Assembly (NCBI RefSeq): GCF_003985125.1
Contig: NZ_ML133576.1
Location: forward strand, 1-64,000
DNA length: 64,000 nucleotides
Source of the DNA: Rhizobium phaseoli
Lineage (GTDB): Bacteria > Pseudomonadota > Alphaproteobacteria > Rhizobiales > Rhizobiaceae
Reading direction: 5' to 3'
Each line of letters opens with the position of its first letter. Position 1 is the first letter of the stretch. The notes beneath the pieces were generated by a model. It was not told the origin of the DNA and did not search any database. It saw only the letters and a program-made list of their open reading frames with translations. Positions 1 to 64,000 of the stretch are shown one piece after another. A program made the position numbers and the translations under genes.

Positions 1-531
1 CCAGACGCGCTGCTTACCGGCGCCATCGATAGTGATGTCGACATAATGCGGCTGCGAACGCACATTGGGGCGCACCATCGTGTAGCCTAGGCATTGGCGG
101 CGCCCCTCGACGGGCTGCCAATGTGGCAACAGGACCGAATTGCCGCGGGAAGTGTAATCGTCGCCATTCCAGCAGAGGCTGTTGCTCACCGGCTGCGGCG
201 ATATCGACACGCAAGTTGCTTGCCGCCCGCCGGGACCCACGTCGTTCGTCAGCTTGTAGCCGTCATCGCAATAATAAGGCTCATAACCCGGCCGTGAACT
301 CTGAAAACCAACGCCGCTGCACGTCGGGAACGGATGCCCCTCCGCGAGCTCCCGCCACAGTTTCTGGATCGGCGGCCGGCATTCGGCATATTGTGTCGGC
401 CCGCCGGGATTGGAAAGGCATAGGATAACCTGGCATCCCCAATCTTCGGCCCGCGCTTTATCGCCGGAAATAAGATAGGGTGACATTGTGCAGCAGGTGG
501 CAAGCAGGATATTCAGCAGAAGGTTTTTCAT
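1..531 (-). CDS. TrbM-like conjugal transfer protein (partial, runs off the left edge)
   Basis: An open frame on the minus strand starts at the ATG at 531-529 and stays open to base 1, giving 177 codons without a stop. The first ~28 residues look like a signal peptide (MKNLLLNILLATCC, ending near ARA). The mature start DWGCQVILCLSNPGGPTQ, then AECRPP and PFPTCSG, matches the TrbM/KikA family of small cysteine-rich exported proteins found with type IV conjugation genes and on rhizobial plasmids. More Cys residues follow (YYCDDG, ATCVS, LCWNGDD), fitting a disulfide-bonded periplasmic protein. Its start lies only 23 bp from that of the divergent MarR-like gene. The C-terminus is outside the window. 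Confidence 0.75.
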   Translation of the reverse strand, partial: MKNLLLNILLATCCTMSPYLISGDKARAEDWGCQVILCLSNPGGPTQYAECRPPIQKLWRELAEGHPFPTCSGVGFQSSRPGYEPYYCDDGYKLTNDVGPGGRQATCVSISPQPVSNSLCWNGDDYTSRGNSVLLPHWQPVEGRRQCLGYTMVRPNVRSQPHYVDITIDGAGKQRVW

Positions 532-554
532 GGGACAGACCCTCAGGCATCACA

Positions 555-1001
555 ATGCAAGAGCGCACACCGGACAAATTACCCGGTCAGCGTGTGAATT
601 TACTGCCCTATATAACACAGTTAAATGACATGGCAAGAGCATTGAAGACGCAATGGCACAGCCTCGCCTTCTCAGGTCTCATCCTGCACGAGATCCTCGA
701 TCATCCGCTTCAGGACGAGACCCCGCAGGCCAGGCTGAAGCAGGTCGGCATGATGACCATCATCTACAGCATGAACCAGGCTCACCAGAAGCTAACCCTT
801 TCCAGCATAATGGAAGTTACGGCTCTGACACGCACCGGCGTCAAGGAGACGGTCGATCTTCTGGTGAAGCGGGGAATGTTGAACGAGACGATCGTGAAGA
901 ACTCGATGGGCCGGGGGACGGCGCGGCAATTCGAGATCTCTGAGGAGCTGCTGAACAAGCTGAGTTCCTTCCGCACCGGCGAGGTCGCCGGGTTAAACTG
1001 A
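555..1001 (+). CDS. MarR-like winged-helix transcriptional regulator
   Basis: A 148-residue protein. The central part (MMTIIYSMNQAHQKLTLSSI, then VTALTRTGVKETVDLLVKRG and GRGTARQFEIS) has the helix-turn-helix plus wing pattern of MarR-type regulators. A longer frame opens at 480 but would overlap the start of the divergent TrbM-like gene, so I prefer ATG 555. A third choice is ATG 630, which would leave room for an AT-rich TATATAAC box at 609-616 and an ACCGG-N9-CCGGT inverted repeat at 569-587 as promoter and operator. Divergence from the trbM-like gene suggests it controls that gene. The ligand is unknown. Confidence 0.65.
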   Translation: MQERTPDKLPGQRVNLLPYITQLNDMARALKTQWHSLAFSGLILHEILDHPLQDETPQARLKQVGMMTIIYSMNQAHQKLTLSSIMEVTALTRTGVKETVDLLVKRGMLNETIVKNSMGRGTARQFEISEELLNKLSSFRTGEVAGLN

Positions 1002-1353
1002 CTGATATTCGGCTTTAAAAAGAAGCGGGATGGCGAATCGCATGCCGCTCCCGATCATGCGGGCTGCCGGCAGCCAAGGACGCTCGGGCAGCCCGCCCGC
1101 AGGGCGGGTTCCAATCGAACAATGAAGAGTATCGGAGAAATCAGCATAGCGGCGCCATGAGGCGGATTTCGGGAATTCTCGCCACGCTAAGGGCGGAACA
1201 GGGCAGCCGCGGGAGCCTCAGCATAGCGGCCGTCAGGGAGGCGGAACCGACTGCCCCCGCCCGTGCGTTCCTTTTGCGGCTTTTGAAAATGACGATGCCG
1301 TCGACCGGTTCGGGCGGGCCGACGGCATCGTGATGAGACGCGTTCAGGCTTGA
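1002..1353. other. Gene-free stretch between two converging genes
   Basis: About 350 bases with no convincing coding sequence. It holds a GC-rich hairpin near 1094-1112 (CCCGCC / GGGCGG arms), a 13-base direct repeat TCAGCATAGCGGC at 1141-1153 and 1218-1230, and the strong hairpin at 1292-1331 listed separately. The only frames are very short, for example a 12-codon one at 1123 that I do not believe is a gene. Confidence 0.5.
1292..1331 (-). terminator. Hairpin just past the DUF932 gene, likely terminator
   Basis: Perfect 12-bp arms (ACGATGCCGTCG at 1292-1303, CGACGGCATCGT at 1320-1331) around a 16-base loop, starting about 23 bases past the stop of the leftward DUF932 gene. On the minus strand the stem is followed by a short ATTTTC tract. 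Position and stem strength favour termination; the T tract is weak. Confidence 0.5.
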
Positions 1354-2544
1354 TCAGACAGCACTTTCAAGCAGTTTCTTGGCCTTGCCCTCCAGCTCAA
1401 GGCGGGTGTCCTGGTTGGTCTTCGTGCGTGCCAGCGCCGTGATCCCCTGTACGAAGTCAAAGATCGACTCCGGCGGCCGGCCTTCTTCCGACAAAACCAT
1501 CTCGATCACCTTGCTGGTTTCGCCCTTTGAGAAGCCGCGCCGGCGCAGGAAGGTCTCGCGATCCTCATCCTTGCCGGCGACAATCCGCTCGCGCGCAGCC
1601 CTGATTCCGGCCACGAACGGAGCCGGCGAGGAATTGGCAAAGCTTTCCAACGCGGGCGCTGCCTCGTGCGCAAAACGCTGCTCGGCAAATTTCGAGTGCC
1701 GGATGGTGATTTCCGCGAAGTTTTCCGTGCCCCAGAGGTTGCGATTGGCGCAGACGGCGCGGAGATAGAAGGAGGCGATACCGAGCGTCTTCGATCCGAC
1801 CTCCGAGTTCCAAGCGTAAAAGCCGCGGAAATAGAGGTCCGGTTCGCCATTTGGCAGCCGTCCGGCTTCGATCGGATGGGTGTCGTCGACCAAGAACAGG
1901 AAGACGTCGCGGTCGCTGGCATAGAGCGTCGTCGTGTCCTTGGTGATATCGACGAACGGGTTGTGCGTCATCGTCGCCCAATCGAGGACGCCAGGCACCT
2001 TCCACATCGTATCGCCGGTGCCATTGCCGGCGATCTTCATCACCGCCGAGACCAGTTCATGGTCCCAGATGCGACCGTATTCCGGCCCGGTGACGGCCCT
2101 GAGTTCGAGCCGGCCATCGTCCATCTCGAGCGTTTTCACCAGTTCGGCACGGTGATTGAGCAGACCATGCTGAAGATTGATGGCGGCAAGCGGCGCCGGC
2201 AGCTGGCGCATGTAGGTGGCGGGAGCTCCAACCAGGCTGCAGAGCTGACCGTAGCTCCAATGGGTCGGGGCGATCGGCTGGCGCTCACCGGGAACGAGGA
2301 GCTCGAGCCGCTCGGCATTATCGCGGGTGGCCTCGACGCGGATCGCCGCACTTTCGATCGTTCGCGCATGAGCGCGGTCCGCCCGGGACCGGACGGTGTC
2401 GTAGAGCTCGGTCAGGGACATGAACCGTTCGTCGTCAGGGCGCGAAAACCATTCCGACGAAACGCGGCCGATCCGTTCGCCACGGGAAATATCGACTTTG
2501 AAGCCAGAAACTGTCGGCCGAGTGTTGGTGCTGAGAGTGTTCAT
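1354..2544 (-). CDS. DUF932 domain protein (plasmid/phage-type)
   Basis: A 396-residue protein. The central section with PTHWSYGQLCSLVGAPATYM, TGPEYGRIWDHEL, YASDRDVFLFLVDD, FYAWNSEVGSKTLGIASFYL and RAVCANRNLWG is the pattern of DUF932 (TIGR03299-like) proteins on phages and plasmids. Their molecular role is not established. The start ATG 2544 follows TCAGGAGAT, a good ribosome site. It runs in the same direction as the two genes upstream (unknown protein and ParB-like), with short gaps, so the three may be one plasmid-maintenance transcript. No signal peptide or membrane segment is visible. Confidence 0.75.
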   Translation of the reverse strand: MNTLSTNTRPTVSGFKVDISRGERIGRVSSEWFSRPDDERFMSLTELYDTVRSRADRAHARTIESAAIRVEATRDNAERLELLVPGERQPIAPTHWSYGQLCSLVGAPATYMRQLPAPLAAINLQHGLLNHRAELVKTLEMDDGRLELRAVTGPEYGRIWDHELVSAVMKIAGNGTGDTMWKVPGVLDWATMTHNPFVDITKDTTTLYASDRDVFLFLVDDTHPIEAGRLPNGEPDLYFRGFYAWNSEVGSKTLGIASFYLRAVCANRNLWGTENFAEITIRHSKFAEQRFAHEAAPALESFANSSPAPFVAGIRAARERIVAGKDEDRETFLRRRGFSKGETSKVIEMVLSEEGRPPESIFDFVQGITALARTKTNQDTRLELEGKAKKLLESAV

Positions 2545-2617
2545 TGGACTATCTCCTGAAAAGCAAGAGCCCGGCGCATTGGCCGGGCTGGGTTGAGGGT
2601 ATAAGGGCGGAAAAGGA

Positions 2618-3274
2618 TCATTCTCGATGGAGGCGCCGGTGCGCTGCCCGGATCGCCGTCAGGGCCGCCTGGAATTCGACGTTGCTGACGACATCAGAGA
2701 CGTCCGTCGTCGTCGCCATGGAGACGCACGCCTGGTGGATCTCGTCATCGCTCACCGCCTCGGTCGAAAGCCCGCCAAAACGGTGATCGACCTCGAGAAC
2801 AGCGACGATGGCCTCGCGAACCCGGTCTTCCTGCAGCCGGGCGAGAACGTGGACAGGACTCGGCGGTTCGGCAGGCTCATCAGGATCCGGACCTCCCGCG
2901 AGAATGGCTTCTCCTCGCGCAATCTCCCAAGCTGAACGATTAAGCCAGTCGAGTGACGGCTCTCGGTTGGCATGGGCGTCGTCGAAAAAGACCTTCAGCA
3001 GGCCGAGCAGGATCTCGAAATGACGAGCCCGACGCTGGAGCGTGTCCTCGAACTGCGACGGTACCGGGATCGATGGGCCGTTATAAGCAGTGTGCGCTCC
3101 TTCCCAGGCGCCGGTGACATGGACCCGGCGGGAGGAATCGTGATCATTCCCGGCCATCTTCCAGTTGTCGTCGTCGATTGCTGCACGGCAGGCCGCCTCC
3201 AACGTCTCGGCGGCATAGGTGCGATGCCGGACAACCGGCAAGTGAAAGGTGGTTTCGATCGTAAAATCGGACAT
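2618..3274 (-). CDS. Hypothetical plasmid protein
   Basis: A 218-residue protein that I do not recognise. The frame extends up to 3310, but ATG 3274 is preceded by CAGGAGAGTGTA, so I choose that start. It is acidic and soluble-looking, with no membrane segment. The N-terminal ~60 residues (FTIETTFHLPVVRHRTYAAE, then the DDNWKMAGNDHDSSR region) look like a small alpha/beta domain, and the rest is mostly helical. It lies between the DUF932 and ParB-like genes on the same strand, a combination common on rhizobial plasmids, which suggests a shared replicon-related role. Confidence 0.6.
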   Translation of the reverse strand: MSDFTIETTFHLPVVRHRTYAAETLEAACRAAIDDDNWKMAGNDHDSSRRVHVTGAWEGAHTAYNGPSIPVPSQFEDTLQRRARHFEILLGLLKVFFDDAHANREPSLDWLNRSAWEIARGEAILAGGPDPDEPAEPPSPVHVLARLQEDRVREAIVAVLEVDHRFGGLSTEAVSDDEIHQACVSMATTTDVSDVVSNVEFQAALTAIRAAHRRLHRE

Positions 3275-3351
3275 TACACTCTCCTGGAAACGGATGCGGC
3301 CCGGTCTCATTTCGGAGCCGGGCCGTCGGTTCAGTCTCGTGAAACGGGGGG

Positions 3352-5469
3352 TTATTCGGCCGCGTCGAGATGCCGGTGTTCGTCGATCTCGTCAGTTGGC
3401 GCGGAGGCATTATCCGCGGCGTCGGTGAGGAAAGCCGGGAGATCAGGCGCCGGTGTCTCGACTGTCCCGCCATCAGCAATCTCGCCGGCTTCGACAATCC
3501 CCTGCTCGAACGAGGCGCTGTCTGTGACAAGCCGAAGCGGTTCGGGTAGCCAGCCGCTATTGGTCATCAGCCGTTCGGCTTCAAGAGCCATGTCGGCCTT
3601 CTTGAGATGGCCGATCAGTTCCGCCGACCGATTGCCCCTCGCCTCGCGGACCGCCTGCAGGATACGAGCCTTGGTGACGCGTCCGAAGTAGTTGTCAGCC
3701 GTCGGCGTCCATCCTGCCTCGACCATCCCAAAACCGATTGAGCGGGCCAGTTGATCGGCGTGCGCGATTGCGCGGGTTCGCTTGTTCCAGGGCTCGATCA
3801 CAGCATTGACCGATAGCGAGGCGCAATGCGCAAAAAGCGCCTGTCGGCTCACATCGTCGAGACCGATCAGAAACGCCCAGAGATCATTCGGATCCCTGGG
3901 AAGATCCTGGCCCCAGCCCTCCTGCCGCTGGTCGATTTCCTTTGCCCATACCGTGTCGCCGAGCCCGTCAGTTTGGCTGAATTTCGCGCTCTGCAACGTT
4001 ATCTCCAGGCATGAGTCCGAACCATAGGAATAGAAGGTCTTCAACACGAAGGCGTGCAGCACGGCAATGAAGGCCACGACCGGATCGTTGGCGAGCCCAT
4101 TGCGGAGCGCAACAGTCCGCGCGGCCGTCAGATCGAGAACCAGGCGATCGGGTAGCGGTTTGACCGTCTCATCCTCGTCTTCCGATTGATCACCGCCAGC
4201 AGCCGTTTCCTCGGTGACGGATGAACGGCCATTGAGATCGACGCTACCACCATCGTCAGCATCGAAGGCCTCGACGTCCGCTTTTTGCTCATCTTCGGGC
4301 CGTACGAACCCCCGTTCTATCTTGAGCTCGCCGCCGGCGCCAAGCGAAACAAAGACGCCGCCGCGAGCAACGTCCTCGGCGTCGAAGACATAGGGTCGAT
4401 CATGGAGCCGGTCGATCTCGGTGCCGAGTTCCTCGAGCCTCTGTTCGGTTGCCGCGGAATATTCGCTCGCCTTGGCATACTCCGCATCGAGCTTGTCGTA
4501 TTCGGCCCGTGTAGCATCGTAGCGGGCGCGCTCCTCCTCGGCCATCTCGGCCTGCGCCCCGTAGAAGCGACGAAGCCCGGATGTATGGCCATAGGAAAAA
4601 TCGAAAGCGGCTTCGATCCATTTCCAGCCTTCGGCCTCCTGGATCGCATCGGCGTCAGCCTTGAGTTTTTCGAGCGCGAGCTGCTCCAGAAGCACCGGAT
4701 CCTGCAGCCATCCGCCCTGATCCTGTTCGAACAGATCGCGCATCACCACGCCGCCGGCCGCTTCATAGACATCGACGCCGACATAGACGGCGCGCCGGTC
4801 ACTGGCGCGGATCGCGGATTCAGTCAGTAAGCGCCGGATGTAATATGGCTCGCGACTATGCGATCGGGAGAGCCTATCCCAGACCTGTTCCTGGCGGACA
4901 CGATCGTTGGTGATCGAGAACGCCATGATCTGCTCGAGGTTCATTTCGTCTTCGGCGTAGAGATCGAGAAGCCGGGACGAGACGGACGCAAGCCGCAGGC
5001 GCTGCCTCACCGTGGCGACCGAGACGAAGAACCGCGCAGCGATTTCTTCCTCGCCGAGCCCCTGCTCCCGCAGCGCCTGGAAGGCGCGGAACTGATCAAG
5101 AGGATGCAGGCTGACGCGATGGACGTTTTCAGCAAGGGAATCCTCAACCTCCGACGTCCCACTGCTGCTGATGATGCACGGAACGCCGGCGGTTTGGCCA
5201 AGCCGTTTCTGCGACACGAGCCACTCAAGAGCACGATAGCGACGCCCGCCGGCCGGGATGCGGTACATACCGGTTTCTTTGCCCTCATGATTAAGTTCGG
5301 GCCGAACGTTAAGGCTGGCCAAAAGACCGCGGTGGGCGATGTCCTCCGCAAGATCCTCGATCGACACACCCGCCTTGATCTTGCGGACGTTCTGCTGGCT
5401 GAGCACCAGCTTGTTGAAGGGGATGTCGCGGGCTGCACTGAGGGTGATTTTCTGGATGGCTTGTGCCAT
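3352..5469 (-). CDS. ParB/Spo0J-family protein, long form
   Basis: A 705-residue protein. Residues ~15-130 form a ParB N-terminal domain: [44 protein letters not shown] and [20 protein letters not shown] correspond to the nucleotide-binding boxes of ParB-like CTPases. A helix-turn-helix follows ([20 protein letters not shown]). The remaining ~500 residues are an extension with an acidic linker around 385-440. True plasmid ParB/RepB proteins are usually 300-350 residues, and no ParA partner is adjacent. It is therefore better seen as an accessory ParB-like plasmid protein, possibly regulatory or anti-restriction linked, than as the replicon's partition protein. ATG 5469 follows GGAGAAACGAC. 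Confidence 0.75.
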
Positions 5470-5652
5470 GTCGTTTCTCCATGGCGGACCGGCTGGAGCC
5501 TCTCTCCAAACCTCTCATTCCGCCACGGCCTCCCCTTCCCTCCTCTGCCTCTCACTCGGCCGGCCAGCAACAGCATCGCCGATGGTGTCCTCCTCCTCAG
5601 CCGCGCCCGAGATCCGGGCCCGCATTATGAAAGCCCGCAATTCAGGCACGGC

Positions 5653-6051
5653 CGTCCTGCTCCGAGCGGCGACGAAGGCCCCATGGGCCGCATCCTCATA
5701 GCTGGCGAGCCGGGAACGGCGATCCTACCGGAGCTTGCTCCGATCGATGGCGAAGTGGTGATCGAAAAGCCCGGCAAAGGCGCCTTCTATGCCACCGGAC
5801 TCGCGGAGGCGCTGCAGCGAAAGGGCATCAGGCAACTGGTCTTTGCTGGCGTGACCACCGAGGTCTGCGTTCAGACGACCATGCGCGAGGCGAACGACCG
5901 CGGCTATGAGTGCTTGCTCGCCGAGGAGGCGACGGAAAGCTACTTTCCCGAGTTCAAGGCCGCCGCCATCGCCATGATCCGCGCCCAGGGCGCGATCGTC
6001 GGCTGGACCGCCCATGTCGACGACATTCTGGAAAGCATTGCCCATGCCTGA
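5653..6051 (+). pseudogene. 3' remnant of an isochorismatase-family amidohydrolase
   Basis: From about 5653 the frame reads as the C-terminal half of a cysteine hydrolase of the biuret/ureidoacrylate amidohydrolase type: [19 protein letters not shown], the Lys-bearing [13 protein letters not shown], and the nucleophile segment [20 protein letters not shown], ending in GGWTA-like sequence. The N-terminal half, with the catalytic Asp and substrate loops, is absent; upstream sequence is the promoter side of the parB-like gene. It is therefore a truncated gene at a recombination junction. An internal ATG at 5683 could express 122 residues, but the active site would lack its Asp. Confidence 0.7.
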
Positions 6052-6193
6052 AACCACCCGCGAACTTCTGACATCCGGCGGCTGGAAGGAATTGGCATTC
6101 GGCCCCTTTCGCGATCAGGTGACCATCCATTGGATCCGTCCCTTCGAGGACGACCAGCCGGGCGTGGCGCTGCTGAAATACGAGGCCGGCGGC
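6044..6193 (+). pseudogene. 5' remnant of a small cupin-type gene
   Basis: ATG 6044 overlaps the stop of the hydrolase remnant by 8 bases, as in an operon. About 50 residues are intact ([47 protein letters not shown]). This is the start of a ChrR-like/cupin protein, where one expects the metal-binding barrel to follow. Instead the sequence switches at about 6194 to an istB-type transposition gene fragment. It is broken. Confidence 0.55.
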
Positions 6194-6276
6194 GTCATCA
6201 TCACCACCAAGCTGAGCTTCAGGAATGGGTTAGCGTCTTCGGCGACGCCAAGATGACCACCGCGCTGCTCGATCGG
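6194..6276 (+). mobile_element. Remnant of an IS21-type istB gene
   Basis: Allowing one missing base near 6222, this stretch reads VIITTKLSFR(E)WVSVFGDAKMTTALLDR, closely resembling the C-terminal part of the IstB ATPase that helps IS21-family transposition (typically ...EWVSVFGDAKMTTALLDRL...). The rest of the element and its ends are not visible. The remnant sits exactly between the broken cupin gene and the calB operon, so an IS event probably formed this junction. Confidence 0.65.
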
Positions 6277-6304
6277 CAGCGCGCCGCCGCCGCCCGTGAT
6301 GCCC

Positions 6305-7744
6305 TTACTTGCAGATCGCCGCGGCGAGAAAGCCACGCATCGCATCGCCGAAAGGCGGCCGCATCATGTATTCGGCTTCTACCATCCTGCTCTGGTGATA
6401 GACGGCGCGTGGATGCGAGAAGGTGAGGAAACCGAACTTACCGTGATAGGCGCCCATGCCGGAATGGCCGACACCGCCGAAAGGCAGACCTTCCGCCGTG
6501 ACGTGGCTCATGCAGTCGTTGACCGTCACGCCGCCGGAGGTCGTATTGTCGAGTACACGACGCTCTTCATCGGGGTCCCGGCCGAAATAATAGAGCGCAA
6601 GCGGCCGCGGCTTGGCATTGATGCGGTCGATGACATCGGCAATATCCCGATAGGCGATGACCGGCAGCACCGGCCCGAAGATTTCCTCCTGCAGGATGCG
6701 CATGTCTTCCGTAGGATCGAGGATGAGGGTCGGCGGCATGCGGTGGGCCGATTGCTGTGAAAAATTCTCGTCCGCTGGGTTGATCTCGACGACACGGGCG
6801 CCCCTGGCCCTGGCATCGTCGATCAGCGCCTGGACGCGGGCGTGATGGCGGGCATTGACGATCGAGGTGTAATCAGGATTTTCCTTCAATCCCGAATACA
6901 TTGCGCCGACCGCAGCGACTGCATGTTTGGCGAAGGCCGCCACGCTTTCCTCGGGCACATAGGCGTAGTCCGGCGCCAGGCAGATCTGGCCGGCATTCAG
7001 TGTCTTGACGGTCATGACCCGGCGCGCCGCATCTGCAAGGTCGGCCGAACGGCCGACGACGACGGGCGACTTGCCGCCGAGTTCGAGCGTCAACGGCGTC
7101 AGGTTTTCCGCCGCCGCGCGCATGACATGATGGGCGATCGCGGTGCCGCCGGTAAAGATCAGGTGGTCGAAAGCAAGCGATGTAAAGGCCGTGCCCGTGG
7201 CCGGCCCGCCCTGAACGACGGCGATTTCCGTTTCATCGAAGGCGCCGGCGATGAGTTGCGCCATCAAGGCCGCCGATGCCGGGGTGACCTCCGACGGCTT
7301 GATCATCGCGCGGTTGCCGGCGGCAAGGATGCCGGCCAGCGGGGCAAGGGCGAGCTGATAGGGAAAATTCCAGGGGCTGAGGATCCCGATCACCCCTTTC
7401 GGCTGGTAGACCACCTCGGCGACCGCATCCGGGAACAAGGCCTCATGCTGCTCGGGCTTCAGCCATTCGGCCACATGGGCCTTGGCGTATTTCAGCGAAC
7501 CGACGCAGGTGAAAACGTCGAGAAGCAGGCTCGCCTCGACACTGCGGCTGCCGAAATCCTCCGACAGGGCGGCGGCAATCGCGTCCTTATGATCGACGAG
7601 AAGGGCGATGACGCGATCGATGCGATCGATGCGGGTCGCAATATCAGGTGGCCCTTCCTTAAGCAAAGACGCCCTTTGCCGGGCAAGCAGCGCCTTCATG
7701 GCGTCGGGGCTGGTATCGACGGTGATTGGGCTGACGATGTTCAT
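6305..7744 (-). CDS. calB: Coniferyl aldehyde dehydrogenase
   Basis: A 479-residue NAD(P)-dependent aldehyde dehydrogenase. Glu221 (TLELGGKSP) and Cys255 (NAGQICLAPDY) are the expected catalytic pair, with the oxyanion motif ILSPWNFPYQ at ~121-130. The C-terminal GVTVNDCMSH and LPFGGVGHSGMGAYHGK are typical of the coniferyl-aldehyde dehydrogenase branch (CalB type), which lacks the usual N-terminal extension. Expected reaction: coniferyl aldehyde to ferulate. It is the last gene of the leftward operon fcs-ech-adh-calB, 21 bases behind the alcohol dehydrogenase gene, with ribosome site GGGAGGAAAGA before ATG 7744. Substrate is inferred from family and context. Confidence 0.85.
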   Translation of the reverse strand: MNIVSPITVDTSPDAMKALLARQRASLLKEGPPDIATRIDRIDRVIALLVDHKDAIAAALSEDFGSRSVEASLLLDVFTCVGSLKYAKAHVAEWLKPEQHEALFPDAVAEVVYQPKGVIGILSPWNFPYQLALAPLAGILAAGNRAMIKPSEVTPASAALMAQLIAGAFDETEIAVVQGGPATGTAFTSLAFDHLIFTGGTAIAHHVMRAAAENLTPLTLELGGKSPVVVGRSADLADAARRVMTVKTLNAGQICLAPDYAYVPEESVAAFAKHAVAAVGAMYSGLKENPDYTSIVNARHHARVQALIDDARARGARVVEINPADENFSQQSAHRMPPTLILDPTEDMRILQEEIFGPVLPVIAYRDIADVIDRINAKPRPLALYYFGRDPDEERRVLDNTTSGGVTVNDCMSHVTAEGLPFGGVGHSGMGAYHGKFGFLTFSHPRAVYHQSRMVEAEYMMRPPFGDAMRGFLAAAICK

Positions 7745-7765
7745 TCTTTCCTCCCTTGAACTGTC

Positions 7766-8872
7766 TCAGGCGGCCGGCTGACGCACGACCGGTTTCAGCA
7801 CTATGCCCCTTTGCGCATCCTCCACCGCCTGGTTGATGTCGGCGAAATCATAGAAGGTGACCAGCCTGTCGAAGGGAAAGCGGCCCTGTCTGTGAAGGTC
7901 GATCAAAAGCGGGATCAGCACATCGGGATTGGAGTCGCCCTCGACGATGCCGCGCACCCGGCGTCCGCCGGAGAGAATATGGGTGAGGTCGAGCGTCAGC
8001 GTCGCGCCGTGCGGCGAAGCCCCGACGATGCCGCAGGTGCCGCGCGGCGCGAGCACCCGCACGCATTGGTCGATGACGGCGGGCACGCCGGAGGCATCGA
8101 TCGCATAATCGACGCCGGCGCCGGTCAGCGCCATGATCGCGGCGACCGCATCGCCGGTCTTGCCGTCGACAATATCGGTCGCGCCGAGCTCAGCCGCAAG
8201 CGCCAGCCGCGCCACATTGACGTCGACCGCGATGACCCTGGAAGCGCCAACGACCCGCGCCGCCATCACGGCGGCAAGCCCCACCGAACCCATGCCGAAA
8301 ACCGCAAGCACTTTTCCCGGCTCGACCTTCAATGCATTCATGACCGCGCCGGCGCCGGTCTGGATGCCGCAGGCAAGCGGCCCGAGCAGCGCCAGATCGG
8401 CGTCATCAGGTACTTTGACGATGTTGCGTTCGTGGCAGAGCGCATGGCTGGCGAAAGAGGACTGCCCGAAAATATTCCCGTGCACCCGCTCCCCCCGATA
8501 GGAAAGCCCGCTCGAACCATCCGCCCGCGAACCGAAGAAATTGCGCGGAAAGAATTCGTGGCAGTAGGTCTCCTCGTGATCGTTGCAGCTCGGGCAATGA
8601 CCGCAGGAATTGAAGGTCATGACCACGTGATCGCCGGGCGCCACCTTGCTGACGCCGGGCCCGACGCGTTCGACGATGCCGGCGCCTTCATGGCCGAGCA
8701 CGACCGGCTGCGGCACCGGCAGGTGCTGATCGCGCATGACGATGTCGGTATGGCAAACTCCCGTTGCCACGACGCGGACCAGGATCTCGCCCTCGCGCGG
8801 CTCCTCCAAATCGAGGCTTTCCAGTGAAAGCGGCATATGCGGCGCACGCGCCACCGCGGCGTGAATCTTCAT
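7766..8872 (-). CDS. Zinc-dependent aryl-alcohol dehydrogenase (MDR family)
   Basis: A 368-residue medium-chain dehydrogenase. Cys40 and His61 (GVCHTD, LGHEGAG) are catalytic-zinc ligands; Cys90, Cys93, Cys96 and Cys104 form the structural-zinc lobe. The NAD-binding turn [11 protein letters not shown] is near 197. It resembles benzyl/aryl-alcohol dehydrogenases (XylB/AdhB-like). ATG 8872 is chosen because GGAGGAAGCA precedes it; a longer frame to 8902 has no ribosome site. Between ech and calB, it probably interconverts a phenylpropenyl or benzyl alcohol and its aldehyde, for example coniferyl alcohol or vanillyl alcohol, overlapping the CalA-type enzyme at 19540. Confidence 0.8.
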
Positions 8873-8926
8873 TGCTTCCTCCTCCCGATAGCAATCCGTC
8901 ACGGCCCGGCCATGCCAGGCCTGACC

Positions 8927-9751
8927 TCAACGGCCGCGCTTGTAAGCGCCGAGTCCCGGCTGATAGGTCTTGTCGTCGAGGAACTGTTTCAGCCCTTCAT
9001 CGCGCCCCTTGGTCTTGTCGAGAAACAGCATCTGCTCCAGCTTGGCGTAGATGTAGTCGTCAGCAAGATCCCACGGCAGGTTGCGCACGCGCTTGTAGGT
9101 GTCCTTGGCCGCCTTCAGCGTCACCGGGTTCTTTTCGAGCAGGCTGGCGCAGATCTTGCGGACGCGGGCTTCGAGCTCTGCGAGCGGCACCGCCTCGTTG
9201 ACGAGACCCATTTCCGCAGCCTTGCGCCCGCCGAACAGCTCGCCAGTCATGATGTAGTAGAGCGCGTCGCGGTGGCGCATCACCTCGGCCACCGCACGGG
9301 TGACGTTGCCGCCCGGTAGAATGCCCCAATTGATCTCGGAGAGGCCGAAATTCGCTTCCTCGGCAGCAATGGCGAGATCGCAGGAGACGAGCGGCGTGAA
9401 GGCACCGCCGAAGCACCAGCCGTTGACCATGGCGATCGTCGGCTTTTCGAAATACATCAGCCGGCCCCACCAGCCGCCGGATTGGCGCCGCGCTTTCAGC
9501 GTGGCATCGCGCGGCTTGTCGTCGTTGTCGCGGAAATATTCCTTCAGATCCATGCCGGCCGACCAGGATTGGCCGGCGCCGCGCAGCACGAGAACGCCGC
9601 AGCGCTCGTCGCCTTCGAGTTCGTCGAGCACCTCGAGCATCCGGGCATTGAGCGCCGGGTTCATCGCATTGCGCTTTTCCGGACGGTTCAGCGTCACGAA
9701 GGCGATGCCGCCATCGAATTCGACCAGGACTGGCGATGTGTTTTCAGTCAT
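8927..9751 (-). CDS. ech: Feruloyl/p-hydroxycinnamoyl-CoA hydratase-lyase
   Basis: A 274-residue crotonase-fold enzyme matching hydroxycinnamoyl-CoA hydratase-lyases (HCHL, ~276 residues). Diagnostic stretches are LNRPEKRNAMNPALN, the oxyanion region SAGMDLKEYFRD, GWWGRLMYFEKPTIAMVNGW, CFGGAFTPLVSCDLAIAAEE and FGLSEINWGILPGGNV, and the family's C-terminal LDDKTYQPGLGAYKRGR. It hydrates and cleaves feruloyl-CoA to vanillin plus acetyl-CoA. Ribosome site GGAGTGAACCT lies before ATG 9751. It is 42 bases behind the acyl-CoA ligase gene, so ligase and lyase are made together, as in other ferulate clusters. Confidence 0.9.
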   Translation of the reverse strand: MTENTSPVLVEFDGGIAFVTLNRPEKRNAMNPALNARMLEVLDELEGDERCGVLVLRGAGQSWSAGMDLKEYFRDNDDKPRDATLKARRQSGGWWGRLMYFEKPTIAMVNGWCFGGAFTPLVSCDLAIAAEEANFGLSEINWGILPGGNVTRAVAEVMRHRDALYYIMTGELFGGRKAAEMGLVNEAVPLAELEARVRKICASLLEKNPVTLKAAKDTYKRVRNLPWDLADDYIYAKLEQMLFLDKTKGRDEGLKQFLDDKTYQPGLGAYKRGR

Positions 9752-9793
9752 AGGTTCACTCCATTGGTTTCGGCGTGATTGGCCGCAGCCGCT

Positions 9794-11380
9794 TCACATG
9801 GCCTGTCGTTGAAGGATTTCTTCGGAATGGTGCTGGCGCAGAACATGTTTCTGCACCTTGCCGGAGGCAGTTCGGGCAATGGTCTCGACGAAGAGGATGC
9901 AGACCGGGCGCTTGAAGGCGGCGAGCCTTTCCGCGCAATGGCCGGCGATCTCCTCGCCCGTCGCCGCAACTCCCGGCCGCAGCACGACATAAGCGACGCC
10001 GCATTCGCCCCACCTTTCGTCGGGAACGCCGATGACGGCGGCGTCGAGAACGGCGGGATGACTTGCGAGCGCGGCCTCGACCTCGGCGGGATAAACATTT
10101 TCGCCGCCGCTGATGTACATGTCCTTCAGCCGGTCGACGATGCGATAGAAGCCGTTGGCCTCGCGCCGGCCGAGATCGCCGGTGCGGTACCAGCCGTCGG
10201 TAAAGGCCGCCGCAGTTTCCCGCGGCTTGTTCCAGTATCCCGACGTCACCGCCGGCCCCCGCAGCCAGAATTCGCCGATCTCGCCCTCCCCGACGTCGCG
10301 GCCATCCTCGCCGACAATGCGGATGTCGAGCAGCGGCGCCGGAAGGCCTACGCTGCCGGGATTGTCCTGCACGGCGCGCCGGTCGATCGGCACATGCAGC
10401 ACCGTTCCCGCTTCGCTCATGCCGTAGCCGTTGACCAGTGCGACGCCGTCGTCGAGATAGCTTTCGATCAGCGTCTGCGTCAGCGGCGCGCCGCCGACGA
10501 AGAGCGCGTGCAGGCCGGAAAGAGCCGCAGCGCTATAGGCAGGATCGTTGCGCAAGGCGAGCGCAATCTGCGGCACGGCGAAGTAATGGGTGATGGCGCG
10601 TTCACGGTCGGCAAGGGCCGCGAGCGTGCGCGCCGGCGTGAAGCGGTCGGAGACGACGAGCGTACCGCCAAGCATCAAGGTCGTGCGCGCTACCGCGATC
10701 AGCCCGATCGTATGGAAGAACGGCAGGTCGCAGAGCGCGACGGCGCCCGGTCCGATCTCGCCGACGAAGGAAAAATTGACCGCGGCGAAAAAGGCGTTGC
10801 GGCGGCTGATGACGACGCCCTTCGCCTGTCCCGTCGTGCCCGACGTATAGAGAAGGATGCAAGCTCGGTCGGCATCAGCGGACACCGGGGCGGCAGGCAG
10901 GCTCGCCTCGATCCGCGCGGCAAGGGCAGCCGGGCCATCAGCCGTCGAAATCACCGTCATCTCGGGATCGGCTTCGGCAAGGATCGCCACGGCGGATGAA
11001 AACTCCTCGTCATGGACCAGGAGAAGCGGCGCGCAATCGGCAAGGATCGGCCGAAGCTCGGCGGCGTTAAGCCGCCAGTTGAGCGGCACGTAGATGGCGC
11101 CGGCGCGCTGGCAGGCAAAGGCAAGCACGATTGAATCCACGGAATTGCGCGCCAGCATGGCCACACGCGCTCCGTCCCGCCGCACCCCAAGCAACGCGAC
11201 CAGAAAACCGGCGCAGCGTGCAATCCGCCGATCGAGTTCGGCATAGGTAAGCTGCCGGCCGGTGGCAATCTCGAACAGAGCCTGACGATCCGGTGCGACG
11301 CGGGCACGGTAGAGGACCGGATCGTCCTGCACCAGCCCGCAATCCGCCGGCGAAGCCATCCCGGAAAAGGAATGCGCCAT
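9794..11380 (-). CDS. fcs: Feruloyl-CoA synthetase (AMP-forming acyl-CoA ligase)
   Basis: A 528-residue ANL-superfamily ligase. The P-loop-like motif ILLYTSGTTGQAKGV is near 175, NGYGMSEAG near 315, GWYRTGDLGR near 390, and the C-terminal catalytic Lys region ARTASGKVQKHVLR near 510. It activates ferulate (or p-coumarate/caffeate) with ATP and CoA, feeding Ech. It is the first gene of the leftward operon, with ribosome site GGGAGGAGAAT before ATG 11380, and it diverges from the MarR-type regulator gene. Substrate choice follows from its pairing with ech; family alone would only say acyl-CoA ligase. Confidence 0.85.
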   Translation of the reverse strand: MAHSFSGMASPADCGLVQDDPVLYRARVAPDRQALFEIATGRQLTYAELDRRIARCAGFLVALLGVRRDGARVAMLARNSVDSIVLAFACQRAGAIYVPLNWRLNAAELRPILADCAPLLLVHDEEFSSAVAILAEADPEMTVISTADGPAALAARIEASLPAAPVSADADRACILLYTSGTTGQAKGVVISRRNAFFAAVNFSFVGEIGPGAVALCDLPFFHTIGLIAVARTTLMLGGTLVVSDRFTPARTLAALADRERAITHYFAVPQIALALRNDPAYSAAALSGLHALFVGGAPLTQTLIESYLDDGVALVNGYGMSEAGTVLHVPIDRRAVQDNPGSVGLPAPLLDIRIVGEDGRDVGEGEIGEFWLRGPAVTSGYWNKPRETAAAFTDGWYRTGDLGRREANGFYRIVDRLKDMYISGGENVYPAEVEAALASHPAVLDAAVIGVPDERWGECGVAYVVLRPGVAATGEEIAGHCAERLAAFKRPVCILFVETIARTASGKVQKHVLRQHHSEEILQRQAM

Positions 11381-11590
11381 ATTCTCCTCCCATGCCCTCC
11401 GCTCCTCCGGCGGGCATCAAATTTGTATGCTACACATACTAATATCGTTTTCCGGCAGGATGCAAGATGCTGTCTAAAGAAAATCCGAAAGCCCAAGCGG
11501 ACGAAAAAATGCTTTCGGCCGCCGCATAAGGCATATTGACTAACCCGCTGATTTTGATGGTTATGGCGCCGCAACGAGGCGGGACGAACG
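11381..11590. promoter_or_regulatory. Divergent promoter region fcs / marR with palindrome
   Basis: A 210-base region between the divergent fcs and marR-type starts, more AT-rich than its flanks. It contains GTATG-CTACA-CATAC at 11425-11439, an inverted repeat of the size and type bound by MarR dimers, about 45 bases upstream of the fcs start. A likely arrangement is repression of fcs by the adjacent regulator, released by a hydroxycinnamoyl-CoA thioester, as known for FerR/FerC/CouR-type regulators. The site itself is inference. Confidence 0.5.
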
Positions 11591-12076
11591 ATGGCCGGAA
11601 AACTACCGCAGGATGATTTCGAGACAGAGGAGGTTTCCGCAACGCCTCGTCTCCACGTCGGCCGGCTTGGCGATCTCCTGGGCTTTCACCTGCGCATGGC
11701 GCATGTCGCGATCTATCGCGACTTCGCGGAAACCATGGAAGAGCTGGCGCTGACACAGAAGCAGCTCGCGGTGATGGAACTCATCTCGGCCAATCCGGGC
11801 GCGTCGCAGATCGACCTCGCCAACACGCTCGGCACCGACCGCGCTACCATGATGGCCCTCGTCAACCGTTTGGCCGCCCGCGACTTCATCGAACGCCGCC
11901 CCTCCGCGGCAGACCGCCGCCGCCAGGAACTGCATCTGACGCCGGCCGGTGACGCGATGCTCGTGCAGGCACGCGAGCGGATCGACAGGCATGAACAGCA
12001 TTTTATCGACCTGTTTTCGGCCGATGAAATGGATGCGCTGCTCACCGCGCTGAAGCGGATTTACAGGGGGAACTGA
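11591..12076 (+). CDS. MarR-family regulator, probable hydroxycinnamate operon repressor
   Basis: A 161-residue MarR protein. The winged helix-turn-helix lies at ~60-125 (LTQKQLAVMELISANPGASQ, ANTLGTDRATMMALVNRLA, FIERRPSAADRRRQELHLT). It is divergent from fcs, the classic placement of the CoA-thioester-sensing regulators of ferulate/coumarate degradation (FerR, CouR, FerC). Expected ligand: feruloyl-CoA or p-coumaroyl-CoA. A frame also opens upstream but ATG 11591 follows a GA-rich tract and gives the normal MarR length. It ends 28 bases before the converging AraC-type gene. Confidence 0.8.
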   Translation: MAGKLPQDDFETEEVSATPRLHVGRLGDLLGFHLRMAHVAIYRDFAETMEELALTQKQLAVMELISANPGASQIDLANTLGTDRATMMALVNRLAARDFIERRPSAADRRRQELHLTPAGDAMLVQARERIDRHEQHFIDLFSADEMDALLTALKRIYRGN

Positions 12077-12104
12077 TGGGCTGCTTCCGGCGCCCGCCTG
12101 AGCT

Positions 12105-13004
12105 CTAGGGCCAGTCCGCATAGCCCGACGAGAGCATGCTGTTTTCCGAACCGGCGGACGCGCGGGCGATCTCGCGGTAGCCGGCGGGCGAAAGGCCGGT
12201 CTTGCGCTTGAAGAAATGGCTGAAATAGGTCGGGTCGCGGAAACCGAGACTGTCGGAGATTTCCTGGATATTGCGGGCCGAGCGCTCCAATCTCAGCTTC
12301 GCCTCCTGCACCACGCGTTCGTGCAGAAGCTGGATCGGCGAGCGGCCGAGCGCCCTCTGGCAGATGGAATGAAGCCGGTCGGTGGTGACGCCGAGTTCGG
12401 CGGCATAATCGCTGATTGGTCGGTGGTTGCGGAAACCGGCCTCGACGAGCTGGCGATATCGCTGCAGGATCGAACCTGTTTCGCCCTGCCCTCGCTCCTC
12501 GCCTCTTTCCCCGCCACGGCCGCGCCAAAGCGCCATCAGGACCAGCCTGATATAGGCGGCTGCGACCATCCAGGAGGAGCGGGCGGGATCGCCGAGTTCG
12601 CGCACGAAGCCCGTAACCAACGGAGCGACCTCCGCCACCAGCAACGGATCCGCCGCTTCGACCAGCTTGCGCTGCTCGGTGAAGATACGCAGCGAATAGG
12701 ATTCCACCTTGTCGCCGATCGCATCGACCATGATCTGCGCCGACACGCCGACCAGATGGGCGGCGGTTCCCGCGGCGATCGACAGATCGCAGCGCGCCTG
12801 CGGCGGCAGAAAGGCAATCAGCGGCCCGTGCAGCGGCCGGTCTTCGCCGTTGTCGAAATGAAGCTCGCCCCTCCCCTCGCCAAGCAGGAGGAAATGATGG
12901 AATTCGGCATAGAGCCCCTTTTGAAAACGAATGCGCCGGTGCGAGAGCGACGGCGCGTACCATTCGCCTCTCGCATAGTGGTGAATCCCCCCGTCCGTCG
13001 CCAC
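12105..13004 (-). CDS. AraC-family transcriptional regulator
   Basis: A 299-residue regulator. The N-terminal ~180 residues form a cupin-type sensing domain (RFQKGLYAEFHHFLLLGEGR, FLPPQARCDLSI). The C-terminal ~95 residues are the double helix-turn-helix of AraC proteins (AELGVTTDRLHSICQRALGR, LERSARNIQEISDSLGFRDP, YFSHFFKRKTGLSPAGYR). I choose GTG 13004 because AGGAGGAGATGCG sits directly before it; an ATG at 13040 would place that ribosome site inside the coding region. Divergent from the vdh-ABC-calA operon, it probably activates that operon in response to an aromatic aldehyde or acid. Confidence 0.8.
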   Translation of the reverse strand: MATDGGIHHYARGEWYAPSLSHRRIRFQKGLYAEFHHFLLLGEGRGELHFDNGEDRPLHGPLIAFLPPQARCDLSIAAGTAAHLVGVSAQIMVDAIGDKVESYSLRIFTEQRKLVEAADPLLVAEVAPLVTGFVRELGDPARSSWMVAAAYIRLVLMALWRGRGGERGEERGQGETGSILQRYRQLVEAGFRNHRPISDYAAELGVTTDRLHSICQRALGRSPIQLLHERVVQEAKLRLERSARNIQEISDSLGFRDPTYFSHFFKRKTGLSPAGYREIARASAGSENSMLSSGYADWP

Positions 13005-13247
13005 CGCATCTCCTCCTGCTTCCTGCAAACATGGGCCCATCGCCGGATAATTACAATATTAACCCAGTAAATCGCATTCCATCCTGAAACGATCGGCGTA
13101 ACCTCATCGTCATCAGCCTTTGGGAGGAGGCACTTCAACAGATGCAGGATAGTCAGGCGGGGTTTTAGCCGCGGCTTCCGCTCGTCCCTCCCTGGCAAAA
13201 ACAACGCGCCTGCTGGCAGCGCCAGTTGGGGATGAACGGGGAAAACT
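13005..13247. promoter_or_regulatory. Divergent promoter region araC-type / vdh operon
   Basis: 243 bases between divergent starts. An AT-rich part lies at 13046-13074. At 13122-13130 there is a strong unused-looking ribosome site (GGGAGGAGG) followed at 13141 by ATG and an eight-codon frame (MQDSQAGF, stop). A short hairpin CTGGC-AGC-GCCAG is at 13213-13225, just before the vdh start. These could be leader-peptide or mRNA-level control elements, or remains of an older start. No clear -35/-10 pair can be assigned. Confidence 0.35.
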
Positions 13248-14699
13248 GTGTTCTCGGCGAAGCTGATGATCAACAACGAGGCGGTGGATGCGGACGACGG
13301 GGCGACCTTCGAACGCATCGATCCGTTGACGGGCGACGTCGCGACGATCGCCTCGGCAGGCTCCCCCGCCGACATGGCAAGGGCGGCCAACGCTGCCGCG
13401 GCCGCCTTCCCGGACTGGTCGCAGACCGGCCCCGGCGAACGGAGGAGGCTGCTCAACGCCGCCGCCGATATTCTCGAAGCCCGCGCCCCCGAACTCATCG
13501 AAGCCATGACCGGCGAGACCGGCGCCACCACCCAATGGGCGGCGATCAATTGCGGCCTCGGCGCAGATATTTTTCGCGAGGCGGCGGCGATGACGACGCA
13601 AATCGCAGGCGAGCTCATTCCATCAGGCATTCCCGGAAGCATGGCCATGGCGGTGCGCCAGCCGGCCGGCGTCTGCGTCGGCATCGCGCCCTGGAACGCG
13701 CCGATCATCCTCGGCACCCGCGCCGTCGCCATGCCGCTTGCCTGCGGCAATACGGTCGTCCTCAAGGCCTCCGAACTCTGCCCGAAGACCCACGGGCTGG
13801 TCGGCGACGTCCTGCGCGACGCCGGCTTCCCGCGCGGCGTCGTCAATGTCGTCTCCAATGCCCCGGGCGATGCCGCCGCTGTTGTCGATGCGCTGATCGC
13901 CCATCCGGCCGTGCGCCGCATCAACTTCACCGGCTCCACCCGCGTCGGCCGGATTATCGCCGAAGCCTCGGCACGGCATCTGAAACGCTGCCTGCTCGAA
14001 CTCGGCGGCAAGGCGCCGTTCATCGTGCTTGCCGACGCCGATATCGACGAGGCGGTCAGTGCCGCCGCTTTCGGCGCCTTCATGAACCAGGGCCAGATCT
14101 GCATGTCGACCGAGCGGATCATCCTGATGGACGAGATCGCCGACGGCTTCGTCGGCAAATTCAGGTCGAAGGCAGCAACGCTTATCGCCGGCAATCCCAA
14201 GGACGGCAATACGCCGCTCGGCACGCTGATCAACGCCGAGGCCGTGCGCCGTGTGCGGTCGCTGATCGACGACGCTCTCCAGAAAGGCGCCGTCCTCGTC
14301 TGCGGCGGCGAGGCGCATGGCACGCTGATGGATGCGACCGTCATCGATCACGTGACGCCGGCCATGCGCATCTATCGCGAGGAGAGTTTCGGGCCGGTCG
14401 CGGCGATCATCCGCGTCGGCAGCGTCGACGAGGCCGTGACCGTTGCCAACGACAATGAATACGGGCTCTCGGCGGCCGTCTTCGGCGGTGATGTCAATTC
14501 CGCGCTCGCTGTCGCCATGCGGCTCGAATCCGGCATCTGCCACATCAACGAGGCGACCGTTTCCGACGAGCCGCAAATGCCGTTCGGCGGCGTCAAATCG
14601 AGCGGCTACGGCCGCTTCGGCGGCAAGGCCGCGATCGACGAATTCACCGAGCTTCGATGGGTCACAATCGCATCGGGAAAACATCAATACCCGATCTGA
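13248..14699 (+). CDS. vdh: Vanillin dehydrogenase (aldehyde dehydrogenase)
   Basis: A 483-residue NAD(P)-dependent aldehyde dehydrogenase. Catalytic Glu251 (LLELGGKAP) and Cys285 (NQGQICMSTER) are intact, as is GIAPWNAPIILG at ~145-156. It belongs to the vanillin/benzaldehyde/salicylaldehyde dehydrogenase branch (FREAAAMTTQIAGE, PSGIPGSMAMAVRQPAGVC). Expected reaction: vanillin, the Ech product, to vanillate. The start is taken as GTG 13248; ATG 13266 is an alternative. It opens the rightward operon with the ABC importer, calA and a second vdh-like gene at 20350 whose protein is clearly a close paralogue. Confidence 0.8.
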   Translation: MFSAKLMINNEAVDADDGATFERIDPLTGDVATIASAGSPADMARAANAAAAAFPDWSQTGPGERRRLLNAAADILEARAPELIEAMTGETGATTQWAAINCGLGADIFREAAAMTTQIAGELIPSGIPGSMAMAVRQPAGVCVGIAPWNAPIILGTRAVAMPLACGNTVVLKASELCPKTHGLVGDVLRDAGFPRGVVNVVSNAPGDAAAVVDALIAHPAVRRINFTGSTRVGRIIAEASARHLKRCLLELGGKAPFIVLADADIDEAVSAAAFGAFMNQGQICMSTERIILMDEIADGFVGKFRSKAATLIAGNPKDGNTPLGTLINAEAVRRVRSLIDDALQKGAVLVCGGEAHGTLMDATVIDHVTPAMRIYREESFGPVAAIIRVGSVDEAVTVANDNEYGLSAAVFGGDVNSALAVAMRLESGICHINEATVSDEPQMPFGGVKSSGYGRFGGKAAIDEFTELRWVTIASGKHQYPI

Positions 14700-14765
14700 A
14701 GCCAGATCGGCCGGAAATGAACAGGAAACGGGCGGGAGGCCCGCACCAAGAGGGAGAACAATTTC

Positions 14766-16070
14766 ATGAGCAGGACATTCAACACGGCGTCTCTCACGCG
14801 CCGCTCTTTCATCGCATCGGCCGCCGCAGGCAGCGCGGCGCTCGCGCTGTCCGGCCGCACGGCCTTCGCCGAGAGCGGCGACACGCTGAAGGTCGGCTTC
14901 ATCAGCCCACGCACCGGCCCGCTCGGCGGCTTCGGCGAAACGGACGGCTATGTGCTCGATCTCGCACGCAAGGCGCTGGCGAACGGCCTGCAGGCCGGCG
15001 GCAAGACCTGGAAGGTTGATATCCTCGACCAGGACACCCAGTCCGATCCCTCGCGGGCCGGGCAACTGGCGAAGGAGCTGATCAACAACCAGGCGATCGA
15101 CCTGATGCTCGCCGTCTCCACGCCCGAAACGATCAATCCGGTGGCCGACGCCTGCGAGGCGGCCGGCGTGCCGTGCCTTTCGACCGTCATGCCGTGGGAG
15201 GCCTGGTATTTCGGCCGCGGCGCCAAGCCCGGCGCACCCTCGCCTTTCAAATGGACCTATCATTTCGGCTTCGGCGTCGAAGAGTTCCACAAGGCCTATG
15301 TTTCGCAGTGGAGCCTGATCGAGACCAACAAGAAGGTCGGCGTCATGTATCCCAACGATGCCGACGGCAATGCGATCCGCGCCCATCTGGCGCCCGCCCT
15401 CGCCAAGGCGGGCTTCACCATCGTCGATCCCGGTGCCTATGAAACCGGCACCACCGATTTCTCGGCACAGATCGCCCTCTTCCGGCAGGAGGGCGTCGAG
15501 ATCTTCAACTCCTTCCCCATCCCGCCCGACTTCGCCGCCTTCTGGCGCCAGGCCGCCCAGCAGGGCCTCACCCAGCAGATCAAGATCTGCCAGGTCGCCA
15601 AAACAGGACTGTTTCCTTCCGATATCGAGGCGCTCGGCGATCTCGGCATGAACATCGGCAGCGCCGCCTATTGGCACAAGGCCTTCCCCTACAAATCGAC
15701 GCTGACCGGCGTCTCGGGAACCGAGCTTGCCGACGGCTATGAAGCGGCAAGCGGCAAGCAGTGGACGCAGCAGCTCGGCGCCAGCCTCGCGCTTCTCGAT
15801 GCCGGCTTCGACGCGCTGAAGGCGAGCAGCGACGCCAAGAACAAGGCTGCCGTCGCCAAGGCGATTGCCACGCTGAAAACGACCACGATCGCCGGCAAGA
15901 TCGATTTCACCAGCGGTCCGGTCGCCAATGTCTCGCCCGGACCGATCATCGGCACACAATGGGTAAAAGCGGCCGAGGGCTCGAAATTCGCGCTCGACTA
16001 CGTCGTCACCGAAAACGCCACCGATCCCAACGTCCCGGTCGGCGCCAAGCTCATCGCCTACAACGGATAA
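14766..16070 (+). CDS. ABC transporter substrate-binding protein (aromatic acid/branched-chain type)
   Basis: A 434-residue periplasmic binding protein with a twin-arginine-like signal (TRRSFIASAAAGSAALALSG, cleavage near AFA-ES). The mature start KVGFISPRTGPLGGFGETDG is the Peripla_BP_6 (LivJ-like) fold used for branched-chain amino acids and also for aromatic acids in CouP/TarP-like proteins. Encoded between a vanillin dehydrogenase and its own transporter genes, it more likely binds a phenylpropanoid such as ferulate, coumarate or coniferyl alcohol than leucine. Ribosome site AGAGGGAGAACAATTTC precedes ATG 14766. Confidence 0.8.
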   Translation: MSRTFNTASLTRRSFIASAAAGSAALALSGRTAFAESGDTLKVGFISPRTGPLGGFGETDGYVLDLARKALANGLQAGGKTWKVDILDQDTQSDPSRAGQLAKELINNQAIDLMLAVSTPETINPVADACEAAGVPCLSTVMPWEAWYFGRGAKPGAPSPFKWTYHFGFGVEEFHKAYVSQWSLIETNKKVGVMYPNDADGNAIRAHLAPALAKAGFTIVDPGAYETGTTDFSAQIALFRQEGVEIFNSFPIPPDFAAFWRQAAQQGLTQQIKICQVAKTGLFPSDIEALGDLGMNIGSAAYWHKAFPYKSTLTGVSGTELADGYEAASGKQWTQQLGASLALLDAGFDALKASSDAKNKAAVAKAIATLKTTTIAGKIDFTSGPVANVSPGPIIGTQWVKAAEGSKFALDYVVTENATDPNVPVGAKLIAYNG

Positions 16071-16076
16071 CGCACG

Positions 16077-16829
16077 GTGCAGCAGCAAACCCAAAATCGG
16101 CCGGGAGGAGCCTTTCTCTCGGCGAACGGAATCCACAAGCGGTTCGGCGCGCTCGTGGTGCTGGAAGATCTCGATTTTTCCATGGGCGATGGCGACGCGG
16201 TCGGCATCGTCGGGCCGAATGGCGCCGGCAAGACGACGCTGCTCTCCGTGCTCGCCGGCGCCTTCCCGCCGAGCGCTGGCACGATTACCTTCGATGGCGC
16301 CGACGTGACCAGCCGGACAGCGGCGGAGCGCTGCCGCTCGGGGCTGGTGCGCACTCATCAGATCCCGAAACCCTTCAGCGGCATGACGACTTTCGAAAAC
16401 GTCTTCGTCGCCGCCTCCCATGGCAATGCCGGAAGCCGCGACGAAGCCTATGAGCGGGTGGTGGATTCGCTTTCGCTCTGCGGCATGCTCGGCGTCGCCA
16501 ACCGCCCGGCCGATACGCTCGGCCTGCTCGATCGCAAACGCCTGGAGCTTGCCCGCGCGCTTGCCACGCAGCCGCGGCTGCTGCTGCTCGACGAGATCGG
16601 CGGCGGGCTGACCGATGGCGAAGCGAGCGAACTGGTGGAAACCATTCTCGAATTGCGCCGCCGCGGCATCGGCATCGTCTGGATCGAGCATATCGTCCAT
16701 ATCCTGCTGCAGGTGGCTGAACGGCTGATCTGCATGGATGCCGGCCGGATCATCGCCGATGGCGAGCCGAAAGCGGTCATGAGCAACGCCGAAGTCGTCA
16801 AGGCCTATCTTGGAGGAACGCCGGCATGA
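16077..16829 (+). CDS. ABC transporter ATP-binding protein (LivG type)
   Basis: A 250-residue ATPase. Walker A GPNGAGKTTLLS is near 45, Walker B LLLLDEIGGG near 168. The usual LSGG signature is altered: the corresponding place reads LGLLDRKRLELARALA, as in LivG-type subunits (which typically have LSYGQQRRLE), with Ser/Gly of the signature replaced. The start is GTG 16077, six bases after the binding-protein gene. Its end overlaps the next ATPase gene by four bases (ATGA). It acts at the inner membrane with the LivF-, LivH- and LivM-type subunits to import the substrate. Confidence 0.8.
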   Translation: MQQQTQNRPGGAFLSANGIHKRFGALVVLEDLDFSMGDGDAVGIVGPNGAGKTTLLSVLAGAFPPSAGTITFDGADVTSRTAAERCRSGLVRTHQIPKPFSGMTTFENVFVAASHGNAGSRDEAYERVVDSLSLCGMLGVANRPADTLGLLDRKRLELARALATQPRLLLLDEIGGGLTDGEASELVETILELRRRGIGIVWIEHIVHILLQVAERLICMDAGRIIADGEPKAVMSNAEVVKAYLGGTPA

Positions 16830-17554
16830 GCCTTCTCTCCATCCGCAACCTCGACGTCCGCCACGGCCTGCTGCAGGCGGTGCGCGGTGTCAGCTTCGAT
16901 ATCGCCAAGGGTGAGGTGCTGGCGCTGGTCGGCGCCAACGGCGCGGGCAAGACGACGCTGCTTCGATCGATCGCCGGCGCTCACCTGCCCGCCTCTGGCG
17001 AGATCCTTCTCGACGGCGAGGATCTTGCCGCCATCCCTTCCCACAAGCGGATCGCCAGGGGCATCGCCCTGGTGCCGGAAGGCCGGCGCCTGTTTTCGCA
17101 GATGACCGTCGAGGAGAACCTGCTTCTCGGAAAGAGCTGCGGGCGCAAGGGCGAATGGAGCGTCGACCGCGTCCTCGACGCCTTTCCGAACCTGAAGCCT
17201 CGCCGCCACGCCAAGACAGGGCACCTCTCCGGCGGCGAGCAGCAGGCGACCGCCATCGGCCGGGCGCTGATGAGCAACCCCGACATCCTGCTGCTGGACG
17301 AGGTCTCGCTCGGGCTTTCGCCGCTCGTCGTCGACCGCGTCTATGCTCAGCTGCAAGCCCTGCTCACATCGGGGACGACGATCGTGCTCGTCGAGCAGGA
17401 TCTCGCCCGCGCCATGAGTGTCGCAAGCCGCGTCATCTGCATGCTGGAAGGACGCATCGTGCTCGACAGGCCGGCGGCGGCCGTCACCCGCGAGCACGTC
17501 ACCCAGGCCTATTTCGGATTGCACCGGGCCGCCGGCGAGAGGAGCGCATCATGA
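16826..17554 (+). CDS. ABC transporter ATP-binding protein (LivF type)
   Basis: A 242-residue ATPase with Walker A GANGAGKTTLLRS near 35, signature LSGGEQQATAIGRAL near 134 and Walker B LLLDEVSLGLSP near 155. YFGLHRAAGERS at the C-terminus is normal for the LivF class. It overlaps both neighbours by four bases, so translation of the importer subunits is coupled. Confidence 0.85.
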   Translation: MSLLSIRNLDVRHGLLQAVRGVSFDIAKGEVLALVGANGAGKTTLLRSIAGAHLPASGEILLDGEDLAAIPSHKRIARGIALVPEGRRLFSQMTVEENLLLGKSCGRKGEWSVDRVLDAFPNLKPRRHAKTGHLSGGEQQATAIGRALMSNPDILLLDEVSLGLSPLVVDRVYAQLQALLTSGTTIVLVEQDLARAMSVASRVICMLEGRIVLDRPAAAVTREHVTQAYFGLHRAAGERSAS

Positions 17555-18465
17555 TCAATTCCCTGCTCCAGGGCATCCTGCTCGGCGGCTATTACGCCGT
17601 CATCGCCTGCGGACTGTCCTTCATGTTTTCGGTCATGCGGATCATCAATCTCGCGCATGGCAGCCTGGCGATCGCTGCCGCCTATGGATTGTGGCTGCTC
17701 GCCGCCAAAGCCGGCATTCCGCCTTTCGCCGGATTGCTGATCGTGCTGCCCACCATGGCGGTCTTCGGCTCGCTGCTGCAGCGCTTCATCCTGGAACGTA
17801 GCGCCCGCGGCGGCACGCTCTTGCCGATCCTGACGACCTTCGGCCTGTCGATCGTCATCGACAACCTGCTGTTCGAACAGTTCGGCGCCGACACGCGCTC
17901 GCTCGCGCCCTTCATTGGCAATCTCTCTTATGCGTCGTGGCAGCTGCCGGGCCATATCTTCGTCGGCAAGCTCGCCGTCATGATGATGGTAACGGCGATC
18001 CTCCTTCTCGGCGCTCTGCAATTCTTCCTCAGCCGCTTTGCGCTCGGCCGCGCCATCCGCGCCACGGCCGAAGATCCCGATACGGCAGGGCTCGTCGGCA
18101 TCGATGCACGTCGGGTAAATGCCGTCGCCACGGCAATCACCATGGTCACGATCGGGATCGCCGGCGCCTTTCTCGGAATGCGGGCGACCTTCAGCCCCTA
18201 TGCGGGCGGGCCGCAGTTGCTCTTCGCCTTCGAGACGGCCGTGATCGGCGGCGCCGGATCGCTCTGGGGCACGCTTGCCGGCGGCATCGTCCTCGGGCTT
18301 GCCCAATCGCTCGGCGCGCAGCTGCATCCGCAAGGCTTCCTGATCGGCGGCCATGCCGTGTTCCTGCTCGTGCTTTTCATCAGGCTGTCCCGGTCGGGCA
18401 TGCCCCTCCTCGATAAACTCGGCGCATTTCTAAAACCCCGCGCGCGTCTCCGGAGCCCGACATGA
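17551..18465 (+). CDS. ABC transporter permease (LivH type)
   Basis: A 304-residue integral membrane protein starting at ATG 17551 inside the stop of the LivF-type gene. It begins NSLLQGILLGGYYAVIACGL, the usual LivH start, followed by about eight hydrophobic segments. The family signature AIRATAEDPDTAGLVGIDAR is in the middle, and the C-terminal VIGGAGSLWGTLAGGIVLGL fits. It forms the inner-membrane channel with the LivM-type partner downstream. Confidence 0.85.
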   Translation: MINSLLQGILLGGYYAVIACGLSFMFSVMRIINLAHGSLAIAAAYGLWLLAAKAGIPPFAGLLIVLPTMAVFGSLLQRFILERSARGGTLLPILTTFGLSIVIDNLLFEQFGADTRSLAPFIGNLSYASWQLPGHIFVGKLAVMMMVTAILLLGALQFFLSRFALGRAIRATAEDPDTAGLVGIDARRVNAVATAITMVTIGIAGAFLGMRATFSPYAGGPQLLFAFETAVIGGAGSLWGTLAGGIVLGLAQSLGAQLHPQGFLIGGHAVFLLVLFIRLSRSGMPLLDKLGAFLKPRARLRSPT

Positions 18466-19499
18466 CCTCCCATACGACCTTCGCCTCCCATGGCATGTCG
18501 ATCGAACGCTGGACGAAATCGTCGCGAGTGGCGCTCGGCTCCATGGCCGCCTTGCTCGTGCTGCTGGCGCTCGCCCCCGCCATCCTCGGCGCCGGTGCGA
18601 TCGACCGGATGACGGCACTGTTCATTTATGTGGTCCTTGCCGCCATGTGGAATGCGCTCGCCGGTTTCGGCGGCCTCGTCTCGGTCGGCCAGCAGGTGTT
18701 TTTCGGCCTCGGCGCCTATTTCACCATTCGCCTCGCCAATGCCGGCCTCGATCCCTTCCTCTCGGTCTTTGCCGCCGCAGTGGTGACCGGCGCGCTCTCG
18801 ATCCCGCTTTCGCTGTTCATGCTGCGGCTGAAGGGCGGCGAATTCGCGATCGGCATGTGGGTCGTCGCCGAACTCGCCCACCTGCTCGTCAATCTCGACC
18901 GGTTGATCCAGGGCGAAACGGGAACCTCGCTGATCTCGCTCAACCTCTATGACAGCGGCATGCGGCGGGCGGCGATCTATTGGCTGGCGCTCGCGTCCAT
19001 GGCCGCCCTGCTCGGCGCGCTCTTCATGCTGATGCGAGGCCGTGCGGGCGCGGCCATGCAGGCGATCCGTGACAATGAGGAGGCGGCGACCTCGGTCGGC
19101 GTGCGGGTCACCGCAACCAAACGGCTGCTCTTCGTACTTGCCGCCTTCGGCATCGCCGTCGCCGGCGGCCTGTGGCTTGCAACCGCCACGACCTTCCAGC
19201 CGAAGACCTATTTCAGCGTCCAGTGGACCGCTTACATGATCTTCATGGTGCTGGTCGGCGGCATCGGCAAGTTCGAAGGCGCGATCCTCGGCGCCATCCT
19301 GTTCTTCGTTATCGAGACCTTCTTCGGCGGTACCGGCGTCTGGTATCTGATCGGCCTCGGCGCCACCGCTCTGATCTTCTCTCTCTACCTGCCGCGCGGG
19401 CTTTGGGGCGAAATCGAACGCCGCTTCGATTTCCAGCTTCTGCCCGTCGGCTATCGGCTGAAACTTCCCGGACCGACCAAGATCAAATGGGAAGAATGA
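18462..19499 (+). CDS. ABC transporter permease (LivM type)
   Basis: A 345-residue membrane protein. YVVLAAMWNALAGFGGLVSV, GQQVFFGLGAYFTI and AIRDNEEAATSVGVRVTATK are LivM hallmarks, with VGGIGKFEGAILGAILFFVI near the C-terminus. About ten hydrophobic segments. Four-base overlap with the LivH-type gene. It completes the five-part importer. Confidence 0.85.
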   Translation: MTSHTTFASHGMSIERWTKSSRVALGSMAALLVLLALAPAILGAGAIDRMTALFIYVVLAAMWNALAGFGGLVSVGQQVFFGLGAYFTIRLANAGLDPFLSVFAAAVVTGALSIPLSLFMLRLKGGEFAIGMWVVAELAHLLVNLDRLIQGETGTSLISLNLYDSGMRRAAIYWLALASMAALLGALFMLMRGRAGAAMQAIRDNEEAATSVGVRVTATKRLLFVLAAFGIAVAGGLWLATATTFQPKTYFSVQWTAYMIFMVLVGGIGKFEGAILGAILFFVIETFFGGTGVWYLIGLGATALIFSLYLPRGLWGEIERRFDFQLLPVGYRLKLPGPTKIKWEE

Positions 19500-19539
19500 G
19501 CCTGCTTGCCTCCAGTTCCTCTTGTGAAAGGTGACATTC

Positions 19540-20325
19540 ATGCTTTTTGGTAAAACGATCCTGGTAACAGGTGTAGCGTCCGGCATCGGCGCGCGCACGG
19601 CGGAACTGGCCAGCCAGATGGGCGCCGATGTGATCGGTATCGACGTGCGCGAACCCACCAATGGGAACGCCGCCTTCATCCGGGGCGATCTGTCCACGCC
19701 ATCGGGCGTTGCCGAGATCGTAGCACGGCTTCCGCAGCGTCTCGACGCACTCGCCAACGTCGCCGGCCTTTCCGGCAATACCGGCGTCGTCTCGACGCTC
19801 GCCGTCAATTTCTACGGCCTTCGCGCGCTGTCGGAAGCCATGGCACCACGACTGCGCGAGGGCGGCGCCATCGTCAACGTCGCCTCGATTGCCGGCTATG
19901 GCTGGCGCGCCAATCTCGAGCGGGCAAAGATCCTGACCGGCATTGAAGGCTTTCCCGATGTCTCGGCGGTCGCCGCCGAACACGGCCTCAGGGACGAGGA
20001 AGGCTATCCGCTGTCCAAGGAACTGCTGCTGCTCTGGACCATGCGCGCCGCGCACGACCCTCTATTCAAGGCGCGTGGTATCCGCGTCAATGCGGTGAGC
20101 CCGGGACCGGTGGAAACGCCGATCCTCAAGCAGTTCCGCGCCGTGCTCGGCGATGCCAGGGTCGACAGCGACATCACCCGCGTCGGCCGCGCGGGTACCG
20201 CCGCCGATATCGCGCCCGCGGTTCTGTTCCTCTGCTCGGATGGCGCACGCTGGATCAACGGCGCCAATCTTGCCGCAGACGGCGGCCTCGAAGCATCCAT
20301 CAATGCCGAAGTGCTCGGCTTCTAG
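19540..20325 (+). CDS. calA: Coniferyl-alcohol dehydrogenase (short-chain dehydrogenase)
   Basis: A 261-residue SDR. The NAD-binding GVASGIGARTAE is near 11, NVASIAGYGW near 111, and the catalytic Tyr-x3-Lys is YPLSK near 152, all in classical spacing. The sequence (LDALANVAGLSG, NFYGLRALSEAMAPRL, VSPGPVETPILKQFR, GGLEASI) matches coniferyl-alcohol dehydrogenase / 3-alpha-hydroxysteroid dehydrogenase-like SDRs (CalA, ~255 residues). Expected reaction: coniferyl alcohol to coniferyl aldehyde, the first step of the pathway. I choose ATG 19540 because GAAAGGTGACATTC precedes it; GTG 19531 is in frame but lies in that ribosome site. Confidence 0.8.
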   Translation: MLFGKTILVTGVASGIGARTAELASQMGADVIGIDVREPTNGNAAFIRGDLSTPSGVAEIVARLPQRLDALANVAGLSGNTGVVSTLAVNFYGLRALSEAMAPRLREGGAIVNVASIAGYGWRANLERAKILTGIEGFPDVSAVAAEHGLRDEEGYPLSKELLLLWTMRAAHDPLFKARGIRVNAVSPGPVETPILKQFRAVLGDARVDSDITRVGRAGTAADIAPAVLFLCSDGARWINGANLAADGGLEASINAEVLGF

Positions 20326-20349
20326 TTCTTTCCTTCAGGAGATCTCGTC

Positions 20350-21795
20350 ATGAATATTTCCCTTCTCATCAACGGCGCCGACCGCGCAGCCGCCGACGGC
20401 CGCACCTATGATCGTCTCGATCCCTTTACCGAAAAGCTCGCGAGCCGCGCCGCCGCCGCAAGCCTGGAGGATGTCGCCGCCGCCGTCGACGCCGCCTCCA
20501 CCGCCTTCACCACCTGGTCGAAAACCGGGCCCAGCCAGCGCCGCGCGATCCTGATGAAGGCGGCCGATATCATGGATGCCAAGGTCGGCGAATTCACCCG
20601 GCTGATGATCGAGGAGACGGGTGCGACTGCGCCCTGGGCCGGCTTCAACGTCATGCTCGCCGCCAATATCCTGCGCGAGGCAGGCGCCATGACGACGCAG
20701 ATATCAGGCGAAATCATTCCTTCCGACAAGCCCGGCGCGCTTGCCATGGGCGTTCGCCAGGCCGCCGGTGTGTGTCTGGCGATCGCGCCCTGGAACGCAC
20801 CGGTCATTCTCGCCACCCGGGCCATCGCCATGCCGATCGCCTGCGGCAACTCGGTCATCCTCAAGGCATCGGAACAGTGCCCCGGCACGCACCGGCTGAT
20901 CGCCACCGTGCTGACCGAGGCCGGCCTGCCGGCTGGCGTCATCAATGTTCTGACCAACGCACCGGAAGACGCGCCCGAGATCGTCACCGCACTGATCGCC
21001 CATCCCACTGTCAGGCGTGTCAACTTCACCGGTTCGACCAAGGTCGGCAGGATCATTGCCGAGACCTGCGGCAAATATCTCAAGCCCGCCCTTCTCGAAC
21101 TCGGCGGCAAGGCGCCGCTTGTGATCCTCGACGACGCCGATCTCGACGGTGCCGTCAATGCCGCCGTCTTCGGCGCCTTCATGCATCAGGGGCAGATCTG
21201 CATGTCGACCGAGCGGATCATCGTCGACGAGACGATCGCCGACGCGTTCGTCGCCAGGCTGGCCGCCCGCGCCAGCCAGTTGCCAGCCGGCGACCCGCGC
21301 GGCCACGTCGTGCTCGGCTCGCTGATCAGCCTCGATGCCGCCAGGAAAATGGAAGAGCTGATCGCCGACGCAACGGAAAAAGGCGCAAAACTCGTGGCCG
21401 GCGGCAAGCGCTCGGGCACCGTGGTCGAGGCGACCCTGCTCGATCACGTCACACCTGACATGCGCGTTTATGCGGAAGAATCCTTCGGGCCGGTGAAGCC
21501 GATCATTCGCGTCTCCGGCGAAGAGGAAGCGATCCGTATTGCCAACGACACCGAATACGGCCTGTCATCCGCCGTCTTCAGCCGCAACGTGCAGCGGGCC
21601 ATGGCGGTTGCCGCACGGATCGAATCCGGCATCTGCCACATCAACGGCCCGACGGTGCATGACGAGGCGCAAATGCCCTTCGGCGGCGTAAAGGGCAGCG
21701 GCTACGGCCGTTTCGGCGGCAAGGCCGCGATCGCCGAATTCACAGACCTTCGCTGGATCACGGTCGAGGATTCCGCCCAGCATTATCCCTTCTGA
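20350..21795 (+). CDS. Second vanillin-dehydrogenase-type aldehyde dehydrogenase
   Basis: A 481-residue aldehyde dehydrogenase with catalytic Glu250 and Cys284 (HQGQICMSTER). It is strongly similar along its length to the protein at 13248 (shared AAMTTQI-like, VRQ-AGVC, AIAPWNAPVIL, NFTGSTKVGRIIAE, MPFGGVKGSGYGRFGGKAAI), so the operon carries two paralogues at its ends. It probably oxidises a related aldehyde (4-hydroxybenzaldehyde, syringaldehyde, protocatechualdehyde) or serves as a second vanillin enzyme. Ribosome site CAGGAGATCTCGTC precedes ATG 20350. It ends the operon; a CCGTCG/CGACGG stem follows immediately at 21796-21816. Confidence 0.8.
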   Translation: MNISLLINGADRAAADGRTYDRLDPFTEKLASRAAAASLEDVAAAVDAASTAFTTWSKTGPSQRRAILMKAADIMDAKVGEFTRLMIEETGATAPWAGFNVMLAANILREAGAMTTQISGEIIPSDKPGALAMGVRQAAGVCLAIAPWNAPVILATRAIAMPIACGNSVILKASEQCPGTHRLIATVLTEAGLPAGVINVLTNAPEDAPEIVTALIAHPTVRRVNFTGSTKVGRIIAETCGKYLKPALLELGGKAPLVILDDADLDGAVNAAVFGAFMHQGQICMSTERIIVDETIADAFVARLAARASQLPAGDPRGHVVLGSLISLDAARKMEELIADATEKGAKLVAGGKRSGTVVEATLLDHVTPDMRVYAEESFGPVKPIIRVSGEEEAIRIANDTEYGLSSAVFSRNVQRAMAVAARIESGICHINGPTVHDEAQMPFGGVKGSGYGRFGGKAAIAEFTDLRWITVEDSAQHYPF

Positions 21796-21881
21796 CCGTC
21801 GCAGCATCGCCGACGGGGCATGCCATGACCGCGATTGCGGCCATGGCGCCCCGGCCAAAGGTCGGCGCTGTTCGCAGCCAG

Positions 21882-22001
21882 ATGAGCGACCACAAGGGCG
21901 TCCGTATCGTATTCGGCGCATCGCCCCGCTACGACAGATGCGCCCGGTCCTTCTTCCGGGCCATCTGCATCGCAGCCGTCATTTTCTGGTCTGATCAATG
22001 A
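21882..22001 (+). mobile_element. 3' remnant of an IS5-family-type transposase
   Basis: The frame ending at TGA 21999-22001 reads RYDRCARSFFRAICIAAVIFW and then SDQ, strongly resembling the C-terminus of IS5/IS427-group transposases, typically ...RRIATRYDK-ARNFL-A--LAA---WL. Just upstream, around 21912-21926, the expected FRRIA is recognisable only across a frame change, so the copy is degenerate. No terminal repeat could be assigned. Confidence 0.6.
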
Positions 22002-22008
22002 GCCTGGC

Positions 22009-22167
22009 TTAAACCTTGCCCAGATGCTTCGGCCAGAATTCCTGGTGGACTTTGGCGGCCTCGTCTTCGACATTCGTCGGGTCGACCACTGTGACGCCGG
22101 TCCTGGCATGCCAGTGGAAGCGCTCGCGTCTTGCGGCAAACAAGAGGCAAGGCAAGACCTTGGCTGA
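22009..22167 (-). pseudogene. Unidentified 3' gene tail
   Basis: On the minus strand an open stretch of about 52 codons ends at TAA 22011-22009, reading ...RRERFHWHARTGVTVVDPTN and then VEDEAAKVHQEFWPKHLGKV. It has the composition of real protein C-termini but is closed upstream by a TGA, with no ATG or ribosome site in between. I do not recognise the family. It may be the end of a gene truncated by the neighbouring IS. Confidence 0.3.
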
Positions 22168-22258
22168 TCAGGACTCGCAACATCCGTGACCCGCAGCATC
22201 CCGGAGGCATACGTGAATTCATTAGGCGAGTGCGTCCTCCTCTAAATCCTTGGTGACG

Positions 22259-24724
22259 TCAGAGGCTCGATGGACATGTCAGTTCCCGCATCAGGATGCG
22301 CACGGAGACAGGGTTGGCAGGCTCGGCGAACGACATCTGCAGGTAGGCGCGTGCGCCGGTTGCCCGCACGTCTATGAGAAAACGCCGGCCGCCGTCGCGT
22401 GGCCGCAAGCGCGACCCGTCCAGAAATCGCAGCAGGCCCCACGGCCCGGGCGTGCTCTTCTTCTCAACCGCACTGCCGCTATCGAAGGAGATCTCGAAGC
22501 CGCGTGATGGCAGATCCCCCGGCCAGTTAAAGGACACCGCCCCGCCTGATGTGGTAACCGGCGCGCGAGCGCCGCCGATTGAGATGGTAGCCGCACCGCG
22601 TTGCGCAAGTGCCTCCAGCAACACAGGAAGACGCGGCGCGTTTCCCTGGCGAAAGAGCGCGTCGCCGATCGCGGAAGCTTTCTGAAAGAATGCCGCACTT
22701 TCGGGCGCGTAACCAGAAAGCCGTGCTCCCGGTTTCCAGCGCCACGGCGTCGTTGATATATCCATCAAAGGCGACAGCTGCGTCCGGAAATAGGTCTCCA
22801 CGAGACCATTGGGCGCAAAAATGCGCGCGACTTCAGCCATATCCGCGTCCGACCCGTCAAAGAACGGATAGTGGCCTGCGACGGCAGCCCGGCAGGCCAT
22901 CGCGATCTCGCCCCAAGCCCCTGACGGCTTTGCCGTCGGGACGGGATCTTCGGCCTTTTCTACCGCCTTTGGAGATGCCGTCTGCGAGATCACGTCTTCG
23001 ACCATTTGGACGACGAGGAGCGGCGCCTGCTGCAGGGCGACGACGGAGTTCGCACGCTCCTGTGCGTCCATCAGCGACTTTTTGCCGATATCGGAATTTC
23101 CGTCGAGAAGGGCAAGCGCGACATTCAGCGACACGAAAAGGCGCGAGATTTCCGACATTCGACCCTGCTCCACGAATTGGATGGCAGGTCCGAGCGTCGC
23201 GGCAATTCGAAGCTGGTTGGCATGGCTGCGGCCGCGGTCGGTGCCGCCCGCCTGACGCCATACCTCGCGGATCAGCGCCGAGAGCGGCGAGTTAGACGCG
23301 CTGAGCACGCCGCTGACAATAACCGCACTCGGTTGGTCGGTGAATGGCCTGACACGAAGATCGCCGAGGTACCGAGACCAGGTCTCCAGGGTTCGCTTCT
23401 GAAGCAGGTCCATAACTGCATCGGCGCTTGTCTCGCCTCCGGCGTGCAGGAGGCTGGCAGTTTCGGCCTTCGCCTTCCCGATCGCCTCTTCTGCAGCGCC
23501 GGAGCGCGCGTAAGCCCATCCGGCCTCAGTGTAAAGACCCGGCACGGCCTGCTCGATGGGCAGTCCGGACCTGCGGATCAATATCTTGTCGAGACCAGGT
23601 GCTGCCTGCCCGAGGGACCAGGCAGGCAGGCCCGCAGTTTTCTCGGCCCGGGCGAGTTCCAGCATGGCGCGCTCGTTTGCCAAGCCCTCTGAAGCAAACT
23701 GTCTGGCTTGAGCGATTGCTTCAGGATCCGGCTCTTCGAGATCTGTTGGAGGCCCGGACATGGCAGCGACATGCATTGCCATGCCGGCAAGTTCGGGAAA
23801 TGTCTGAGTGCGATCTTCGATCCAGCCCGCCAGGAACCGCGGTTGCCAGTCCGATGTGCCCTTCAAGATAGACCAGGCACGCAGCGAATCGTAAAGTGCA
23901 GTTGCCTCGCCTTCCGTGGCGAGAGCAACACCAAGGGCCTCGGCAAGCGGGCCGCTGGCCAGGGCGTCGACGGCTTGGCCATAGCGTCGGCGTGCGGCCT
24001 CTGCCGGATCAAAAATCCTTAAATGATGAATGAGACCAAGGGGGGAACGCTGCGCATCCGCCTCAACAAGCCGAACGCCTGCAAGGAATGCGTCGAGTTG
24101 GGCTGCGCGGGCTGCCGGTTTTGCCGTGCGTCCTGCTTCTACGACACGTGCGACATCGGGCAGCTGCGACAAAAGCCGCTCACGAAACCGCCATTCGGCC
24201 CATCCGGCCCATACCACCAGAACTGCCAGGAAGATGCCGATCACAAGAGCAGCAAGACCGCGATCGGTTTTGTGCTGCGTGCGAGATAGAAGCGCTGCCT
24301 GGACGGCGTCGTTACAGTGGCCGAGGAAGCGGGCGAGATCCCGGCGTGCAGGCCCTGCTTTCGCTGCCGCCCTCGCCCGTTCGGCAAGGGTGCTGGCCGC
24401 CATAACGCCCCCGATTGGAAGAGCAGCGGCAAGCGCGCGCTCCCATTTTCGGATCGGCAATGCCGGATTGTTGCGCGCTCGCGCATCAACCAAAGCGACA
24501 AGGGCATCGCGGGCATCCAGGAGCCAGTCGGGGGGAACTTTCCTGCGTCGTGCTTCCGTCTCGAAGGCGGCGACGAGGGTCCGTGCCATGGCCGCAAGCT
24601 CGCGTGGATCTGGATTCTTTTCGCTTTCGGCACGTCTAGCAAGATCCAGCAGCGGCTGCGCCAGTGCGGCGAGCACATCTGCTTGCATCGTGACTGGACC
24701 CGGTGGTTCGAAAACGCCCTTCAC
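22259..24724 (-). CDS. TssM/IcmF-like protein lacking the GTPase domain
   Basis: An 821-residue protein. One membrane segment lies near 160-180 (LAALVIGIFLAVLVVWAGWA), then a long mostly helical region. The last ~190 residues match the C-terminal domain of TssM: YPFFDGSDAD, IFAPNGLVETYF, TTPWRWKPG, WGLLRFLDGSRL and ELTCPSSL align with YPFVPDSAID, VFGPGGLIDSFI, SHPWKWRSD, WAFLRMLRAGRL and RFSCPTQL of the true TssM at 44100. The N-terminal Walker-type GTPase domain of TssM is absent. GTG 24724 is chosen: GAGGGCAAGCT precedes it and it overlaps the M15 gene stop by four bases. It probably sits in the inner membrane as an accessory to the T6SS membrane complex; its role is unknown. Confidence 0.7.
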   Translation of the reverse strand: MKGVFEPPGPVTMQADVLAALAQPLLDLARRAESEKNPDPRELAAMARTLVAAFETEARRRKVPPDWLLDARDALVALVDARARNNPALPIRKWERALAAALPIGGVMAASTLAERARAAAKAGPARRDLARFLGHCNDAVQAALLSRTQHKTDRGLAALVIGIFLAVLVVWAGWAEWRFRERLLSQLPDVARVVEAGRTAKPAARAAQLDAFLAGVRLVEADAQRSPLGLIHHLRIFDPAEAARRRYGQAVDALASGPLAEALGVALATEGEATALYDSLRAWSILKGTSDWQPRFLAGWIEDRTQTFPELAGMAMHVAAMSGPPTDLEEPDPEAIAQARQFASEGLANERAMLELARAEKTAGLPAWSLGQAAPGLDKILIRRSGLPIEQAVPGLYTEAGWAYARSGAAEEAIGKAKAETASLLHAGGETSADAVMDLLQKRTLETWSRYLGDLRVRPFTDQPSAVIVSGVLSASNSPLSALIREVWRQAGGTDRGRSHANQLRIAATLGPAIQFVEQGRMSEISRLFVSLNVALALLDGNSDIGKKSLMDAQERANSVVALQQAPLLVVQMVEDVISQTASPKAVEKAEDPVPTAKPSGAWGEIAMACRAAVAGHYPFFDGSDADMAEVARIFAPNGLVETYFRTQLSPLMDISTTPWRWKPGARLSGYAPESAAFFQKASAIGDALFRQGNAPRLPVLLEALAQRGAATISIGGARAPVTTSGGAVSFNWPGDLPSRGFEISFDSGSAVEKKSTPGPWGLLRFLDGSRLRPRDGGRRFLIDVRATGARAYLQMSFAEPANPVSVRILMRELTCPSSL

Positions 24725-25629
24725 AGCTTGCCCTCGGCCGCCCATTTTCGCAGCAGCGCCTCGCCTACCTCGAAATGCATGGAATCTTCGCGGCTATAGC
24801 CCGCCCCCCAATACCAGCCAGCATCATTGAAGAACTCCGCAAGCACCACGAGCCCGAATTGCGTGCTGTTGTCGCCCATGTTGTCGAGGTTCTTCTTGAG
24901 CGTCAGGTCGACGGCCGCCCCCCATGCATGGGAGGACACCGACTTCGCCGACCCCCGTACATACCGCGCACAGAGGGCTCCCGCGGTGCCGATAGCAGCA
25001 TAGATGTCGGGCTCTTCTTTTTTCAAGCGCGCCATGATCTGCTCAAGCGAGTCGAGCGCTGGCCTGATCATGGTCAGACGAATGCCCCCGATGTCGCGGG
25101 TGTCGAGTGCATGCAGCAATTTCGGATTGGTGACCGGTTCACAGCTGGTTGAATAGGTGCTTCTCGGTTCGCCTAATATCTGTCGCAACACGGCCGGGGT
25201 CGGGCGTATGACATTCTCGTTGAACCGCTTCTTGGCCAGTTGCATCGGTTCAGTCAGATCACCTTCTTCCTCACGCGGTGCCATACCGCCGAACTGGTCC
25301 GTGAAAAGGGGGGAAGGGCCGGTCTGCTGGACGGCCGGCGGATTGGTGACAGGCTCTGTCGGAACAGGCTCGGCTCGTGGAGCTTTTTCCAACTCCGTCA
25401 CCCTGCCGCCGACGTCCGCCATCTGACCCTTGAGGCCGTTCAATTCAGACCGCAACCCCCGAATTTCACTGTCCTGCTGGGCAAGTTGCTGTGTGAGCCG
25501 ATCTATCTTGCCGGCATTCGGATCACGCTCCGTATCTTGCAGGAGGTTTCCGACAAACGCAAAGATGATGGCCGCGAGAATGATGCTCATGCCGATGACG
25601 ACGGCCGCGATGGCATTCATTTGCCTCAA
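24721..25629 (-). CDS. Membrane-anchored M15-type peptidoglycan peptidase, TagX-like
   Basis: A 302-residue protein. One N-terminal membrane anchor (~5-29), a coiled-coil stretch (~40-82), a Pro-rich linker, and a C-terminal domain with the zinc pattern of M15 (VanY/M15_4) peptidases: His234 and Asp241 in SSHAWGAAVDLTL, and His285 in DSMHFEV. This predicts periplasmic cleavage of peptide cross-links. In Acinetobacter, TagX, a peptidase encoded in the T6SS locus, is needed to fit the apparatus through peptidoglycan; a similar role is inferred here. The start is TTG 25629 (TTGA overlap with the pppA stop) or ATG 25620. Confidence 0.75.
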   Translation of the reverse strand: MRQMNAIAAVVIGMSIILAAIIFAFVGNLLQDTERDPNAGKIDRLTQQLAQQDSEIRGLRSELNGLKGQMADVGGRVTELEKAPRAEPVPTEPVTNPPAVQQTGPSPLFTDQFGGMAPREEEGDLTEPMQLAKKRFNENVIRPTPAVLRQILGEPRSTYSTSCEPVTNPKLLHALDTRDIGGIRLTMIRPALDSLEQIMARLKKEEPDIYAAIGTAGALCARYVRGSAKSVSSHAWGAAVDLTLKKNLDNMGDNSTQFGLVVLAEFFNDAGWYWGAGYSREDSMHFEVGEALLRKWAAEGKL

Positions 25630-26396
25630 GATATCGCAGCTCCATCAATCTGGACGACAATCACCGAGACGTTGTCCGGGGCACCGTTATCGAGAGCAGC
25701 GTCGATCAATCGCTGACAGGTCGCCGCCGGCGTTGCAAGGGCGTTCGTAAGGGCAGCGATCTCGGCGTCCGCCACACAGTCGGTTAGCCCGTCGGAGCAA
25801 AGAATGAGGACATCCCCCGGGCAAAACGAAACTTCAGCGGTTTCGACGACAAGATGATCGGACGCTCCAATTGCGCGTGTTACAACATGCGCTTGCGGGT
25901 GCTGCCAGGCCGCCGCGGGAGAAAGGCGCCCATCGTCGAGAAGCTCCTGCACGACCGAATGATCGCGCGTCAGCTGTAGCAATTCCCGATCCCGCCAGCG
26001 ATAGGCACGGCTGTCGCCGGCCCATGCAAGCGAAAGAGCACTGCCCTGCAGAAGTGCGGCCACCACGGTTGCACCCATCTGTGCCACGTCGGCCGAGGTT
26101 GCCCATCGCCGAATGGCGGAATTGGCAGCCTCGAGCGCGCCCACCAGATCGGCGCTTGAAATTGGCTCATGGGGAAGCAGGGCTAGATGCTCGATCACCA
26201 GGCCAGCCGCTACGTCGCCGTGCCCGTAGCCACCCATACCATCGGCAACGGCCCAAAGCACGCCTGTGGGATCGATGAGTATTGCGTCCTCGTTGCGTTT
26301 GCGAACATGACCCGTGTGGCTCAGCCCGGCCCCTTGCGGCCTGCCCCGCCACTTCGGCACGCGCGTCGAGGGACTCTCGGGATATTCCGGGGTCAT
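25626..26396 (-). CDS. pppA: PP2C-family Ser/Thr phosphatase of the T6SS switch
   Basis: A 256-residue soluble PP2C/PPM phosphatase. Metal-binding motifs are present: GHVRKRNEDAIL near 28, VADGMGGYGHGDVA near 50, CSDGLTDCVAD near 200 and NGAPDNVSVIVV near the end. In T6SS clusters PppA reverses PpkA phosphorylation and lowers activity. It is first in a leftward three-gene operon with the M15 peptidase and the TssM-like protein. Ribosome site GAGGTTCTTCCGGTC lies before ATG 26396. Confidence 0.85.
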   Translation of the reverse strand: MTPEYPESPSTRVPKWRGRPQGAGLSHTGHVRKRNEDAILIDPTGVLWAVADGMGGYGHGDVAAGLVIEHLALLPHEPISSADLVGALEAANSAIRRWATSADVAQMGATVVAALLQGSALSLAWAGDSRAYRWRDRELLQLTRDHSVVQELLDDGRLSPAAAWQHPQAHVVTRAIGASDHLVVETAEVSFCPGDVLILCSDGLTDCVADAEIAALTNALATPAATCQRLIDAALDNGAPDNVSVIVVQIDGAAIS

Positions 26397-26516
26397 GACC
26401 GGAAGAACCTCATCATTCGCTCCGCCGTGAGGACCGCCATGGAAGCGGTTGCACCCACGATCATCCTATAGTAATTTTTTGACCAGGCGAAACATTTTTG
26501 CCGAGAGGAACCTAAA

Positions 26517-27257
26517 ATGAAGCGCCTGCTGACTGTGAAGCTGCTGGTGTCTCTCGCTTTAGTCTTCACGCTACAAAGTGGATTGCGTGCACAGGAACTG
26601 GATGAGACGGCGCTCAAGGAACGTTTCCAGAGACAAATGGAATTGTTCAAGGCCGCCAAGCTGGGGCCGTCACGCGGCCTCGTGCTGACCAATTCCGGGC
26701 CTGCGCCGGAGGCGACGCCACTGCCGATCGCCACGCCCGAGACCACGCCGACCAAGGTCGGTTCCACTCAAGCGAGCAGCAATCCTGAGGCTTCGGCAAA
26801 TCCGGCTAAACAGGAAACTGTCGGGGTCAGTCCGACCCCGGGAAACGAGCCGGCCGAGACCTCACCAACAACTGCAGCAGCGACGATAACAACCCCGCAG
26901 ACATATTGGAAACTGCCCGACGATGATCAGGTTAACTACCGGGTGCAGTTTGCCTTCGATTCCTCCGCGATCGCACCCAAGCAAAAGCCGATGCTGCAGA
27001 AGCTCTGCAGTGTGGTGAAGGAAATGGACATTAAGCTCATTCGCATTGTCGGCCACACCGACGCCTCCGGTGGAGCTCGGTACAATCAGAATCTCTCCAT
27101 GCTGCGGGCAAGGGAAGTGGCGCGCTTCTTCACGGAGGATTGCCATATTCCTCCTGAACGCCTCGAGGCTGTCGGTGTTGGCGAGCAATTTCCGCTCGAT
27201 CCACAAAAGCCGAAAGCTGACGAGAACCGACGTGTCGAATTCCAGGCCGTCAGCTAA
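26517..27257 (+). CDS. Exported OmpA-domain protein of the T6SS locus
   Basis: A 246-residue protein with a signal peptide (~1-25, LLVSLALVFTLQSGLRAQ), a ~100-residue Pro/Thr/Ala-rich linker, and a C-terminal OmpA domain (~140-246: VQFAFDSSAI, IVGHTDASGG, MLRAREVARFF, DENRRVEF). OmpA domains bind meso-diaminopimelate of peptidoglycan. No lipobox is present, so it is probably a free periplasmic or envelope-bound wall-binding protein, comparable in role to TagN/TagL-type T6SS accessory proteins. It is transcribed away from pppA and toward clpV, with a 33-base gap between the converging ends. GAGAGGAACCTAAA precedes the ATG. Confidence 0.75.
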   Translation: MKRLLTVKLLVSLALVFTLQSGLRAQELDETALKERFQRQMELFKAAKLGPSRGLVLTNSGPAPEATPLPIATPETTPTKVGSTQASSNPEASANPAKQETVGVSPTPGNEPAETSPTTAAATITTPQTYWKLPDDDQVNYRVQFAFDSSAIAPKQKPMLQKLCSVVKEMDIKLIRIVGHTDASGGARYNQNLSMLRAREVARFFTEDCHIPPERLEAVGVGEQFPLDPQKPKADENRRVEFQAVS

Positions 27258-27290
27258 AGGCGCACAGCAGCCACAAATGCCATCTAAGCG

Positions 27291-30023
27291 CTATTCAAAA
27301 GCGTAGGTGAAGCCTTCCGCAGATGCTCCGACCGTCGCCCTCGTCAAGCGTCTGCCATCCAGCGCCCAGTTCAATATGCCGGTGCTGAGGGCCGGCAGAA
27401 GCGTGTTGGTCAAGATCGCATCGATCATGCGACCGCCCGACTCGACTTCGGTACAGCGCGCCTTGACCAAGTCGATAACGCCCTCGCCTATGATCAGTTC
27501 GGCGTTATGGCTCCTACGCAGCCGCTGCGCGATCTTCGCAAAATTTGCCTGAGCGATTGCTTCGATCATGGAATCCGAGAGAGGATAATAGGGCACAACG
27601 ATGACGCGCCCGAGGAAGGCGGCGGGGAACACCTGCAGCAACGGTGTGCGCAATGCAGCTTCGAGTTCTTCGATCGGCGTGCGGGAGACCCCGTTGCCGG
27701 TCAGCCTCATGATGACATCCGAACCGACATTGGAGGTCAGCAATATAAGTGTATTCCTAAAATCAATCCGTCGACCCTCACTGTCGTCCATCATTCCCTT
27801 GTCGAAGACCTGAAAGAAAATCTCGTGGACATCGGGATGCGCTTTTTCGACCTCGTCGAGCAATATGACGGAATAGGGCCTGCGGCGCACGGCCTCGGTC
27901 AGAATACCTCCCTTGCCATAACCGACATAGCCGGGGGGTGCTCCCTTCAGCGTCGAAACCGTATGGGCTTCCTGAAATTCCGACATGTTGATGGAGATCA
28001 GGTTCTGTTCGCCGCCGTATAATGCTTCGGCAAGGGCAAGCGCCGTTTCCGTCTTGCCGACACCGGACGGTCCACAAAGCAGGAAAACGCCAACCGGCTT
28101 TTCCGGCGACCCCAGTCCCGCGCGGCTGGTCCGGACGCGGCGTGCGATCGCTTCCATGGCAAGGTCCTGGCCGACAACGCGTTCGCCGAGAATTCCGGCG
28201 AGCTTGAGGGCTCTTTCCGTCTGGCCCGCGAGCATTCGCCCGACGGGGATACCGGTCCAATCCTTTACCACCGATGCGACCGCGTTGCGGTCTACCGACA
28301 GCAGCATCAAGGGCGTTTCGCCCTGCATTTCGGCGAGTTCCTGCGTCATTGCCTTAAGGCGCGCAAGGTCGGCATTTCCATCGGGAGCTTCGTTTTCGCC
28401 CTCAAGGGTCGCTGAAAGAATTCCATTGGGGACCGTCGCAATGGGCGCATTATCGCCCTGTTGCGACAACGCCGCATCGAGGGGAACTCCCTCGCTGCGC
28501 AGCCTGGCCCGCAGGTCGAGAATATCAGACACCAGCGAACGTTCCTTTTCCCAGCGGGCTTGCGCCTCCGCTAGGGCCGTCTCCACCTCGCCAAGGGCGT
28601 TGTCGACGCGAGCTTGACGCTCCGCAACCTCGATGCCGATCGACCTTTCGCGGCCGATAATCCCCTGCTCGATCTCGAGAGCCTGCTTGCGTCGCAGAAG
28701 ATCTTCAACCTCGGCCGGCGTCGCATGCTGAGATACCGCCACGCGCGCGCAAGCGGTATCGAGCAAACTGACTGCCTTGTCGGGCAACTGGCGGGCCGGA
28801 ATGTAGCGATGTGAAAGGCTGACCGCCGTTTCGATCGCCTCGTCGAGGATCTGAACCTGATGGTGTTTCTCGAGCGTGCCTGCCACGCCACGCAGCATGA
28901 GAACGGCGCTTTCTTCGCTGGGTTCCTCGATCTTGACCACTTGGAAGCGCCGAGTCAGCGCCGGGTCTTTTTCGATGTGCTGTTTATACTCCGCCCATGT
29001 TGTGGCGGCGATCGTGCGAAGCTCGCCGCGCGCCAATGCTGGCTTCAAAAGATTTGCGGCGTCTCCCGTTCCAGCAGCCCCACCCGCTCCGATCAGCGTA
29101 TGCGCTTCGTCGATGAAGAGGATGATCGGCGTTTCCGATGACTGCACCTCGTCAATCACCATCTTGAGGCGCTTTTCGAACTCGCCTTTGACGCTCGCTC
29201 CGGCCTGCATCAGGCCAACATCCAGCATGTGGAGCGCGACCCCTTTGAGCGGCGGCGGCACGTCTTCTGCCGCAAGGCGAAGCGCAAAGCCTTCAACGAC
29301 CGCGGTCTTGCCGACCCCGGCCTCGCCCGTCAGGATCGGGTTGTTCTGCCGTCGGCGCATGAGAATATCGACGATCTGGCGAATTTCCGGATCGCGACCG
29401 ACAACCGGATCGATCTTTCCTTCTCGAGCACGGCTCGTCAGATCAGTCGCATATTTGGCCAAAGCGGACTCGCCGCCAGCCGGTCGTTCCTTTCGCACCG
29501 GTTGTCCAGCTTCGCGCCGGCCTCTATTCTCAAGCGATTGCGAGAGTACGTCGTCGAGGCGAGCAAGGACGGAATCGGCTTCGATCCGGTCGAACTCACT
29601 GCTGATCTTCAACAGCAAGCCATCAAGCACCGGCACCTTTCTACAGGCCAGAAGGACGTAGGCGCCGCGCACCTCTTCCGAGCCGAATTGAAGACTTCCG
29701 AGACTCCAGGCCTCCTGGACAGCGTGGAATATGTGGTCTGAGAACTCTTCAATAGACGTCGCGCCATAGGGCAGCTTGTCGATCGACCGCGCCAAGTCGG
29801 CTGCAAGGCGGCCGAGATCCACGCCGGCATCGGCGAGGATCAGCTGGAAATCCGCTCGGTCGACCAGCGCCAGTTGCTCGATCCAATGCACGAGTTCGAC
29901 ATAGGGATTGCCGCGAAGCTTGGCGGCGTCGGCTGCCGCCCTGAATGCACGCAGACAGATTGGATCGAGCTTGCCGACGAGTTCCTTACGTTTGAAGCTG
30001 TGAGAAGACACGTTCTGCTGCAT
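27291..30023 (-). CDS. clpV: T6SS sheath-disassembly AAA+ ATPase ClpV (TssH)
   Basis: A 910-residue Clp/Hsp100 protein. The N-terminal Clp_N-like domain is at ~15-155. First ATPase: Walker A GEAGVGKT at 233-240 and ILFIDEAHT near 301. The middle coiled-coil region is at ~435-510. Second ATPase: GPSGVGKT at 651-658 and ILLDEVEKAHP at 720-730. ClpV disassembles the contracted TssB/TssC sheath for reuse. I choose ATG 30023 (CAGGAGCCCGAACGGC upstream) over 30086. The gene diverges from ppkA; its promoter may use TATAAT at 30100-30095 (minus strand). Confidence 0.9.
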   Translation of the reverse strand: MQQNVSSHSFKRKELVGKLDPICLRAFRAAADAAKLRGNPYVELVHWIEQLALVDRADFQLILADAGVDLGRLAADLARSIDKLPYGATSIEEFSDHIFHAVQEAWSLGSLQFGSEEVRGAYVLLACRKVPVLDGLLLKISSEFDRIEADSVLARLDDVLSQSLENRGRREAGQPVRKERPAGGESALAKYATDLTSRAREGKIDPVVGRDPEIRQIVDILMRRRQNNPILTGEAGVGKTAVVEGFALRLAAEDVPPPLKGVALHMLDVGLMQAGASVKGEFEKRLKMVIDEVQSSETPIILFIDEAHTLIGAGGAAGTGDAANLLKPALARGELRTIAATTWAEYKQHIEKDPALTRRFQVVKIEEPSEESAVLMLRGVAGTLEKHHQVQILDEAIETAVSLSHRYIPARQLPDKAVSLLDTACARVAVSQHATPAEVEDLLRRKQALEIEQGIIGRERSIGIEVAERQARVDNALGEVETALAEAQARWEKERSLVSDILDLRARLRSEGVPLDAALSQQGDNAPIATVPNGILSATLEGENEAPDGNADLARLKAMTQELAEMQGETPLMLLSVDRNAVASVVKDWTGIPVGRMLAGQTERALKLAGILGERVVGQDLAMEAIARRVRTSRAGLGSPEKPVGVFLLCGPSGVGKTETALALAEALYGGEQNLISINMSEFQEAHTVSTLKGAPPGYVGYGKGGILTEAVRRRPYSVILLDEVEKAHPDVHEIFFQVFDKGMMDDSEGRRIDFRNTLILLTSNVGSDVIMRLTGNGVSRTPIEELEAALRTPLLQVFPAAFLGRVIVVPYYPLSDSMIEAIAQANFAKIAQRLRRSHNAELIIGEGVIDLVKARCTEVESGGRMIDAILTNTLLPALSTGILNWALDGRRLTRATVGASAEGFTYAFE

Positions 30024-30168
30024 GCCGTTCGGGCTCCTGCCAGGTGCTCGTGAATGAACGAGCCTAGTCTTCAATCTCAATGGCAAACTGCCATATTATA
30101 GTGTTCTTGACAAATATTCGAACCGCATGCCTTTGATGAATAGTGACCGCGTGGTTTGGAGTTAGCAG
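30024..30168. promoter_or_regulatory. Divergent promoter region clpV / ppkA
   Basis: 145 AT-richer bases between divergent starts. On the minus strand a perfect TATAAT box at 30100-30095 could serve clpV. On the plus strand TTGACA at 30107-30112 could be the -35 box for ppkA, but the expected -10 place near 30130 is poor. As ppkA leads into the whole tss operon, this region may set expression of most of the system. Confidence 0.45.
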
Positions 30169-32262
30169 ATGATTGACCCATTGCCCGGTGACATCTTTCG
30201 CAAGAACCAGGTCCTCAACAATACCTACGAGATCGAGGGTGTGCTTGGCCGCGGCGGGACGGGCGAAGTCTACCGCGCCAGCAACAAGATCACCGGCCGT
30301 GTCGTGGCGCTCAAGGCACTCAAGCGGGAGCTGTCCGCCGATGCCGGCTATCTGGAACTGATGAAGCGGGAAGAGGAGATGCGCGGCATCTCGCATGACG
30401 CGGTCGTGCGTTATACGGACTGCAGCCAGACAGCCGAGGGTTACGTCTATCTGGTCATGGATTATGTCGCAGGTACGCCGCTCAACGACTATCTCGAGCG
30501 CGGCGGGATTTCCTCCAGAGACCTGCTGATCGTGGCCCAAAGAGTGGCCGAGGGCCTGGTTGCGACACACGAACGCAAGATCGTCCACCGGGATCTGTCG
30601 CCCGACAACATCATCCTGCGCAGCGGCCGGCCGGAGGAAGCCGTCATCATCGACTTCGGCATCGCCAAGGACAGCAAGACGGGCGCACGCACAATCGTCG
30701 GCAAGGAGTTTGCCGGAAAATATGAATATGCCGCGCCCGAACAATTGCATGGGCAGGCGGAGCCGCGATCCGACCTCTATGCCCTCGGCGCCTCCTTGCT
30801 TGCGACCTTTCGGGGACAAGTTCCCAACGTCGGAACAAGTCCTGGTGAGGTCGTCCGCTACAAGGAGCGTCGGCTGGACACGACAGGCGTTCCGGAGCCG
30901 CTCAAGGCTTTGATCGACGATCTCACCCAACCCGATCCATCGCGACGCCCCCCAACGGCTGCGGCCGTCGTCAAGCAGGTGGAGGAGATGTTACGGACGG
31001 ATCGCAGCGGCCAGAAGGCAGGTGGGAGTGGCGCCAGTCCGCGTTGGCGGCATTGGCCGGCGATCTTAGCCCTTGCTGTCGCCGCGGCGGTCGCGGGACT
31101 GTGGTTTGCCGGCTTCGGTGACGGCCTGTTTGTCAAAAGCCTTCCGGTTCAGGCACCCTACAAACTCAGCGCCGGGCTCGACGGGCAACACCAGGCGAGC
31201 TTGTCCGGCTTTGCTCCCGATGCCGAGCAGCAACAGGCGATATTGGCAGGTTTTTCGCGAACAGCCGGATTGCCAGCACCCGCGGGTGCGCTTGCACTTG
31301 CGAAGGGGGAACCTTCCGGGCGCTGGGCACAGGACATCGACAGCTTTTTCGCCGCCGCCGACGGGCTGGAGGAGTGGAGGCTCGATGTGTCGGACCGCAC
31401 CGTCCGCCTGACCGGCCTTGCACCCGACAAGGCGGCACGAGACACTGTCGTCAGCCGGTTCAGCGAGGCGAGCAAGGCCGCCGGCTATCAAGCTCTCGTG
31501 CGGATTGCCGCGGGACCGAGAAACCTGACGCCCGATGAGTTGAAATCAACCATCGCACCGTTGGAGACCTGCGGTCCGCTTGTCGTCCAGCCACCGGAAG
31601 GGGCAAGCTTTCCTCTTGGGTCGACGGTCGCCATTCGGGGAAACGTCGCGGCGAGCGGCGACGTCGAAGCGCTCCGGCAGGCGCTCACACCACGTCTGGG
31701 TGATCGCGATCTGCGATTTGATACGACCGTGCTCAATAATCAGTTGTGTGTCGTTCAGTCATTGTTGCCCGACGTGCCGCAAGGGCCGATGACGATCGTG
31801 CTCGGTTATGGCGACAAGTCCGAACCGAACATGTCCGGCATCTACTCCGTCGGCGACAATCCCGTCATCGATGTGCTGGCTCCGGCTACGATCACGAACG
31901 GCTACCTCTGGGTCGCGATTGCCGATGTCACCGGCAATCTGTTCAACGTCCTTCCCAACATCAAGCGGCCGGACAACGCGCTTTCCGGTCTCGGGACGGT
32001 GTCCAACGGCATGCGCACCATCCGCGTCGCCTACTCCACTGCAGATGGTGCGACCGATCCCGCTAAGCTTTCCTTCGCCGTCGACAATACGTTCGGCAGA
32101 AGCCTGATCATCGCGATGCAGACTGACCGCCCTCTGTTCTCTCAGCTTCGCCCCACAACCGAATCCACGAAGTCCTTTGCCGAGGATTTACATGCGGTTA
32201 TTGCCAGCGGGCAGGTTTCGATCCTGTCGATGACAACCCGACTAATCGATACTCGGAATTAG
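30169..32262 (+). CDS. ppkA: T6SS Ser/Thr protein kinase PpkA
   Basis: A 697-residue membrane kinase. The kinase domain is at ~20-280: GRGGTGEVY near 27, Lys49 (VALK), HRDLSPDN at 140-147 with catalytic Asp142, DFG at 162-164 and APE at 189-191. The usual Lys of HRDLKPxN is Ser144. A membrane segment is at ~298-319 and a ~375-residue periplasmic part follows. In other T6SSs PpkA phosphorylates a threonine on a partner such as Fha or TssL to switch secretion on. It is 91 bases before tssA, on the same strand. Confidence 0.85.
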   Translation: MIDPLPGDIFRKNQVLNNTYEIEGVLGRGGTGEVYRASNKITGRVVALKALKRELSADAGYLELMKREEEMRGISHDAVVRYTDCSQTAEGYVYLVMDYVAGTPLNDYLERGGISSRDLLIVAQRVAEGLVATHERKIVHRDLSPDNIILRSGRPEEAVIIDFGIAKDSKTGARTIVGKEFAGKYEYAAPEQLHGQAEPRSDLYALGASLLATFRGQVPNVGTSPGEVVRYKERRLDTTGVPEPLKALIDDLTQPDPSRRPPTAAAVVKQVEEMLRTDRSGQKAGGSGASPRWRHWPAILALAVAAAVAGLWFAGFGDGLFVKSLPVQAPYKLSAGLDGQHQASLSGFAPDAEQQQAILAGFSRTAGLPAPAGALALAKGEPSGRWAQDIDSFFAAADGLEEWRLDVSDRTVRLTGLAPDKAARDTVVSRFSEASKAAGYQALVRIAAGPRNLTPDELKSTIAPLETCGPLVVQPPEGASFPLGSTVAIRGNVAASGDVEALRQALTPRLGDRDLRFDTTVLNNQLCVVQSLLPDVPQGPMTIVLGYGDKSEPNMSGIYSVGDNPVIDVLAPATITNGYLWVAIADVTGNLFNVLPNIKRPDNALSGLGTVSNGMRTIRVAYSTADGATDPAKLSFAVDNTFGRSLIIAMQTDRPLFSQLRPTTESTKSFAEDLHAVIASGQVSILSMTTRLIDTRN

Positions 32263-32353
32263 TGTCGCTCGTCGATAAGTGGTATTAGTACAGAGCGAAA
32301 ATTTATGATAAGACAGGATCTGGAGAACAGTATTCGGTAAAACGGGGGATCTG

Positions 32354-33517
32354 TTGTTCGACTCTGCGCTCTGGTTGAATCCGATAAACGGTGACAACCC
32401 GTCCGGCGAAAGCCTACGGAACGACGGACGATTCCACGAGCTCGAACGCCTCGTACAGCCGCAGATCGAAATCAGCCGAGACGAGCGCAACAACCCGGTC
32501 GCACGAACGGAAGTGCCGGTCGACTGGTCGACCGTGCTTCGCAAGTCGGAGGAGCTGCGGGCGCAGGGCCGCGATCTCAGGCTGCTGGTGATCGTAACGC
32601 GCGCCCTTGCAAATGAACGGGGCTTGGCCGGCCTTGCCGACGGATTGAACCTGATCGGCCAAACCTTCGACATGCACTGGCAGACAATGCATCCGGAGCT
32701 TCGCGACGGCCTGCCTCCCCGCGAGGCCGCTCTTCGCCGCATCAATGCACTGATTCAGCTTCAAAATGACAAAGATGGCCTGCTCGCCGATCTGCGCAAG
32801 ATGACGTTCTTTGCGCCTCGTGGCGCTGGCCCGGTGACGGGACGCGATCTGGAGCGGGGGGCGATTGACGGCCGCACCGTCCTGAACGAAGCGGCGCCGG
32901 GTTTGAGTGCGGCTGAGAAGGCTTCGCTCGTCAGCGAACATGAGCAATTGCTCAATCGCGTGCGGTTCGGGTGCGCCGCATTTGCCGAACAGGCCGCTGA
33001 TGAAGCCGCGGCGCTGGCCGCCGATGCAATGACTGCCGTCGCAGCACTGGAGGCGGCCGAACGGTCGCTCAATCTGCAGATCGGCGGCGATTTGCGCGTT
33101 ACCCTGCCAGATCTGAGCCGGTTTCTGCAGCGCGTGGCGGCGACCCTGGAGCGCGCCAAGGTCAGTGCGCAACAGGAGAGTCCGAAAGAAGACACTTCAG
33201 GCGGCGAAGCAGCGCCGGTTGCCACCAACGGCGGAGCAGACCAGGGGCCGATCCAGCCGGCGACAGTCTTCCCCTCCCGCCTGAGCTCGCGAGACGAAGT
33301 CACGCGCTGCATCGACCTCATCATCGCCTTTTACGACCGCACGGAGCCGTCAAGCCCTATTCCCCATCTGGCCCGCAGGATCAAGCGTATGGTGCCGATG
33401 GATTTTCTCGAGCTCATGGAGGACCTCGCTCCTTCCGGGCTGAAAGAATTCCGGCTTCTGGCCGGCGTTTCGGAAAGCAAGAAACCTGCCCCTGGGACAA
33501 AAGGTGACCATCCATGA
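32354..33517 (+). CDS. tssA: T6SS baseplate/cap protein TssA (ImpA)
   Basis: A 387-residue protein with the ImpA_N domain (WLNPINGDNPSGESLRND near 8, LRLLVIVTRALANERGLAGL, EAALRRINALI) and a helical C-terminus. TssA primes tail-tube and sheath growth and caps the growing tail. The start is TTG 32354, supported by GGGGGA five bases upstream; no in-frame ATG is close. It opens a gene series that runs with overlaps or tiny gaps to about 52221. Confidence 0.85.
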   Translation: MFDSALWLNPINGDNPSGESLRNDGRFHELERLVQPQIEISRDERNNPVARTEVPVDWSTVLRKSEELRAQGRDLRLLVIVTRALANERGLAGLADGLNLIGQTFDMHWQTMHPELRDGLPPREAALRRINALIQLQNDKDGLLADLRKMTFFAPRGAGPVTGRDLERGAIDGRTVLNEAAPGLSAAEKASLVSEHEQLLNRVRFGCAAFAEQAADEAAALAADAMTAVAALEAAERSLNLQIGGDLRVTLPDLSRFLQRVAATLERAKVSAQQESPKEDTSGGEAAPVATNGGADQGPIQPATVFPSRLSSRDEVTRCIDLIIAFYDRTEPSSPIPHLARRIKRMVPMDFLELMEDLAPSGLKEFRLLAGVSESKKPAPGTKGDHP

Positions 33518-34050
33518 GCGAAACTAAGGCGAAGGTGATCGAACGCAACAGGGCGCCTCGCGTCCAGATCGCCTATGAAGTGGAAACATATGGCAGCCCG
33601 ACCACGATCGAATTGCCTTTCGTGATGGGGGTGATGGCAGATCTCGCCGGCGCGTCCCAAACGCCGGAGGCACTGAAATCCGTTCGGGACCGGACCTTTG
33701 TCGAGACCGACGCCAACCGCTTCGGCCGCTTCATGGAAGCACTGAGCCCGCGCGTGAAGGCGCGGGTCAAGAACACGCTTCCCCAACCGCCCGGCGAAGA
33801 GCGGGACGAGGAACTTGCCGTCGACCTGACCTTTACGAGCATGGGCGATTTCGCTCCGGACCGGATTGCCGAACAGGTTCCCCAGCTCGCCGAACTCCTG
33901 AGGATGCGCCGCCAACTCGAGGAATTGCTGGGCTTCATGGATGGCCGTGTCGACGCCGAAAAGCGTATCGCCCAGCTTTTGAACAACGAGCCCCTTTTGG
34001 CAAAAATCGCCGACCAGGCGATCGATGATGGCAGCAAGTCGGAGGGCTGA
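33514..34050 (+). CDS. tssB: T6SS sheath small subunit TssB (VipA)
   Basis: A 178-residue protein typical of TssB: RNRAPRVQIAYEVETYGSPT, ELPFVMGVMADLAG, FVETDANRFGRFMEAL, LTFTSMGDFAPDRIAEQVPQ, LRRQLEELLGFMDG-like C-terminus. It pairs with TssC to build the contractile sheath. It overlaps tssA by four bases and precedes tssC by three. Confidence 0.95.
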   Translation: MSETKAKVIERNRAPRVQIAYEVETYGSPTTIELPFVMGVMADLAGASQTPEALKSVRDRTFVETDANRFGRFMEALSPRVKARVKNTLPQPPGEERDEELAVDLTFTSMGDFAPDRIAEQVPQLAELLRMRRQLEELLGFMDGRVDAEKRIAQLLNNEPLLAKIADQAIDDGSKSEG

Positions 34051-34053
34051 AAC

Positions 34054-35562
34054 ATGGCCGAACAGGAAAAAACAGCCGCTGTCGACGTCAAGGAAGCCGA
34101 AGGCGTCGATCTTCAGGAATTCAGTGATCTTCTTGAAAAGGACTTCAAGGTCAAGAAGGACGACAGCGAGAAGCTGCAGACCCTTGTGCAAAATCTGGCG
34201 CTTGCAGCGCGCGCGCGTTCGCAGTCGACGACAATCTCCTCGAATGCGATCAAGTCGATCAAATCCCTGATCTCCGGCATCGACAAGCTTCTGACCGAGC
34301 AGGTCAACGAAGTTCTCCATGCGCCCGAAGTGCTGCAACTCGAGGGAACATGGCGCGGTCTGTGGTATCTCGTCAACAATACCGAGACGGATCAGAAGCT
34401 GAAGATCCGCGTCATGAATATCTCGAAAGAAGCTCTGGCCGACACGCTCGAAGATTACGAAGGTCAGATGTGGGATCAGAGTCCCATATTCAAGAAAGTC
34501 TATACGGACGAATACTCGATGCTTGGCGGTAGCCCGTACGGATGCCTGATCGGTGCCTACGAATTCTCCAACCACCCGAAGGACGTCGCTCTCCTTCGCA
34601 ACATGTCCGGCATCTGCGCGTCGGCGCACACACCCTTCATTGCCGCCGCTGCCCCGCGACTCTTCCGCATGGAAAGCTGGCAGGAACTGCCAAACCCCCA
34701 GGACCTGCAACAGATTGTCTCGTCGCCCGCCTACGCGTCCTGGCAGTCCCTGCGAGAGAGCGAGGATGCGCGTTACATCGGTCTGACGATGCCCCGGGTC
34801 CTTGCGCGCCTGCCCTATGGCGCGGAAACCATTCCGGTAAAGGGCTTCGCCTTCGAGGAGGATGTCCAGGGCGATCATCATCGCTACGTGTGGATGAATG
34901 CCGCCTTCCCGATGGGCGTCAATATCAATCGAAGCCACAAGCTGTTTGGCTGGGGCACGCAAATTCGCGGCGTCGAGAACGGTGGAGCGGTCGTCAATCT
35001 TCCAGTCCACAATTTCCCGACTGACGATGGTACTGTCGCGATGAAATGCCCGACGGAGGTCGCCATCGACGATCGCCGCGAGGCAGAGCTTGCCAAGCTT
35101 GGGCTGATGCCGATCCTGCATCGCAAGAACACGGACATCGCAGCCTTCATCGGTGCGCACTCGTTACAGGATGACGAGACGCGCGCCGGGCGCCTGGTCG
35201 ATCCGGATGCGCAGGCCAATGAGCGCCTGAGCGCAAATCTGCCGTATCTTTTCCCGGTTTCGCGTTTCGCGCATTACCTGAAGGCAATCGCCCGCGACAA
35301 GATCGGTTCGTTCAAGGAGCGGTCCGATATGCAGATCTGGCTGACGGAGTGGATCAATCGCTACGTTCTTGCCAACCCTGCCTTTGCCGACGACAAGGCC
35401 CGCGCCAAACGGCCGCTGGCTGCCGCCGAGGTTCAGGTCGACAGCGTCGAAGGCCGACCGGGATGGTACAATGCCCGGTTCTATCTGCGCCCCCATTATC
35501 AGTTGGAAGGCATCAATGCGTCACTGCGTCTCGTATCGGAGCTGCCGTCGACGAAGAGCTGA
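34054..35562 (+). CDS. tssC: T6SS sheath large subunit TssC (VipB)
   Basis: A 502-residue TssC. Hallmarks: LEGTWRGLWYLVNNTETDQK, FKKVYTDEYSMLGGSPYGCL, GAYEFSNHPKDVALLRNMSG, ADDKARAKRPLAAAEVQVDS and the C-terminal FYLRPHYQLEGINASLRLVS. It forms the sheath with TssB and is the ClpV substrate complex. Ribosome site GGAGGGCTGAAAC precedes ATG 34054. Confidence 0.95.
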   Translation: MAEQEKTAAVDVKEAEGVDLQEFSDLLEKDFKVKKDDSEKLQTLVQNLALAARARSQSTTISSNAIKSIKSLISGIDKLLTEQVNEVLHAPEVLQLEGTWRGLWYLVNNTETDQKLKIRVMNISKEALADTLEDYEGQMWDQSPIFKKVYTDEYSMLGGSPYGCLIGAYEFSNHPKDVALLRNMSGICASAHTPFIAAAAPRLFRMESWQELPNPQDLQQIVSSPAYASWQSLRESEDARYIGLTMPRVLARLPYGAETIPVKGFAFEEDVQGDHHRYVWMNAAFPMGVNINRSHKLFGWGTQIRGVENGGAVVNLPVHNFPTDDGTVAMKCPTEVAIDDRREAELAKLGLMPILHRKNTDIAAFIGAHSLQDDETRAGRLVDPDAQANERLSANLPYLFPVSRFAHYLKAIARDKIGSFKERSDMQIWLTEWINRYVLANPAFADDKARAKRPLAAAEVQVDSVEGRPGWYNARFYLRPHYQLEGINASLRLVSELPSTKS

Positions 35563-35582
35563 ATTCACAAGGGAGGTTATTC

Positions 35583-36032
35583 ATGAAAATTGACGGTTTT
35601 CTCAAGGTACCGGATATTACGGGACCGAGCGTTCGCGATGGCCACGAAGACGAGATCGAAATCCACGGCGTGGAGTTTGAAATGGTCGCCCCCTACGATC
35701 CCAACTCGCTCTCGCGACGGGGCCGCGTCAGTCTGGGCATGATCAATTTCATCAAGCACTATGACAAATCCTCGCCCTATCTGAAAAAGGCGCTGTTCGA
35801 CAACACGCTTCTCGGCGAGGTGAAGTTCTCCGCGCGCAGAACGATCGAAGGCGAGACCAGTGATTATCTGGTCGTTACGCTGAAGGACGCTTCGGTCACC
35901 CAGTACAATATGAAGCAAAGCGAGGACGAACCCGATCTCATCGAGGAGCGCGTCGGCTTCGCCTACAAGAACATCACCTTCAACTACGACGACAAGGACG
36001 AGGTCGAAATGGATGTCTATGTCGGCAAGTGA
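35583..36032 (+). CDS. hcp: T6SS tail-tube protein Hcp (TssD)
   Basis: A 149-residue Hcp-like protein (FLKVPDITGPSVRDGHEDEI, VSLGMINFIKHYDKSSPYLK, EERVGFAYKNITFNYDDKDE). Hcp hexamers stack to form the inner tube and can carry small effectors. The strong ribosome site AAGGGAGGTTATTC fits a highly made protein. Its 3' end overlaps the tssE start by 20 bases. Confidence 0.9.
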   Translation: MKIDGFLKVPDITGPSVRDGHEDEIEIHGVEFEMVAPYDPNSLSRRGRVSLGMINFIKHYDKSSPYLKKALFDNTLLGEVKFSARRTIEGETSDYLVVTLKDASVTQYNMKQSEDEPDLIEERVGFAYKNITFNYDDKDEVEMDVYVGK

Positions 36033-36780
36033 CGGCTGGCGAAAAGAAGTTGGAAGGGAGTCGAGACCGCTTGGCGGGCACCAGCGCGCAACCCGCGAAA
36101 CGATCCAGCCATCCTTGTGGGATCGCCTGGTCAATGACCTGCCGGGGCTCGGCTCCGAGATCAAAGATCTCCGGCAGATATTGCAAAGCGAGATAGACGC
36201 CGAGCGGCTGGACGCGATGGTGGCCGGTGGCGTCGGGCACATCGAGTCAGCAACGGATCTCAGCATCGAGCAGAAAAAGAACATCCATCGTCTCTTTTCC
36301 CTGGAACGTCGTCGCCTGGAACTGGACAGTCGCGGCGTGGTCGTTTCGAGCGATGTGCTTCGTGAGGCGGTGCGCCGCGACATCGAGGCGCTTTTCAATG
36401 TGCAGCGTTTCGAATCCTCGCTCCTTTTGACCGATGCGGAGGCCGAACTGGTGGGCGAGAACCCTCCCTCGCTCGAAGATTTTCCGCAGGTGCGCCGCAG
36501 TGTGGTCAACTACGGCGTGCCGCCGTTTTCGGGCCGCTCATCGCGTGACTTCGACCGTGAGGAACTCGCCAAGGAAATCACACAAGTGCTTGCGGCATTC
36601 GAGCCCCGGCTCAAAGGAGGCGCAACCAAGGTGACCGTCAGTCTTGGCGACAAGTCGATTGGCCTCAGGATTGATATTGACGCGCTTCTCCTGACGACAC
36701 CGGCCCCGGAACGGCTACGCATCCGCACCATTCTCGATCTCGACAACGGCTCGGCGAGAACCGAGTTGAAGGACACCTGA
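36013..36780 (+). CDS. tssE: T6SS baseplate protein TssE (gp25-like), extended form
   Basis: A 255-residue protein; ordinary TssE is about 130-180. The gp25-like core is visible as QPSLWDRLVNDLPG near 32, LREAVRRDIEALFNVQRFES near 116, VRRSVVNYGVPPFSGRSS near 162 and VLAAFEPRLKGGATKVTVSL near 193. Between the first and second parts lie ~70 residues of helical sequence (IKDLRQILQSEIDAERLDAM and on) not usual in TssE. ATG 36013 overlaps hcp by 20 bases, ATG 36019 by 14. TssE connects baseplate wedge and sheath. Confidence 0.85.
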   Translation: MSMSASDGWRKEVGRESRPLGGHQRATRETIQPSLWDRLVNDLPGLGSEIKDLRQILQSEIDAERLDAMVAGGVGHIESATDLSIEQKKNIHRLFSLERRRLELDSRGVVVSSDVLREAVRRDIEALFNVQRFESSLLLTDAEAELVGENPPSLEDFPQVRRSVVNYGVPPFSGRSSRDFDREELAKEITQVLAAFEPRLKGGATKVTVSLGDKSIGLRIDIDALLLTTPAPERLRIRTILDLDNGSARTELKDT

Positions 36781-36781
36781 A

Positions 36782-38656
36782 ATGGATCGGGTCTTCCTTG
36801 AATATTATGAGGAGGAACTCACCCATATTCGCGCGCTTGCCGCCGAATTTGCCCATATGCACCCGTCGATCGCGCGCAATCTTTCCCTGGATACCATTCC
36901 CTGTCCCGATCCCTTTGTCGAACGGCTCCTTGACGGCGTCGCGTTTCTGGCCGCCCGCACCCGCCAGAAGGTGGATGCAGAAAGCACGCGCTATGTCCGC
37001 AGCGTGCTTGAAAACTTCTATCCCGACCTCGTCTCGCCGGCGCCGGCAACGGCCATGGCCTTGCTGAAGCCCGGCCAGCAAGTTCAAACCATGCTTGCCG
37101 GACACCTTCTGAAGCGGGGAACGCGGCTTGTGTCGAGCGTGCGACCCGGTATTTCGACAAGATCCATATTCACCACCGTTCAGGACGTGACGCTCTGGCC
37201 GCTTGCAATCAGTTCCGTGACCTACATTCAGGACCGAAGCGCACTCGCGGCGGCGGGGATCGGCGCCATTGACGGGGCTGCCGGCGCGTCAGGATTGAGC
37301 ATCACCATCAATCGTACCGGCAAAGGCAAGCTCGCCGACCTGTCGCTCGATCGCCTGGACTTTTACTTCAGTGAGAAGAGCAAGGCGCCACTGCTCTTCG
37401 ATACGCTATTTGGCGCCTGCGCTGGCGTTGGCGTCCGCCCGGAGGGGCGCGACAACCCCTTGAAGCCGCTGCCCGCCCCCGAAATGGTCGGCATATCTGA
37501 CGACGAAGCGCTCATGCCTCGTACGCGCGAAACGTTTGAGGGCTACAGGCTTCTGCGCGAATATTTTATCGCTCCCGAGCGGTTTCACTATGCGCGTGTG
37601 ACGGGGATGCGGTCGGTCGTTCGCCATTGCGGCGAGAGGCTTGAACTGGTTTTCCTGCTTCGTCGTCCCGCTCCGGAACTTGCGGGCCTCACAGCCAAGG
37701 ATCTGGAGCTTTTCGCAACGCCGATCATCAACCTGTTCGAGCGTTCCTGCAGCGTCATCGAGCTCGATGCGCGGCGGACCCGGCAGGTCCTCCACGCCGA
37801 TCGGACGCGGCCGCGCGATTTCGAAATCTATCGCGCGGTGCGCGTGGAGGACGCCGATGCCGAAGGATCCGACGCCGAAATACCGGCTCTTTTCAGTCTC
37901 GGTCAAAACCGCACAAACGGCTGGGTCTATTTTACCGAACGTCGCCCACGGCGACCGAGCGAGGACGAGCTTCGTCAGGGACAAACCCGTACATCCTATG
38001 TCGGAGACGACGTCTTCATCACGCTCTCACACCCGGCGCAGTCTAAACCGGGACGACCACTCAAGCGAATCGAGGTGACGGCCCTTTGCACCAACCGGGA
38101 CTTGCCGATACTGGACGACACGCCCTCCCTTACGCTCGAAAGCGGCGATCCTGTCGAGACCGTGCAATTGCTTGGCGCGCTACGCCAACCCTGGCCTGCC
38201 ATTCCGGCAACGCTTCCGGCCGGCGCTGTCGAAGCCTCAAGGGCCGATGAACTCGCCTGGCGCTTTATCGCACAATTGTCGCTGAACTTTCTCAGCCTGG
38301 CGGAGGAAGGACGCGGGGTCGATCCGCTTCACGCCATGCTCGATCTTTATGCGCAGCGGGGAGATCCGAGCCTCTCGCGACATGTACGCGCCATAGCACG
38401 AGTCGAGGCCCGGCCTCTCATCGAGCGCTTGCCGATCGCCGGGCCGATGTGCTTTGCCCGCGGCAGCGACATCACGCTCCATGTCGACCAGTCGGTGCTT
38501 GCCGGGCATAGCAGCTTGTTGCTTACGGCGCTGCTCTCGAGGCTCTTCGCACGCTACGCGGCGATAAACGGATTCGTGCGCACACGAGCGCGGATCCTGC
38601 AGAAACAGGAGGATGTGCTATGGCCGATAACGCCGGGCAATCGCTTCCTGATCTGA
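36782..38656 (+). CDS. tssF: T6SS baseplate protein TssF (ImpG/VasA)
   Basis: A 624-residue TssF: FLEYYEEELTHIRALAAEFA, DPFVERLLDGVAFLAARTRQ, FYPDLVSPAPATAMALLKPG, TALCTNRDLP and the C-terminal NGFVRTRARI...GNRFLI are family marks. TssF with TssG makes the baseplate wedge that attaches to TssK. It starts one base after the tssE stop and overlaps tssG by 37 bases. Confidence 0.95.
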   Translation: MDRVFLEYYEEELTHIRALAAEFAHMHPSIARNLSLDTIPCPDPFVERLLDGVAFLAARTRQKVDAESTRYVRSVLENFYPDLVSPAPATAMALLKPGQQVQTMLAGHLLKRGTRLVSSVRPGISTRSIFTTVQDVTLWPLAISSVTYIQDRSALAAAGIGAIDGAAGASGLSITINRTGKGKLADLSLDRLDFYFSEKSKAPLLFDTLFGACAGVGVRPEGRDNPLKPLPAPEMVGISDDEALMPRTRETFEGYRLLREYFIAPERFHYARVTGMRSVVRHCGERLELVFLLRRPAPELAGLTAKDLELFATPIINLFERSCSVIELDARRTRQVLHADRTRPRDFEIYRAVRVEDADAEGSDAEIPALFSLGQNRTNGWVYFTERRPRRPSEDELRQGQTRTSYVGDDVFITLSHPAQSKPGRPLKRIEVTALCTNRDLPILDDTPSLTLESGDPVETVQLLGALRQPWPAIPATLPAGAVEASRADELAWRFIAQLSLNFLSLAEEGRGVDPLHAMLDLYAQRGDPSLSRHVRAIARVEARPLIERLPIAGPMCFARGSDITLHVDQSVLAGHSSLLLTALLSRLFARYAAINGFVRTRARILQKQEDVLWPITPGNRFLI

Positions 38657-39690
38657 AGAACGAGCTCGTCGGATCTGCCGAGCAGTTCGATTTCTTTGAG
38701 CTCCTGCGGCGGCTCGAGAAGACCGACAGGCTCTTTGGTCAGGCAGGACCGCCGCAGCGGGAACCGGCCCGGCTCGGACAGCACATACGGCTTGGGTTTG
38801 CAGTGCAGGACATCGCAAGGCTCGAGCCTTCCACCGAGACAGCGCCCGCCCGGGTAACAGTGGCGACGATCGGCTTGCTCGGTCCGGAAGGTCCGATGCC
38901 GCTTTATCTGACGCGCTGGGTGCTGGATCGCCTGTCGCAGCGCTGGTTTGCCGGTGCCGACATGCGCGAGGTCAGCGACACCACGTTCGTCGACTTCGTC
39001 AATGTGCTTCAACATCGCATGATCGCACTCTTCTATCGAGCGTGGGCGGATGCGCACCCGGCCGTGCAGATCGAGCGCGCCGAGGGCGGTCGTATTCGTG
39101 CCATGGCGGCGGCCATGGCAGGGATCGGCCTGCGAGGCACGGTTGAGCGCCAGCCAACAGCGATCGACCTGACGAAGCTTGCTCACGCCGCGGCCCTTGC
39201 TCATCAGGTCGACGGGCCTGAAAGGCTCACGCAGTTTCTTGGCGATCATTTCAAGGTTCCTTTCAGGCTTCGGGAATTTGTCGGTGTCTGGATGGACATA
39301 CCGCAAAGGATCCAGTCTCGCCTTGCCGGCGCCTATGCGCAGCTCGGAAGAAGCGCCACGATCGGCCCGAGAACATTCCAGCGACAGCAACGAATCGAAC
39401 TTTCCGTCGGACCATTGACGCTTCGTGACTACGCAGCCTTTCTGCCCGGCAGCGAACGGCGTGCGAACTTGCAAACGGCGATCCGGGATCTGATGGGAAA
39501 CGGGCTCGATGTGGATGTCAGGCTCGTGCTCAAACGAGACGAGGTGCCCGCAGCCCAGCTGGGAAAAGCGCGGCTCGGGCAAATCGCCTGGCTCGCTCCG
39601 AAACAGGATCAAGGCGACGCTGCCGATTTGTGCATGCGCACCCTCGTTGGCTTTCGTCATGAGATTGCGGAGGCCACCGCATGGCCTTGA
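38620..39690 (+). CDS. tssG: T6SS baseplate protein TssG (ImpH/VasB)
   Basis: A 356-residue TssG: EQFDFFELLRRLEKTDRLFG, LGQHIRLGFAVQDIARLEPS, VATIGLLGPEGPMPLYLTRW, HRMIALFYRAWADAHP, and a C-terminal half with FVGVWMDIPQRIQSRL. Ribosome site AGGAGGATGTGCT before ATG 38620 lies inside tssF. It acts with TssF in the baseplate wedge. It overlaps the fha gene by 10 bases. Confidence 0.95.
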   Translation: MADNAGQSLPDLKNELVGSAEQFDFFELLRRLEKTDRLFGQAGPPQREPARLGQHIRLGFAVQDIARLEPSTETAPARVTVATIGLLGPEGPMPLYLTRWVLDRLSQRWFAGADMREVSDTTFVDFVNVLQHRMIALFYRAWADAHPAVQIERAEGGRIRAMAAAMAGIGLRGTVERQPTAIDLTKLAHAAALAHQVDGPERLTQFLGDHFKVPFRLREFVGVWMDIPQRIQSRLAGAYAQLGRSATIGPRTFQRQQRIELSVGPLTLRDYAAFLPGSERRANLQTAIRDLMGNGLDVDVRLVLKRDEVPAAQLGKARLGQIAWLAPKQDQGDAADLCMRTLVGFRHEIAEATAWP

Positions 39691-40955
39691 TCCTTACCCT
39701 CGAACAGTCCCCCAGGCCCCAGGCCGTGCACCAGATGCGGCTCGTCGAGGGCGAGCTCGTTATCGGTCGCAGCGCAGACGCCGACTGGCGGATCGACGAT
39801 CCGGACATGTATGTTTCCCGTGCCCATTGCACGATTGCTTGCGTTCAGGGTCGATATCAGGTGACGGATACGTCAAGCGGCGGCCTCTTCATAGACGGCT
39901 CGCGCGCACCACTTGGAGCGGGAAATTCCGCCCCGTTGCATGACGGCGCCCGGCTGCAGCTCGGCAATTATGTCGTCCGGGTCGAGCTGCAAGGGATGCA
40001 GGCAGAGCGTTCGCCTGAACAAACGACATCGCAGCCGCCGATCGGCTTCGCACGAGATTCTTTCTTCTCGGAACGCAGCGAGCGGGTTGAATCCCCCCGA
40101 CGACCCGCCGGATTGCCTGACCCGTTCGAACACCCCGCTGCGGCGCCATTTACCGATCCGGACCGACAAGAGCCGAAAAAGAGCGCGCCCCTGTTCGACG
40201 ATCCGTTCAGCCTCGACCCGCTACCGGCCCAGCGGCAGGACAACCGTGCCTGGGATCTTTTTATGACGGGCACGCCTATAGAGCAGCCGGCGCCGGAGCC
40301 CGCCACAGCACCAATCAACCCGCAATCCAATCCGGAACCACAGCTGGAGCCGAGACAGCAGAAAACAGCGTCGATCGAAGCCGACCTGCGTGACGCCTTT
40401 CTGCGCGGATTGGGCTTCCGCGGCGAGGAGTTTCCGTCTGCCGATCCCGTCGTGCAAATGGAGAATTTTGGCCGGGAGTACCGGATGATGCTGGAAGGAT
40501 TGATCCATCTTCTGCGCAAGCGGGCCGAAGAAAAGGGCGAGGCCCGGATCGCGCAGACCGTTGTCGGGGCCTCCGAAGTAAACCCTCTCAAATTCATGCC
40601 GACCGTCGACGATGTGATCGCGATGTTCCTCACGCAACGCAATGTCGGATTCTTGCCGCCCGATGCAGCGATCAACGGCTCCATCCGCGATCTCGCGCAC
40701 CATCACGTGCGCACGTGGCGTGGCGTCCAGGCCGCGCTGGAAAGGATGGTCAACCGCTTCGATCCGGCGGCGCTGGAAAGCGAATTGAAGTCTCAATCGG
40801 CGTGGGACGCGCTGCTTGCCGGCGGGCGACGGGCAAAACTCTGGGAACTTTACGAGAAACGCTATCGCGAGATTGCCAGGAGTGCATCAACGCGCTTCCT
40901 CGGCGAAATTGGCAGCGATTTCCGGGACGGCTACGAAGAGAGGGAGAACGAATGA
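39681..40955 (+). CDS. tagH: FHA-domain T6SS activator (TagH/Fha, ImpI)
   Basis: A 424-residue cytoplasmic protein. The N-terminal FHA domain (~1-105) keeps the phosphothreonine-binding residues: ELVIGRSADADWRI, MYVSRAHCTIA, DTSSGGLFIDG. A Pro-rich low-complexity linker (~115-230) and a C-terminal ImpI/VasC domain (FLRGLGFRGEEF, NPLKFMPTVDDVIAMFL, ERMVNRFDPAALESEL, YEKRYREIAR) follow. In Agrobacterium Fha binds phospho-Thr14 of TssL after PpkA acts; see TssL at 42773. Overlaps tssJ by four bases. Confidence 0.9.
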   Translation: MALILTLEQSPRPQAVHQMRLVEGELVIGRSADADWRIDDPDMYVSRAHCTIACVQGRYQVTDTSSGGLFIDGSRAPLGAGNSAPLHDGARLQLGNYVVRVELQGMQAERSPEQTTSQPPIGFARDSFFSERSERVESPRRPAGLPDPFEHPAAAPFTDPDRQEPKKSAPLFDDPFSLDPLPAQRQDNRAWDLFMTGTPIEQPAPEPATAPINPQSNPEPQLEPRQQKTASIEADLRDAFLRGLGFRGEEFPSADPVVQMENFGREYRMMLEGLIHLLRKRAEEKGEARIAQTVVGASEVNPLKFMPTVDDVIAMFLTQRNVGFLPPDAAINGSIRDLAHHHVRTWRGVQAALERMVNRFDPAALESELKSQSAWDALLAGGRRAKLWELYEKRYREIARSASTRFLGEIGSDFRDGYEERENE

Positions 40956-41416
40956 TGCTTCAACGACGTGTTTTTTTGATGATGCTCGGCGTGACAGGCT
41001 TGATTTCCGGCTGCGTGGGCGGTCCGCCAAAATCCTCGACCGTGACCGTCAAGGCGACGGGACAGGCGGGAATGAATCTTGCCGCTGATGGCGGAGATCG
41101 CCCGGTGACCGTGCTCGTCCTCAGGCTCAAGGATGTCGGAAAGTTCAATTCTGCCGATATTTTCGCCCTCCAGTCCGACCCTGCTTCCGCACTCGGGGCA
41201 GACCTGATCGGCTCCGACCAATTGACGGTCTCTCCCGGCGGATCGGCCACCAAGACGGTGGCGTTCCCGCCGGAAGCAACCTTCCTCGGGGTGGTCGCCT
41301 TTTTCAGGACGCCGGGCGGCCGTGTCTGGCGACAGGCGGTCCCGATCAAGCCGGAGTCGACGGTGACGGCGAATGTAGCATTGAGTAGCGGCGGCATGGC
41401 GCTCGCGCTCGCCTGA
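40952..41416 (+). CDS. tssJ: T6SS outer-membrane lipoprotein TssJ
   Basis: A 154-residue lipoprotein. The signal ends in the lipobox LISGC with Cys21 as acylation site (counted from ATG 40952). The beta-sandwich that follows (TVTVKATGQAGMNLA, PVTVLVLRLKDVGKFNSADI, GADLIGSDQLTVSPGGSATK, FLGVVAFFRTPGGRVWRQAV) is typical TssJ. It anchors the TssL/TssM complex to the outer membrane. AGGGAGAACGA precedes the start. Confidence 0.9.
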   Translation: MMLQRRVFLMMLGVTGLISGCVGGPPKSSTVTVKATGQAGMNLAADGGDRPVTVLVLRLKDVGKFNSADIFALQSDPASALGADLIGSDQLTVSPGGSATKTVAFPPEATFLGVVAFFRTPGGRVWRQAVPIKPESTVTANVALSSGGMALALA

Positions 41417-41433
41417 AGGGAGGGCGTTCCAGC

Positions 41434-42768
41434 ATGACGGATACGAATAAGGTGCTCTGGTCCGAGGGTCTCTTCCTTCGGACGCAGCATTTTCAGCAGC
41501 AAGACCGGTATACCGAGGCCCTGATACGCGGCGCGCTGCAGGCGGGAAGGTTGCAGACCTTCGGCTTTAGATCCCTCACGCTGGATGCCGCACAGCTTGA
41601 AGCAGGCCGTGTTGCCGTCTTGTCGGCGCGCGGCATTTTTCCGGACGGCACGCCGTTTTCCATTCCCGAAACGATGGATGCGCCGGTGCCATTGACCGTC
41701 ACCCGCGAAATGGGTGCGGGGGTGGTGCAGCTTGCCCTGCCGCTTGAACCCCCAGGCGGCGCTTGCTTCGATGCCGCTCATAGCGAGCCGACCGGAGCGC
41801 GCTATAAGGGACAGATCGAACGCGTGCGTGACGCCGTGCATGGTGGCGCCGATCCCGAAGAGATCGAGATCGCCCGCCCTCAAGCCCTGCTCTTGTCGCC
41901 AGTGCAGACGACCGGCGGCTATACCGCGATGCCGGTAGCGCAGGTCAACGGGCTGCTGGCCGACGGCAGCGTCGCGATGGGGGAAAACTTTCTGCCACCA
42001 GCCCTGACGACCGGCGCCGTGGCCTTCTACGGCCAGTTGATGCAGGAGGTGATAACCGGGCTCGACCGCATTGCCGAAGCACATGGCAAGATGGTTCTTG
42101 GTGGCGCCGGCCGCAGCGTGGAAAATCTGCTGGTCCTCGATCTTGCCAACACGGCGCGTCCGCGGCTGGCCCATATGCTTCCCCAGGAGGTTTTTCACCC
42201 GGCTGAACTCTTTCTCGAACTGAGTGGACTTGCGGGGCGAATGGCGACCTACGGCTCAGGCTCCCGTCGGCTGACCGAGCTTCCGACCTATGAGCACATG
42301 GCGCCGGGACCTGCCTTTGCGGCGCTCGCCGATACACTGCGTTCGCTGCTGCTCAGCCTGCGTTATGTCGAGCCGAAGTCGCGGGCACTTCCGGTGCTCA
42401 AACATGCGACCAATATCTGGAAGGTTCGTGTCGACAATCCCGAATTGCTGACCGCCAGTCGCATTGTCGTGCGGGTCGGATGCGACATGTCCGAGGACGC
42501 GCTGCGCAAAATCTTCGTCGATCAGGTGACGGTGGGTGCAGCCGACGAATTTGAGGCGCTGTGGAAGTCACGACTGCCGGGCATCCGTTTAAAGCCGCTT
42601 CATTCGCAGCCTCGCGAGATCCCCTATGACGGTGACCGTCTCTGCCTTGAGCTCGATCAACGCAGCGAGCATTGGGAATCTCTTCTGCGTTCGCCGGGCT
42701 TCGTGATCGGCGTGTCCGGCGTTTTGCCCAGCGAACCGCAGGTCGATTGCTATTCGGTTAACAGGTAG
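41434..42768 (+). CDS. tssK: T6SS baseplate-membrane connector TssK (ImpJ)
   Basis: A 444-residue TssK: VLWSEGLFLRTQHFQQQDRY at the N-terminus, SRRLTELPTYEHMAPGPAFA, LRSLLLSLRYVEPKSRALPV, RLPGIRLKPLHSQPREIPYD are conserved in ImpJ/VasE proteins. TssK trimers connect the baseplate to TssL/TssM. Ribosome site GAAGGGAGGGCGTTCCAGC. Confidence 0.95.
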   Translation: MTDTNKVLWSEGLFLRTQHFQQQDRYTEALIRGALQAGRLQTFGFRSLTLDAAQLEAGRVAVLSARGIFPDGTPFSIPETMDAPVPLTVTREMGAGVVQLALPLEPPGGACFDAAHSEPTGARYKGQIERVRDAVHGGADPEEIEIARPQALLLSPVQTTGGYTAMPVAQVNGLLADGSVAMGENFLPPALTTGAVAFYGQLMQEVITGLDRIAEAHGKMVLGGAGRSVENLLVLDLANTARPRLAHMLPQEVFHPAELFLELSGLAGRMATYGSGSRRLTELPTYEHMAPGPAFAALADTLRSLLLSLRYVEPKSRALPVLKHATNIWKVRVDNPELLTASRIVVRVGCDMSEDALRKIFVDQVTVGAADEFEALWKSRLPGIRLKPLHSQPREIPYDGDRLCLELDQRSEHWESLLRSPGFVIGVSGVLPSEPQVDCYSVNR

Positions 42769-42772
42769 CGCC

Positions 42773-44098
42773 ATGGCAAGTGAGGATCCATTCGGTCTTT
42801 CGGGCGATAAGGGTCGTACACGCATCCGCCCCCCGCCCTCGGCGAGCGCAAGACAGCTCCCTGCTGGCGGAATTCTGGCAAGAGGGGCACGGTCTCATCC
42901 AAACAGACTGATCAGTGCCTTCGCAAAGTTGCTCGAATTCGCACCGGAACTCGAAAGTGCATTGCCACCGAGCAATCCGGACGTGCTGCGAACGAGACTG
43001 ATGGAAGAGCTTGTTTCAGCGCGCGACGCCGCGGTGGCGTCGGGGTCGGCCCTCGCGCGGGCGGACTCGGCTGCCTGGGCTGTTGCCTCGCTTCTCGACG
43101 ATCTGGCGCTGAACACGCCCTGGGGTGGGGCAAGCGCGTGGCCGCGCCAGCCGCTGGTCGTCATGCTCCGCGGCGACGTCGACGCCGGAGCGCAGTTTTT
43201 TGCCAGACTGGAAGAATTGGAACGCCATCCAGGTCGTGATCAGGAACTACTGGAGCTTTATTATTTCTGTCTGGCGCTTGGTTTTCGCGGCAAGTACCGT
43301 GTGCCTGGCCGTGCGGGCGACCGCTCGATCAGCGCCGTTCGCGCCGCCGCGGCTCGTTTCCTGCGTGACGCCGATGCAGAAGCTGCGCCGCTCTCGCCGA
43401 GATGGGAGGGCGTTGCGGCGCCTGACGAGCCATCCAGATTTGCAGTGCCGATCTGGGTCCTTGCCGTCGTTGCTGCAGCGCTGTCGACGGCAATTTACAT
43501 GTTGTTGTCGATGCGCCTCGATACCAAGGCCGAGGAACTCGCAACGCTGGTGCGGGCACTGCCGCCGCCTGAGCGGGCGGAAATATATCGTCCCGAGAAG
43601 CGGACGCCGCCGCCGAACGCGCCACCAGTAGAGCCCGTGATCATCCAATTGCTGCCGGAATTCCGCGCCGCAGCCCCCTCTTCCCTGCTGCCAGCCCTGA
43701 AGGGAAATGAAAACGCCTCTTCCGTCACGCTTCTTTTGCAGTCAAGCACGCCGGAGCTTTTCCAGTCCGCCAGACCCGAATTGACGAAGGGCTTTGAACC
43801 CCTCGTTGCCTCCATCGCAACGGTTCTCAAGCAGAATGCGGAGCTGATCGGCGGCATCACCATCACCGGGCACACTGACAATGTCCCGCTGCAAGCGAGC
43901 AATCCGCTGTCCAACAACCAGCGCCTCTCCGAAGCCCGGGCTGCAACGATCGCCTCATTGCTGGCAGCCTCCGGCGTGCCCGCCGGACAGTTAAAATCGC
44001 AAGGGCGCGCGGCGACAGAGCCGCTTGCCGGAAACGATAGCCGCGAGGGTCGGGCCGCCAACCGCCGCATCGAAATTCTTATTCAAAAGAGGCTCTGA
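42773..44098 (+). CDS. tssL: T6SS membrane protein TssL with C-terminal OmpA domain (ImpK)
   Basis: A 441-residue extended TssL. The cytoplasmic IcmH/DotU domain is at ~40-215 (RLISAFAKLLEFAPELES, WAVASLLDDLALNTPWGGAS, QELLELYYFCLALGFRGKYR), one membrane segment at ~222-245, and a periplasmic OmpA-type domain at ~315-441 (TITGHTDNVPLQASNPLSNN, QRLSEARAATIASLL, GRAANRRIEI) that should bind peptidoglycan. Near the N-terminus Thr16 lies in KGRTRIRPPP, a position and context comparable to Thr14 of Agrobacterium TssL, which PpkA phosphorylates. It is followed directly by tssM. Confidence 0.95.
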   Translation: MASEDPFGLSGDKGRTRIRPPPSASARQLPAGGILARGARSHPNRLISAFAKLLEFAPELESALPPSNPDVLRTRLMEELVSARDAAVASGSALARADSAAWAVASLLDDLALNTPWGGASAWPRQPLVVMLRGDVDAGAQFFARLEELERHPGRDQELLELYYFCLALGFRGKYRVPGRAGDRSISAVRAAAARFLRDADAEAAPLSPRWEGVAAPDEPSRFAVPIWVLAVVAAALSTAIYMLLSMRLDTKAEELATLVRALPPPERAEIYRPEKRTPPPNAPPVEPVIIQLLPEFRAAAPSSLLPALKGNENASSVTLLLQSSTPELFQSARPELTKGFEPLVASIATVLKQNAELIGGITITGHTDNVPLQASNPLSNNQRLSEARAATIASLLAASGVPAGQLKSQGRAATEPLAGNDSREGRAANRRIEILIQKRL

Positions 44099-44099
44099 G

Positions 44100-47000
44100 A
44101 TGGCGATCTTCCGGTTCCTCTGGGCTTTCCTCACCTCTCGCTGGCTGTGGACCTTCATCGGGCTCATTTTGCTGTCCCTCATCGTCTGGATCTTCGGTCC
44201 GATCGTCAGCGTCGGAGATAGCACGCCTTTTGCTTCCGAAATCGTGCGATTGGTCATCATCGGCCTTTTGTTCCTCGCGTTCATCATCTGGTGGGTTGCG
44301 GCGCGGCGGCGTGCGATGCGCGCCAACCGCCTGTTCGTTTCCGAGATTGCCCCGCAGCCCGAGGCGCCGCCAAGTCCGGCTGAAGAGGGCGTTGCCGCCG
44401 TCGGAGTGAAGTTCCGCGAGGTCATGGCGGATCTCAAGCGCCGGAAGGTCGGCGGCCGAAAGTTTCTCCGCGAGATGCCCTGGTATGTCATTATCGGGCC
44501 CCCTGCGACGGGCAAGACGACAGCCCTGCGTCAATCCGGATTAAACTTTCCAATCGATCTCACCGACGATCTCCATGGTGTTGGCGGCACGCGCAATTGC
44601 GATTGGTTCTTCACCGAGGAGGCGGTCCTGATCGATACCGCCGGCCGCTACGTTCAGCAGGAGAGCCAGCCGGAGGTCGATGCAGCGGAATGGCTGGGCT
44701 TCCTCGATCTCTTGAAAAAGCACAGAGGCCGACGTGCGCTAAATGGCGTCGTCGTGGCGCTCGGCATAGACACGCTCTCCGAGGACGATGCGGCGATCCG
44801 GATGCATGGAAGACAGATCCGCAAACGCTTGGCCGAGCTTCAGGAACGCATCGGTATTCGCTTGCCCGTCTACCTCATGCTGACGAAAGCCGACCTGATA
44901 AAGGGCTTCGAAAGCTTCTTCGGTGCGCTCTCGACCGCCGATCGTGAACAGGTGTGGGGTGTAACATTCCCGCCGGGCGCGCGCATCGACGGCACCGAAG
45001 TCACCGGGGAATTCTCCGCCTTGGCGGGCGTGCTCGAACGACGTCTCATTCCGCGCCTCGAAGGTGAAGAGAATCTGGCCGCCCGGGCCGAAATTTTTCG
45101 TTTCCCAGCCCAGGTCGAAAGCCTTTCAGAACCGGTTCGTGTGCTGATCGAGACCGTCTTCGGCGAAAGCAAATATTCGGAGAGCGCCTGGTTGCGGGGT
45201 ATCTATCTCACCTCCGCCACTCAGGAAGGCACGGCAATAGACCGGCTGACAGCAGCATTGGCATCATCCTTCGGCCTGCCTGCCCAACCCGCCGCACCAA
45301 TGCTGCGGGCCGAAAAGCGCAGCTTCTTTCTCAAAGACCTGCTGACGAAGGTCATTTTCAAGGAGGCTGGCCTCGGCACCTTCGATCCGGCGGCCGAGGA
45401 TCGGCGTATCTGGATATGGCGCGGCGCCGCCGTGGCAGCAACGGCATTCGTGGTCATTGCCAGTCTGTTGTTCACGATATCCTATCGGAAGAACGATGCC
45501 GCCCTCGCGGCGCAGGCCGAGCAGCTCGAAGCCCTGCAGCTTCCCCTGACCCCGGTTGCGGCACGCCAAGCGCCGGTCGACCCTCTTGATCTCGATTTGG
45601 CGCTCGAAGCCGTCACGGACGTGGCGAATGCACGGACCGACCAGCCAGGCGGAATAGCTGCCCTGATAGGTCCTTCCGCCGAAACCGAAATTGGCCAGGC
45701 GCAGTCGGACGCCTATAACCGCACCCTGCGCAATATATTGGAACCTCGCATGGTCGCCCTGCTCGAGGCGACGATGTGGCGGCAGATCCGCGATCCAGAG
45801 TTCCAGTTGGGCGCGCTGAAAACCTATCGCATGATGACCGGCCTGTCGCCGATGGACCCGGACTTCGCCAAACAATGGTGGACGGAGAAATTGCCCGAAT
45901 CGGCCCCCGTGCCGCCTTTCAAGACCGAGATGGCAGCGGATCATCAGCTTGCAGCGATCGATAATATGGCCACGGAACAGACTTTCGTCGCTCCTGACGA
46001 AGCGCTGGTGGGTGAAGCGCTCCGCACGATCTGCTCAATCCCGCTGCCGGTGCGCGCCTATAGCGCATTGCTCTCCGATCCGGAGGTCACGGCTCTGAAG
46101 GAATGGGTCCCGGCAGACCATGTCGGCCCCAACGGTCTGAAGGTTCTGGCGCGACGCTCAGACAAGACGCTCAGGGTCGGTATCAGCGGTGCCTTCACCT
46201 ATGACGGATTTCATAATGTGATCCTGACCCGGCTTGAAGATGTTGCAACGCAGGCCGCGCTGGACCGCTCAGTCTTTGCCGGCGGGTGTTCGGAGAGCGC
46301 CAGCCCCTCGGTCGCCGCTCTCTCGCAGGATATCCTCAAGCTCTACTATGACGACTATATCGCCAAGTGGGACAGCTTCATGCGTGACATCAGGCTTGCA
46401 CCACTGGCCGACCTGCAGACCGCCAGCGAAAACCTTAAGGATCTCTCCAGCGCCGATTCCTCGATGAAGCGTCTGCTAACCGCCATCGTACGGGAGACGG
46501 AACTGACCCGTCCCGATGACGATGGCGGCGGCCAGGCACCTCCGCCGGGAGCATCCAAGCTGTTGTCCAAGCTCGGCAAGATAGGCAAACTCGCCGCCAA
46601 GGGCGTGAAGATGATGCCTGCAGCCGGCTCCAAGTCGGACGTCGATCTTTCTGGCGCGCTGGTCGCGGAGCATTTCAAACCCATCAAGGCTGCTATTGTC
46701 GAGGTCGATGGCCAGCCTCCCGCACTCAACGATGCCGTCGCAGCCTTGACCGCGCTGTCGAACATGCTTCAGACCGTGTCGGCAAGCCCGGATGCGCAGG
46801 ACGCGATGAAAAGACAGGGCGGACTGGCCGAGCTGACCGGCGCAGTGGCAAAACAAGCCGTGACCCTTCCCGATCCGCTGGACGACTGGCTGGCCGGACT
46901 GGCCGGCAATACGAGCGCTCTGGCAACAGGAGCGGTCACTTCAGAGCTCAATGCCATCTGGCGTGCCGACGTGCTTCCCTTCTGCCAGGCAGCGCTCACC

Positions 47001-47630
47001 AACCGCTATCCGTTCGTCCCCGACAGCGCAATCGACGTCAATGTCGTCGATTTTCAGCGCGTCTTTGGTCCCGGCGGCCTGATCGACAGTTTCATCAATA
47101 ATAATCTGGTCAACTACATCGACACGACCAGCCATCCCTGGAAATGGCGCTCCGACATCAAGCTCGATCCCGGGCCTCTGGCGGCGCTGGAGCAGGCGCG
47201 GCTGATCCGCGACAGTCTCTTTCCGGGGGGCGCCGGGCCAATCCTGACCTTCACGCTCGAGCCGAAAGATCTCTCGCCGACAGTCAGCCGCGTGACCTTG
47301 AATGTCGACGGTCAGAGTCTCTCCTACTTCAATAACCCGACGCGCCCGCAGCCCATGACCTGGCCCGGCAAGGATGGCACCGGTGTGATCACCCTCGCCT
47401 TCCAGCCCCTCGACGGTTCGCCGGAAGTGATGGTCAGCGAGACTGGAAGCTGGGCATTTCTGCGGATGCTGCGCGCCGGTCGGCTGAGCGGGACCAATCT
47501 TGCCGAACTTTACAAGCTGCGCCTTGCTGCCCAAGGCTATTACGCCGATTTCGAGCTTCGCGCGGCAAGTGTCGCCAATCCCTTCGACTTGAAGATGTTT
47601 GCGAGGTTCTCGTGCCCGACGCAGCTTTGA
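44100..47630 (+). CDS. tssM: T6SS membrane-complex protein TssM (IcmF/ImpL)
   Basis: An 1176-residue IcmF-family protein. N-terminal membrane segments are at ~15-36 and ~50-67, the cytoplasmic GTPase-like domain has Walker A GPPATGKTT at 133-141 and Walker B LIDTAGRY around 177-184, a third membrane segment lies near 440-460 (AAVAATAFVVIASLLFTI), and a large periplasmic part ends in the TssJ-binding C-terminal domain. The Walker motifs look functional, unlike in many TssM. ATG 44100 starts inside the tssL stop region; it overlaps tagF by 19 bases. A shorter GTPase-less paralogue is at 22259. Confidence 0.95.
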   Translation: MAIFRFLWAFLTSRWLWTFIGLILLSLIVWIFGPIVSVGDSTPFASEIVRLVIIGLLFLAFIIWWVAARRRAMRANRLFVSEIAPQPEAPPSPAEEGVAAVGVKFREVMADLKRRKVGGRKFLREMPWYVIIGPPATGKTTALRQSGLNFPIDLTDDLHGVGGTRNCDWFFTEEAVLIDTAGRYVQQESQPEVDAAEWLGFLDLLKKHRGRRALNGVVVALGIDTLSEDDAAIRMHGRQIRKRLAELQERIGIRLPVYLMLTKADLIKGFESFFGALSTADREQVWGVTFPPGARIDGTEVTGEFSALAGVLERRLIPRLEGEENLAARAEIFRFPAQVESLSEPVRVLIETVFGESKYSESAWLRGIYLTSATQEGTAIDRLTAALASSFGLPAQPAAPMLRAEKRSFFLKDLLTKVIFKEAGLGTFDPAAEDRRIWIWRGAAVAATAFVVIASLLFTISYRKNDAALAAQAEQLEALQLPLTPVAARQAPVDPLDLDLALEAVTDVANARTDQPGGIAALIGPSAETEIGQAQSDAYNRTLRNILEPRMVALLEATMWRQIRDPEFQLGALKTYRMMTGLSPMDPDFAKQWWTEKLPESAPVPPFKTEMAADHQLAAIDNMATEQTFVAPDEALVGEALRTICSIPLPVRAYSALLSDPEVTALKEWVPADHVGPNGLKVLARRSDKTLRVGISGAFTYDGFHNVILTRLEDVATQAALDRSVFAGGCSESASPSVAALSQDILKLYYDDYIAKWDSFMRDIRLAPLADLQTASENLKDLSSADSSMKRLLTAIVRETELTRPDDDGGGQAPPPGASKLLSKLGKIGKLAAKGVKMMPAAGSKSDVDLSGALVAEHFKPIKAAIVEVDGQPPALNDAVAALTALSNMLQTVSASPDAQDAMKRQGGLAELTGAVAKQAVTLPDPLDDWLAGLAGNTSALATGAVTSELNAIWRADVLPFCQAALTNRYPFVPDSAIDVNVVDFQRVFGPGGLIDSFINNNLVNYIDTTSHPWKWRSDIKLDPGPLAALEQARLIRDSLFPGGAGPILTFTLEPKDLSPTVSRVTLNVDGQSLSYFNNPTRPQPMTWPGKDGTGVITLAFQPLDGSPEVMVSETGSWAFLRMLRAGRLSGTNLAELYKLRLAAQGYYADFELRAASVANPFDLKMFARFSCPTQL

Positions 47631-48160
47631 TCCTGCCTGGATTTTTCGGAAAGCTCCCGGCTATGGGCGATTTCGTCACCCGCCGCCTGCCGGCCTCCTT
47701 CGTCGGTCGATGGGACCGCTGGATCAGCCGGCATCTGGTTCACCGGTTTTCGCACGGGCCGATGGAGAACGCTCCGGTCCTGCGCTTTCTGCTCGGCGGA
47801 GAGACATTCGGCGCGATGACCGGCGTGATCCTGGCCAGCGCTGATCGTGCGGGCCGGCGGTTTCCGCTGACCATCGCAGCACCGCCCCCTCTTGCCGCCA
47901 TCGAGATCGCAAGCGTGGCCGCAGAATGGTTCGGTCAGTTGGAGGCGACAGGGACGTCAGCAAGAGACCATAGGATGGACGGCGACGCGTTGGCCGGCGC
48001 CCTTGCGGCACTGCCTTATCCGGCGGCCAAGGCATGCGAAGGCCCGGTTCGGGGCATGGTTTTCTGGACATGGAGAGGTGAGATAACTGCGATCGACGCT
48101 GCCATGCCCGAGGCCGCGCTTGGGCAGTTTTTCCCCGAAGATGAGAGCCATGTCCCATGA
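47612..48160 (+). CDS. tagF: T6SS-associated TagF (ImpM)
   Basis: A 182-residue protein with the TagF_N/DUF2094 domain: LPGFFGKLPAMGDFVTRRLP, WDRWISRHL, RFPLTIAAP. TagF proteins restrain T6SS activity after translation, at least partly through Fha. In Agrobacterium TagF is fused to PppA; here the two are separate genes at opposite ends of the locus. The start is GTG 47612 with GAGGTTCTC before it; overlaps on both sides indicate coupled translation. Confidence 0.85.
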   Translation: MPDAALILPGFFGKLPAMGDFVTRRLPASFVGRWDRWISRHLVHRFSHGPMENAPVLRFLLGGETFGAMTGVILASADRAGRRFPLTIAAPPPLAAIEIASVAAEWFGQLEATGTSARDHRMDGDALAGALAALPYPAAKACEGPVRGMVFWTWRGEITAIDAAMPEAALGQFFPEDESHVP

Positions 48161-49269
48161 GGATTTGGAACCAGACGGGTTACCCGACCGAATTCACGAT
48201 GGGCATGGACAAGGCCGGCCATGAGTACATCGTCATCGTCGTCAAGGGGACGTTCGACTTTCCCGATGTCGCAGGCGGCGTCGCGCAGAAATCGTCCGAG
48301 CAAGTCCCGCTGGTCATGGCGGACACCTACACTGGCGAACCGGGTTATTCGGCAACTCTTTGGGAATCCGACTTCGCGTTCCGCAAGCCGCGTTGTGACG
48401 TCATCGCCAACGGATGCGCATATGCACCGGGCGGCCGGCCAGCCGAACGCGTCACGGTTGGAATAAAGATTGGAAACTGGTCAAAGGTTTTCGAAGTCCT
48501 CGGTCAAAGGGAATGGCGGGCTCGAGGCCCGACCTTCGTCGCGACGGCTGCTGAACTCTTCCTGCGTCAGCCCTTTTCATACGATACGGCCTGGGGTGGT
48601 GTAGATCGGCTCGATCCCGATGAACAAACGCCCGCAAGTTACAAGCAAAACCCCTACGGCACCGGTTGGGCGCGCACGAGCAATCAGCGCCTTGTTCCCG
48701 GCCTGCGGCTGCCGAACACGCAAGCGGTAGACGAAGAAATCCGCTCGCCCTTCGGCGACTATCGGCCGATGAGCTTCGGCCCATATGGCCGGGGTTGCCC
48801 GGGCAGGATCGAGTTCGCGGGGACCTATGACCAGAACTGGATCGACAACATCTTTCCGTTCCTGCCTCCCGATTTCGACGAGCGCTATTTTCAGATGGCG
48901 CCAGCCGATCAACAGATATCTCACCCCGAAGGTGGTGAGCAGGTAATCCTCGTCAACCTCACTCCCGAGGGGAAGACATGGTTTCTGCTGCCCGATACGG
49001 CACTGCCAATGACGATCTTTCGCGATAACGAGGTAGTGCTTGACAAGATCATCCGACCCGACACGCTGCTGTTCGACATCGAGAGCAGGCGCCTATCAAT
49101 GGTCTGGCGAACGGAGGTGCGGATACGGAAAGTCATCACCGAGTTCGAGGAGGCCTGGGTCGGTCCTCCGACAGCGACGATGAGAAGGGCTCGGGAAGAA
49201 GGCAAGCAATATATCCGGGATGTGGCAACGCAGAAGGAAGTGGTCGCTGATGATGAGGTGGGGGCATGA
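48157..49269 (+). CDS. DUF2169 T6SS effector-loading accessory protein
   Basis: A 370-residue protein starting MRIWNQTGYPTEFTMGMDKA and continuing EYIVIVVKGTFDFPD, ESDFAFRKPRCDVIANGCAY, WGGVDRLDPDEQTPASYKQN, GYRPMSFGPYGRGCPG-like, which is the DUF2169 pattern. DUF2169 proteins are encoded beside VgrG, PAAR-like proteins and toxins and act as adaptors for cargo loading. ATGA overlap with tagF; four-base overlap with the next gene. Confidence 0.85.
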   Translation: MRIWNQTGYPTEFTMGMDKAGHEYIVIVVKGTFDFPDVAGGVAQKSSEQVPLVMADTYTGEPGYSATLWESDFAFRKPRCDVIANGCAYAPGGRPAERVTVGIKIGNWSKVFEVLGQREWRARGPTFVATAAELFLRQPFSYDTAWGGVDRLDPDEQTPASYKQNPYGTGWARTSNQRLVPGLRLPNTQAVDEEIRSPFGDYRPMSFGPYGRGCPGRIEFAGTYDQNWIDNIFPFLPPDFDERYFQMAPADQQISHPEGGEQVILVNLTPEGKTWFLLPDTALPMTIFRDNEVVLDKIIRPDTLLFDIESRRLSMVWRTEVRIRKVITEFEEAWVGPPTATMRRAREEGKQYIRDVATQKEVVADDEVGA

Positions 49270-50309
49270 CGACCCGTGCGCTGGACGTCCTTGCCTGCGG
49301 GATGGTGACCGCGGTTGGTCTCGATGCGCCGTCTGCCTGTGCCGCCATACGCGCGCACGTTGATGGATTTCAGGAAACGGGATTTCAGTCAGGCCCGGAT
49401 GAGCCGATCATCGGCGCTCCGATCCCCTTAATCCCTGAAGTCGTGGGCGAGCAGCGCATGGCCTACATGGTTGCTGCCGCGATCCGAGAAAGTCTGGATC
49501 CCTTGTCCACCCCGCGTGCAATGGCCGCCCAGCTGGTACTTTGCCTTCCCGAGGAAGGTCGTTCCGGTTCACCGATCGAAGACAGCGTGCGGCTCGTCCG
49601 CCGAATTGGCGATCTCCTCGGGAATTCGGCCACAGGGCCCACGCGCGTGATCAGCGAGGGAAGGCCGGCAGGACATGCCGCCTTGCGAACGGCAGCGCGA
49701 TTGTTGGCCGATGCGGACACAGACCACGTCGTCATCGCCGGTGTGGATAGTTATCTCACGGCTGGAACGGTCACGCACTATCTGGCCGAGAACCGATTGC
49801 TGACGCCAGACAACGCCAATGGTTTCATTCCGGGCGAAGCCGCCGGCGCGATCCTCTGCGGCCGGGCGGGACAAGGCAATTTCCGACTCGCCGGGCTAGG
49901 TCTCAGTCGAGAACAGGCTTTCATCTACAACGGGCTCGATGCAGACGGGATGCATCTACCATTGCGTGGCGATGGCATGACGGCGGCCTATAGGGAGGCC
50001 CTGGCGGAATGCAGGATTGAAATGGCGGGTCTTGGCTACAGGATCGCAGATCTCATCGGTGAGCAATATTGGTTCAGACAATCGGCCCTTGCGTCGATCC
50101 GGCTGGTTCGCGGGGCCCACGACTTTCAAGATATCCGGTCTCCCGCCGAATCGCTCGGCAACGTGGGAGCCGCCGTCGTACCGATCATGGTCGGAATGGC
50201 GATGACCGCAGCCGCCAAAGGCTATTCGGGCGGCAGCCCCGTCCTCATCGAGGCATCCAACGACAGCGGTGCTTGCGGTGCTGCGATCTTCGCATCCAGG
50301 GTGCAGTGA
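49266..50309 (+). CDS. Ketosynthase-fold (thiolase-like) T6SS accessory protein, catalytically degenerate
   Basis: A 347-residue protein with the outline of a beta-ketoacyl synthase: a start like VTAVGLDAPSACAAIRA, a core helix AALRTAARLLADADTDHVVI, then AGVDSYLTAGTV, and GFIPGEAAGAILC, which corresponds to the KS GFVxGEGAGAxVL. Where KS enzymes carry the active Cys (TACAAS) this protein has ISEGRPAG, and where they have GHTxGAAG it has LGNVGAAV, so the nucleophile and a catalytic His are missing. It is probably a structural or chaperone-like partner of the effector genes rather than an enzyme. Such proteins recur between DUF2169 and DUF4150 genes. Confidence 0.65.
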   Translation: MTTRALDVLACGMVTAVGLDAPSACAAIRAHVDGFQETGFQSGPDEPIIGAPIPLIPEVVGEQRMAYMVAAAIRESLDPLSTPRAMAAQLVLCLPEEGRSGSPIEDSVRLVRRIGDLLGNSATGPTRVISEGRPAGHAALRTAARLLADADTDHVVIAGVDSYLTAGTVTHYLAENRLLTPDNANGFIPGEAAGAILCGRAGQGNFRLAGLGLSREQAFIYNGLDADGMHLPLRGDGMTAAYREALAECRIEMAGLGYRIADLIGEQYWFRQSALASIRLVRGAHDFQDIRSPAESLGNVGAAVVPIMVGMAMTAAAKGYSGGSPVLIEASNDSGACGAAIFASRVQ

Positions 50310-51295
50310 TGGGAAATGTCTTTGCGAACGGATTGGAGATTTCGGGCAAGGGCTCCGATGGAAAGACCATTGCCGCATTCCCCGACACCTGTTTCACTCC
50401 GCCCCAAACGCCCGCTACGCCACCGGGCGTGCCCGTTCCCTATCCGAGCTTCGGCACGTCGAGCGATACCGACAAGGGCACGAGCACGGTCAAGATCGGT
50501 GGCCAGACGGTCAACATCAAGAACAAATCCTATCTGTCGAAGACAACCGGAACGGAAGCCGGTTGCGCCCCCAAGAAAAACCTCATCACCTCGAGGAATA
50601 CAGGCAAGGAGTATTTCCACTCCTGGTCGAATGACGTAAAATTCGATGGCGAGCCGGTCATTCGTTTCAGCGATATGGCGACCAATGACCACGCATCGCC
50701 ACAGGCCGGTACGCCGCCTTGGGTTCATGTGCTCTCGGCAAATGTCGGAGGAATAACGTGCGGCACGCTGCTGCAGAAGATGAACCTACGTCTGCATCAG
50801 CACAACAAGAAAAATTGTCCGCAGGGATATCAGTCGGAACACTATGTCGGAAATGAATACTTCCAGCCCGATCGTGCTCATAATACCTCCTACGATCAGT
50901 GGAAGGATTACAGCGTGCGCACGGCACCATGTGTCTGCATCCGTTCGATGAAGCACAAGAAGGGCGGCGGATTCCAGGAAACCGGCAAAGGAAGCCGCAA
51001 GGACACTCCCCATGACACGAAGACGAAGGCGGTCAACGACTACAACGCAAAACTGGAAGCTCAGACAGGCAGGTCCCCCAAGTTACGGGGGGCTGTCGCC
51101 AAGGGAACGAAGTCGATCTCCGAACAACACAAGGAGTGCAAGAATTCGAGCCCTGCCACGCAAGAGAAGGTCGCGAAATGTCTAACCATGATATTTATGG
51201 CCTATATCCAGAGTGTCGTCGGTCCCCCTCCTCCCACGAAATCAATGGAGGAACTTAATGAGATGCGGACGATGCGTCACAGGACAGTGGCATGA
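50309..51295 (+). CDS. PAAR-like (DUF4150) protein with C-terminal candidate toxin domain
   Basis: A 328-residue protein. Residues ~1-150 form the DUF4150/PAAR-like tip domain (FANGLEISGKGSDGKTIAAF, TCFTPPQTPATPPGVPVPYP, VKIGGQTVNIKNKSYLSKTT, GDEAGCAP-like). Residues ~165-300 are a separate domain with GYQSEHYVGNEYFQ (Glu177, His178), HNTSYDQWKDYSVRTAPCVC (His191), GKGSRKDTPHDTKTKAVNDY (His235) and an HKEC near 274. Spaced Glu-His and His residues suggest a metal-dependent nuclease of the HNH/EHHH kind, but I cannot assign the family. It overlaps the next gene by four bases, as expected for an effector-immunity pair. It probably sits on the VgrG tip and is delivered into target bacteria. Confidence 0.7.
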   Translation: MGNVFANGLEISGKGSDGKTIAAFPDTCFTPPQTPATPPGVPVPYPSFGTSSDTDKGTSTVKIGGQTVNIKNKSYLSKTTGTEAGCAPKKNLITSRNTGKEYFHSWSNDVKFDGEPVIRFSDMATNDHASPQAGTPPWVHVLSANVGGITCGTLLQKMNLRLHQHNKKNCPQGYQSEHYVGNEYFQPDRAHNTSYDQWKDYSVRTAPCVCIRSMKHKKGGGFQETGKGSRKDTPHDTKTKAVNDYNAKLEAQTGRSPKLRGAVAKGTKSISEQHKECKNSSPATQEKVAKCLTMIFMAYIQSVVGPPPPTKSMEELNEMRTMRHRTVA

Positions 51296-52221
51296 CCGCA
51301 CGCAAGACAATAGACGATGTGCCTTCACAGGAAGTCTACCTGGAGGCAATGCGCGGCTATCATCTTGGCGGCACGCTTTTTGGCGTTTCGATTGAACTCA
51401 GCGATGAATATAGGGAGTGCGGCCGTTCCTATCTGCTGATAGTGGATTTCACTGGGCGGAGCGCCCGGTTTCATGTTCTCTTGCAGCTGGAAAACCAGAT
51501 GTTGTCGCACATCAGCGGTTCGCAAGATGATCACGTGTTGCTGGAGGTCGGCGGCCTCACCCATTTCCTGCGCGGCAGTTCGCACACCACCGCACGGGCG
51601 CCAGAGCCCTTCTTTCACAAGCTGTTCCGCCTGCCCGATGGAACTCTCTTCACCTACGGCGAGGACGGCTGCGTGTGTCGTTTTGACGGCATTTCGTGGC
51701 AGCCGATCCAACCGCTGGTATCGTCATTCCTGAGAGCCATGCATGGGCCGTCGGCCGAGCTCCTTCATGTGGCGGGCAACAATGGTACTCTCCTCCGTCT
51801 ACAAGGGGACCGTTGGCGGCAGGTTCCGCTCGATTTCAACCGGTCAATCGAAGCGATCCATGTCTCGCCCAACGGGACGGTCAGCATCGGCTGCGAAGAC
51901 GGCATCTGCTTTGAGTACCGAGACAATCTGTTGAAAGTGATCAAGGCGCCCGACAGTGATTTCATGTCGATATGTGACTTCAAGGGGGCTCGGTTTTGGG
52001 GCGATAATGACTTCGGGGTTTTTGTCCAAGACAATCACCTCCTGAAAGAGTTCCGGGCCTTGGGCTTTGCCTACGCGATGCAGCCATCGCCCGATTTGCT
52101 CGTCGTCACCGGCTGGAAAGAGATCTTCGTGTTTGACGGAAATTCCTGGTCGGGGTTCGAATTTGGCTACGATGGACAGCTGTATATTCAGGTCATCGAC
52201 ATGAGCAGGCGTTATCTCTGA
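51292..52221 (+). CDS. Candidate immunity protein, beta-propeller-like
   Basis: A 309-residue cytosolic-looking protein without signal peptide. After an N-terminal ~90 residues it shows repeated blades with a W or F plus Gly/Asp turns: KLFRLPDGTLFTYGEDGCVC, LLHVAGNNGTLLRLQGDRWR, AIHVSPNGTVSIGCEDGICF, SICDFKGARFWGDNDFGVFV, VTGWKEIFVFDGNSWSG. This is a WD40/kelch-like propeller. Position directly behind the DUF4150 gene (ATGA overlap) and the lack of other function make it the likely antidote to the C-terminal toxin domain. The last gene of the tssA operon; its end overlaps the converging gene by ten bases. Confidence 0.55.
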   Translation: MTARKTIDDVPSQEVYLEAMRGYHLGGTLFGVSIELSDEYRECGRSYLLIVDFTGRSARFHVLLQLENQMLSHISGSQDDHVLLEVGGLTHFLRGSSHTTARAPEPFFHKLFRLPDGTLFTYGEDGCVCRFDGISWQPIQPLVSSFLRAMHGPSAELLHVAGNNGTLLRLQGDRWRQVPLDFNRSIEAIHVSPNGTVSIGCEDGICFEYRDNLLKVIKAPDSDFMSICDFKGARFWGDNDFGVFVQDNHLLKEFRALGFAYAMQPSPDLLVVTGWKEIFVFDGNSWSGFEFGYDGQLYIQVIDMSRRYL

Positions 52222-52562
52222 GCGCTCCCGCCGTTGACGGTCAGATATTCCCGGACCTTGTCCAGGTCCAGTTCCTTCACAGGGATCAATCGTCTGGCGC
52301 TCAGCATCCGCACCACAAATAGCTCGCCCGCCTCGGGAAATTCCGCATATCGCTCCTTGGCGATCTCCTGCCCTGCCTCCCCCGCCACTCGCAAGCCGTC
52401 TAAATGGGCCTCAAGACGCTCGACCAGCCGAGCAAGCCGCTCCTCATCCATGTCAGGATTTTCGTCCGGGTGAAGCAAATGGTAGTCGTAGACAGTCCAT
52501 AAGAACGCCGCCATTTCGGCGTGTTGACGGACGATCTCACGAAGGACGGGCGCGGCGGGCAT
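52212..52562 (-). CDS. Stand-alone TIGR02270-type N-terminal domain protein
   Basis: A 116-residue protein: LREIVRQHAEMAAFLWTVYD, DEERLARLVERLEAHLDGLR, VAGEAGQEIAKERYAEFPEA, GELFVVRMLSARR. This matches the N-terminal section of TIGR02270-family T6SS-associated proteins, which normally run to ~400 residues with HEAT-like repeats. Here the frame stops after that section, ten bases inside the converging immunity gene. Either a shortened functional variant or a gene cut by acquisition of the facing effector module. ATG 52562 overlaps the DUF6484 stop (TGATG), so it is in the vgrG operon. Confidence 0.55.
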   Translation of the reverse strand: MPAAPVLREIVRQHAEMAAFLWTVYDYHLLHPDENPDMDEERLARLVERLEAHLDGLRVAGEAGQEIAKERYAEFPEAGELFVVRMLSARRLIPVKELDLDKVREYLTVNGGSAQR

Positions 52563-52987
52563 CAGTTGAGGTTCACCGATCCACCACGGACGCGATTGGC
52601 TGCGCTAGCGTGGCTCGTCACATAAGTGCCACGGATGGTGATGTGCCCATCCTTTTCCATGATGATCGTCGCTTTGCCGCAACGAAGCTCGATCCGCTCT
52701 CCGGCTGTGATCTGGACACGCTCGCCGTCACGAACGACATTCGGCGTCGGCGCCCCGCGCGCCGGATCGACGATGCGCCCTACGATCAGCGGCCGAGACG
52801 GGTCCCCGCCCTCGAAGAGTAACGCTACCTCAGCCCCGACCATGGCAGACGTGAGCTCTGCCAAGCTTTTCGCACGGAGCGCTGTCTCCTCGGGATTGCC
52901 GGGAAACACGACCAATGGCACGCCTGCATCGAAACCCAGCAACAGCCCGATGACTACTCCCTCAATCCGCTCCAGAATGTCGGACAT
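52562..52987 (-). CDS. DUF6484 domain T6SS-associated protein
   Basis: A 141-residue protein. ATG 52987 is preceded by GAGGATGGGTCAT, so I prefer it to 53002. The N-terminal part (RIEGVVIGLLLGFDAGVPLV, GAEVALLFEGGDPSRPLIVG) is like the OB/gp5 core of VgrG proteins; the C-terminal part (VQITAGERIELRCGKATIIM, DGHITIRGTYVTSHASAANR) resembles VgrG tail repeats and ends VRGGSVNLN. DUF6484 proteins lie behind vgrG genes and probably bind or extend the spike. Confidence 0.75.
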   Translation of the reverse strand: MSDILERIEGVVIGLLLGFDAGVPLVVFPGNPEETALRAKSLAELTSAMVGAEVALLFEGGDPSRPLIVGRIVDPARGAPTPNVVRDGERVQITAGERIELRCGKATIIMEKDGHITIRGTYVTSHASAANRVRGGSVNLN

Positions 52988-52998
52988 ATGACCCATCC

Positions 52999-55305
52999 TC
53001 AATTATGATTGATCTTGCTGCCCTTCCATGTGACCTCTCCCGAGGCCTTGCCATTGAATTTACCCGAGGCGTTGATCGAAATGTCCTTGCCTTCGATCGA
53101 GATCGTGCCGTCCTTCTTCATCGCGATGCTTGCCGACCCGCACTTGATGACGACCGAGTCCCCCGCTTCGATCAGCAGGTCCTGACCGATCTTGATCGCT
53201 CCGTCTTCGCCCACCTCGACAAGACTGCCCTTGGCGACTTTCACCGCCCTGCTTGCGCCGATCTCCGTCGAATCGTCATCGCCGATCTTGGCGCTACGCG
53301 CCTTGCCGATGCTGCTCGTCTGCCCACCGGCGATCGACACGCTCTGGTCGGAACCGATATTCCAGCTGTCGGACGAGCCCACTTCGTGGCTCTGGCCGGC
53401 ACCGACGCTGACAGAACGGGACGCGCCGATCGTGTTTGATTGCGTCGCGCCGACCGATCGTGTCTCCGGCCCGCCGACGGTATCGACGCGTGCCGCGCCA
53501 ACCGTCACCGTCTGGACGATTGCGACGGTCTGGGTATGACTGGCACCGATGGTTTCCGTCGAGTTTGAGCCGATACTGATCGTCTCGTTGGAACCGACTG
53601 TAAGAGAGCGATTGGATCCCACCGTCTCGGTGTCGTTCGATCCGATATTGACGGTGCGGTCGACACCCACCTTGGTCGTCTTGTTGTTGCCGACATCCTC
53701 GTCGAGGTTCACGCCGACTGAGTGCTTGGCGTTGTTGTCGATGCGATCCGACTGGTCGTGTTGGACGAGCTTGCTGCGATCGTGTTTGACCAGGAGGTTG
53801 TGGTCCTTCTGCGCCTGTAAATAGACCTCCTCCGAACCGGCTTTGTCTTCGAAACGCAATTCGTTCCAGCCACCGCCCCCCGGCGACGAATTCGTCTTCA
53901 ATCCGGATTGCGTGGCGTTTCCCGGCAACTCGTAGGGCGGCATTTCCTTGCCGTTATAGACCCTGCCGGTGATGATGGGTCGATCAGGATCCCCTTCGAG
54001 AAAGTCGACAATCACTTCCTGGCCGATCCGCGGAATCTGAATGAAGCCCCAGCCAGCGCCGCTCCAGGTCTGCGACACGCGCACGAAACAGGAGCTGTTC
54101 TGATCCTTCTTGCCGAGGCGATCCCAGTGGAACTGCACTTTCACGCGGGCATATTTGTCGGTGAAAATTTCCTCGCCCGCGGGACCGACCACGGTCGCGG
54201 TCTGGGGCCCGCGCATGACCGGCCTTATCGTGTTGCGAGGCGGCCGATAGGTGATGGAGGTTGGAGCGACCTGGAATGTGGCTCGAAAGGTTTCTTCCCC
54301 TGCATAGGCGGCAGGTCGGTACCCCGGATCGAAGAGGCGATAGTCGGCGTGCAGCACAACGTATTCCGCGTTCTGGTCCTTGCGCGGGAAATTCTCGAGT
54401 TTGAAAGTGCAACCGGAAGCCAGACCCCGCACCGTGCCGGCAGCGGCGATCCGTTGATGTGCCGCCTGAATTTCCTCCCGCCGCACGACGGCAACCGCAT
54501 CGCCCCGGCCGACCGTCAGATGCGCGCCCGGATGGCGATAATGCTCTCCCTGGGCCTCTGCGTGAGAGAACGGTTGCGCCGATTGCGCCATGAGGTCGGC
54601 GCCCGGCTTGGTGAAGTCGTAGTCCGTGTGGGCAAAAGTGCCGGGCTGGACGGAACTGGTCGAAACCCAGTCCGTCATGTATTCCTCATCCCGACGCACG
54701 GGATCGCCCTCGGCCCGGAACTTGACGCTGCTATAGCCTGGCACCGGCTTCAGCTTGTTCATGGCGTCGGCCAGGACGAGGGTGTGTTCGCCCTCGCCAT
54801 ACTCGAAGAAATACATGATGCCTTCGTGCTCGAGCAGCCTCTGCACGAAGTCAAGGTCGGTCTCGTCATATTGCACGCAGTATTCCCGCGCTTCGTAGGT
54901 ACCCTGCAACCGCTTTTCGTATTTTGCCGCCTTGTATTTCGAGAAGATCTTCTCGACGATTTCGACGACGCTCATATTCTGGAAGATACGGCAATCGGTG
55001 CTGTTGCCGAGCAGCCAAAGCCAGGGTCGCACCTCCGCCTCGTAGTAGGCAAACCTCTCCTCGATGCGCGTCAGGCGAAAATCGGTGACGAGCCCGCTGA
55101 ACCAGCGTTTCTTGTCTCCGCTTTCTCCTTCTATCGACAGGGGTTTTCCGAGCAGCTTCAGTGCGTCGACATTCTCATCGGAACTGATGAAGCCGACAGT
55201 GAAGGCAAAACACCGGCTGACCTCATCGCGACCGATGAGATGCGTGAAGGTCAGCGCTTCGGATCCAAGCGGCGTCTGGACGGTTGTCTTGCGATCATCA
55301 GCCAT
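52999..55305 (-). CDS. vgrG: T6SS spike protein VgrG (TssI)
   Basis: A 768-residue VgrG. The gp27-like part is at ~1-350 (FTHLIGRDEVSRCFAFTVGF, YCVQYDETDLDFVQRLLEHE, GIMYFFEYGEGEHTLVLADA), the gp5 OB part at ~370-470 (TDKYARVKVQFHWDRLGKKD, WSGAGWGFIQIPRIGQEVIV, DFLEGDPDRPIITGRVYNG), and a long beta-helix with degenerate repeats (ETVGSNRSLTVGSNETISIG and on) from ~520 to 690. It ends in a short tail SGEVTWKGSKINHN with no obvious enzymatic domain, so cargo is probably carried by the separate PAAR-like protein. It is transcribed toward the facing tss operon. Confidence 0.95.
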   Translation of the reverse strand: MADDRKTTVQTPLGSEALTFTHLIGRDEVSRCFAFTVGFISSDENVDALKLLGKPLSIEGESGDKKRWFSGLVTDFRLTRIEERFAYYEAEVRPWLWLLGNSTDCRIFQNMSVVEIVEKIFSKYKAAKYEKRLQGTYEAREYCVQYDETDLDFVQRLLEHEGIMYFFEYGEGEHTLVLADAMNKLKPVPGYSSVKFRAEGDPVRRDEEYMTDWVSTSSVQPGTFAHTDYDFTKPGADLMAQSAQPFSHAEAQGEHYRHPGAHLTVGRGDAVAVVRREEIQAAHQRIAAAGTVRGLASGCTFKLENFPRKDQNAEYVVLHADYRLFDPGYRPAAYAGEETFRATFQVAPTSITYRPPRNTIRPVMRGPQTATVVGPAGEEIFTDKYARVKVQFHWDRLGKKDQNSSCFVRVSQTWSGAGWGFIQIPRIGQEVIVDFLEGDPDRPIITGRVYNGKEMPPYELPGNATQSGLKTNSSPGGGGWNELRFEDKAGSEEVYLQAQKDHNLLVKHDRSKLVQHDQSDRIDNNAKHSVGVNLDEDVGNNKTTKVGVDRTVNIGSNDTETVGSNRSLTVGSNETISIGSNSTETIGASHTQTVAIVQTVTVGAARVDTVGGPETRSVGATQSNTIGASRSVSVGAGQSHEVGSSDSWNIGSDQSVSIAGGQTSSIGKARSAKIGDDDSTEIGASRAVKVAKGSLVEVGEDGAIKIGQDLLIEAGDSVVIKCGSASIAMKKDGTISIEGKDISINASGKFNGKASGEVTWKGSKINHN

Positions 55306-55497
55306 GCGGAGAATGCCCCTGTCCCGTGACGCCGGCGATCCCGATGATGAAGCCTAGCACAAAGGCCCGTCGCCCCGGAAGGGACATCGACACTGCAGCA
55401 ATCCGATGCCTGTCGCCTGGCTGCCCGCTAGACCGCCCGACACGCCCGAAAGGAGGCACTCGGCCCGATCCGCGCAGTCGGAGCAGTGGGGAAAGTG

Positions 55498-57774
55498 TCA
55501 TACGCGTGCGATCGCTCCCCCCAGCGCGCGATCAGTTCTGACAGAGAATGCGAGCTCTTCGATCGCTCGTGCCGCTTCACGTGCGCCATTGGCAAAAACG
55601 ATGCGGCCTGCTCGCATCCGCTGCTGGGCGAGAAAATCCTCCGACAGGGCGAGTTCGACCGCCTCGTGCGCTCGCTCGACATCGCCTGCTCTGAGACAGA
55701 GCCCCAAACCGGCGCTTTGCGCATAGGCGGCTCGGATGGCTTGCTCGTCCATCTCGGGCGCCTCATTCGGAACGAAGATTGCCGGGATGCCGCCATAAAC
55801 AGCTTCGTGGAAGCTGTTGTAGCCGGCATTCGTGATCATCAGGTCGACAGCGTTGAAATGTCTGGCAATCGGATAAATCGCCTTTTGCACGGTGCCTGCA
55901 ATATGATCCTCTCGCTTCGCGGCAAGGGGATTGATAGCATCGACGACCTGGACGCCATGTTTAAGGAGTCCGTTGATGATCGCCGGCCGCAGCCGGCTGA
56001 CGTCGAAATTTCGTTCCGAACCGAGCTGCACGACGGCGACAAGACCGGCTGGATCGACACCGAGAGCCGATGCAGCTTCTGCCCGCGAGAGCCTGTCATC
56101 ATTGTCAATGAGGAGGATCGGAGAAACGCCGATCACGCCGGCGCGCAATTGCGCAGTGATGCCGTGATCTTCGTCCGCGGCAAACTCGCCCGGCTCGATC
56201 ACCATGTCGAACCGATGCTGCATCGACGGATCGAGATCGTGACGGGAAGCCCACATCCCGCGGCGGATCCAGACCCAGTTCAGATCGGGACGGGCGGCCA
56301 GCACTTTCAGCAGGCCCGGAAAGGGATGGTTGCTGTCGAAGACGACGCTGTTGATGGCAAATGCCTCCACGGCAGCCAGCAATTCCTGTGCGAAGACCTC
56401 GTTCCAGCTGTCGTCCGTCACTCCGATCTTCGGGGCGGACGGTATGTAGTCGACCGGGTGTCCCCGTGCTTCGATAATCGAAGACCCGGCCGACATTGTC
56501 AGGAAAACGGGCTCCATGTCAGGCGACATGCGCTCGGCGATTGCCATCAATCGCGTGATATGGCCAAGGCCTATGCCATTTGTCGCGACAAACAGGACGC
56601 GCCGCCGTCCCGTCGGCGACCGTTGGGATCTTCGCGGCCCGGAGCGGACCGTTGCGTGCCCGCTCGACGCGGAGAGAGCGTCAGCGTCAACGGGGTTGCC
56701 GGCGGTGACAAGCGCGGGAGGCAAGCAAAGCCCGAGTTCGTCATAGAGCTCACGCATTCTTTCCGGGTATCGGCTCGTCGAAAACTTCTTCTCGACCAAT
56801 GTGCGCGCGGCTGCCGACTGTGCGCGGAAGGCCTCGGGAGAGGCGAGAAATCTCTGCAGAACCTTGGTTGTTTCCTCAGGCCGGCAATAGACCGCACCGT
56901 CTTCGAAAAGGTCACGAAACGAAGGGTCCAGGATGGTCACAAGCCCGCTCGCCATCGCTTCCGCAATGCCAATGCCAAACGCCTCAACCCATCGCCGGCT
57001 GTGAAAGAACACATAGAAATCAAGCTTGCTCAGGAACTGAGGCACACCGCTGTTCGAGTAGGGCAAGGTGTTCCAGTTGGATCCAATCAAAGGCACGATT
57101 TGTTCTGGCACACCGCCCATGACCTTGATCTGGACATTACCAAGATCGGGATAGGCCGCGCGCAACTCAGCCTCGGTGTCCGGCCATTTCAGGAGATCGC
57201 AACGGGAATGTCTGCCGATAACCGCCCGTTCGCATGGCGGCTGCGCGGTCCTGATCGGCCACTCGTCAAGGTCGATCAGATTGAAAAGATCATGGCGCAA
57301 GAGCTCAGGTCTGCCGGCGATGATGTCTTCGAACTGATGCCGCACCTTGGGGCCGACCGGTGCGAAGATGACGGGTGCCCCGAACATTCTCTCCAGATTT
57401 CGTTTCACCACCTCGAAATTATATTGCGCATTGCCGGCTCCGTCGAAGGGCGGATGCTGGACCGCAAGGAGGACGACCTTCGATCTGAGGCGCAGCGGCC
57501 GTGTCGGCATGTGCGCGAACGCCAGCGGATTATGCGCGAAGAGAATGTCGCACTCGACTGCCTCCTCGCCCGTCAGCCACGGCACCTCCTGACGCTCAAG
57601 AACGTCGAGAAGACGTTCCTCGAACCGTCTGGAACGAATGTCGGAAACACCGAGAAATGGAAGCAGAGCCGTTGAGAGGCCAAATTGCCGAGCGGACTGG
57701 ATCTCGACCCGCACCGCCGATGAGGAGCCGCCATAAAATCGAGGATCGGCTGCATGGACAATATCAAAATGCAT
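55498..57774 (-). CDS. Double glycosyltransferase (GT4-like N-half fused to MurG/GT28-like C-half)
   Basis: A 758-residue protein with two GT-B modules. The first (~1-350) starts IVHAADPRFYGGSSSAVRVE and has the nucleotide-sugar region FGIGIAEAMASGLVTILDPS, a GT4-type EX7E-like segment. After a linker (~360-395) the second begins RRRVLFVATNGIGLGHITRL and contains AVDLMITNAGYNSFHEAVYG, GIPAIFVPNEAPEMDEQAIR, the donor-binding pattern of GT28/MurG-like enzymes. Each half keeps its Gly-rich acceptor loop, so both may be active. The acceptor is unknown. No membrane segment, so probably cytoplasmic. It lies beside genes for a PRTase-HAD fusion and a caspase-like protein. Confidence 0.75.
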   Translation of the reverse strand: MHFDIVHAADPRFYGGSSSAVRVEIQSARQFGLSTALLPFLGVSDIRSRRFEERLLDVLERQEVPWLTGEEAVECDILFAHNPLAFAHMPTRPLRLRSKVVLLAVQHPPFDGAGNAQYNFEVVKRNLERMFGAPVIFAPVGPKVRHQFEDIIAGRPELLRHDLFNLIDLDEWPIRTAQPPCERAVIGRHSRCDLLKWPDTEAELRAAYPDLGNVQIKVMGGVPEQIVPLIGSNWNTLPYSNSGVPQFLSKLDFYVFFHSRRWVEAFGIGIAEAMASGLVTILDPSFRDLFEDGAVYCRPEETTKVLQRFLASPEAFRAQSAAARTLVEKKFSTSRYPERMRELYDELGLCLPPALVTAGNPVDADALSASSGHATVRSGPRRSQRSPTGRRRVLFVATNGIGLGHITRLMAIAERMSPDMEPVFLTMSAGSSIIEARGHPVDYIPSAPKIGVTDDSWNEVFAQELLAAVEAFAINSVVFDSNHPFPGLLKVLAARPDLNWVWIRRGMWASRHDLDPSMQHRFDMVIEPGEFAADEDHGITAQLRAGVIGVSPILLIDNDDRLSRAEAASALGVDPAGLVAVVQLGSERNFDVSRLRPAIINGLLKHGVQVVDAINPLAAKREDHIAGTVQKAIYPIARHFNAVDLMITNAGYNSFHEAVYGGIPAIFVPNEAPEMDEQAIRAAYAQSAGLGLCLRAGDVERAHEAVELALSEDFLAQQRMRAGRIVFANGAREAARAIEELAFSVRTDRALGGAIARV

Positions 57775-57838
57775 TCGAAAGCCAGATTGGGTCTATCAAT
57801 GCTACCAAAGTCAGTTCGCCGTTGACAGGTTGGTTGCT

Positions 57839-58159
57839 TCAATAAGCGCTGCCGCTGCGGCCGAAAGACGAGTTACGTTCGGGATTGTCCAAATTTCTGA
57901 CAGCTACTGGCTTCGGTTTGATCGACCGGGTAACCCTTGATGCCGCAACCGGGACATAGGAACTGTTCGGATACTTGCTGATAAAGTTGCGATAGGCTTG
58001 ATCGGTGTTGCTTCGCCGTGCGTTGCGCCAGGCCACTTCTTCATCGGCGGTAGGCGCATTTCGGTAACCGCTGATCATCGACGCCAGCGTCATATTCGAG
58101 CCTTGAGAGGTGCATGAGGCAAGAATCAGCGTTCCGAGGATAGAAATTTTGCGAAGCAT
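57839..58159 (-). CDS. Small lipoprotein
   Basis: A 106-residue protein with a lipoprotein signal (ISILGTLILASC, Cys16 in the lipobox LASC). The middle reads EVAWRNARRSNTDQAYRNFI, SKYPNSSYVPVA, and then a basic tail. The W...S...AF..FI.KYP.S.Y pattern resembles the linker repeat in the caspase-family protein at 59684 (VLWTFIKDSPDPADFERFAK, IFPQSAHAAEA). It may be an envelope partner of that protein. No known family recognised. It has 64 bases to the glycosyltransferase gene downstream. Confidence 0.6.
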   Translation of the reverse strand: MLRKISILGTLILASCTSQGSNMTLASMISGYRNAPTADEEVAWRNARRSNTDQAYRNFISKYPNSSYVPVAASRVTRSIKPKPVAVRNLDNPERNSSFGRSGSAY

Positions 58160-58352
58160 ATGTTGCCCTCCCCGCAGCTTATTTTAGTAAGCATTCACAA
58201 ACTACCGAAGTCAATGCCCGCAAGGTCAAACTCATTATTTTCGCTGGTACGAGGCGGCCTTGAAGGACTTCTCCGGCCTTTCAAGCAACGAATAGATGCA
58301 CGTTTCAACTGACAGATTAATCAGCGGCTTGTCCAGGGTGCCCGCCTTTTCG

Positions 58353-59651
58353 CTATGACAACTGTTCGGCGAGGAATTCCTCGAAGCTCAGCCCCAACGT
58401 CACCTCGCGCGAGATCGCCCATTTTTGCAAGATAAGGTCGTAGCGTCGGCGAACATAGTCCTGATATTGCCCGGACGAAAGCGACGGAAGGTGGCGCACC
58501 TGCGGAATGAATTCGGCCGGCGTCTCTACCCGGGACATGAGTTCCTGATGGAAATCGGAAAGAACGATGATCGGATATTCGTTCTTGGCCATGCAAATTT
58601 TACGGATGGACTCGATGGCTTCGAGAAAGCCGTCTGGTCTTGGCCCGAGCCAGGTGACAAGCGTTCGCGACTTTGCCCGATTGTGCGCATCGGCAATCGT
58701 ATAGCGGAGCGCCTCAGGGATTGTCTGCTCTCGCCTCAAGAACGCGAAAGGGTCGAAAGGCATTCTCATGTTGAACAAGCCGCGCAACGGGGTGGTTGGT
58801 AAAACCATCTGGTGGGTCTCCGTGCAAAGGACTGGCTTGTTCGACAATCTAGCAATCTCGTTCGCCTGCCTAAGATCACTCTCGACAAAGATCTCAGCGT
58901 CACACTGCCGATAAAAGGCCGCCTTGAATTTTGCATGCGTGCCCCGCCGCCGACGCTCCGCCGCGCTCGGCAGATCCAGCATGATGAGCTTGCCGTAGTC
59001 GATCGCATTTGTACGTAGCCAGGCCTCGGTCAAGGACCGGTACTTCTCGAGCCGGCTGGTCACGAGATAGGCGATGAATCGCGTCGGTTTGTGAAGCGCC
59101 CGTGCATTTCTCAAGAAGGCTTCATAGGCCGGGCCATCGTCATTTTCCGTATCGGTCGGGTCGAGGCAGAGCACCCCATCAATATCGATGCACGCCTTCG
59201 ACAACAGGCCGTGATGCATGAAATTCCACTGGAACAGCCTGGGCTGTTCGACGACCTCGAATATAAAGTCGACATCGTCGTCGCTACCGTGCAGGCCGTA
59301 GACCGCCGCGAAGACAAATTGAGCGCGTGTTTTGCATGCCATCAATTTGGCTTTGGCTTCCCGCATGGCGCCGCCGGTATTGATGCTGTCGTCGAGGACA
59401 AGAACCTTTCGAACATCCGACGCGCTCCTGAACGAAGCGGTATTCTTCGTTGCACCGAACGAATAGACGCGGCCTTCGATGAAGCTGTCCAGATCGGTCG
59501 TCGGCAGGTTGGCGACAAGGCCGAGCATGTTCGCAGCCAGCAGGCCGCTGCGTGGGATACCGACGACCAGATCGATCTCGCGAGGCAGCATGTGCAACCC
59601 GTCGACAATCGTTCTGTGCAGATCCGATATCGAGCGATACGCTATCCCCAT
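58353..59651 (-). CDS. Phosphoribosyltransferase-HAD fusion protein
   Basis: A 432-residue protein. Residues ~1-140 are a type I PRTase-like domain: DLVVGIPRSGLLAANMLG and the PRPP loop VLVLDDSINTGGAM at 84-97. Residues ~150-270 look like a HAD-superfamily phosphatase: nucleophile motif ACIDIDGVLCLD with Asp156/Asp158, and later a Lys/Asp pair (AKFKAAFYRQCDAEIFVESD). The final ~150 residues are helical and unassigned. It could make or recycle a phosphoribosylated intermediate, in series with the glycosyltransferase at 55498. ATG 59651 follows AAAGGGGTATCGGC. Confidence 0.65.
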   Translation of the reverse strand: MGIAYRSISDLHRTIVDGLHMLPREIDLVVGIPRSGLLAANMLGLVANLPTTDLDSFIEGRVYSFGATKNTASFRSASDVRKVLVLDDSINTGGAMREAKAKLMACKTRAQFVFAAVYGLHGSDDDVDFIFEVVEQPRLFQWNFMHHGLLSKACIDIDGVLCLDPTDTENDDGPAYEAFLRNARALHKPTRFIAYLVTSRLEKYRSLTEAWLRTNAIDYGKLIMLDLPSAAERRRRGTHAKFKAAFYRQCDAEIFVESDLRQANEIARLSNKPVLCTETHQMVLPTTPLRGLFNMRMPFDPFAFLRREQTIPEALRYTIADAHNRAKSRTLVTWLGPRPDGFLEAIESIRKICMAKNEYPIIVLSDFHQELMSRVETPAEFIPQVRHLPSLSSGQYQDYVRRRYDLILQKWAISREVTLGLSFEEFLAEQLS

Positions 59652-59683
59652 GCCGATACCCCTTTCAGGTCACCTCCGAAACG

Positions 59684-61825
59684 TCATTTGCCGTTCTGTT
59701 CCAGAAAGAGATCGACCTGGGCTTCGATCTTCTGCCGTGTTGCCGTGTCGAGCTTCTTGCCGATCGCCGCGCGCGCTTCATCGGCTCGATTGACGCCCAG
59801 CTTTTCGGCCAGCACCCCATAATAATAGGCGAGCGGCACATCCGCCTTTCCCGTGAAGCTGCCTTTGTCGTAACCGAAGGCAAGATCGAGATTAGCCAGT
59901 TCCAGGCCGCGATTGGCAGATAACTTGAAGAGGGAAAGCGCTCGGTTCCGATCGGCAGGAAGTTTATCGGCGCCTTTCAGGTACAATCTCGCGGCATAAT
60001 AGGGGGCGTATTTGTTGCCCATGTCCGTTGCCTTGAGCAGGGTCTCCAAGCCACGTCCAAGGTCCTTCTTGCTGCCCTCTCCGCTGATATAGGCCTGGCC
60101 TAGATTTGCCATGGCGTCGATCTGGCCCGTATCGGCCGCCGCAGTGTAAAGTGCGACAGCCTGCGAGGCATCCTGCTTTACCCCCGTGCCCAGCCTGTAG
60201 CAGTCACCCAGCGCCGTGATGGCGTTGGCCCACCCGCTGGAAGCGGCAAGACGATACCAGAGAATGCCTTCTTCCGGCGCCTTCGAGACCCCTTGGCCAA
60301 GAATATAGGCCGTGCCGACGTTGGTGCGCGCGCGCAGGTTGCCCATTTTTGCGGCCGCCATGTAGTAGGAGAGCGCCTGGTCGTAGTCGACCTTCCGGCC
60401 AATCCCCATGCGAGCCATATAGCCAAGGTTGACGAGAGCCGCGCTATACTGATGGCCGCCGGCGACTTTATAGAAATACTCCGCCCAATTATATCGACCG
60501 GCGATCTCGAGAACACGACCAAGCTGATACTGCAGCCGGGGATTGTTCGGGTCTGCTGCAAGCGCAAAGGCGCAGGCCCGTAACGCGTCGCGAACATTGA
60601 CGAGACCATTACTGACGCCGGGAACCTGTCGCTGCGGATCGTTCGGGTCGGCACCATAAAGATCGCATTCGGTCACAAGACTGCGCATCCCGCCCGCCGT
60701 CTCAGGCAGTACACTCGGCCACATTCTGAACGTTTCGCTCACCGCCCGCTCGCCCGATTGCTGGAAGACGAACTCCTTAGCCTCGGCCTCGCCCGCGCTC
60801 GGCACCTGGCTGGCAATGGATGAGGCGACAAGGCTCTCGCGCACATAGAGCCCGCGTTTCGAAAGGGCGGCAACCTGGACACGACTCTTTTCCTCCGCCT
60901 CGGCCGCGTGCGCGCTTTGGGGAAAGATCTTCGCGAAGCGCTCGAAATCGGCAGGATCCGGACTATCCTTGATGAAGGTCCACAGCACCTCGTCAATTTT
61001 AACCGGGCTCGAGGTTTCGGCGGGGGGAACGACGGCTTCCGCGTCCAAGATTGCCGCCTGTGGCCGGAACACGAACCGCGTTTCAATCGAACCGGTGATC
61101 CAAGGTATTTGGGCATTGCCAGTCGCTTGCCTGACATCGCCGCGAACCGTTCGAAACGTGTCATAAACATCCAGGTTCGGTCGCTGCAGGGCATTGGCGA
61201 GCGCCGACGAATACGGGCTATTCAGCCCGGTGCCATCATAGGCGACTTCACCGGCGCTCGTTGCGTAAGCCACCAAGACCTGCCCACTTCCCGCCTCAGT
61301 GTCTGCCAGCCCCTGATGCAGACCCTGGAAATTGGCAGCCGGATTGTTTCTGCATGCATCAAGAATGAAGAGCTTCAGCCCGACGGGGTCGTTCTTGACG
61401 ATATCGATGAGGTCGTTGAGCACGATTGCATCGGCAACGACCCGTTGCGCGGAGCTGGTATCGACGTCCACCGGCAATAAGAGATTGCGGCCGGCGGCCT
61501 GCAAGGCGTGGCCGGCATAGTAAAAAACGGCAATATCGGCACCGACCAGATGCGTCCGAACCGTCTCTTTGAGATCCCCGACCGCCTCTTTCTTCAGGTC
61601 GTAAAACAACAGTACGTCAAAATTCAATTCGGTGAGCGTACTGGCGATCAGCTTGGCGTCATTCTGGGGATTGCTCAACGGCGCAAAAGGATAGTCGCTA
61701 TTGCCAATAACAATTGCCGCACGCCTTTCTGCGTGAGCAGATCCCGTGAAGACTTGACACGCGATCAGTAGGAACAGGCAGATAAAAAAACGTAAGACTC
61801 GTCCTTGCGCAGATGTGGAAACCAT
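59684..61825 (-). CDS. Exported caspase-family (C14) protein with Sel1 repeats
   Basis: A 713-residue protein. A signal peptide (~1-32, ending GSAHA) precedes a caspase-like domain: RRAAIVIGNSDYPFAPLSNP, AVFYYAGHALQAAGRNLLLP with catalytic His106, and KLFILDACRNNPA with catalytic Cys158. A linker with the WTFIKDSPDPADFERF repeat follows, then six or so Sel1-like repeats (~440-690, for example NLGYMARMGIGRKVDYDQAL, ANLGQAYISGEGSKKDLGRG). It is probably periplasmic and acts through protein contacts and proteolysis; target unknown. ATG 61825 with GGAGCGATAGTG upstream is preferred to 61870. Confidence 0.8.
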   Translation of the reverse strand: MVSTSAQGRVLRFFICLFLLIACQVFTGSAHAERRAAIVIGNSDYPFAPLSNPQNDAKLIASTLTELNFDVLLFYDLKKEAVGDLKETVRTHLVGADIAVFYYAGHALQAAGRNLLLPVDVDTSSAQRVVADAIVLNDLIDIVKNDPVGLKLFILDACRNNPAANFQGLHQGLADTEAGSGQVLVAYATSAGEVAYDGTGLNSPYSSALANALQRPNLDVYDTFRTVRGDVRQATGNAQIPWITGSIETRFVFRPQAAILDAEAVVPPAETSSPVKIDEVLWTFIKDSPDPADFERFAKIFPQSAHAAEAEEKSRVQVAALSKRGLYVRESLVASSIASQVPSAGEAEAKEFVFQQSGERAVSETFRMWPSVLPETAGGMRSLVTECDLYGADPNDPQRQVPGVSNGLVNVRDALRACAFALAADPNNPRLQYQLGRVLEIAGRYNWAEYFYKVAGGHQYSAALVNLGYMARMGIGRKVDYDQALSYYMAAAKMGNLRARTNVGTAYILGQGVSKAPEEGILWYRLAASSGWANAITALGDCYRLGTGVKQDASQAVALYTAAADTGQIDAMANLGQAYISGEGSKKDLGRGLETLLKATDMGNKYAPYYAARLYLKGADKLPADRNRALSLFKLSANRGLELANLDLAFGYDKGSFTGKADVPLAYYYGVLAEKLGVNRADEARAAIGKKLDTATRQKIEAQVDLFLEQNGK

Positions 61826-62095
61826 CACTATCGCTCCATGACAAGACCGCGCCCGAAACCATCGGAGCAAAGCCCGAACGTCGCTTTGTCTGCCTCATTC
61901 CCACAATTGAGAATTTGAAGTGGATTCGCGCCCGGATAATCTCAGCCAGTCTAGCTATTTACACACCAAGGAGTGGCCCTTCTGCAATACACAAATGAGA
62001 GCGAATCTCATCTGATGCACCCGCATCATTATGCCGTCGATCGTGCTTAGCGCCGACTATAGCCCACTCGGTTTCGCGATCTTCGAAAGCTTCGA
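61826..62095. other. Intergenic region upstream of the caspase-like gene
   Basis: About 270 AT-richer bases containing an inverted repeat ATGAGA-GCGAA-TCTCAT at 61995-62011 and, next to the end of the leftward GntR-type gene, a short TCGAA-AGC-TTCGA stem at 62083-62095 that may help end transcription. No gene seen. The first repeat could be an operator for the caspase-like gene. Confidence 0.4.
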
Positions 62096-62818
62096 TTACT
62101 TCGCATAGAGCGCGCGTGAGCGCTCGAGATGCTTGAGGAGCGCCGTTTCCGAGCCGTCGACATCGTTGGCTTCGAGGCGGTCGACGATTTCGTCGTGTTC
62201 TGCGAGGGTGAACTTTTCCTTGCCGGTCCAGATCAGCATCTCGGTATGATATTCCTTCAGCCAGGCGAGCATCGCCTCGCTGACGGCGACATAGATCGGG
62301 TTTCCGGAGATCTGGGCGATGCGGGTGTGGAATTCCATATCGGCGTCGATGAACTCTTCGGCCCGCCCGAGCGAGGCGCGCTGACGTTCGATGATGTCTC
62401 GGAGATCGCTGATATCATTTGCCGAAGCGCGCTGTGCGGCCTCGCGGGCCATGCCGCGCTCGAAGAAGATGCGGGCGCTCTTCAGATGTTCGAGCGAGTC
62501 GGCCGATTGCGACAGCATGATCTTGGCGGTGAGATCGACCTGGCGGAAGATCGATTTTGCCGTGAGCCGCAGTACCTTCGCGCGCTCGCCGTGCGAGATG
62601 CTGACGAGACCCTTGTTGGCGAGCGATTGCATGGCTTCGCGGATCGCCGGCCGGCCGACGCCGAAGCGCTCCATCAGCACCCGCTCGGAGGGCATTTCAT
62701 CGCCGGGCTGAAGCTCGCCTGAGGTGATCATTCGCTCGAGTCGATCAAACACTTCGTCGGAGAGTTTCCGGCGGACGATTTGTTCGATGGGCTGGGTCAT
62801 GAGATCTCGCTGGCTCAA
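62096..62818 (-). CDS. GntR-family (FCD subgroup) regulator, NanR-like
   Basis: A 240-residue protein. The N-terminal winged helix is at ~10-80 (SDEVFDRLERMITSGELQPG, DEMPSERVLMERFGVGRPAI, REAMQSLANKGLVSISHGER); the FCD ligand domain is at ~95-235 with metal/ligand residues in FIDADMEFHTRIAQISGNPI and EYHTEMLIW. It resembles NanR-type regulators of sugar-acid operons. The start is TTG 62818, given AGGAGGAAGCATT just upstream; ATG 62800 is an alternative. It diverges from the RuBisCO-like gene and most likely represses it until the substrate or an intermediate binds. Confidence 0.8.
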   Translation of the reverse strand: MSQRDLMTQPIEQIVRRKLSDEVFDRLERMITSGELQPGDEMPSERVLMERFGVGRPAIREAMQSLANKGLVSISHGERAKVLRLTAKSIFRQVDLTAKIMLSQSADSLEHLKSARIFFERGMAREAAQRASANDISDLRDIIERQRASLGRAEEFIDADMEFHTRIAQISGNPIYVAVSEAMLAWLKEYHTEMLIWTGKEKFTLAEHDEIVDRLEANDVDGSETALLKHLERSRALYAK

Positions 62819-62979
62819 AATGCTTCCTCCTAACAGTTTTCCGCGCCGAGAACAAAGCTTGCGGCTGAAAATTTGCGCCGCCGAAGATTCCGCTTTTCAT
62901 CAGTTGGAATACTCATTATACCAGATCATGAGTTGACGCCATGACAATCTCCGTGGCGAGAGGAGCAGCCGGCCGTTTC
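62819..62979. promoter_or_regulatory. Divergent promoter region with probable GntR/FCD operator
   Basis: At 62905-62923 the arms TGGAATA and TATACCA (spacer CTCAT) form an imperfect palindrome close to the TGGTATACCA/GGTATA sites used by FCD regulators such as NanR. A second exact repeat, ACTCAT-N11-ATGAGT, overlaps it at 62911-62933. Both lie where they could block the RuBisCO-like gene promoter. Binding is inferred. Confidence 0.45.
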
Positions 62980-64000
62980 ATGATGATAACCCTGACCTAC
63001 CGCATCGAAACGCCCGGCAGCGTCGAGGCGATGGCGGACAAGATCGCCAGCGACCAGTCGACCGGAACCTTCGTGCCGGTTCCCGGCGAGACTGAGGAGC
63101 TGAAATCACGCGTCGCCGCCCGGGTTTTGGCGATCCGCCCGCTCGAGAATGCGCATCATCCGACCTGGCCCGAGGCCGCGCCCGGCATGCTGCTTCACCG
63201 CGCCGATGTCGACATCGCCTTCCCGCTGGAGGCGATCGGCACCGATCTCTCCGCCCTGATGACCATCGCGATCGGCGGCGTCTATTCGATCAAGGGCATG
63301 ACCGGCATCCGCATCGTCGACATGAAGCTGCCCGAAGCTTTCCGGAGCGCCCATCCCGGGCCGCAGTTCGGCATAGCGGGCAGCCGGCACCTCACCGGCG
63401 TCGAGGGCCGCCCGATCATCGGCACCATCGTCAAGCCGGCACTGGGGCTGAGGCCGCACGAGACGGCGGAACTCGTCGGCGAATTGATTGGGTCGGGCGT
63501 CGACTTCATCAAGGACGACGAGAAGCTGATGAGCCCGGCCTATTCGCCGCTCAAGGAGCGCGTTGCCGCGATCATGCCGCGCATTCTCGATCACGAGCAG
63601 AAGACCGGCAAGAAGGTCATGTATGCCTTCGGCATCTCGCATGCCGATCCTGACGAGATGATGCGCAACCACGATATCGTCGCTGCGGCCGGCGGCAATT
63701 GCGCCGTCGTCAACATCAATTCGATCGGCTTTGGCGGCATGAGCTTCCTGCGCAAGCGCTCCAGCCTGGTGCTGCATGCGCATCGCAACGGCTGGGATGT
63801 GCTGACGCGCGATCCGGGCGCCGGCATGGATTTCAAGGTCTATCAGCAGTTCTGGCGGCTGCTCGGCGTCGATCAGTTCCAGATCAACGGCATCAGGGTC
63901 AAATATTGGGAGCCGGACGACAGCTTCGTCTCCTCCTTCAAGGCCGTGAGCACGCCGCTCTTCGATGCCGCCGATTGCCCGCTTCCCGTCGCGGGCTCCG
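62980..64000 (+). CDS. RuBisCO-like protein (partial, runs off the right edge)
   Basis: At least 340 residues. Large-subunit RuBisCO fold marks are clear: ASDQSTGTFVPVPGETEEL, GTIVKPALGLRPHETAELVG with the catalytic-type Lys, GVDFIKDDEKLMSP with the KDDE metal-site motif, and YAFGISHADPDEMMRNHDIV. It lacks the small-subunit context and belongs to the form IV (RLP) group. With a divergent FCD regulator it resembles rhizobial RLPs of isoapionate/sugar-acid catabolism (OiaX-type 3-oxo-isoapionate-4-phosphate decarboxylase), but downstream genes are outside the window. An in-frame ATG at 62941 has no ribosome site and sits next to the operator; I prefer ATG 62980, with AGAGGAG some 15 bases upstream. 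Confidence 0.75.
   Translation, partial: MMITLTYRIETPGSVEAMADKIASDQSTGTFVPVPGETEELKSRVAARVLAIRPLENAHHPTWPEAAPGMLLHRADVDIAFPLEAIGTDLSALMTIAIGGVYSIKGMTGIRIVDMKLPEAFRSAHPGPQFGIAGSRHLTGVEGRPIIGTIVKPALGLRPHETAELVGELIGSGVDFIKDDEKLMSPAYSPLKERVAAIMPRILDHEQKTGKKVMYAFGISHADPDEMMRNHDIVAAAGGNCAVVNINSIGFGGMSFLRKRSSLVLHAHRNGWDVLTRDPGAGMDFKVYQQFWRLLGVDQFQINGIRVKYWEPDDSFVSSFKAVSTPLFDAADCPLPVAGS

Follow-up and report, generated by a model that had tools for sequence, protein, structure and literature searches.

What do four genes that lie beside a T6SS of Rhizobium phaseoli have in common: a double glycosyltransferase, a small lipoprotein, a fusion of PRTase and HAD domains, and a caspase? An earlier note on this DNA (64,000 nucleotides, positions 1 to 64,000 of contig NZ_ML133576.1, referred to here as the window) had taken them for an unexplained co-directional group, perhaps working in defence, in envelope stress or with the T6SS. 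We followed the four families into other genomes and asked which of them belong together, with which neighbours, and to what possible end.

Domain content of the four genes

All four open reading frames are present on the minus strand, with the boundaries first described. The gene next to the T6SS, which we call GTfus (55498..57774, minus strand, 758 aa), joins a GT4-type half (residues ~1-350, 56725-57774) to a GT28/MurG-like half (residues ~390-750, 55525-56607). The latter assignment was borne out by Pfam (PF04101, 31.8 bits for a cut-off of 22), while GT4-type models scored below their cut-offs (PF13524, 24.7 of 25; PF00534, 19.9 of 26.4). An EX7E-like motif (E264, E272) and the motifs GIGLGHITR and AGYNS, all of which we presume to be functional, are invariant in seven aligned sequences. 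No signal peptide or membrane segment was seen by eye in GTfus, which is therefore probably cytoplasmic.

The caspase (59684..61825, minus strand) starts with the ATG at 61825 and is 713 aa long, and R. etli CIAT 652 carries a peptidase gene of equal length and position. It consists of a signal sequence, a C14 domain, a helical linker (~277-323) and TPR and Sel1 repeats, a layout for which alone we used the predicted structure (mean pLDDT 68). The description of this protein as a caspase with Sel1 repeats holds (PF00656, 124 bits; Sel1, 81.6 bits), His106 and Cys158 being invariant in 9/9 aligned sequences; the caspase-fold PDB chains matched at 1e-6 were all MALT1. The small lipoprotein, Lpp (57839..58159, minus strand, 106 aa), has a lipobox, LASC, recognised by eye, and holds one copy of a repeat that profile matches also place inside some caspases. 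In an alignment of 10 sequences its C-terminal Tyr never varies, and in nine of them it is the last residue. Caspase and Lpp each have a signal sequence of their own by eye, suggesting that both are exported.

The remaining protein (58353..59651, minus strand, 432 aa) joins a PRTase to a probable HAD half, as first described, and ends in a third domain that had been overlooked and that we call X (58356..58715, residues ~313-432). In the PRTase-HAD part (58788..59651), the PRTase spans residues ~1-150 (LDDSINTG) and the HAD half ~150-285 (DIDGVLC). PF00156 scored 28.0 bits on the PRTase (cut-off 26.3), and D87, D88 and S89, which we take to be the PRPP-binding motif, are invariant in 5/5 aligned sequences. 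The HAD half had no Pfam match at 0.01; positions that we regard as HAD motifs (DxDGVLC, TS and K) are invariant in five aligned sequences, and a weak profile match to the Pnkp1 phosphatase was obtained (E 0.0065).

Against the PDB, the single PRTase-HAD sequence gave no match at 0.01. A profile (E up to 5) matched 23 sequences, with purine PRTases as the best, and neither Bcs3 nor any other solved PRPP-dependent glycan transferase was among them. The layout of PRTase plus HAD is nevertheless that of PRPP-dependent ribofuranosyltransferases, making this protein a candidate for such an enzyme, tethered to X, with homology to the solved ones not detected in these searches.

X measures ~110 aa, is encoded by its own gene in most relatives and is a steady partner of GTfus. 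As the predicted structure of the whole protein had a mean pLDDT of 47, only its X part was used (blocks of pLDDT 68-85 over residues 331-432; the fold comparison effectively covered 324-428). The model matched GART formyltransferases, plant UGTs and the N-halves of GT-B enzymes at a middling level (Z 6-7.5), with Asp1 (5.2) and GtfA/B (6.0) among many other low-Z matches. With fold matches this generic, up to a Z of 7.5, X is predicted to be Rossmann-like, with no closer assignment. That X might be a decayed PRTase-HAD is less likely: stand-alone X reading frames (about 140-280 codons) are conserved, and a Skermanella homologue exists.

A conserved core of glycosyltransferase, X and caspase

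Among the loci fetched through GTfus (single-ORF GTfus, E <1e-100), the caspase was present in 28/28 and X in 27/28. The families are thus regularly found together as far as this core is concerned, and the idea of a real multi-gene module stands. These loci span Rhizobiaceae, Paracoccus, Skermanella and one further member of the class. No more than 19 of the 28 loci have an Lpp-like ORF standing by itself. The conserved unit is therefore GTfus, X and a caspase that carries Sel1 repeats and a signal sequence, often accompanied by a small exported repeat protein. Four loci (L047, L049, L059 and L061) each carry GTfus, caspase, Lpp and either X or PRTase-HAD-X; in G279 and G464, X, GTfus and the Lpp-like ORF are present with no caspase within 20 kb.

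Because gene lists predicted from codon bias hold wrong-frame ORFs, the counts rest on profile matches to stop-to-stop ORFs, scanned in 41 stretches including the window, plus one more. GTfus matches were fetched in part (10 of 53 plasmid records; 19 of 22 genomes, leaving out G671, G678 and G795), and the counts include near copies, the S. meliloti pair and a pair from Shinella. Some of the counted loci also served to build the profiles for X, caspase and Lpp and score highly there by construction, and L121-L123 were selected with caspase matches also in view. Some matches are weak (X in L123, 2.6e-7; X and Lpp in L073, 3.0e-5 and 4.8e-5). Outside the 28 we kept L128, taken as a duplicate of L056; L138, in which GTfus is split over two ORFs with X and caspase present; L142, a weaker GTfus match with X and caspase; L074/L075, fetched through X, with a weaker GTfus and X but no caspase; L132-L135, weaker GTfus matches with neither X nor caspase (L132 and L135 being contigs of 7 and 5 kb); the GT4-only matches L130, L131, L136 and L137; and L141, two half matches with neither X nor caspase. 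Adding L138 and L142 to the 28 gives the 30 module loci used below.

The PRTase-HAD part was found in only 3/30 module loci. It is a late add-on and not the core member that it had been taken for: only the C-terminal X of the window protein belongs to the conserved set, and ribose is hence not the common product of the module. X changes partners: it is joined to PRTase-HAD in the window and to GT25 in Paracoccus, and most other loci have it without any fusion partner. Relatives of the PRTase-HAD part lie in two Paracoccus polysaccharide clusters (L068 and L069, 54-61% identity), and in L040 one is fused to GT4. Heparinase II/III, radical SAM/SPASM proteins, a methyltransferase and a nucleotide-sugar dehydrogenase are among the products of further sugar-related or modifying genes in the vicinity of modules. 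The enzymes of the module fit the glycan building first suggested for them, and the caspase does have a signal sequence, in line with the periplasmic place first given to it.

Gene order is less constant than gene content. The co-directional arrangement is seen in the R. etli/phaseoli clade and the neighbouring L050 only. Loci of a second form, B, in Rhizobium, Sinorhizobium and Mesorhizobium, show two convergent pairs, caspase-X and lipoprotein-GTfus, and a fixed or single conserved operon of all four genes is consequently rejected. Between 55.2 and 62.1 kb of the window, promoter and terminator patterns were about as frequent as in shuffled sequence, and a repeat scan gave nothing beyond short imperfect repeats.

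Linkage of the module to the T6SS

The T6SS cluster of the window was confirmed at 22-55 kb. VgrG (TssI; 52999..55305, minus strand) lies directly downstream of GTfus and is followed by a DUF6484 protein (52562..53002, minus strand). Farther away are TssK (41434..42768, plus strand), an FHA protein (39681..40955, plus strand), a PpkA-like Ser/Thr kinase (30169..32262, plus strand) and a PppA-like PP2C phosphatase (25626..26396, minus strand).

The proposed link to the T6SS was borne out. Among 150 relatives, genomes with full-length GTfus are exactly those with the TssK subtype of the window (9/9 vs 0/141), and a second comparison of T6SS subtype and GTfus gave 7/24 vs 0/253. The other 17 of these 24 genomes have the subtype without a full-length close GTfus, one of them (G550) carrying a diverged version. 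In addition, 20/30 module loci contain T6SS genes, in seven different arrangements and with more than one T6SS subtype; the other 10 showed none in the fetched stretches (10-28 kb, searched with the window proteins at 1e-8, so that a very distant T6SS could escape). The T6SS is thus not obligatory for the module, although its frequent place beside a T6SS in other bacteria points to a shared job.

A caspase gene lies within 40 kb of TssK in 21/24 places of the window subtype vs 1/20 other TssK places, several of which are in fragmented assemblies; this last figure may be low, since in G640 TssB/TssC adjoin the module while TssK is on other contigs. In the displayed loci, the subtype-linked caspases adjoin ClpV, PpkA, PppA or VgrG, and two T6SS-linked caspases of other loci bear peptidoglycan-binding domains.

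Relation to known systems

Bipartite gPRT-PRP ribofuranosyltransferases pair a PRTase with a HAD-type domain, as in CriT-CrpP of Hib Bcs3, according to the accessible parts of two reports (PMC10299916; PMC11127046). The window protein shows the same pairing, its HAD domain being assigned by motifs and a weak profile match, and its relatives occur in glycan clusters or fused to GT4. Unlike Bcs3, where the accessible parts place HAD before PRTase, the window has the order PRTase-HAD; it also differs in its best solved matches, the purine PRTases, in bearing X, and in that its activity is a prediction.

The window caspase resembles prokaryotic metacaspases, for which the accessible part of a survey describes C14 domains, a signal peptide or N-terminal helix, and Sel1/TPR repeats; it shares the C14 domain, signal sequence and Sel1 repeats. 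The same part reports that rhizobia are rich in metacaspases and notes a conserved operon of Rhizobium whose genes serve proteolysis and protease inhibition, and it names neither T6SS clusters nor a fixed glycosyltransferase partner (PMC3501461). The T6SS of R. etli Mim1 has a gene layout unlike the window, and the accessible main text contains neither 'caspase' nor 'glycosyl' (PMC10215855). Among the titles and abstract openings listed by a literature search, with subscription journals mostly outside it, nothing dealt with this gene set or with exported caspases as T6SS components, in line with the view that the module has no published description.

A looser analogy can be drawn with accessory Sec systems. 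There, the GtfA-GtfB-Asp proteins include paired GT-B enzymes, one GT-like partner being catalytically idle, and serve glycosylated adhesins. The likeness would lie in the paired GT-B enzymes and in the low-Z matches of X to Asp1 and GtfA/B; the module differs in being Gram-negative and in having a caspase, and SecA2/SecY2 and a serine-rich adhesin are not known for it.

A tentative role and its alternatives

The reading that we prefer, tentatively, makes the module a producer of a small envelope glycoconjugate for the T6SS, with the caspase as a checkpoint in the periplasm. What we observe is the gene set with its conservation and domains, its T6SS linkage and the exchange of partners on X; the steps of the mechanism are inferred. 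GTfus, docked to X in the cytoplasm, would extend an envelope-bound acceptor with a short glycan, and X would bring interchangeable sugar enzymes to GTfus; in the window, PRTase-HAD would add ribofuranose-5-phosphate from PRPP and then dephosphorylate it. As the four genes include no exporter, the acceptor should be a molecule that leaves the cytoplasm by housekeeping export, such as LPS core, a lipid carrier or a protein. On the periplasmic side, the small lipoprotein may hold the caspase at the membrane through their common repeat, and the caspase may cleave the carrier or a T6SS-envelope protein, linking the state of the glycan or envelope to T6SS use, perhaps near the PpkA/PppA/FHA phosphorylation switch. 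With slightly more reserve, we suggest an undescribed class of T6SS accessory: an exported caspase would be a standing component in one T6SS lineage. Some members of this lineage would couple it to glycosyltransferases that form a cytoplasmic complex, with a sugar specificity that changes by enzyme swap on X, and the protease-gated surface glycan would control or protect T6SS action.

The module might instead be a general locus for envelope-polysaccharide modification, akin to a serotype cassette, that reaches T6SS islands through shared accessory exchange and has no direct T6SS function. The 10 module loci lacking T6SS genes and the varying sugar-modifying neighbours are consistent with this, as is the identity of the window GTfus to each of 13 B-form loci (53-55%), compared with 83-87% between the adjoining VgrG and those of B-form Rhizobium and Sinorhizobium, as if a divergent version sat at the same site. 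It becomes somewhat unlikely in view of the seven arrangements, spread over T6SS clusters of different subtypes, of the strict match with a single TssK subtype across 150 relatives, and of a caspase in every one of the 28 loci, unexpected for a polysaccharide locus.

We also regard as unlikely a T6SS trigger or sensor, in which the lipoprotein and exported caspase would sense contact or damage to the envelope and signal to PpkA/PppA/FHA, the glycan part making the sensed structure. TagQRST feeds PpkA in Pseudomonas, and TagR is an FGE-like protein. By analogy, the module would offer an exported lipoprotein and a periplasmic protein in T6SS clusters with PpkA, PppA and FHA genes. The closeness of caspases to TssK and their T6SS neighbours speak for such a sensor, as do FGE(SUMF1)-caspase genes next to the modules of S. 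meliloti and G622 and a PpkA-type kinase adjoining the module in four loci (M. zhangyense, G638, G550 and Paracoccus; the window PpkA and the Paracoccus kinase share 45% identity over 691 aa). However, the window PpkA is 23 kb from the module, modules without adjacent T6SS genes exist, and Pfam finds no FGE domain in the window caspase. The module has a caspase and glycosyltransferases where TagQRST has FGE-like TagR and an ABC transporter, and Pfam found neither FGE-like TagR nor TagST ABC-transporter domains in the four proteins.

The VgrG adjoining the module in Rhizobium and Sinorhizobium suggests a toxin cassette, such as an effector-immunity pair of the T6SS, yet this is very improbable: the module stretches of Mesorhizobium, G698, G550 and Paracoccus have no VgrG match, caspase and Lpp each show a signal sequence by eye, and the module is not a strain-variable pair, being 91-95% identical in R. 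aethiopicum, where a PAAR toxin-type gene and its neighbour, both elsewhere in the cluster, are 50% and 28% identical. Bacterial caspases are known from defence systems, but an anti-phage or programmed-cell-death system with a caspase executioner, raised at first as an option, is just as implausible, given a caspase with signal sequence and Sel1 repeats whose one PADLOC match is weak (18 bits, no clear match to curated models), three other proteins without any PADLOC match, and no sensor or nuclease domain among the four by Pfam.

Implications

According to the accessible part of the survey, caspases are common in rhizobia (PMC3501461). Few bacterial caspases have a known function. A caspase near one T6SS lineage, with a dual glycosyltransferase as partner, provides a concrete and testable setting for one of them, and genomes with and without the module inside this lineage allow a direct genetic comparison. 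Should the link prove functional, T6SS control or safety would be tied to proteolysis and envelope glycosylation, and a surface glycan that bears ribose would become a candidate in bean symbionts.

The four genes and their T6SS cluster

The four-gene group described in the earlier note was confirmed at 55498-61825. All four genes are on the minus strand; reading along it, the caspase (a Sel1-bearing C14 protease; 59684-61825) comes first, then PRTase-HAD (58353-59651), the lipoprotein (Lpp; 57839-58159) and the GT4+GT28-like fusion enzyme (GTfus; 55498-57774), with VgrG (52999-55305) next. The T6SS cluster of the window holds TssB, TssC, TssE, TssF, TssG, FHA, TssK, TssL, TssM and VgrG, together with TagF, DUF2169, a PAAR toxin-type protein, a ClpV-type ATPase, a PP2C phosphatase and a PpkA-like kinase. 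By its GTfus the genome is of Rhizobium phaseoli/etli type: R. phaseoli plasmids have copies that match the window's at 98.8-99.5% identity, and the copy on pC, a plasmid of R. etli CIAT 652, matches at 98.9%. The pC record carries the same four ORFs in unchanged order (named putative peptidase, hypothetical conserved protein, hypothetical protein and putative glycosyltransferase); beyond the GntR gene adjoining the caspase lie a ribose ABC transporter, rpiB, tpiA and a RuBisCO-like gene (L143:1-6792; L-numbers are fetched loci, G-numbers compared genomes).

Variation in that part of the T6SS is greatest at 50069-52221, in the PAAR toxin-type gene and the gene downstream of it, with 97% identity in some close relatives and 50% and 28% in R. 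aethiopicum. Genes for a second IcmF-type protein, whose N-terminus is DotU-like, for an M15 D-Ala-D-Ala carboxypeptidase-type protein and for a PP2C phosphatase follow one another at 22259-26396, and a similar row adjoins the module of Rhodobacter CZR27. Elsewhere in the window's genome, another contig carries a second TssK (G000:C39:8523-9794), which is not of the window's subtype.

GTfus, X and the caspase form the conserved set

Among 150 genomes, the whole group was present in five close relatives, at ~90-97% identity. In R. altiplani, R. mongolense and Rhizobium sp. P32RR-XVIII, identity to the window's GTfus is 53-55%, and PRTase-HAD is matched solely by its C-terminal part (X, residue 313 onward), there a separate small gene. 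In this layout, the B form, caspase-X is convergent with lipoprotein-GTfus and VgrG is divergent from the caspase, so a co-directional four-gene group is not supported as a fixed unit. The B form also occurs in Sinorhizobium and, with no adjoining VgrG, in two Mesorhizobium. Because B-form relatives keep X alone, without PRTase-HAD, the conserved set is GTfus, X and the caspase, often with a small exported protein. In the window's clade PRTase-HAD became fused to X, whereas Paracoccus zhejiangensis has X at the C-terminal end of a GT25 protein. The earlier interpretation was borne out in part: there are good grounds for the gene set and for its association with the T6SS, but PRTase-HAD, present in 3/30 module loci, is not supported as a core member.

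Stop-to-stop ORFs from 41 stretches, and then from one more, were searched with profiles of the four families, and GTfus was called strong at E < 1e-100 within a single ORF (n=28). The caspase was present in all 28 loci and X in 27 within the stretch, the exception being a 10.6-kb contig. Of the 28, 19 have a separate Lpp-like ORF; in five of the remaining nine, the Lpp profile matches a caspase instead (one only at 0.015). Identity matrices over 25 loci correlated at 0.97 (GTfus-X), 0.91 (GTfus-caspase) and 0.86 (X-caspase), values that common descent by itself inflates. The link has edges, since neither X nor caspase was found by profile in a weaker GTfus group (G767, G710, G585 and G794, two of them on short contigs), and G279 and G464 have X and an Lpp-like ORF with no caspase found within 20 kb. 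Class-level samples show the set to be rare (X in 3/385 genomes, GTfus at 1e-50 in 4/385, the window's genome counted in).

Association of the set with a T6SS subtype

TssK was found in 46 of the 150 relatives, and the window subtype (339-349 bits to PF05936, against at least 405 for other TssK) in nine; full-length GTfus occurs in precisely these nine. Among 277 family genomes, 24 bear this subtype (at least 75% identity; other matches 26-33%); all seven genomes with a full-length close GTfus fall within these 24, and in six of them GTfus and TssK lie ~13-28 kb apart on one contig. Fisher values for the link were tiny, yet they ignore relatedness. TssK was present somewhere in the genome in 6/7 GTfus-bearing genomes tested.

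T6SS genes lay in the stretch in 20 of the 30 module loci, in seven arrangements, a count of layouts and not necessarily of independent gains. The module adjoins VgrG (Rhizobium, Sinorhizobium), TssL-TssM-PppA-PpkA (M. zhangyense, G638), ClpV-TssA-TssB-TssC (G698), PpkA-ClpV (G550), TssA/TssB/TssC of another subtype (G768, G640), or kinase, DUF2169, ketoacyl-synthase-like and PAAR genes (Paracoccus), or lies between a PppA-type and a DUF2169 gene (Rhodobacter CZR27). No T6SS gene was in the stretch in the other ten: M. albiziae, Skermanella (13-kb contig), three Shinella, two S. meliloti, Rhizobium 32-5/1, G622 and G156 (10.6-kb contig).

The enzymes and possible ribose chemistry

In two Paracoccus polysaccharide clusters, genes match the PRTase-HAD part of the window protein at 54-61% identity. 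The front of a 906-aa protein from an order relative (L040:7092-9812), in which PRTase-HAD is fused to a GT4-like domain, matches at 44%; ORFs that look FkbM-like (one) and sulfotransferase-like (two) by eye lie nearby. Plasmids of R. sullae and Sinorhizobium fredii have a PRTase-HAD 58-64% identical to the window's, away from the module. GTfus retains typical GT4 and GT28 motifs. By eye, GTfus and PRTase-HAD-X show no signal sequence. PRPP-dependent ribofuranosyltransferases combine PRTase and HAD in one protein, one domain adding ribofuranose-5-phosphate and the other stripping the phosphate (PMC11127046, PMC10299916). With its PRTase and putative HAD domains, the window protein would share this single-protein layout; its domain order differs from that of Bcs3, and homology to solved ribofuranosyltransferases was not detected by profile against the PDB.

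Proposed roles of X, Lpp and the caspase

X is best read as a putative docking module, because it stays near GTfus yet is fused to different sugar enzymes. By eye, the caspase and Lpp carry signal sequences. The Lpp repeat recurs within some caspases (E 5e-6 to 9e-14), suggesting a possible role for Lpp in anchoring the caspase or regulating it. The solved caspase-fold chains matching the caspase profile at 1e-6 were all MALT1, which cleaves after Arg. The Lpp tail, Arg-rich with a conserved final Tyr, is a candidate caspase substrate. Near the Skermanella module lie a putative chagasin-like (protease inhibitor-like) ORF and a putative SLATT-like ORF (L063:192-1747).

Caspase-FGE (SUMF1) genes adjoin the GTfus module at L071:6015-7889 (Sinorhizobium meliloti) and L123:4618-6414 (G622). 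Further caspase-family genes, with the GT module absent or apart, lie beside ClpV, PpkA/PppA or VgrG in window-subtype T6SS clusters (L114:3715-5193, L115:15150-17948, L117:18262-19731, L118:2021-4570, L120:2770-5481 and L125:1052-3727).

Module versions and caspases of the T6SS lineage

The window GTfus is 53-55% identical to that of each of 13 B-form loci, whereas the VgrG adjoining the module is 83-87% identical to B-form Rhizobium/Sinorhizobium VgrG, which suggests serotype-like exchange, with two divergent module versions occupying one site.

A caspase search of 36 genomes, picked and not random, gave 54 matches at 1e-30. A caspase lay within 40 kb on the same contig for 21/24 window-subtype TssK, against 1/20 for other TssK places in the same genomes; the three without one are in assemblies of 180, 200 and 1070 contigs. 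In 17 of the 21, a nearby caspase other than the module's own was present. Ten scanned caspases from such loci had Sel1 repeats (six), peptidoglycan-binding domains (two), an FGE domain (one) or nothing further (one). The caspases inspected in their gene context have signal-like N-terminal stretches (by eye) and adjoin ClpV, PpkA, PppA or VgrG. From these proportions and neighbours, caspases appear to be a regular component of this T6SS lineage, with the window module as one form of it; the module may be a T6SS accessory locus, or possibly a categorically new system.
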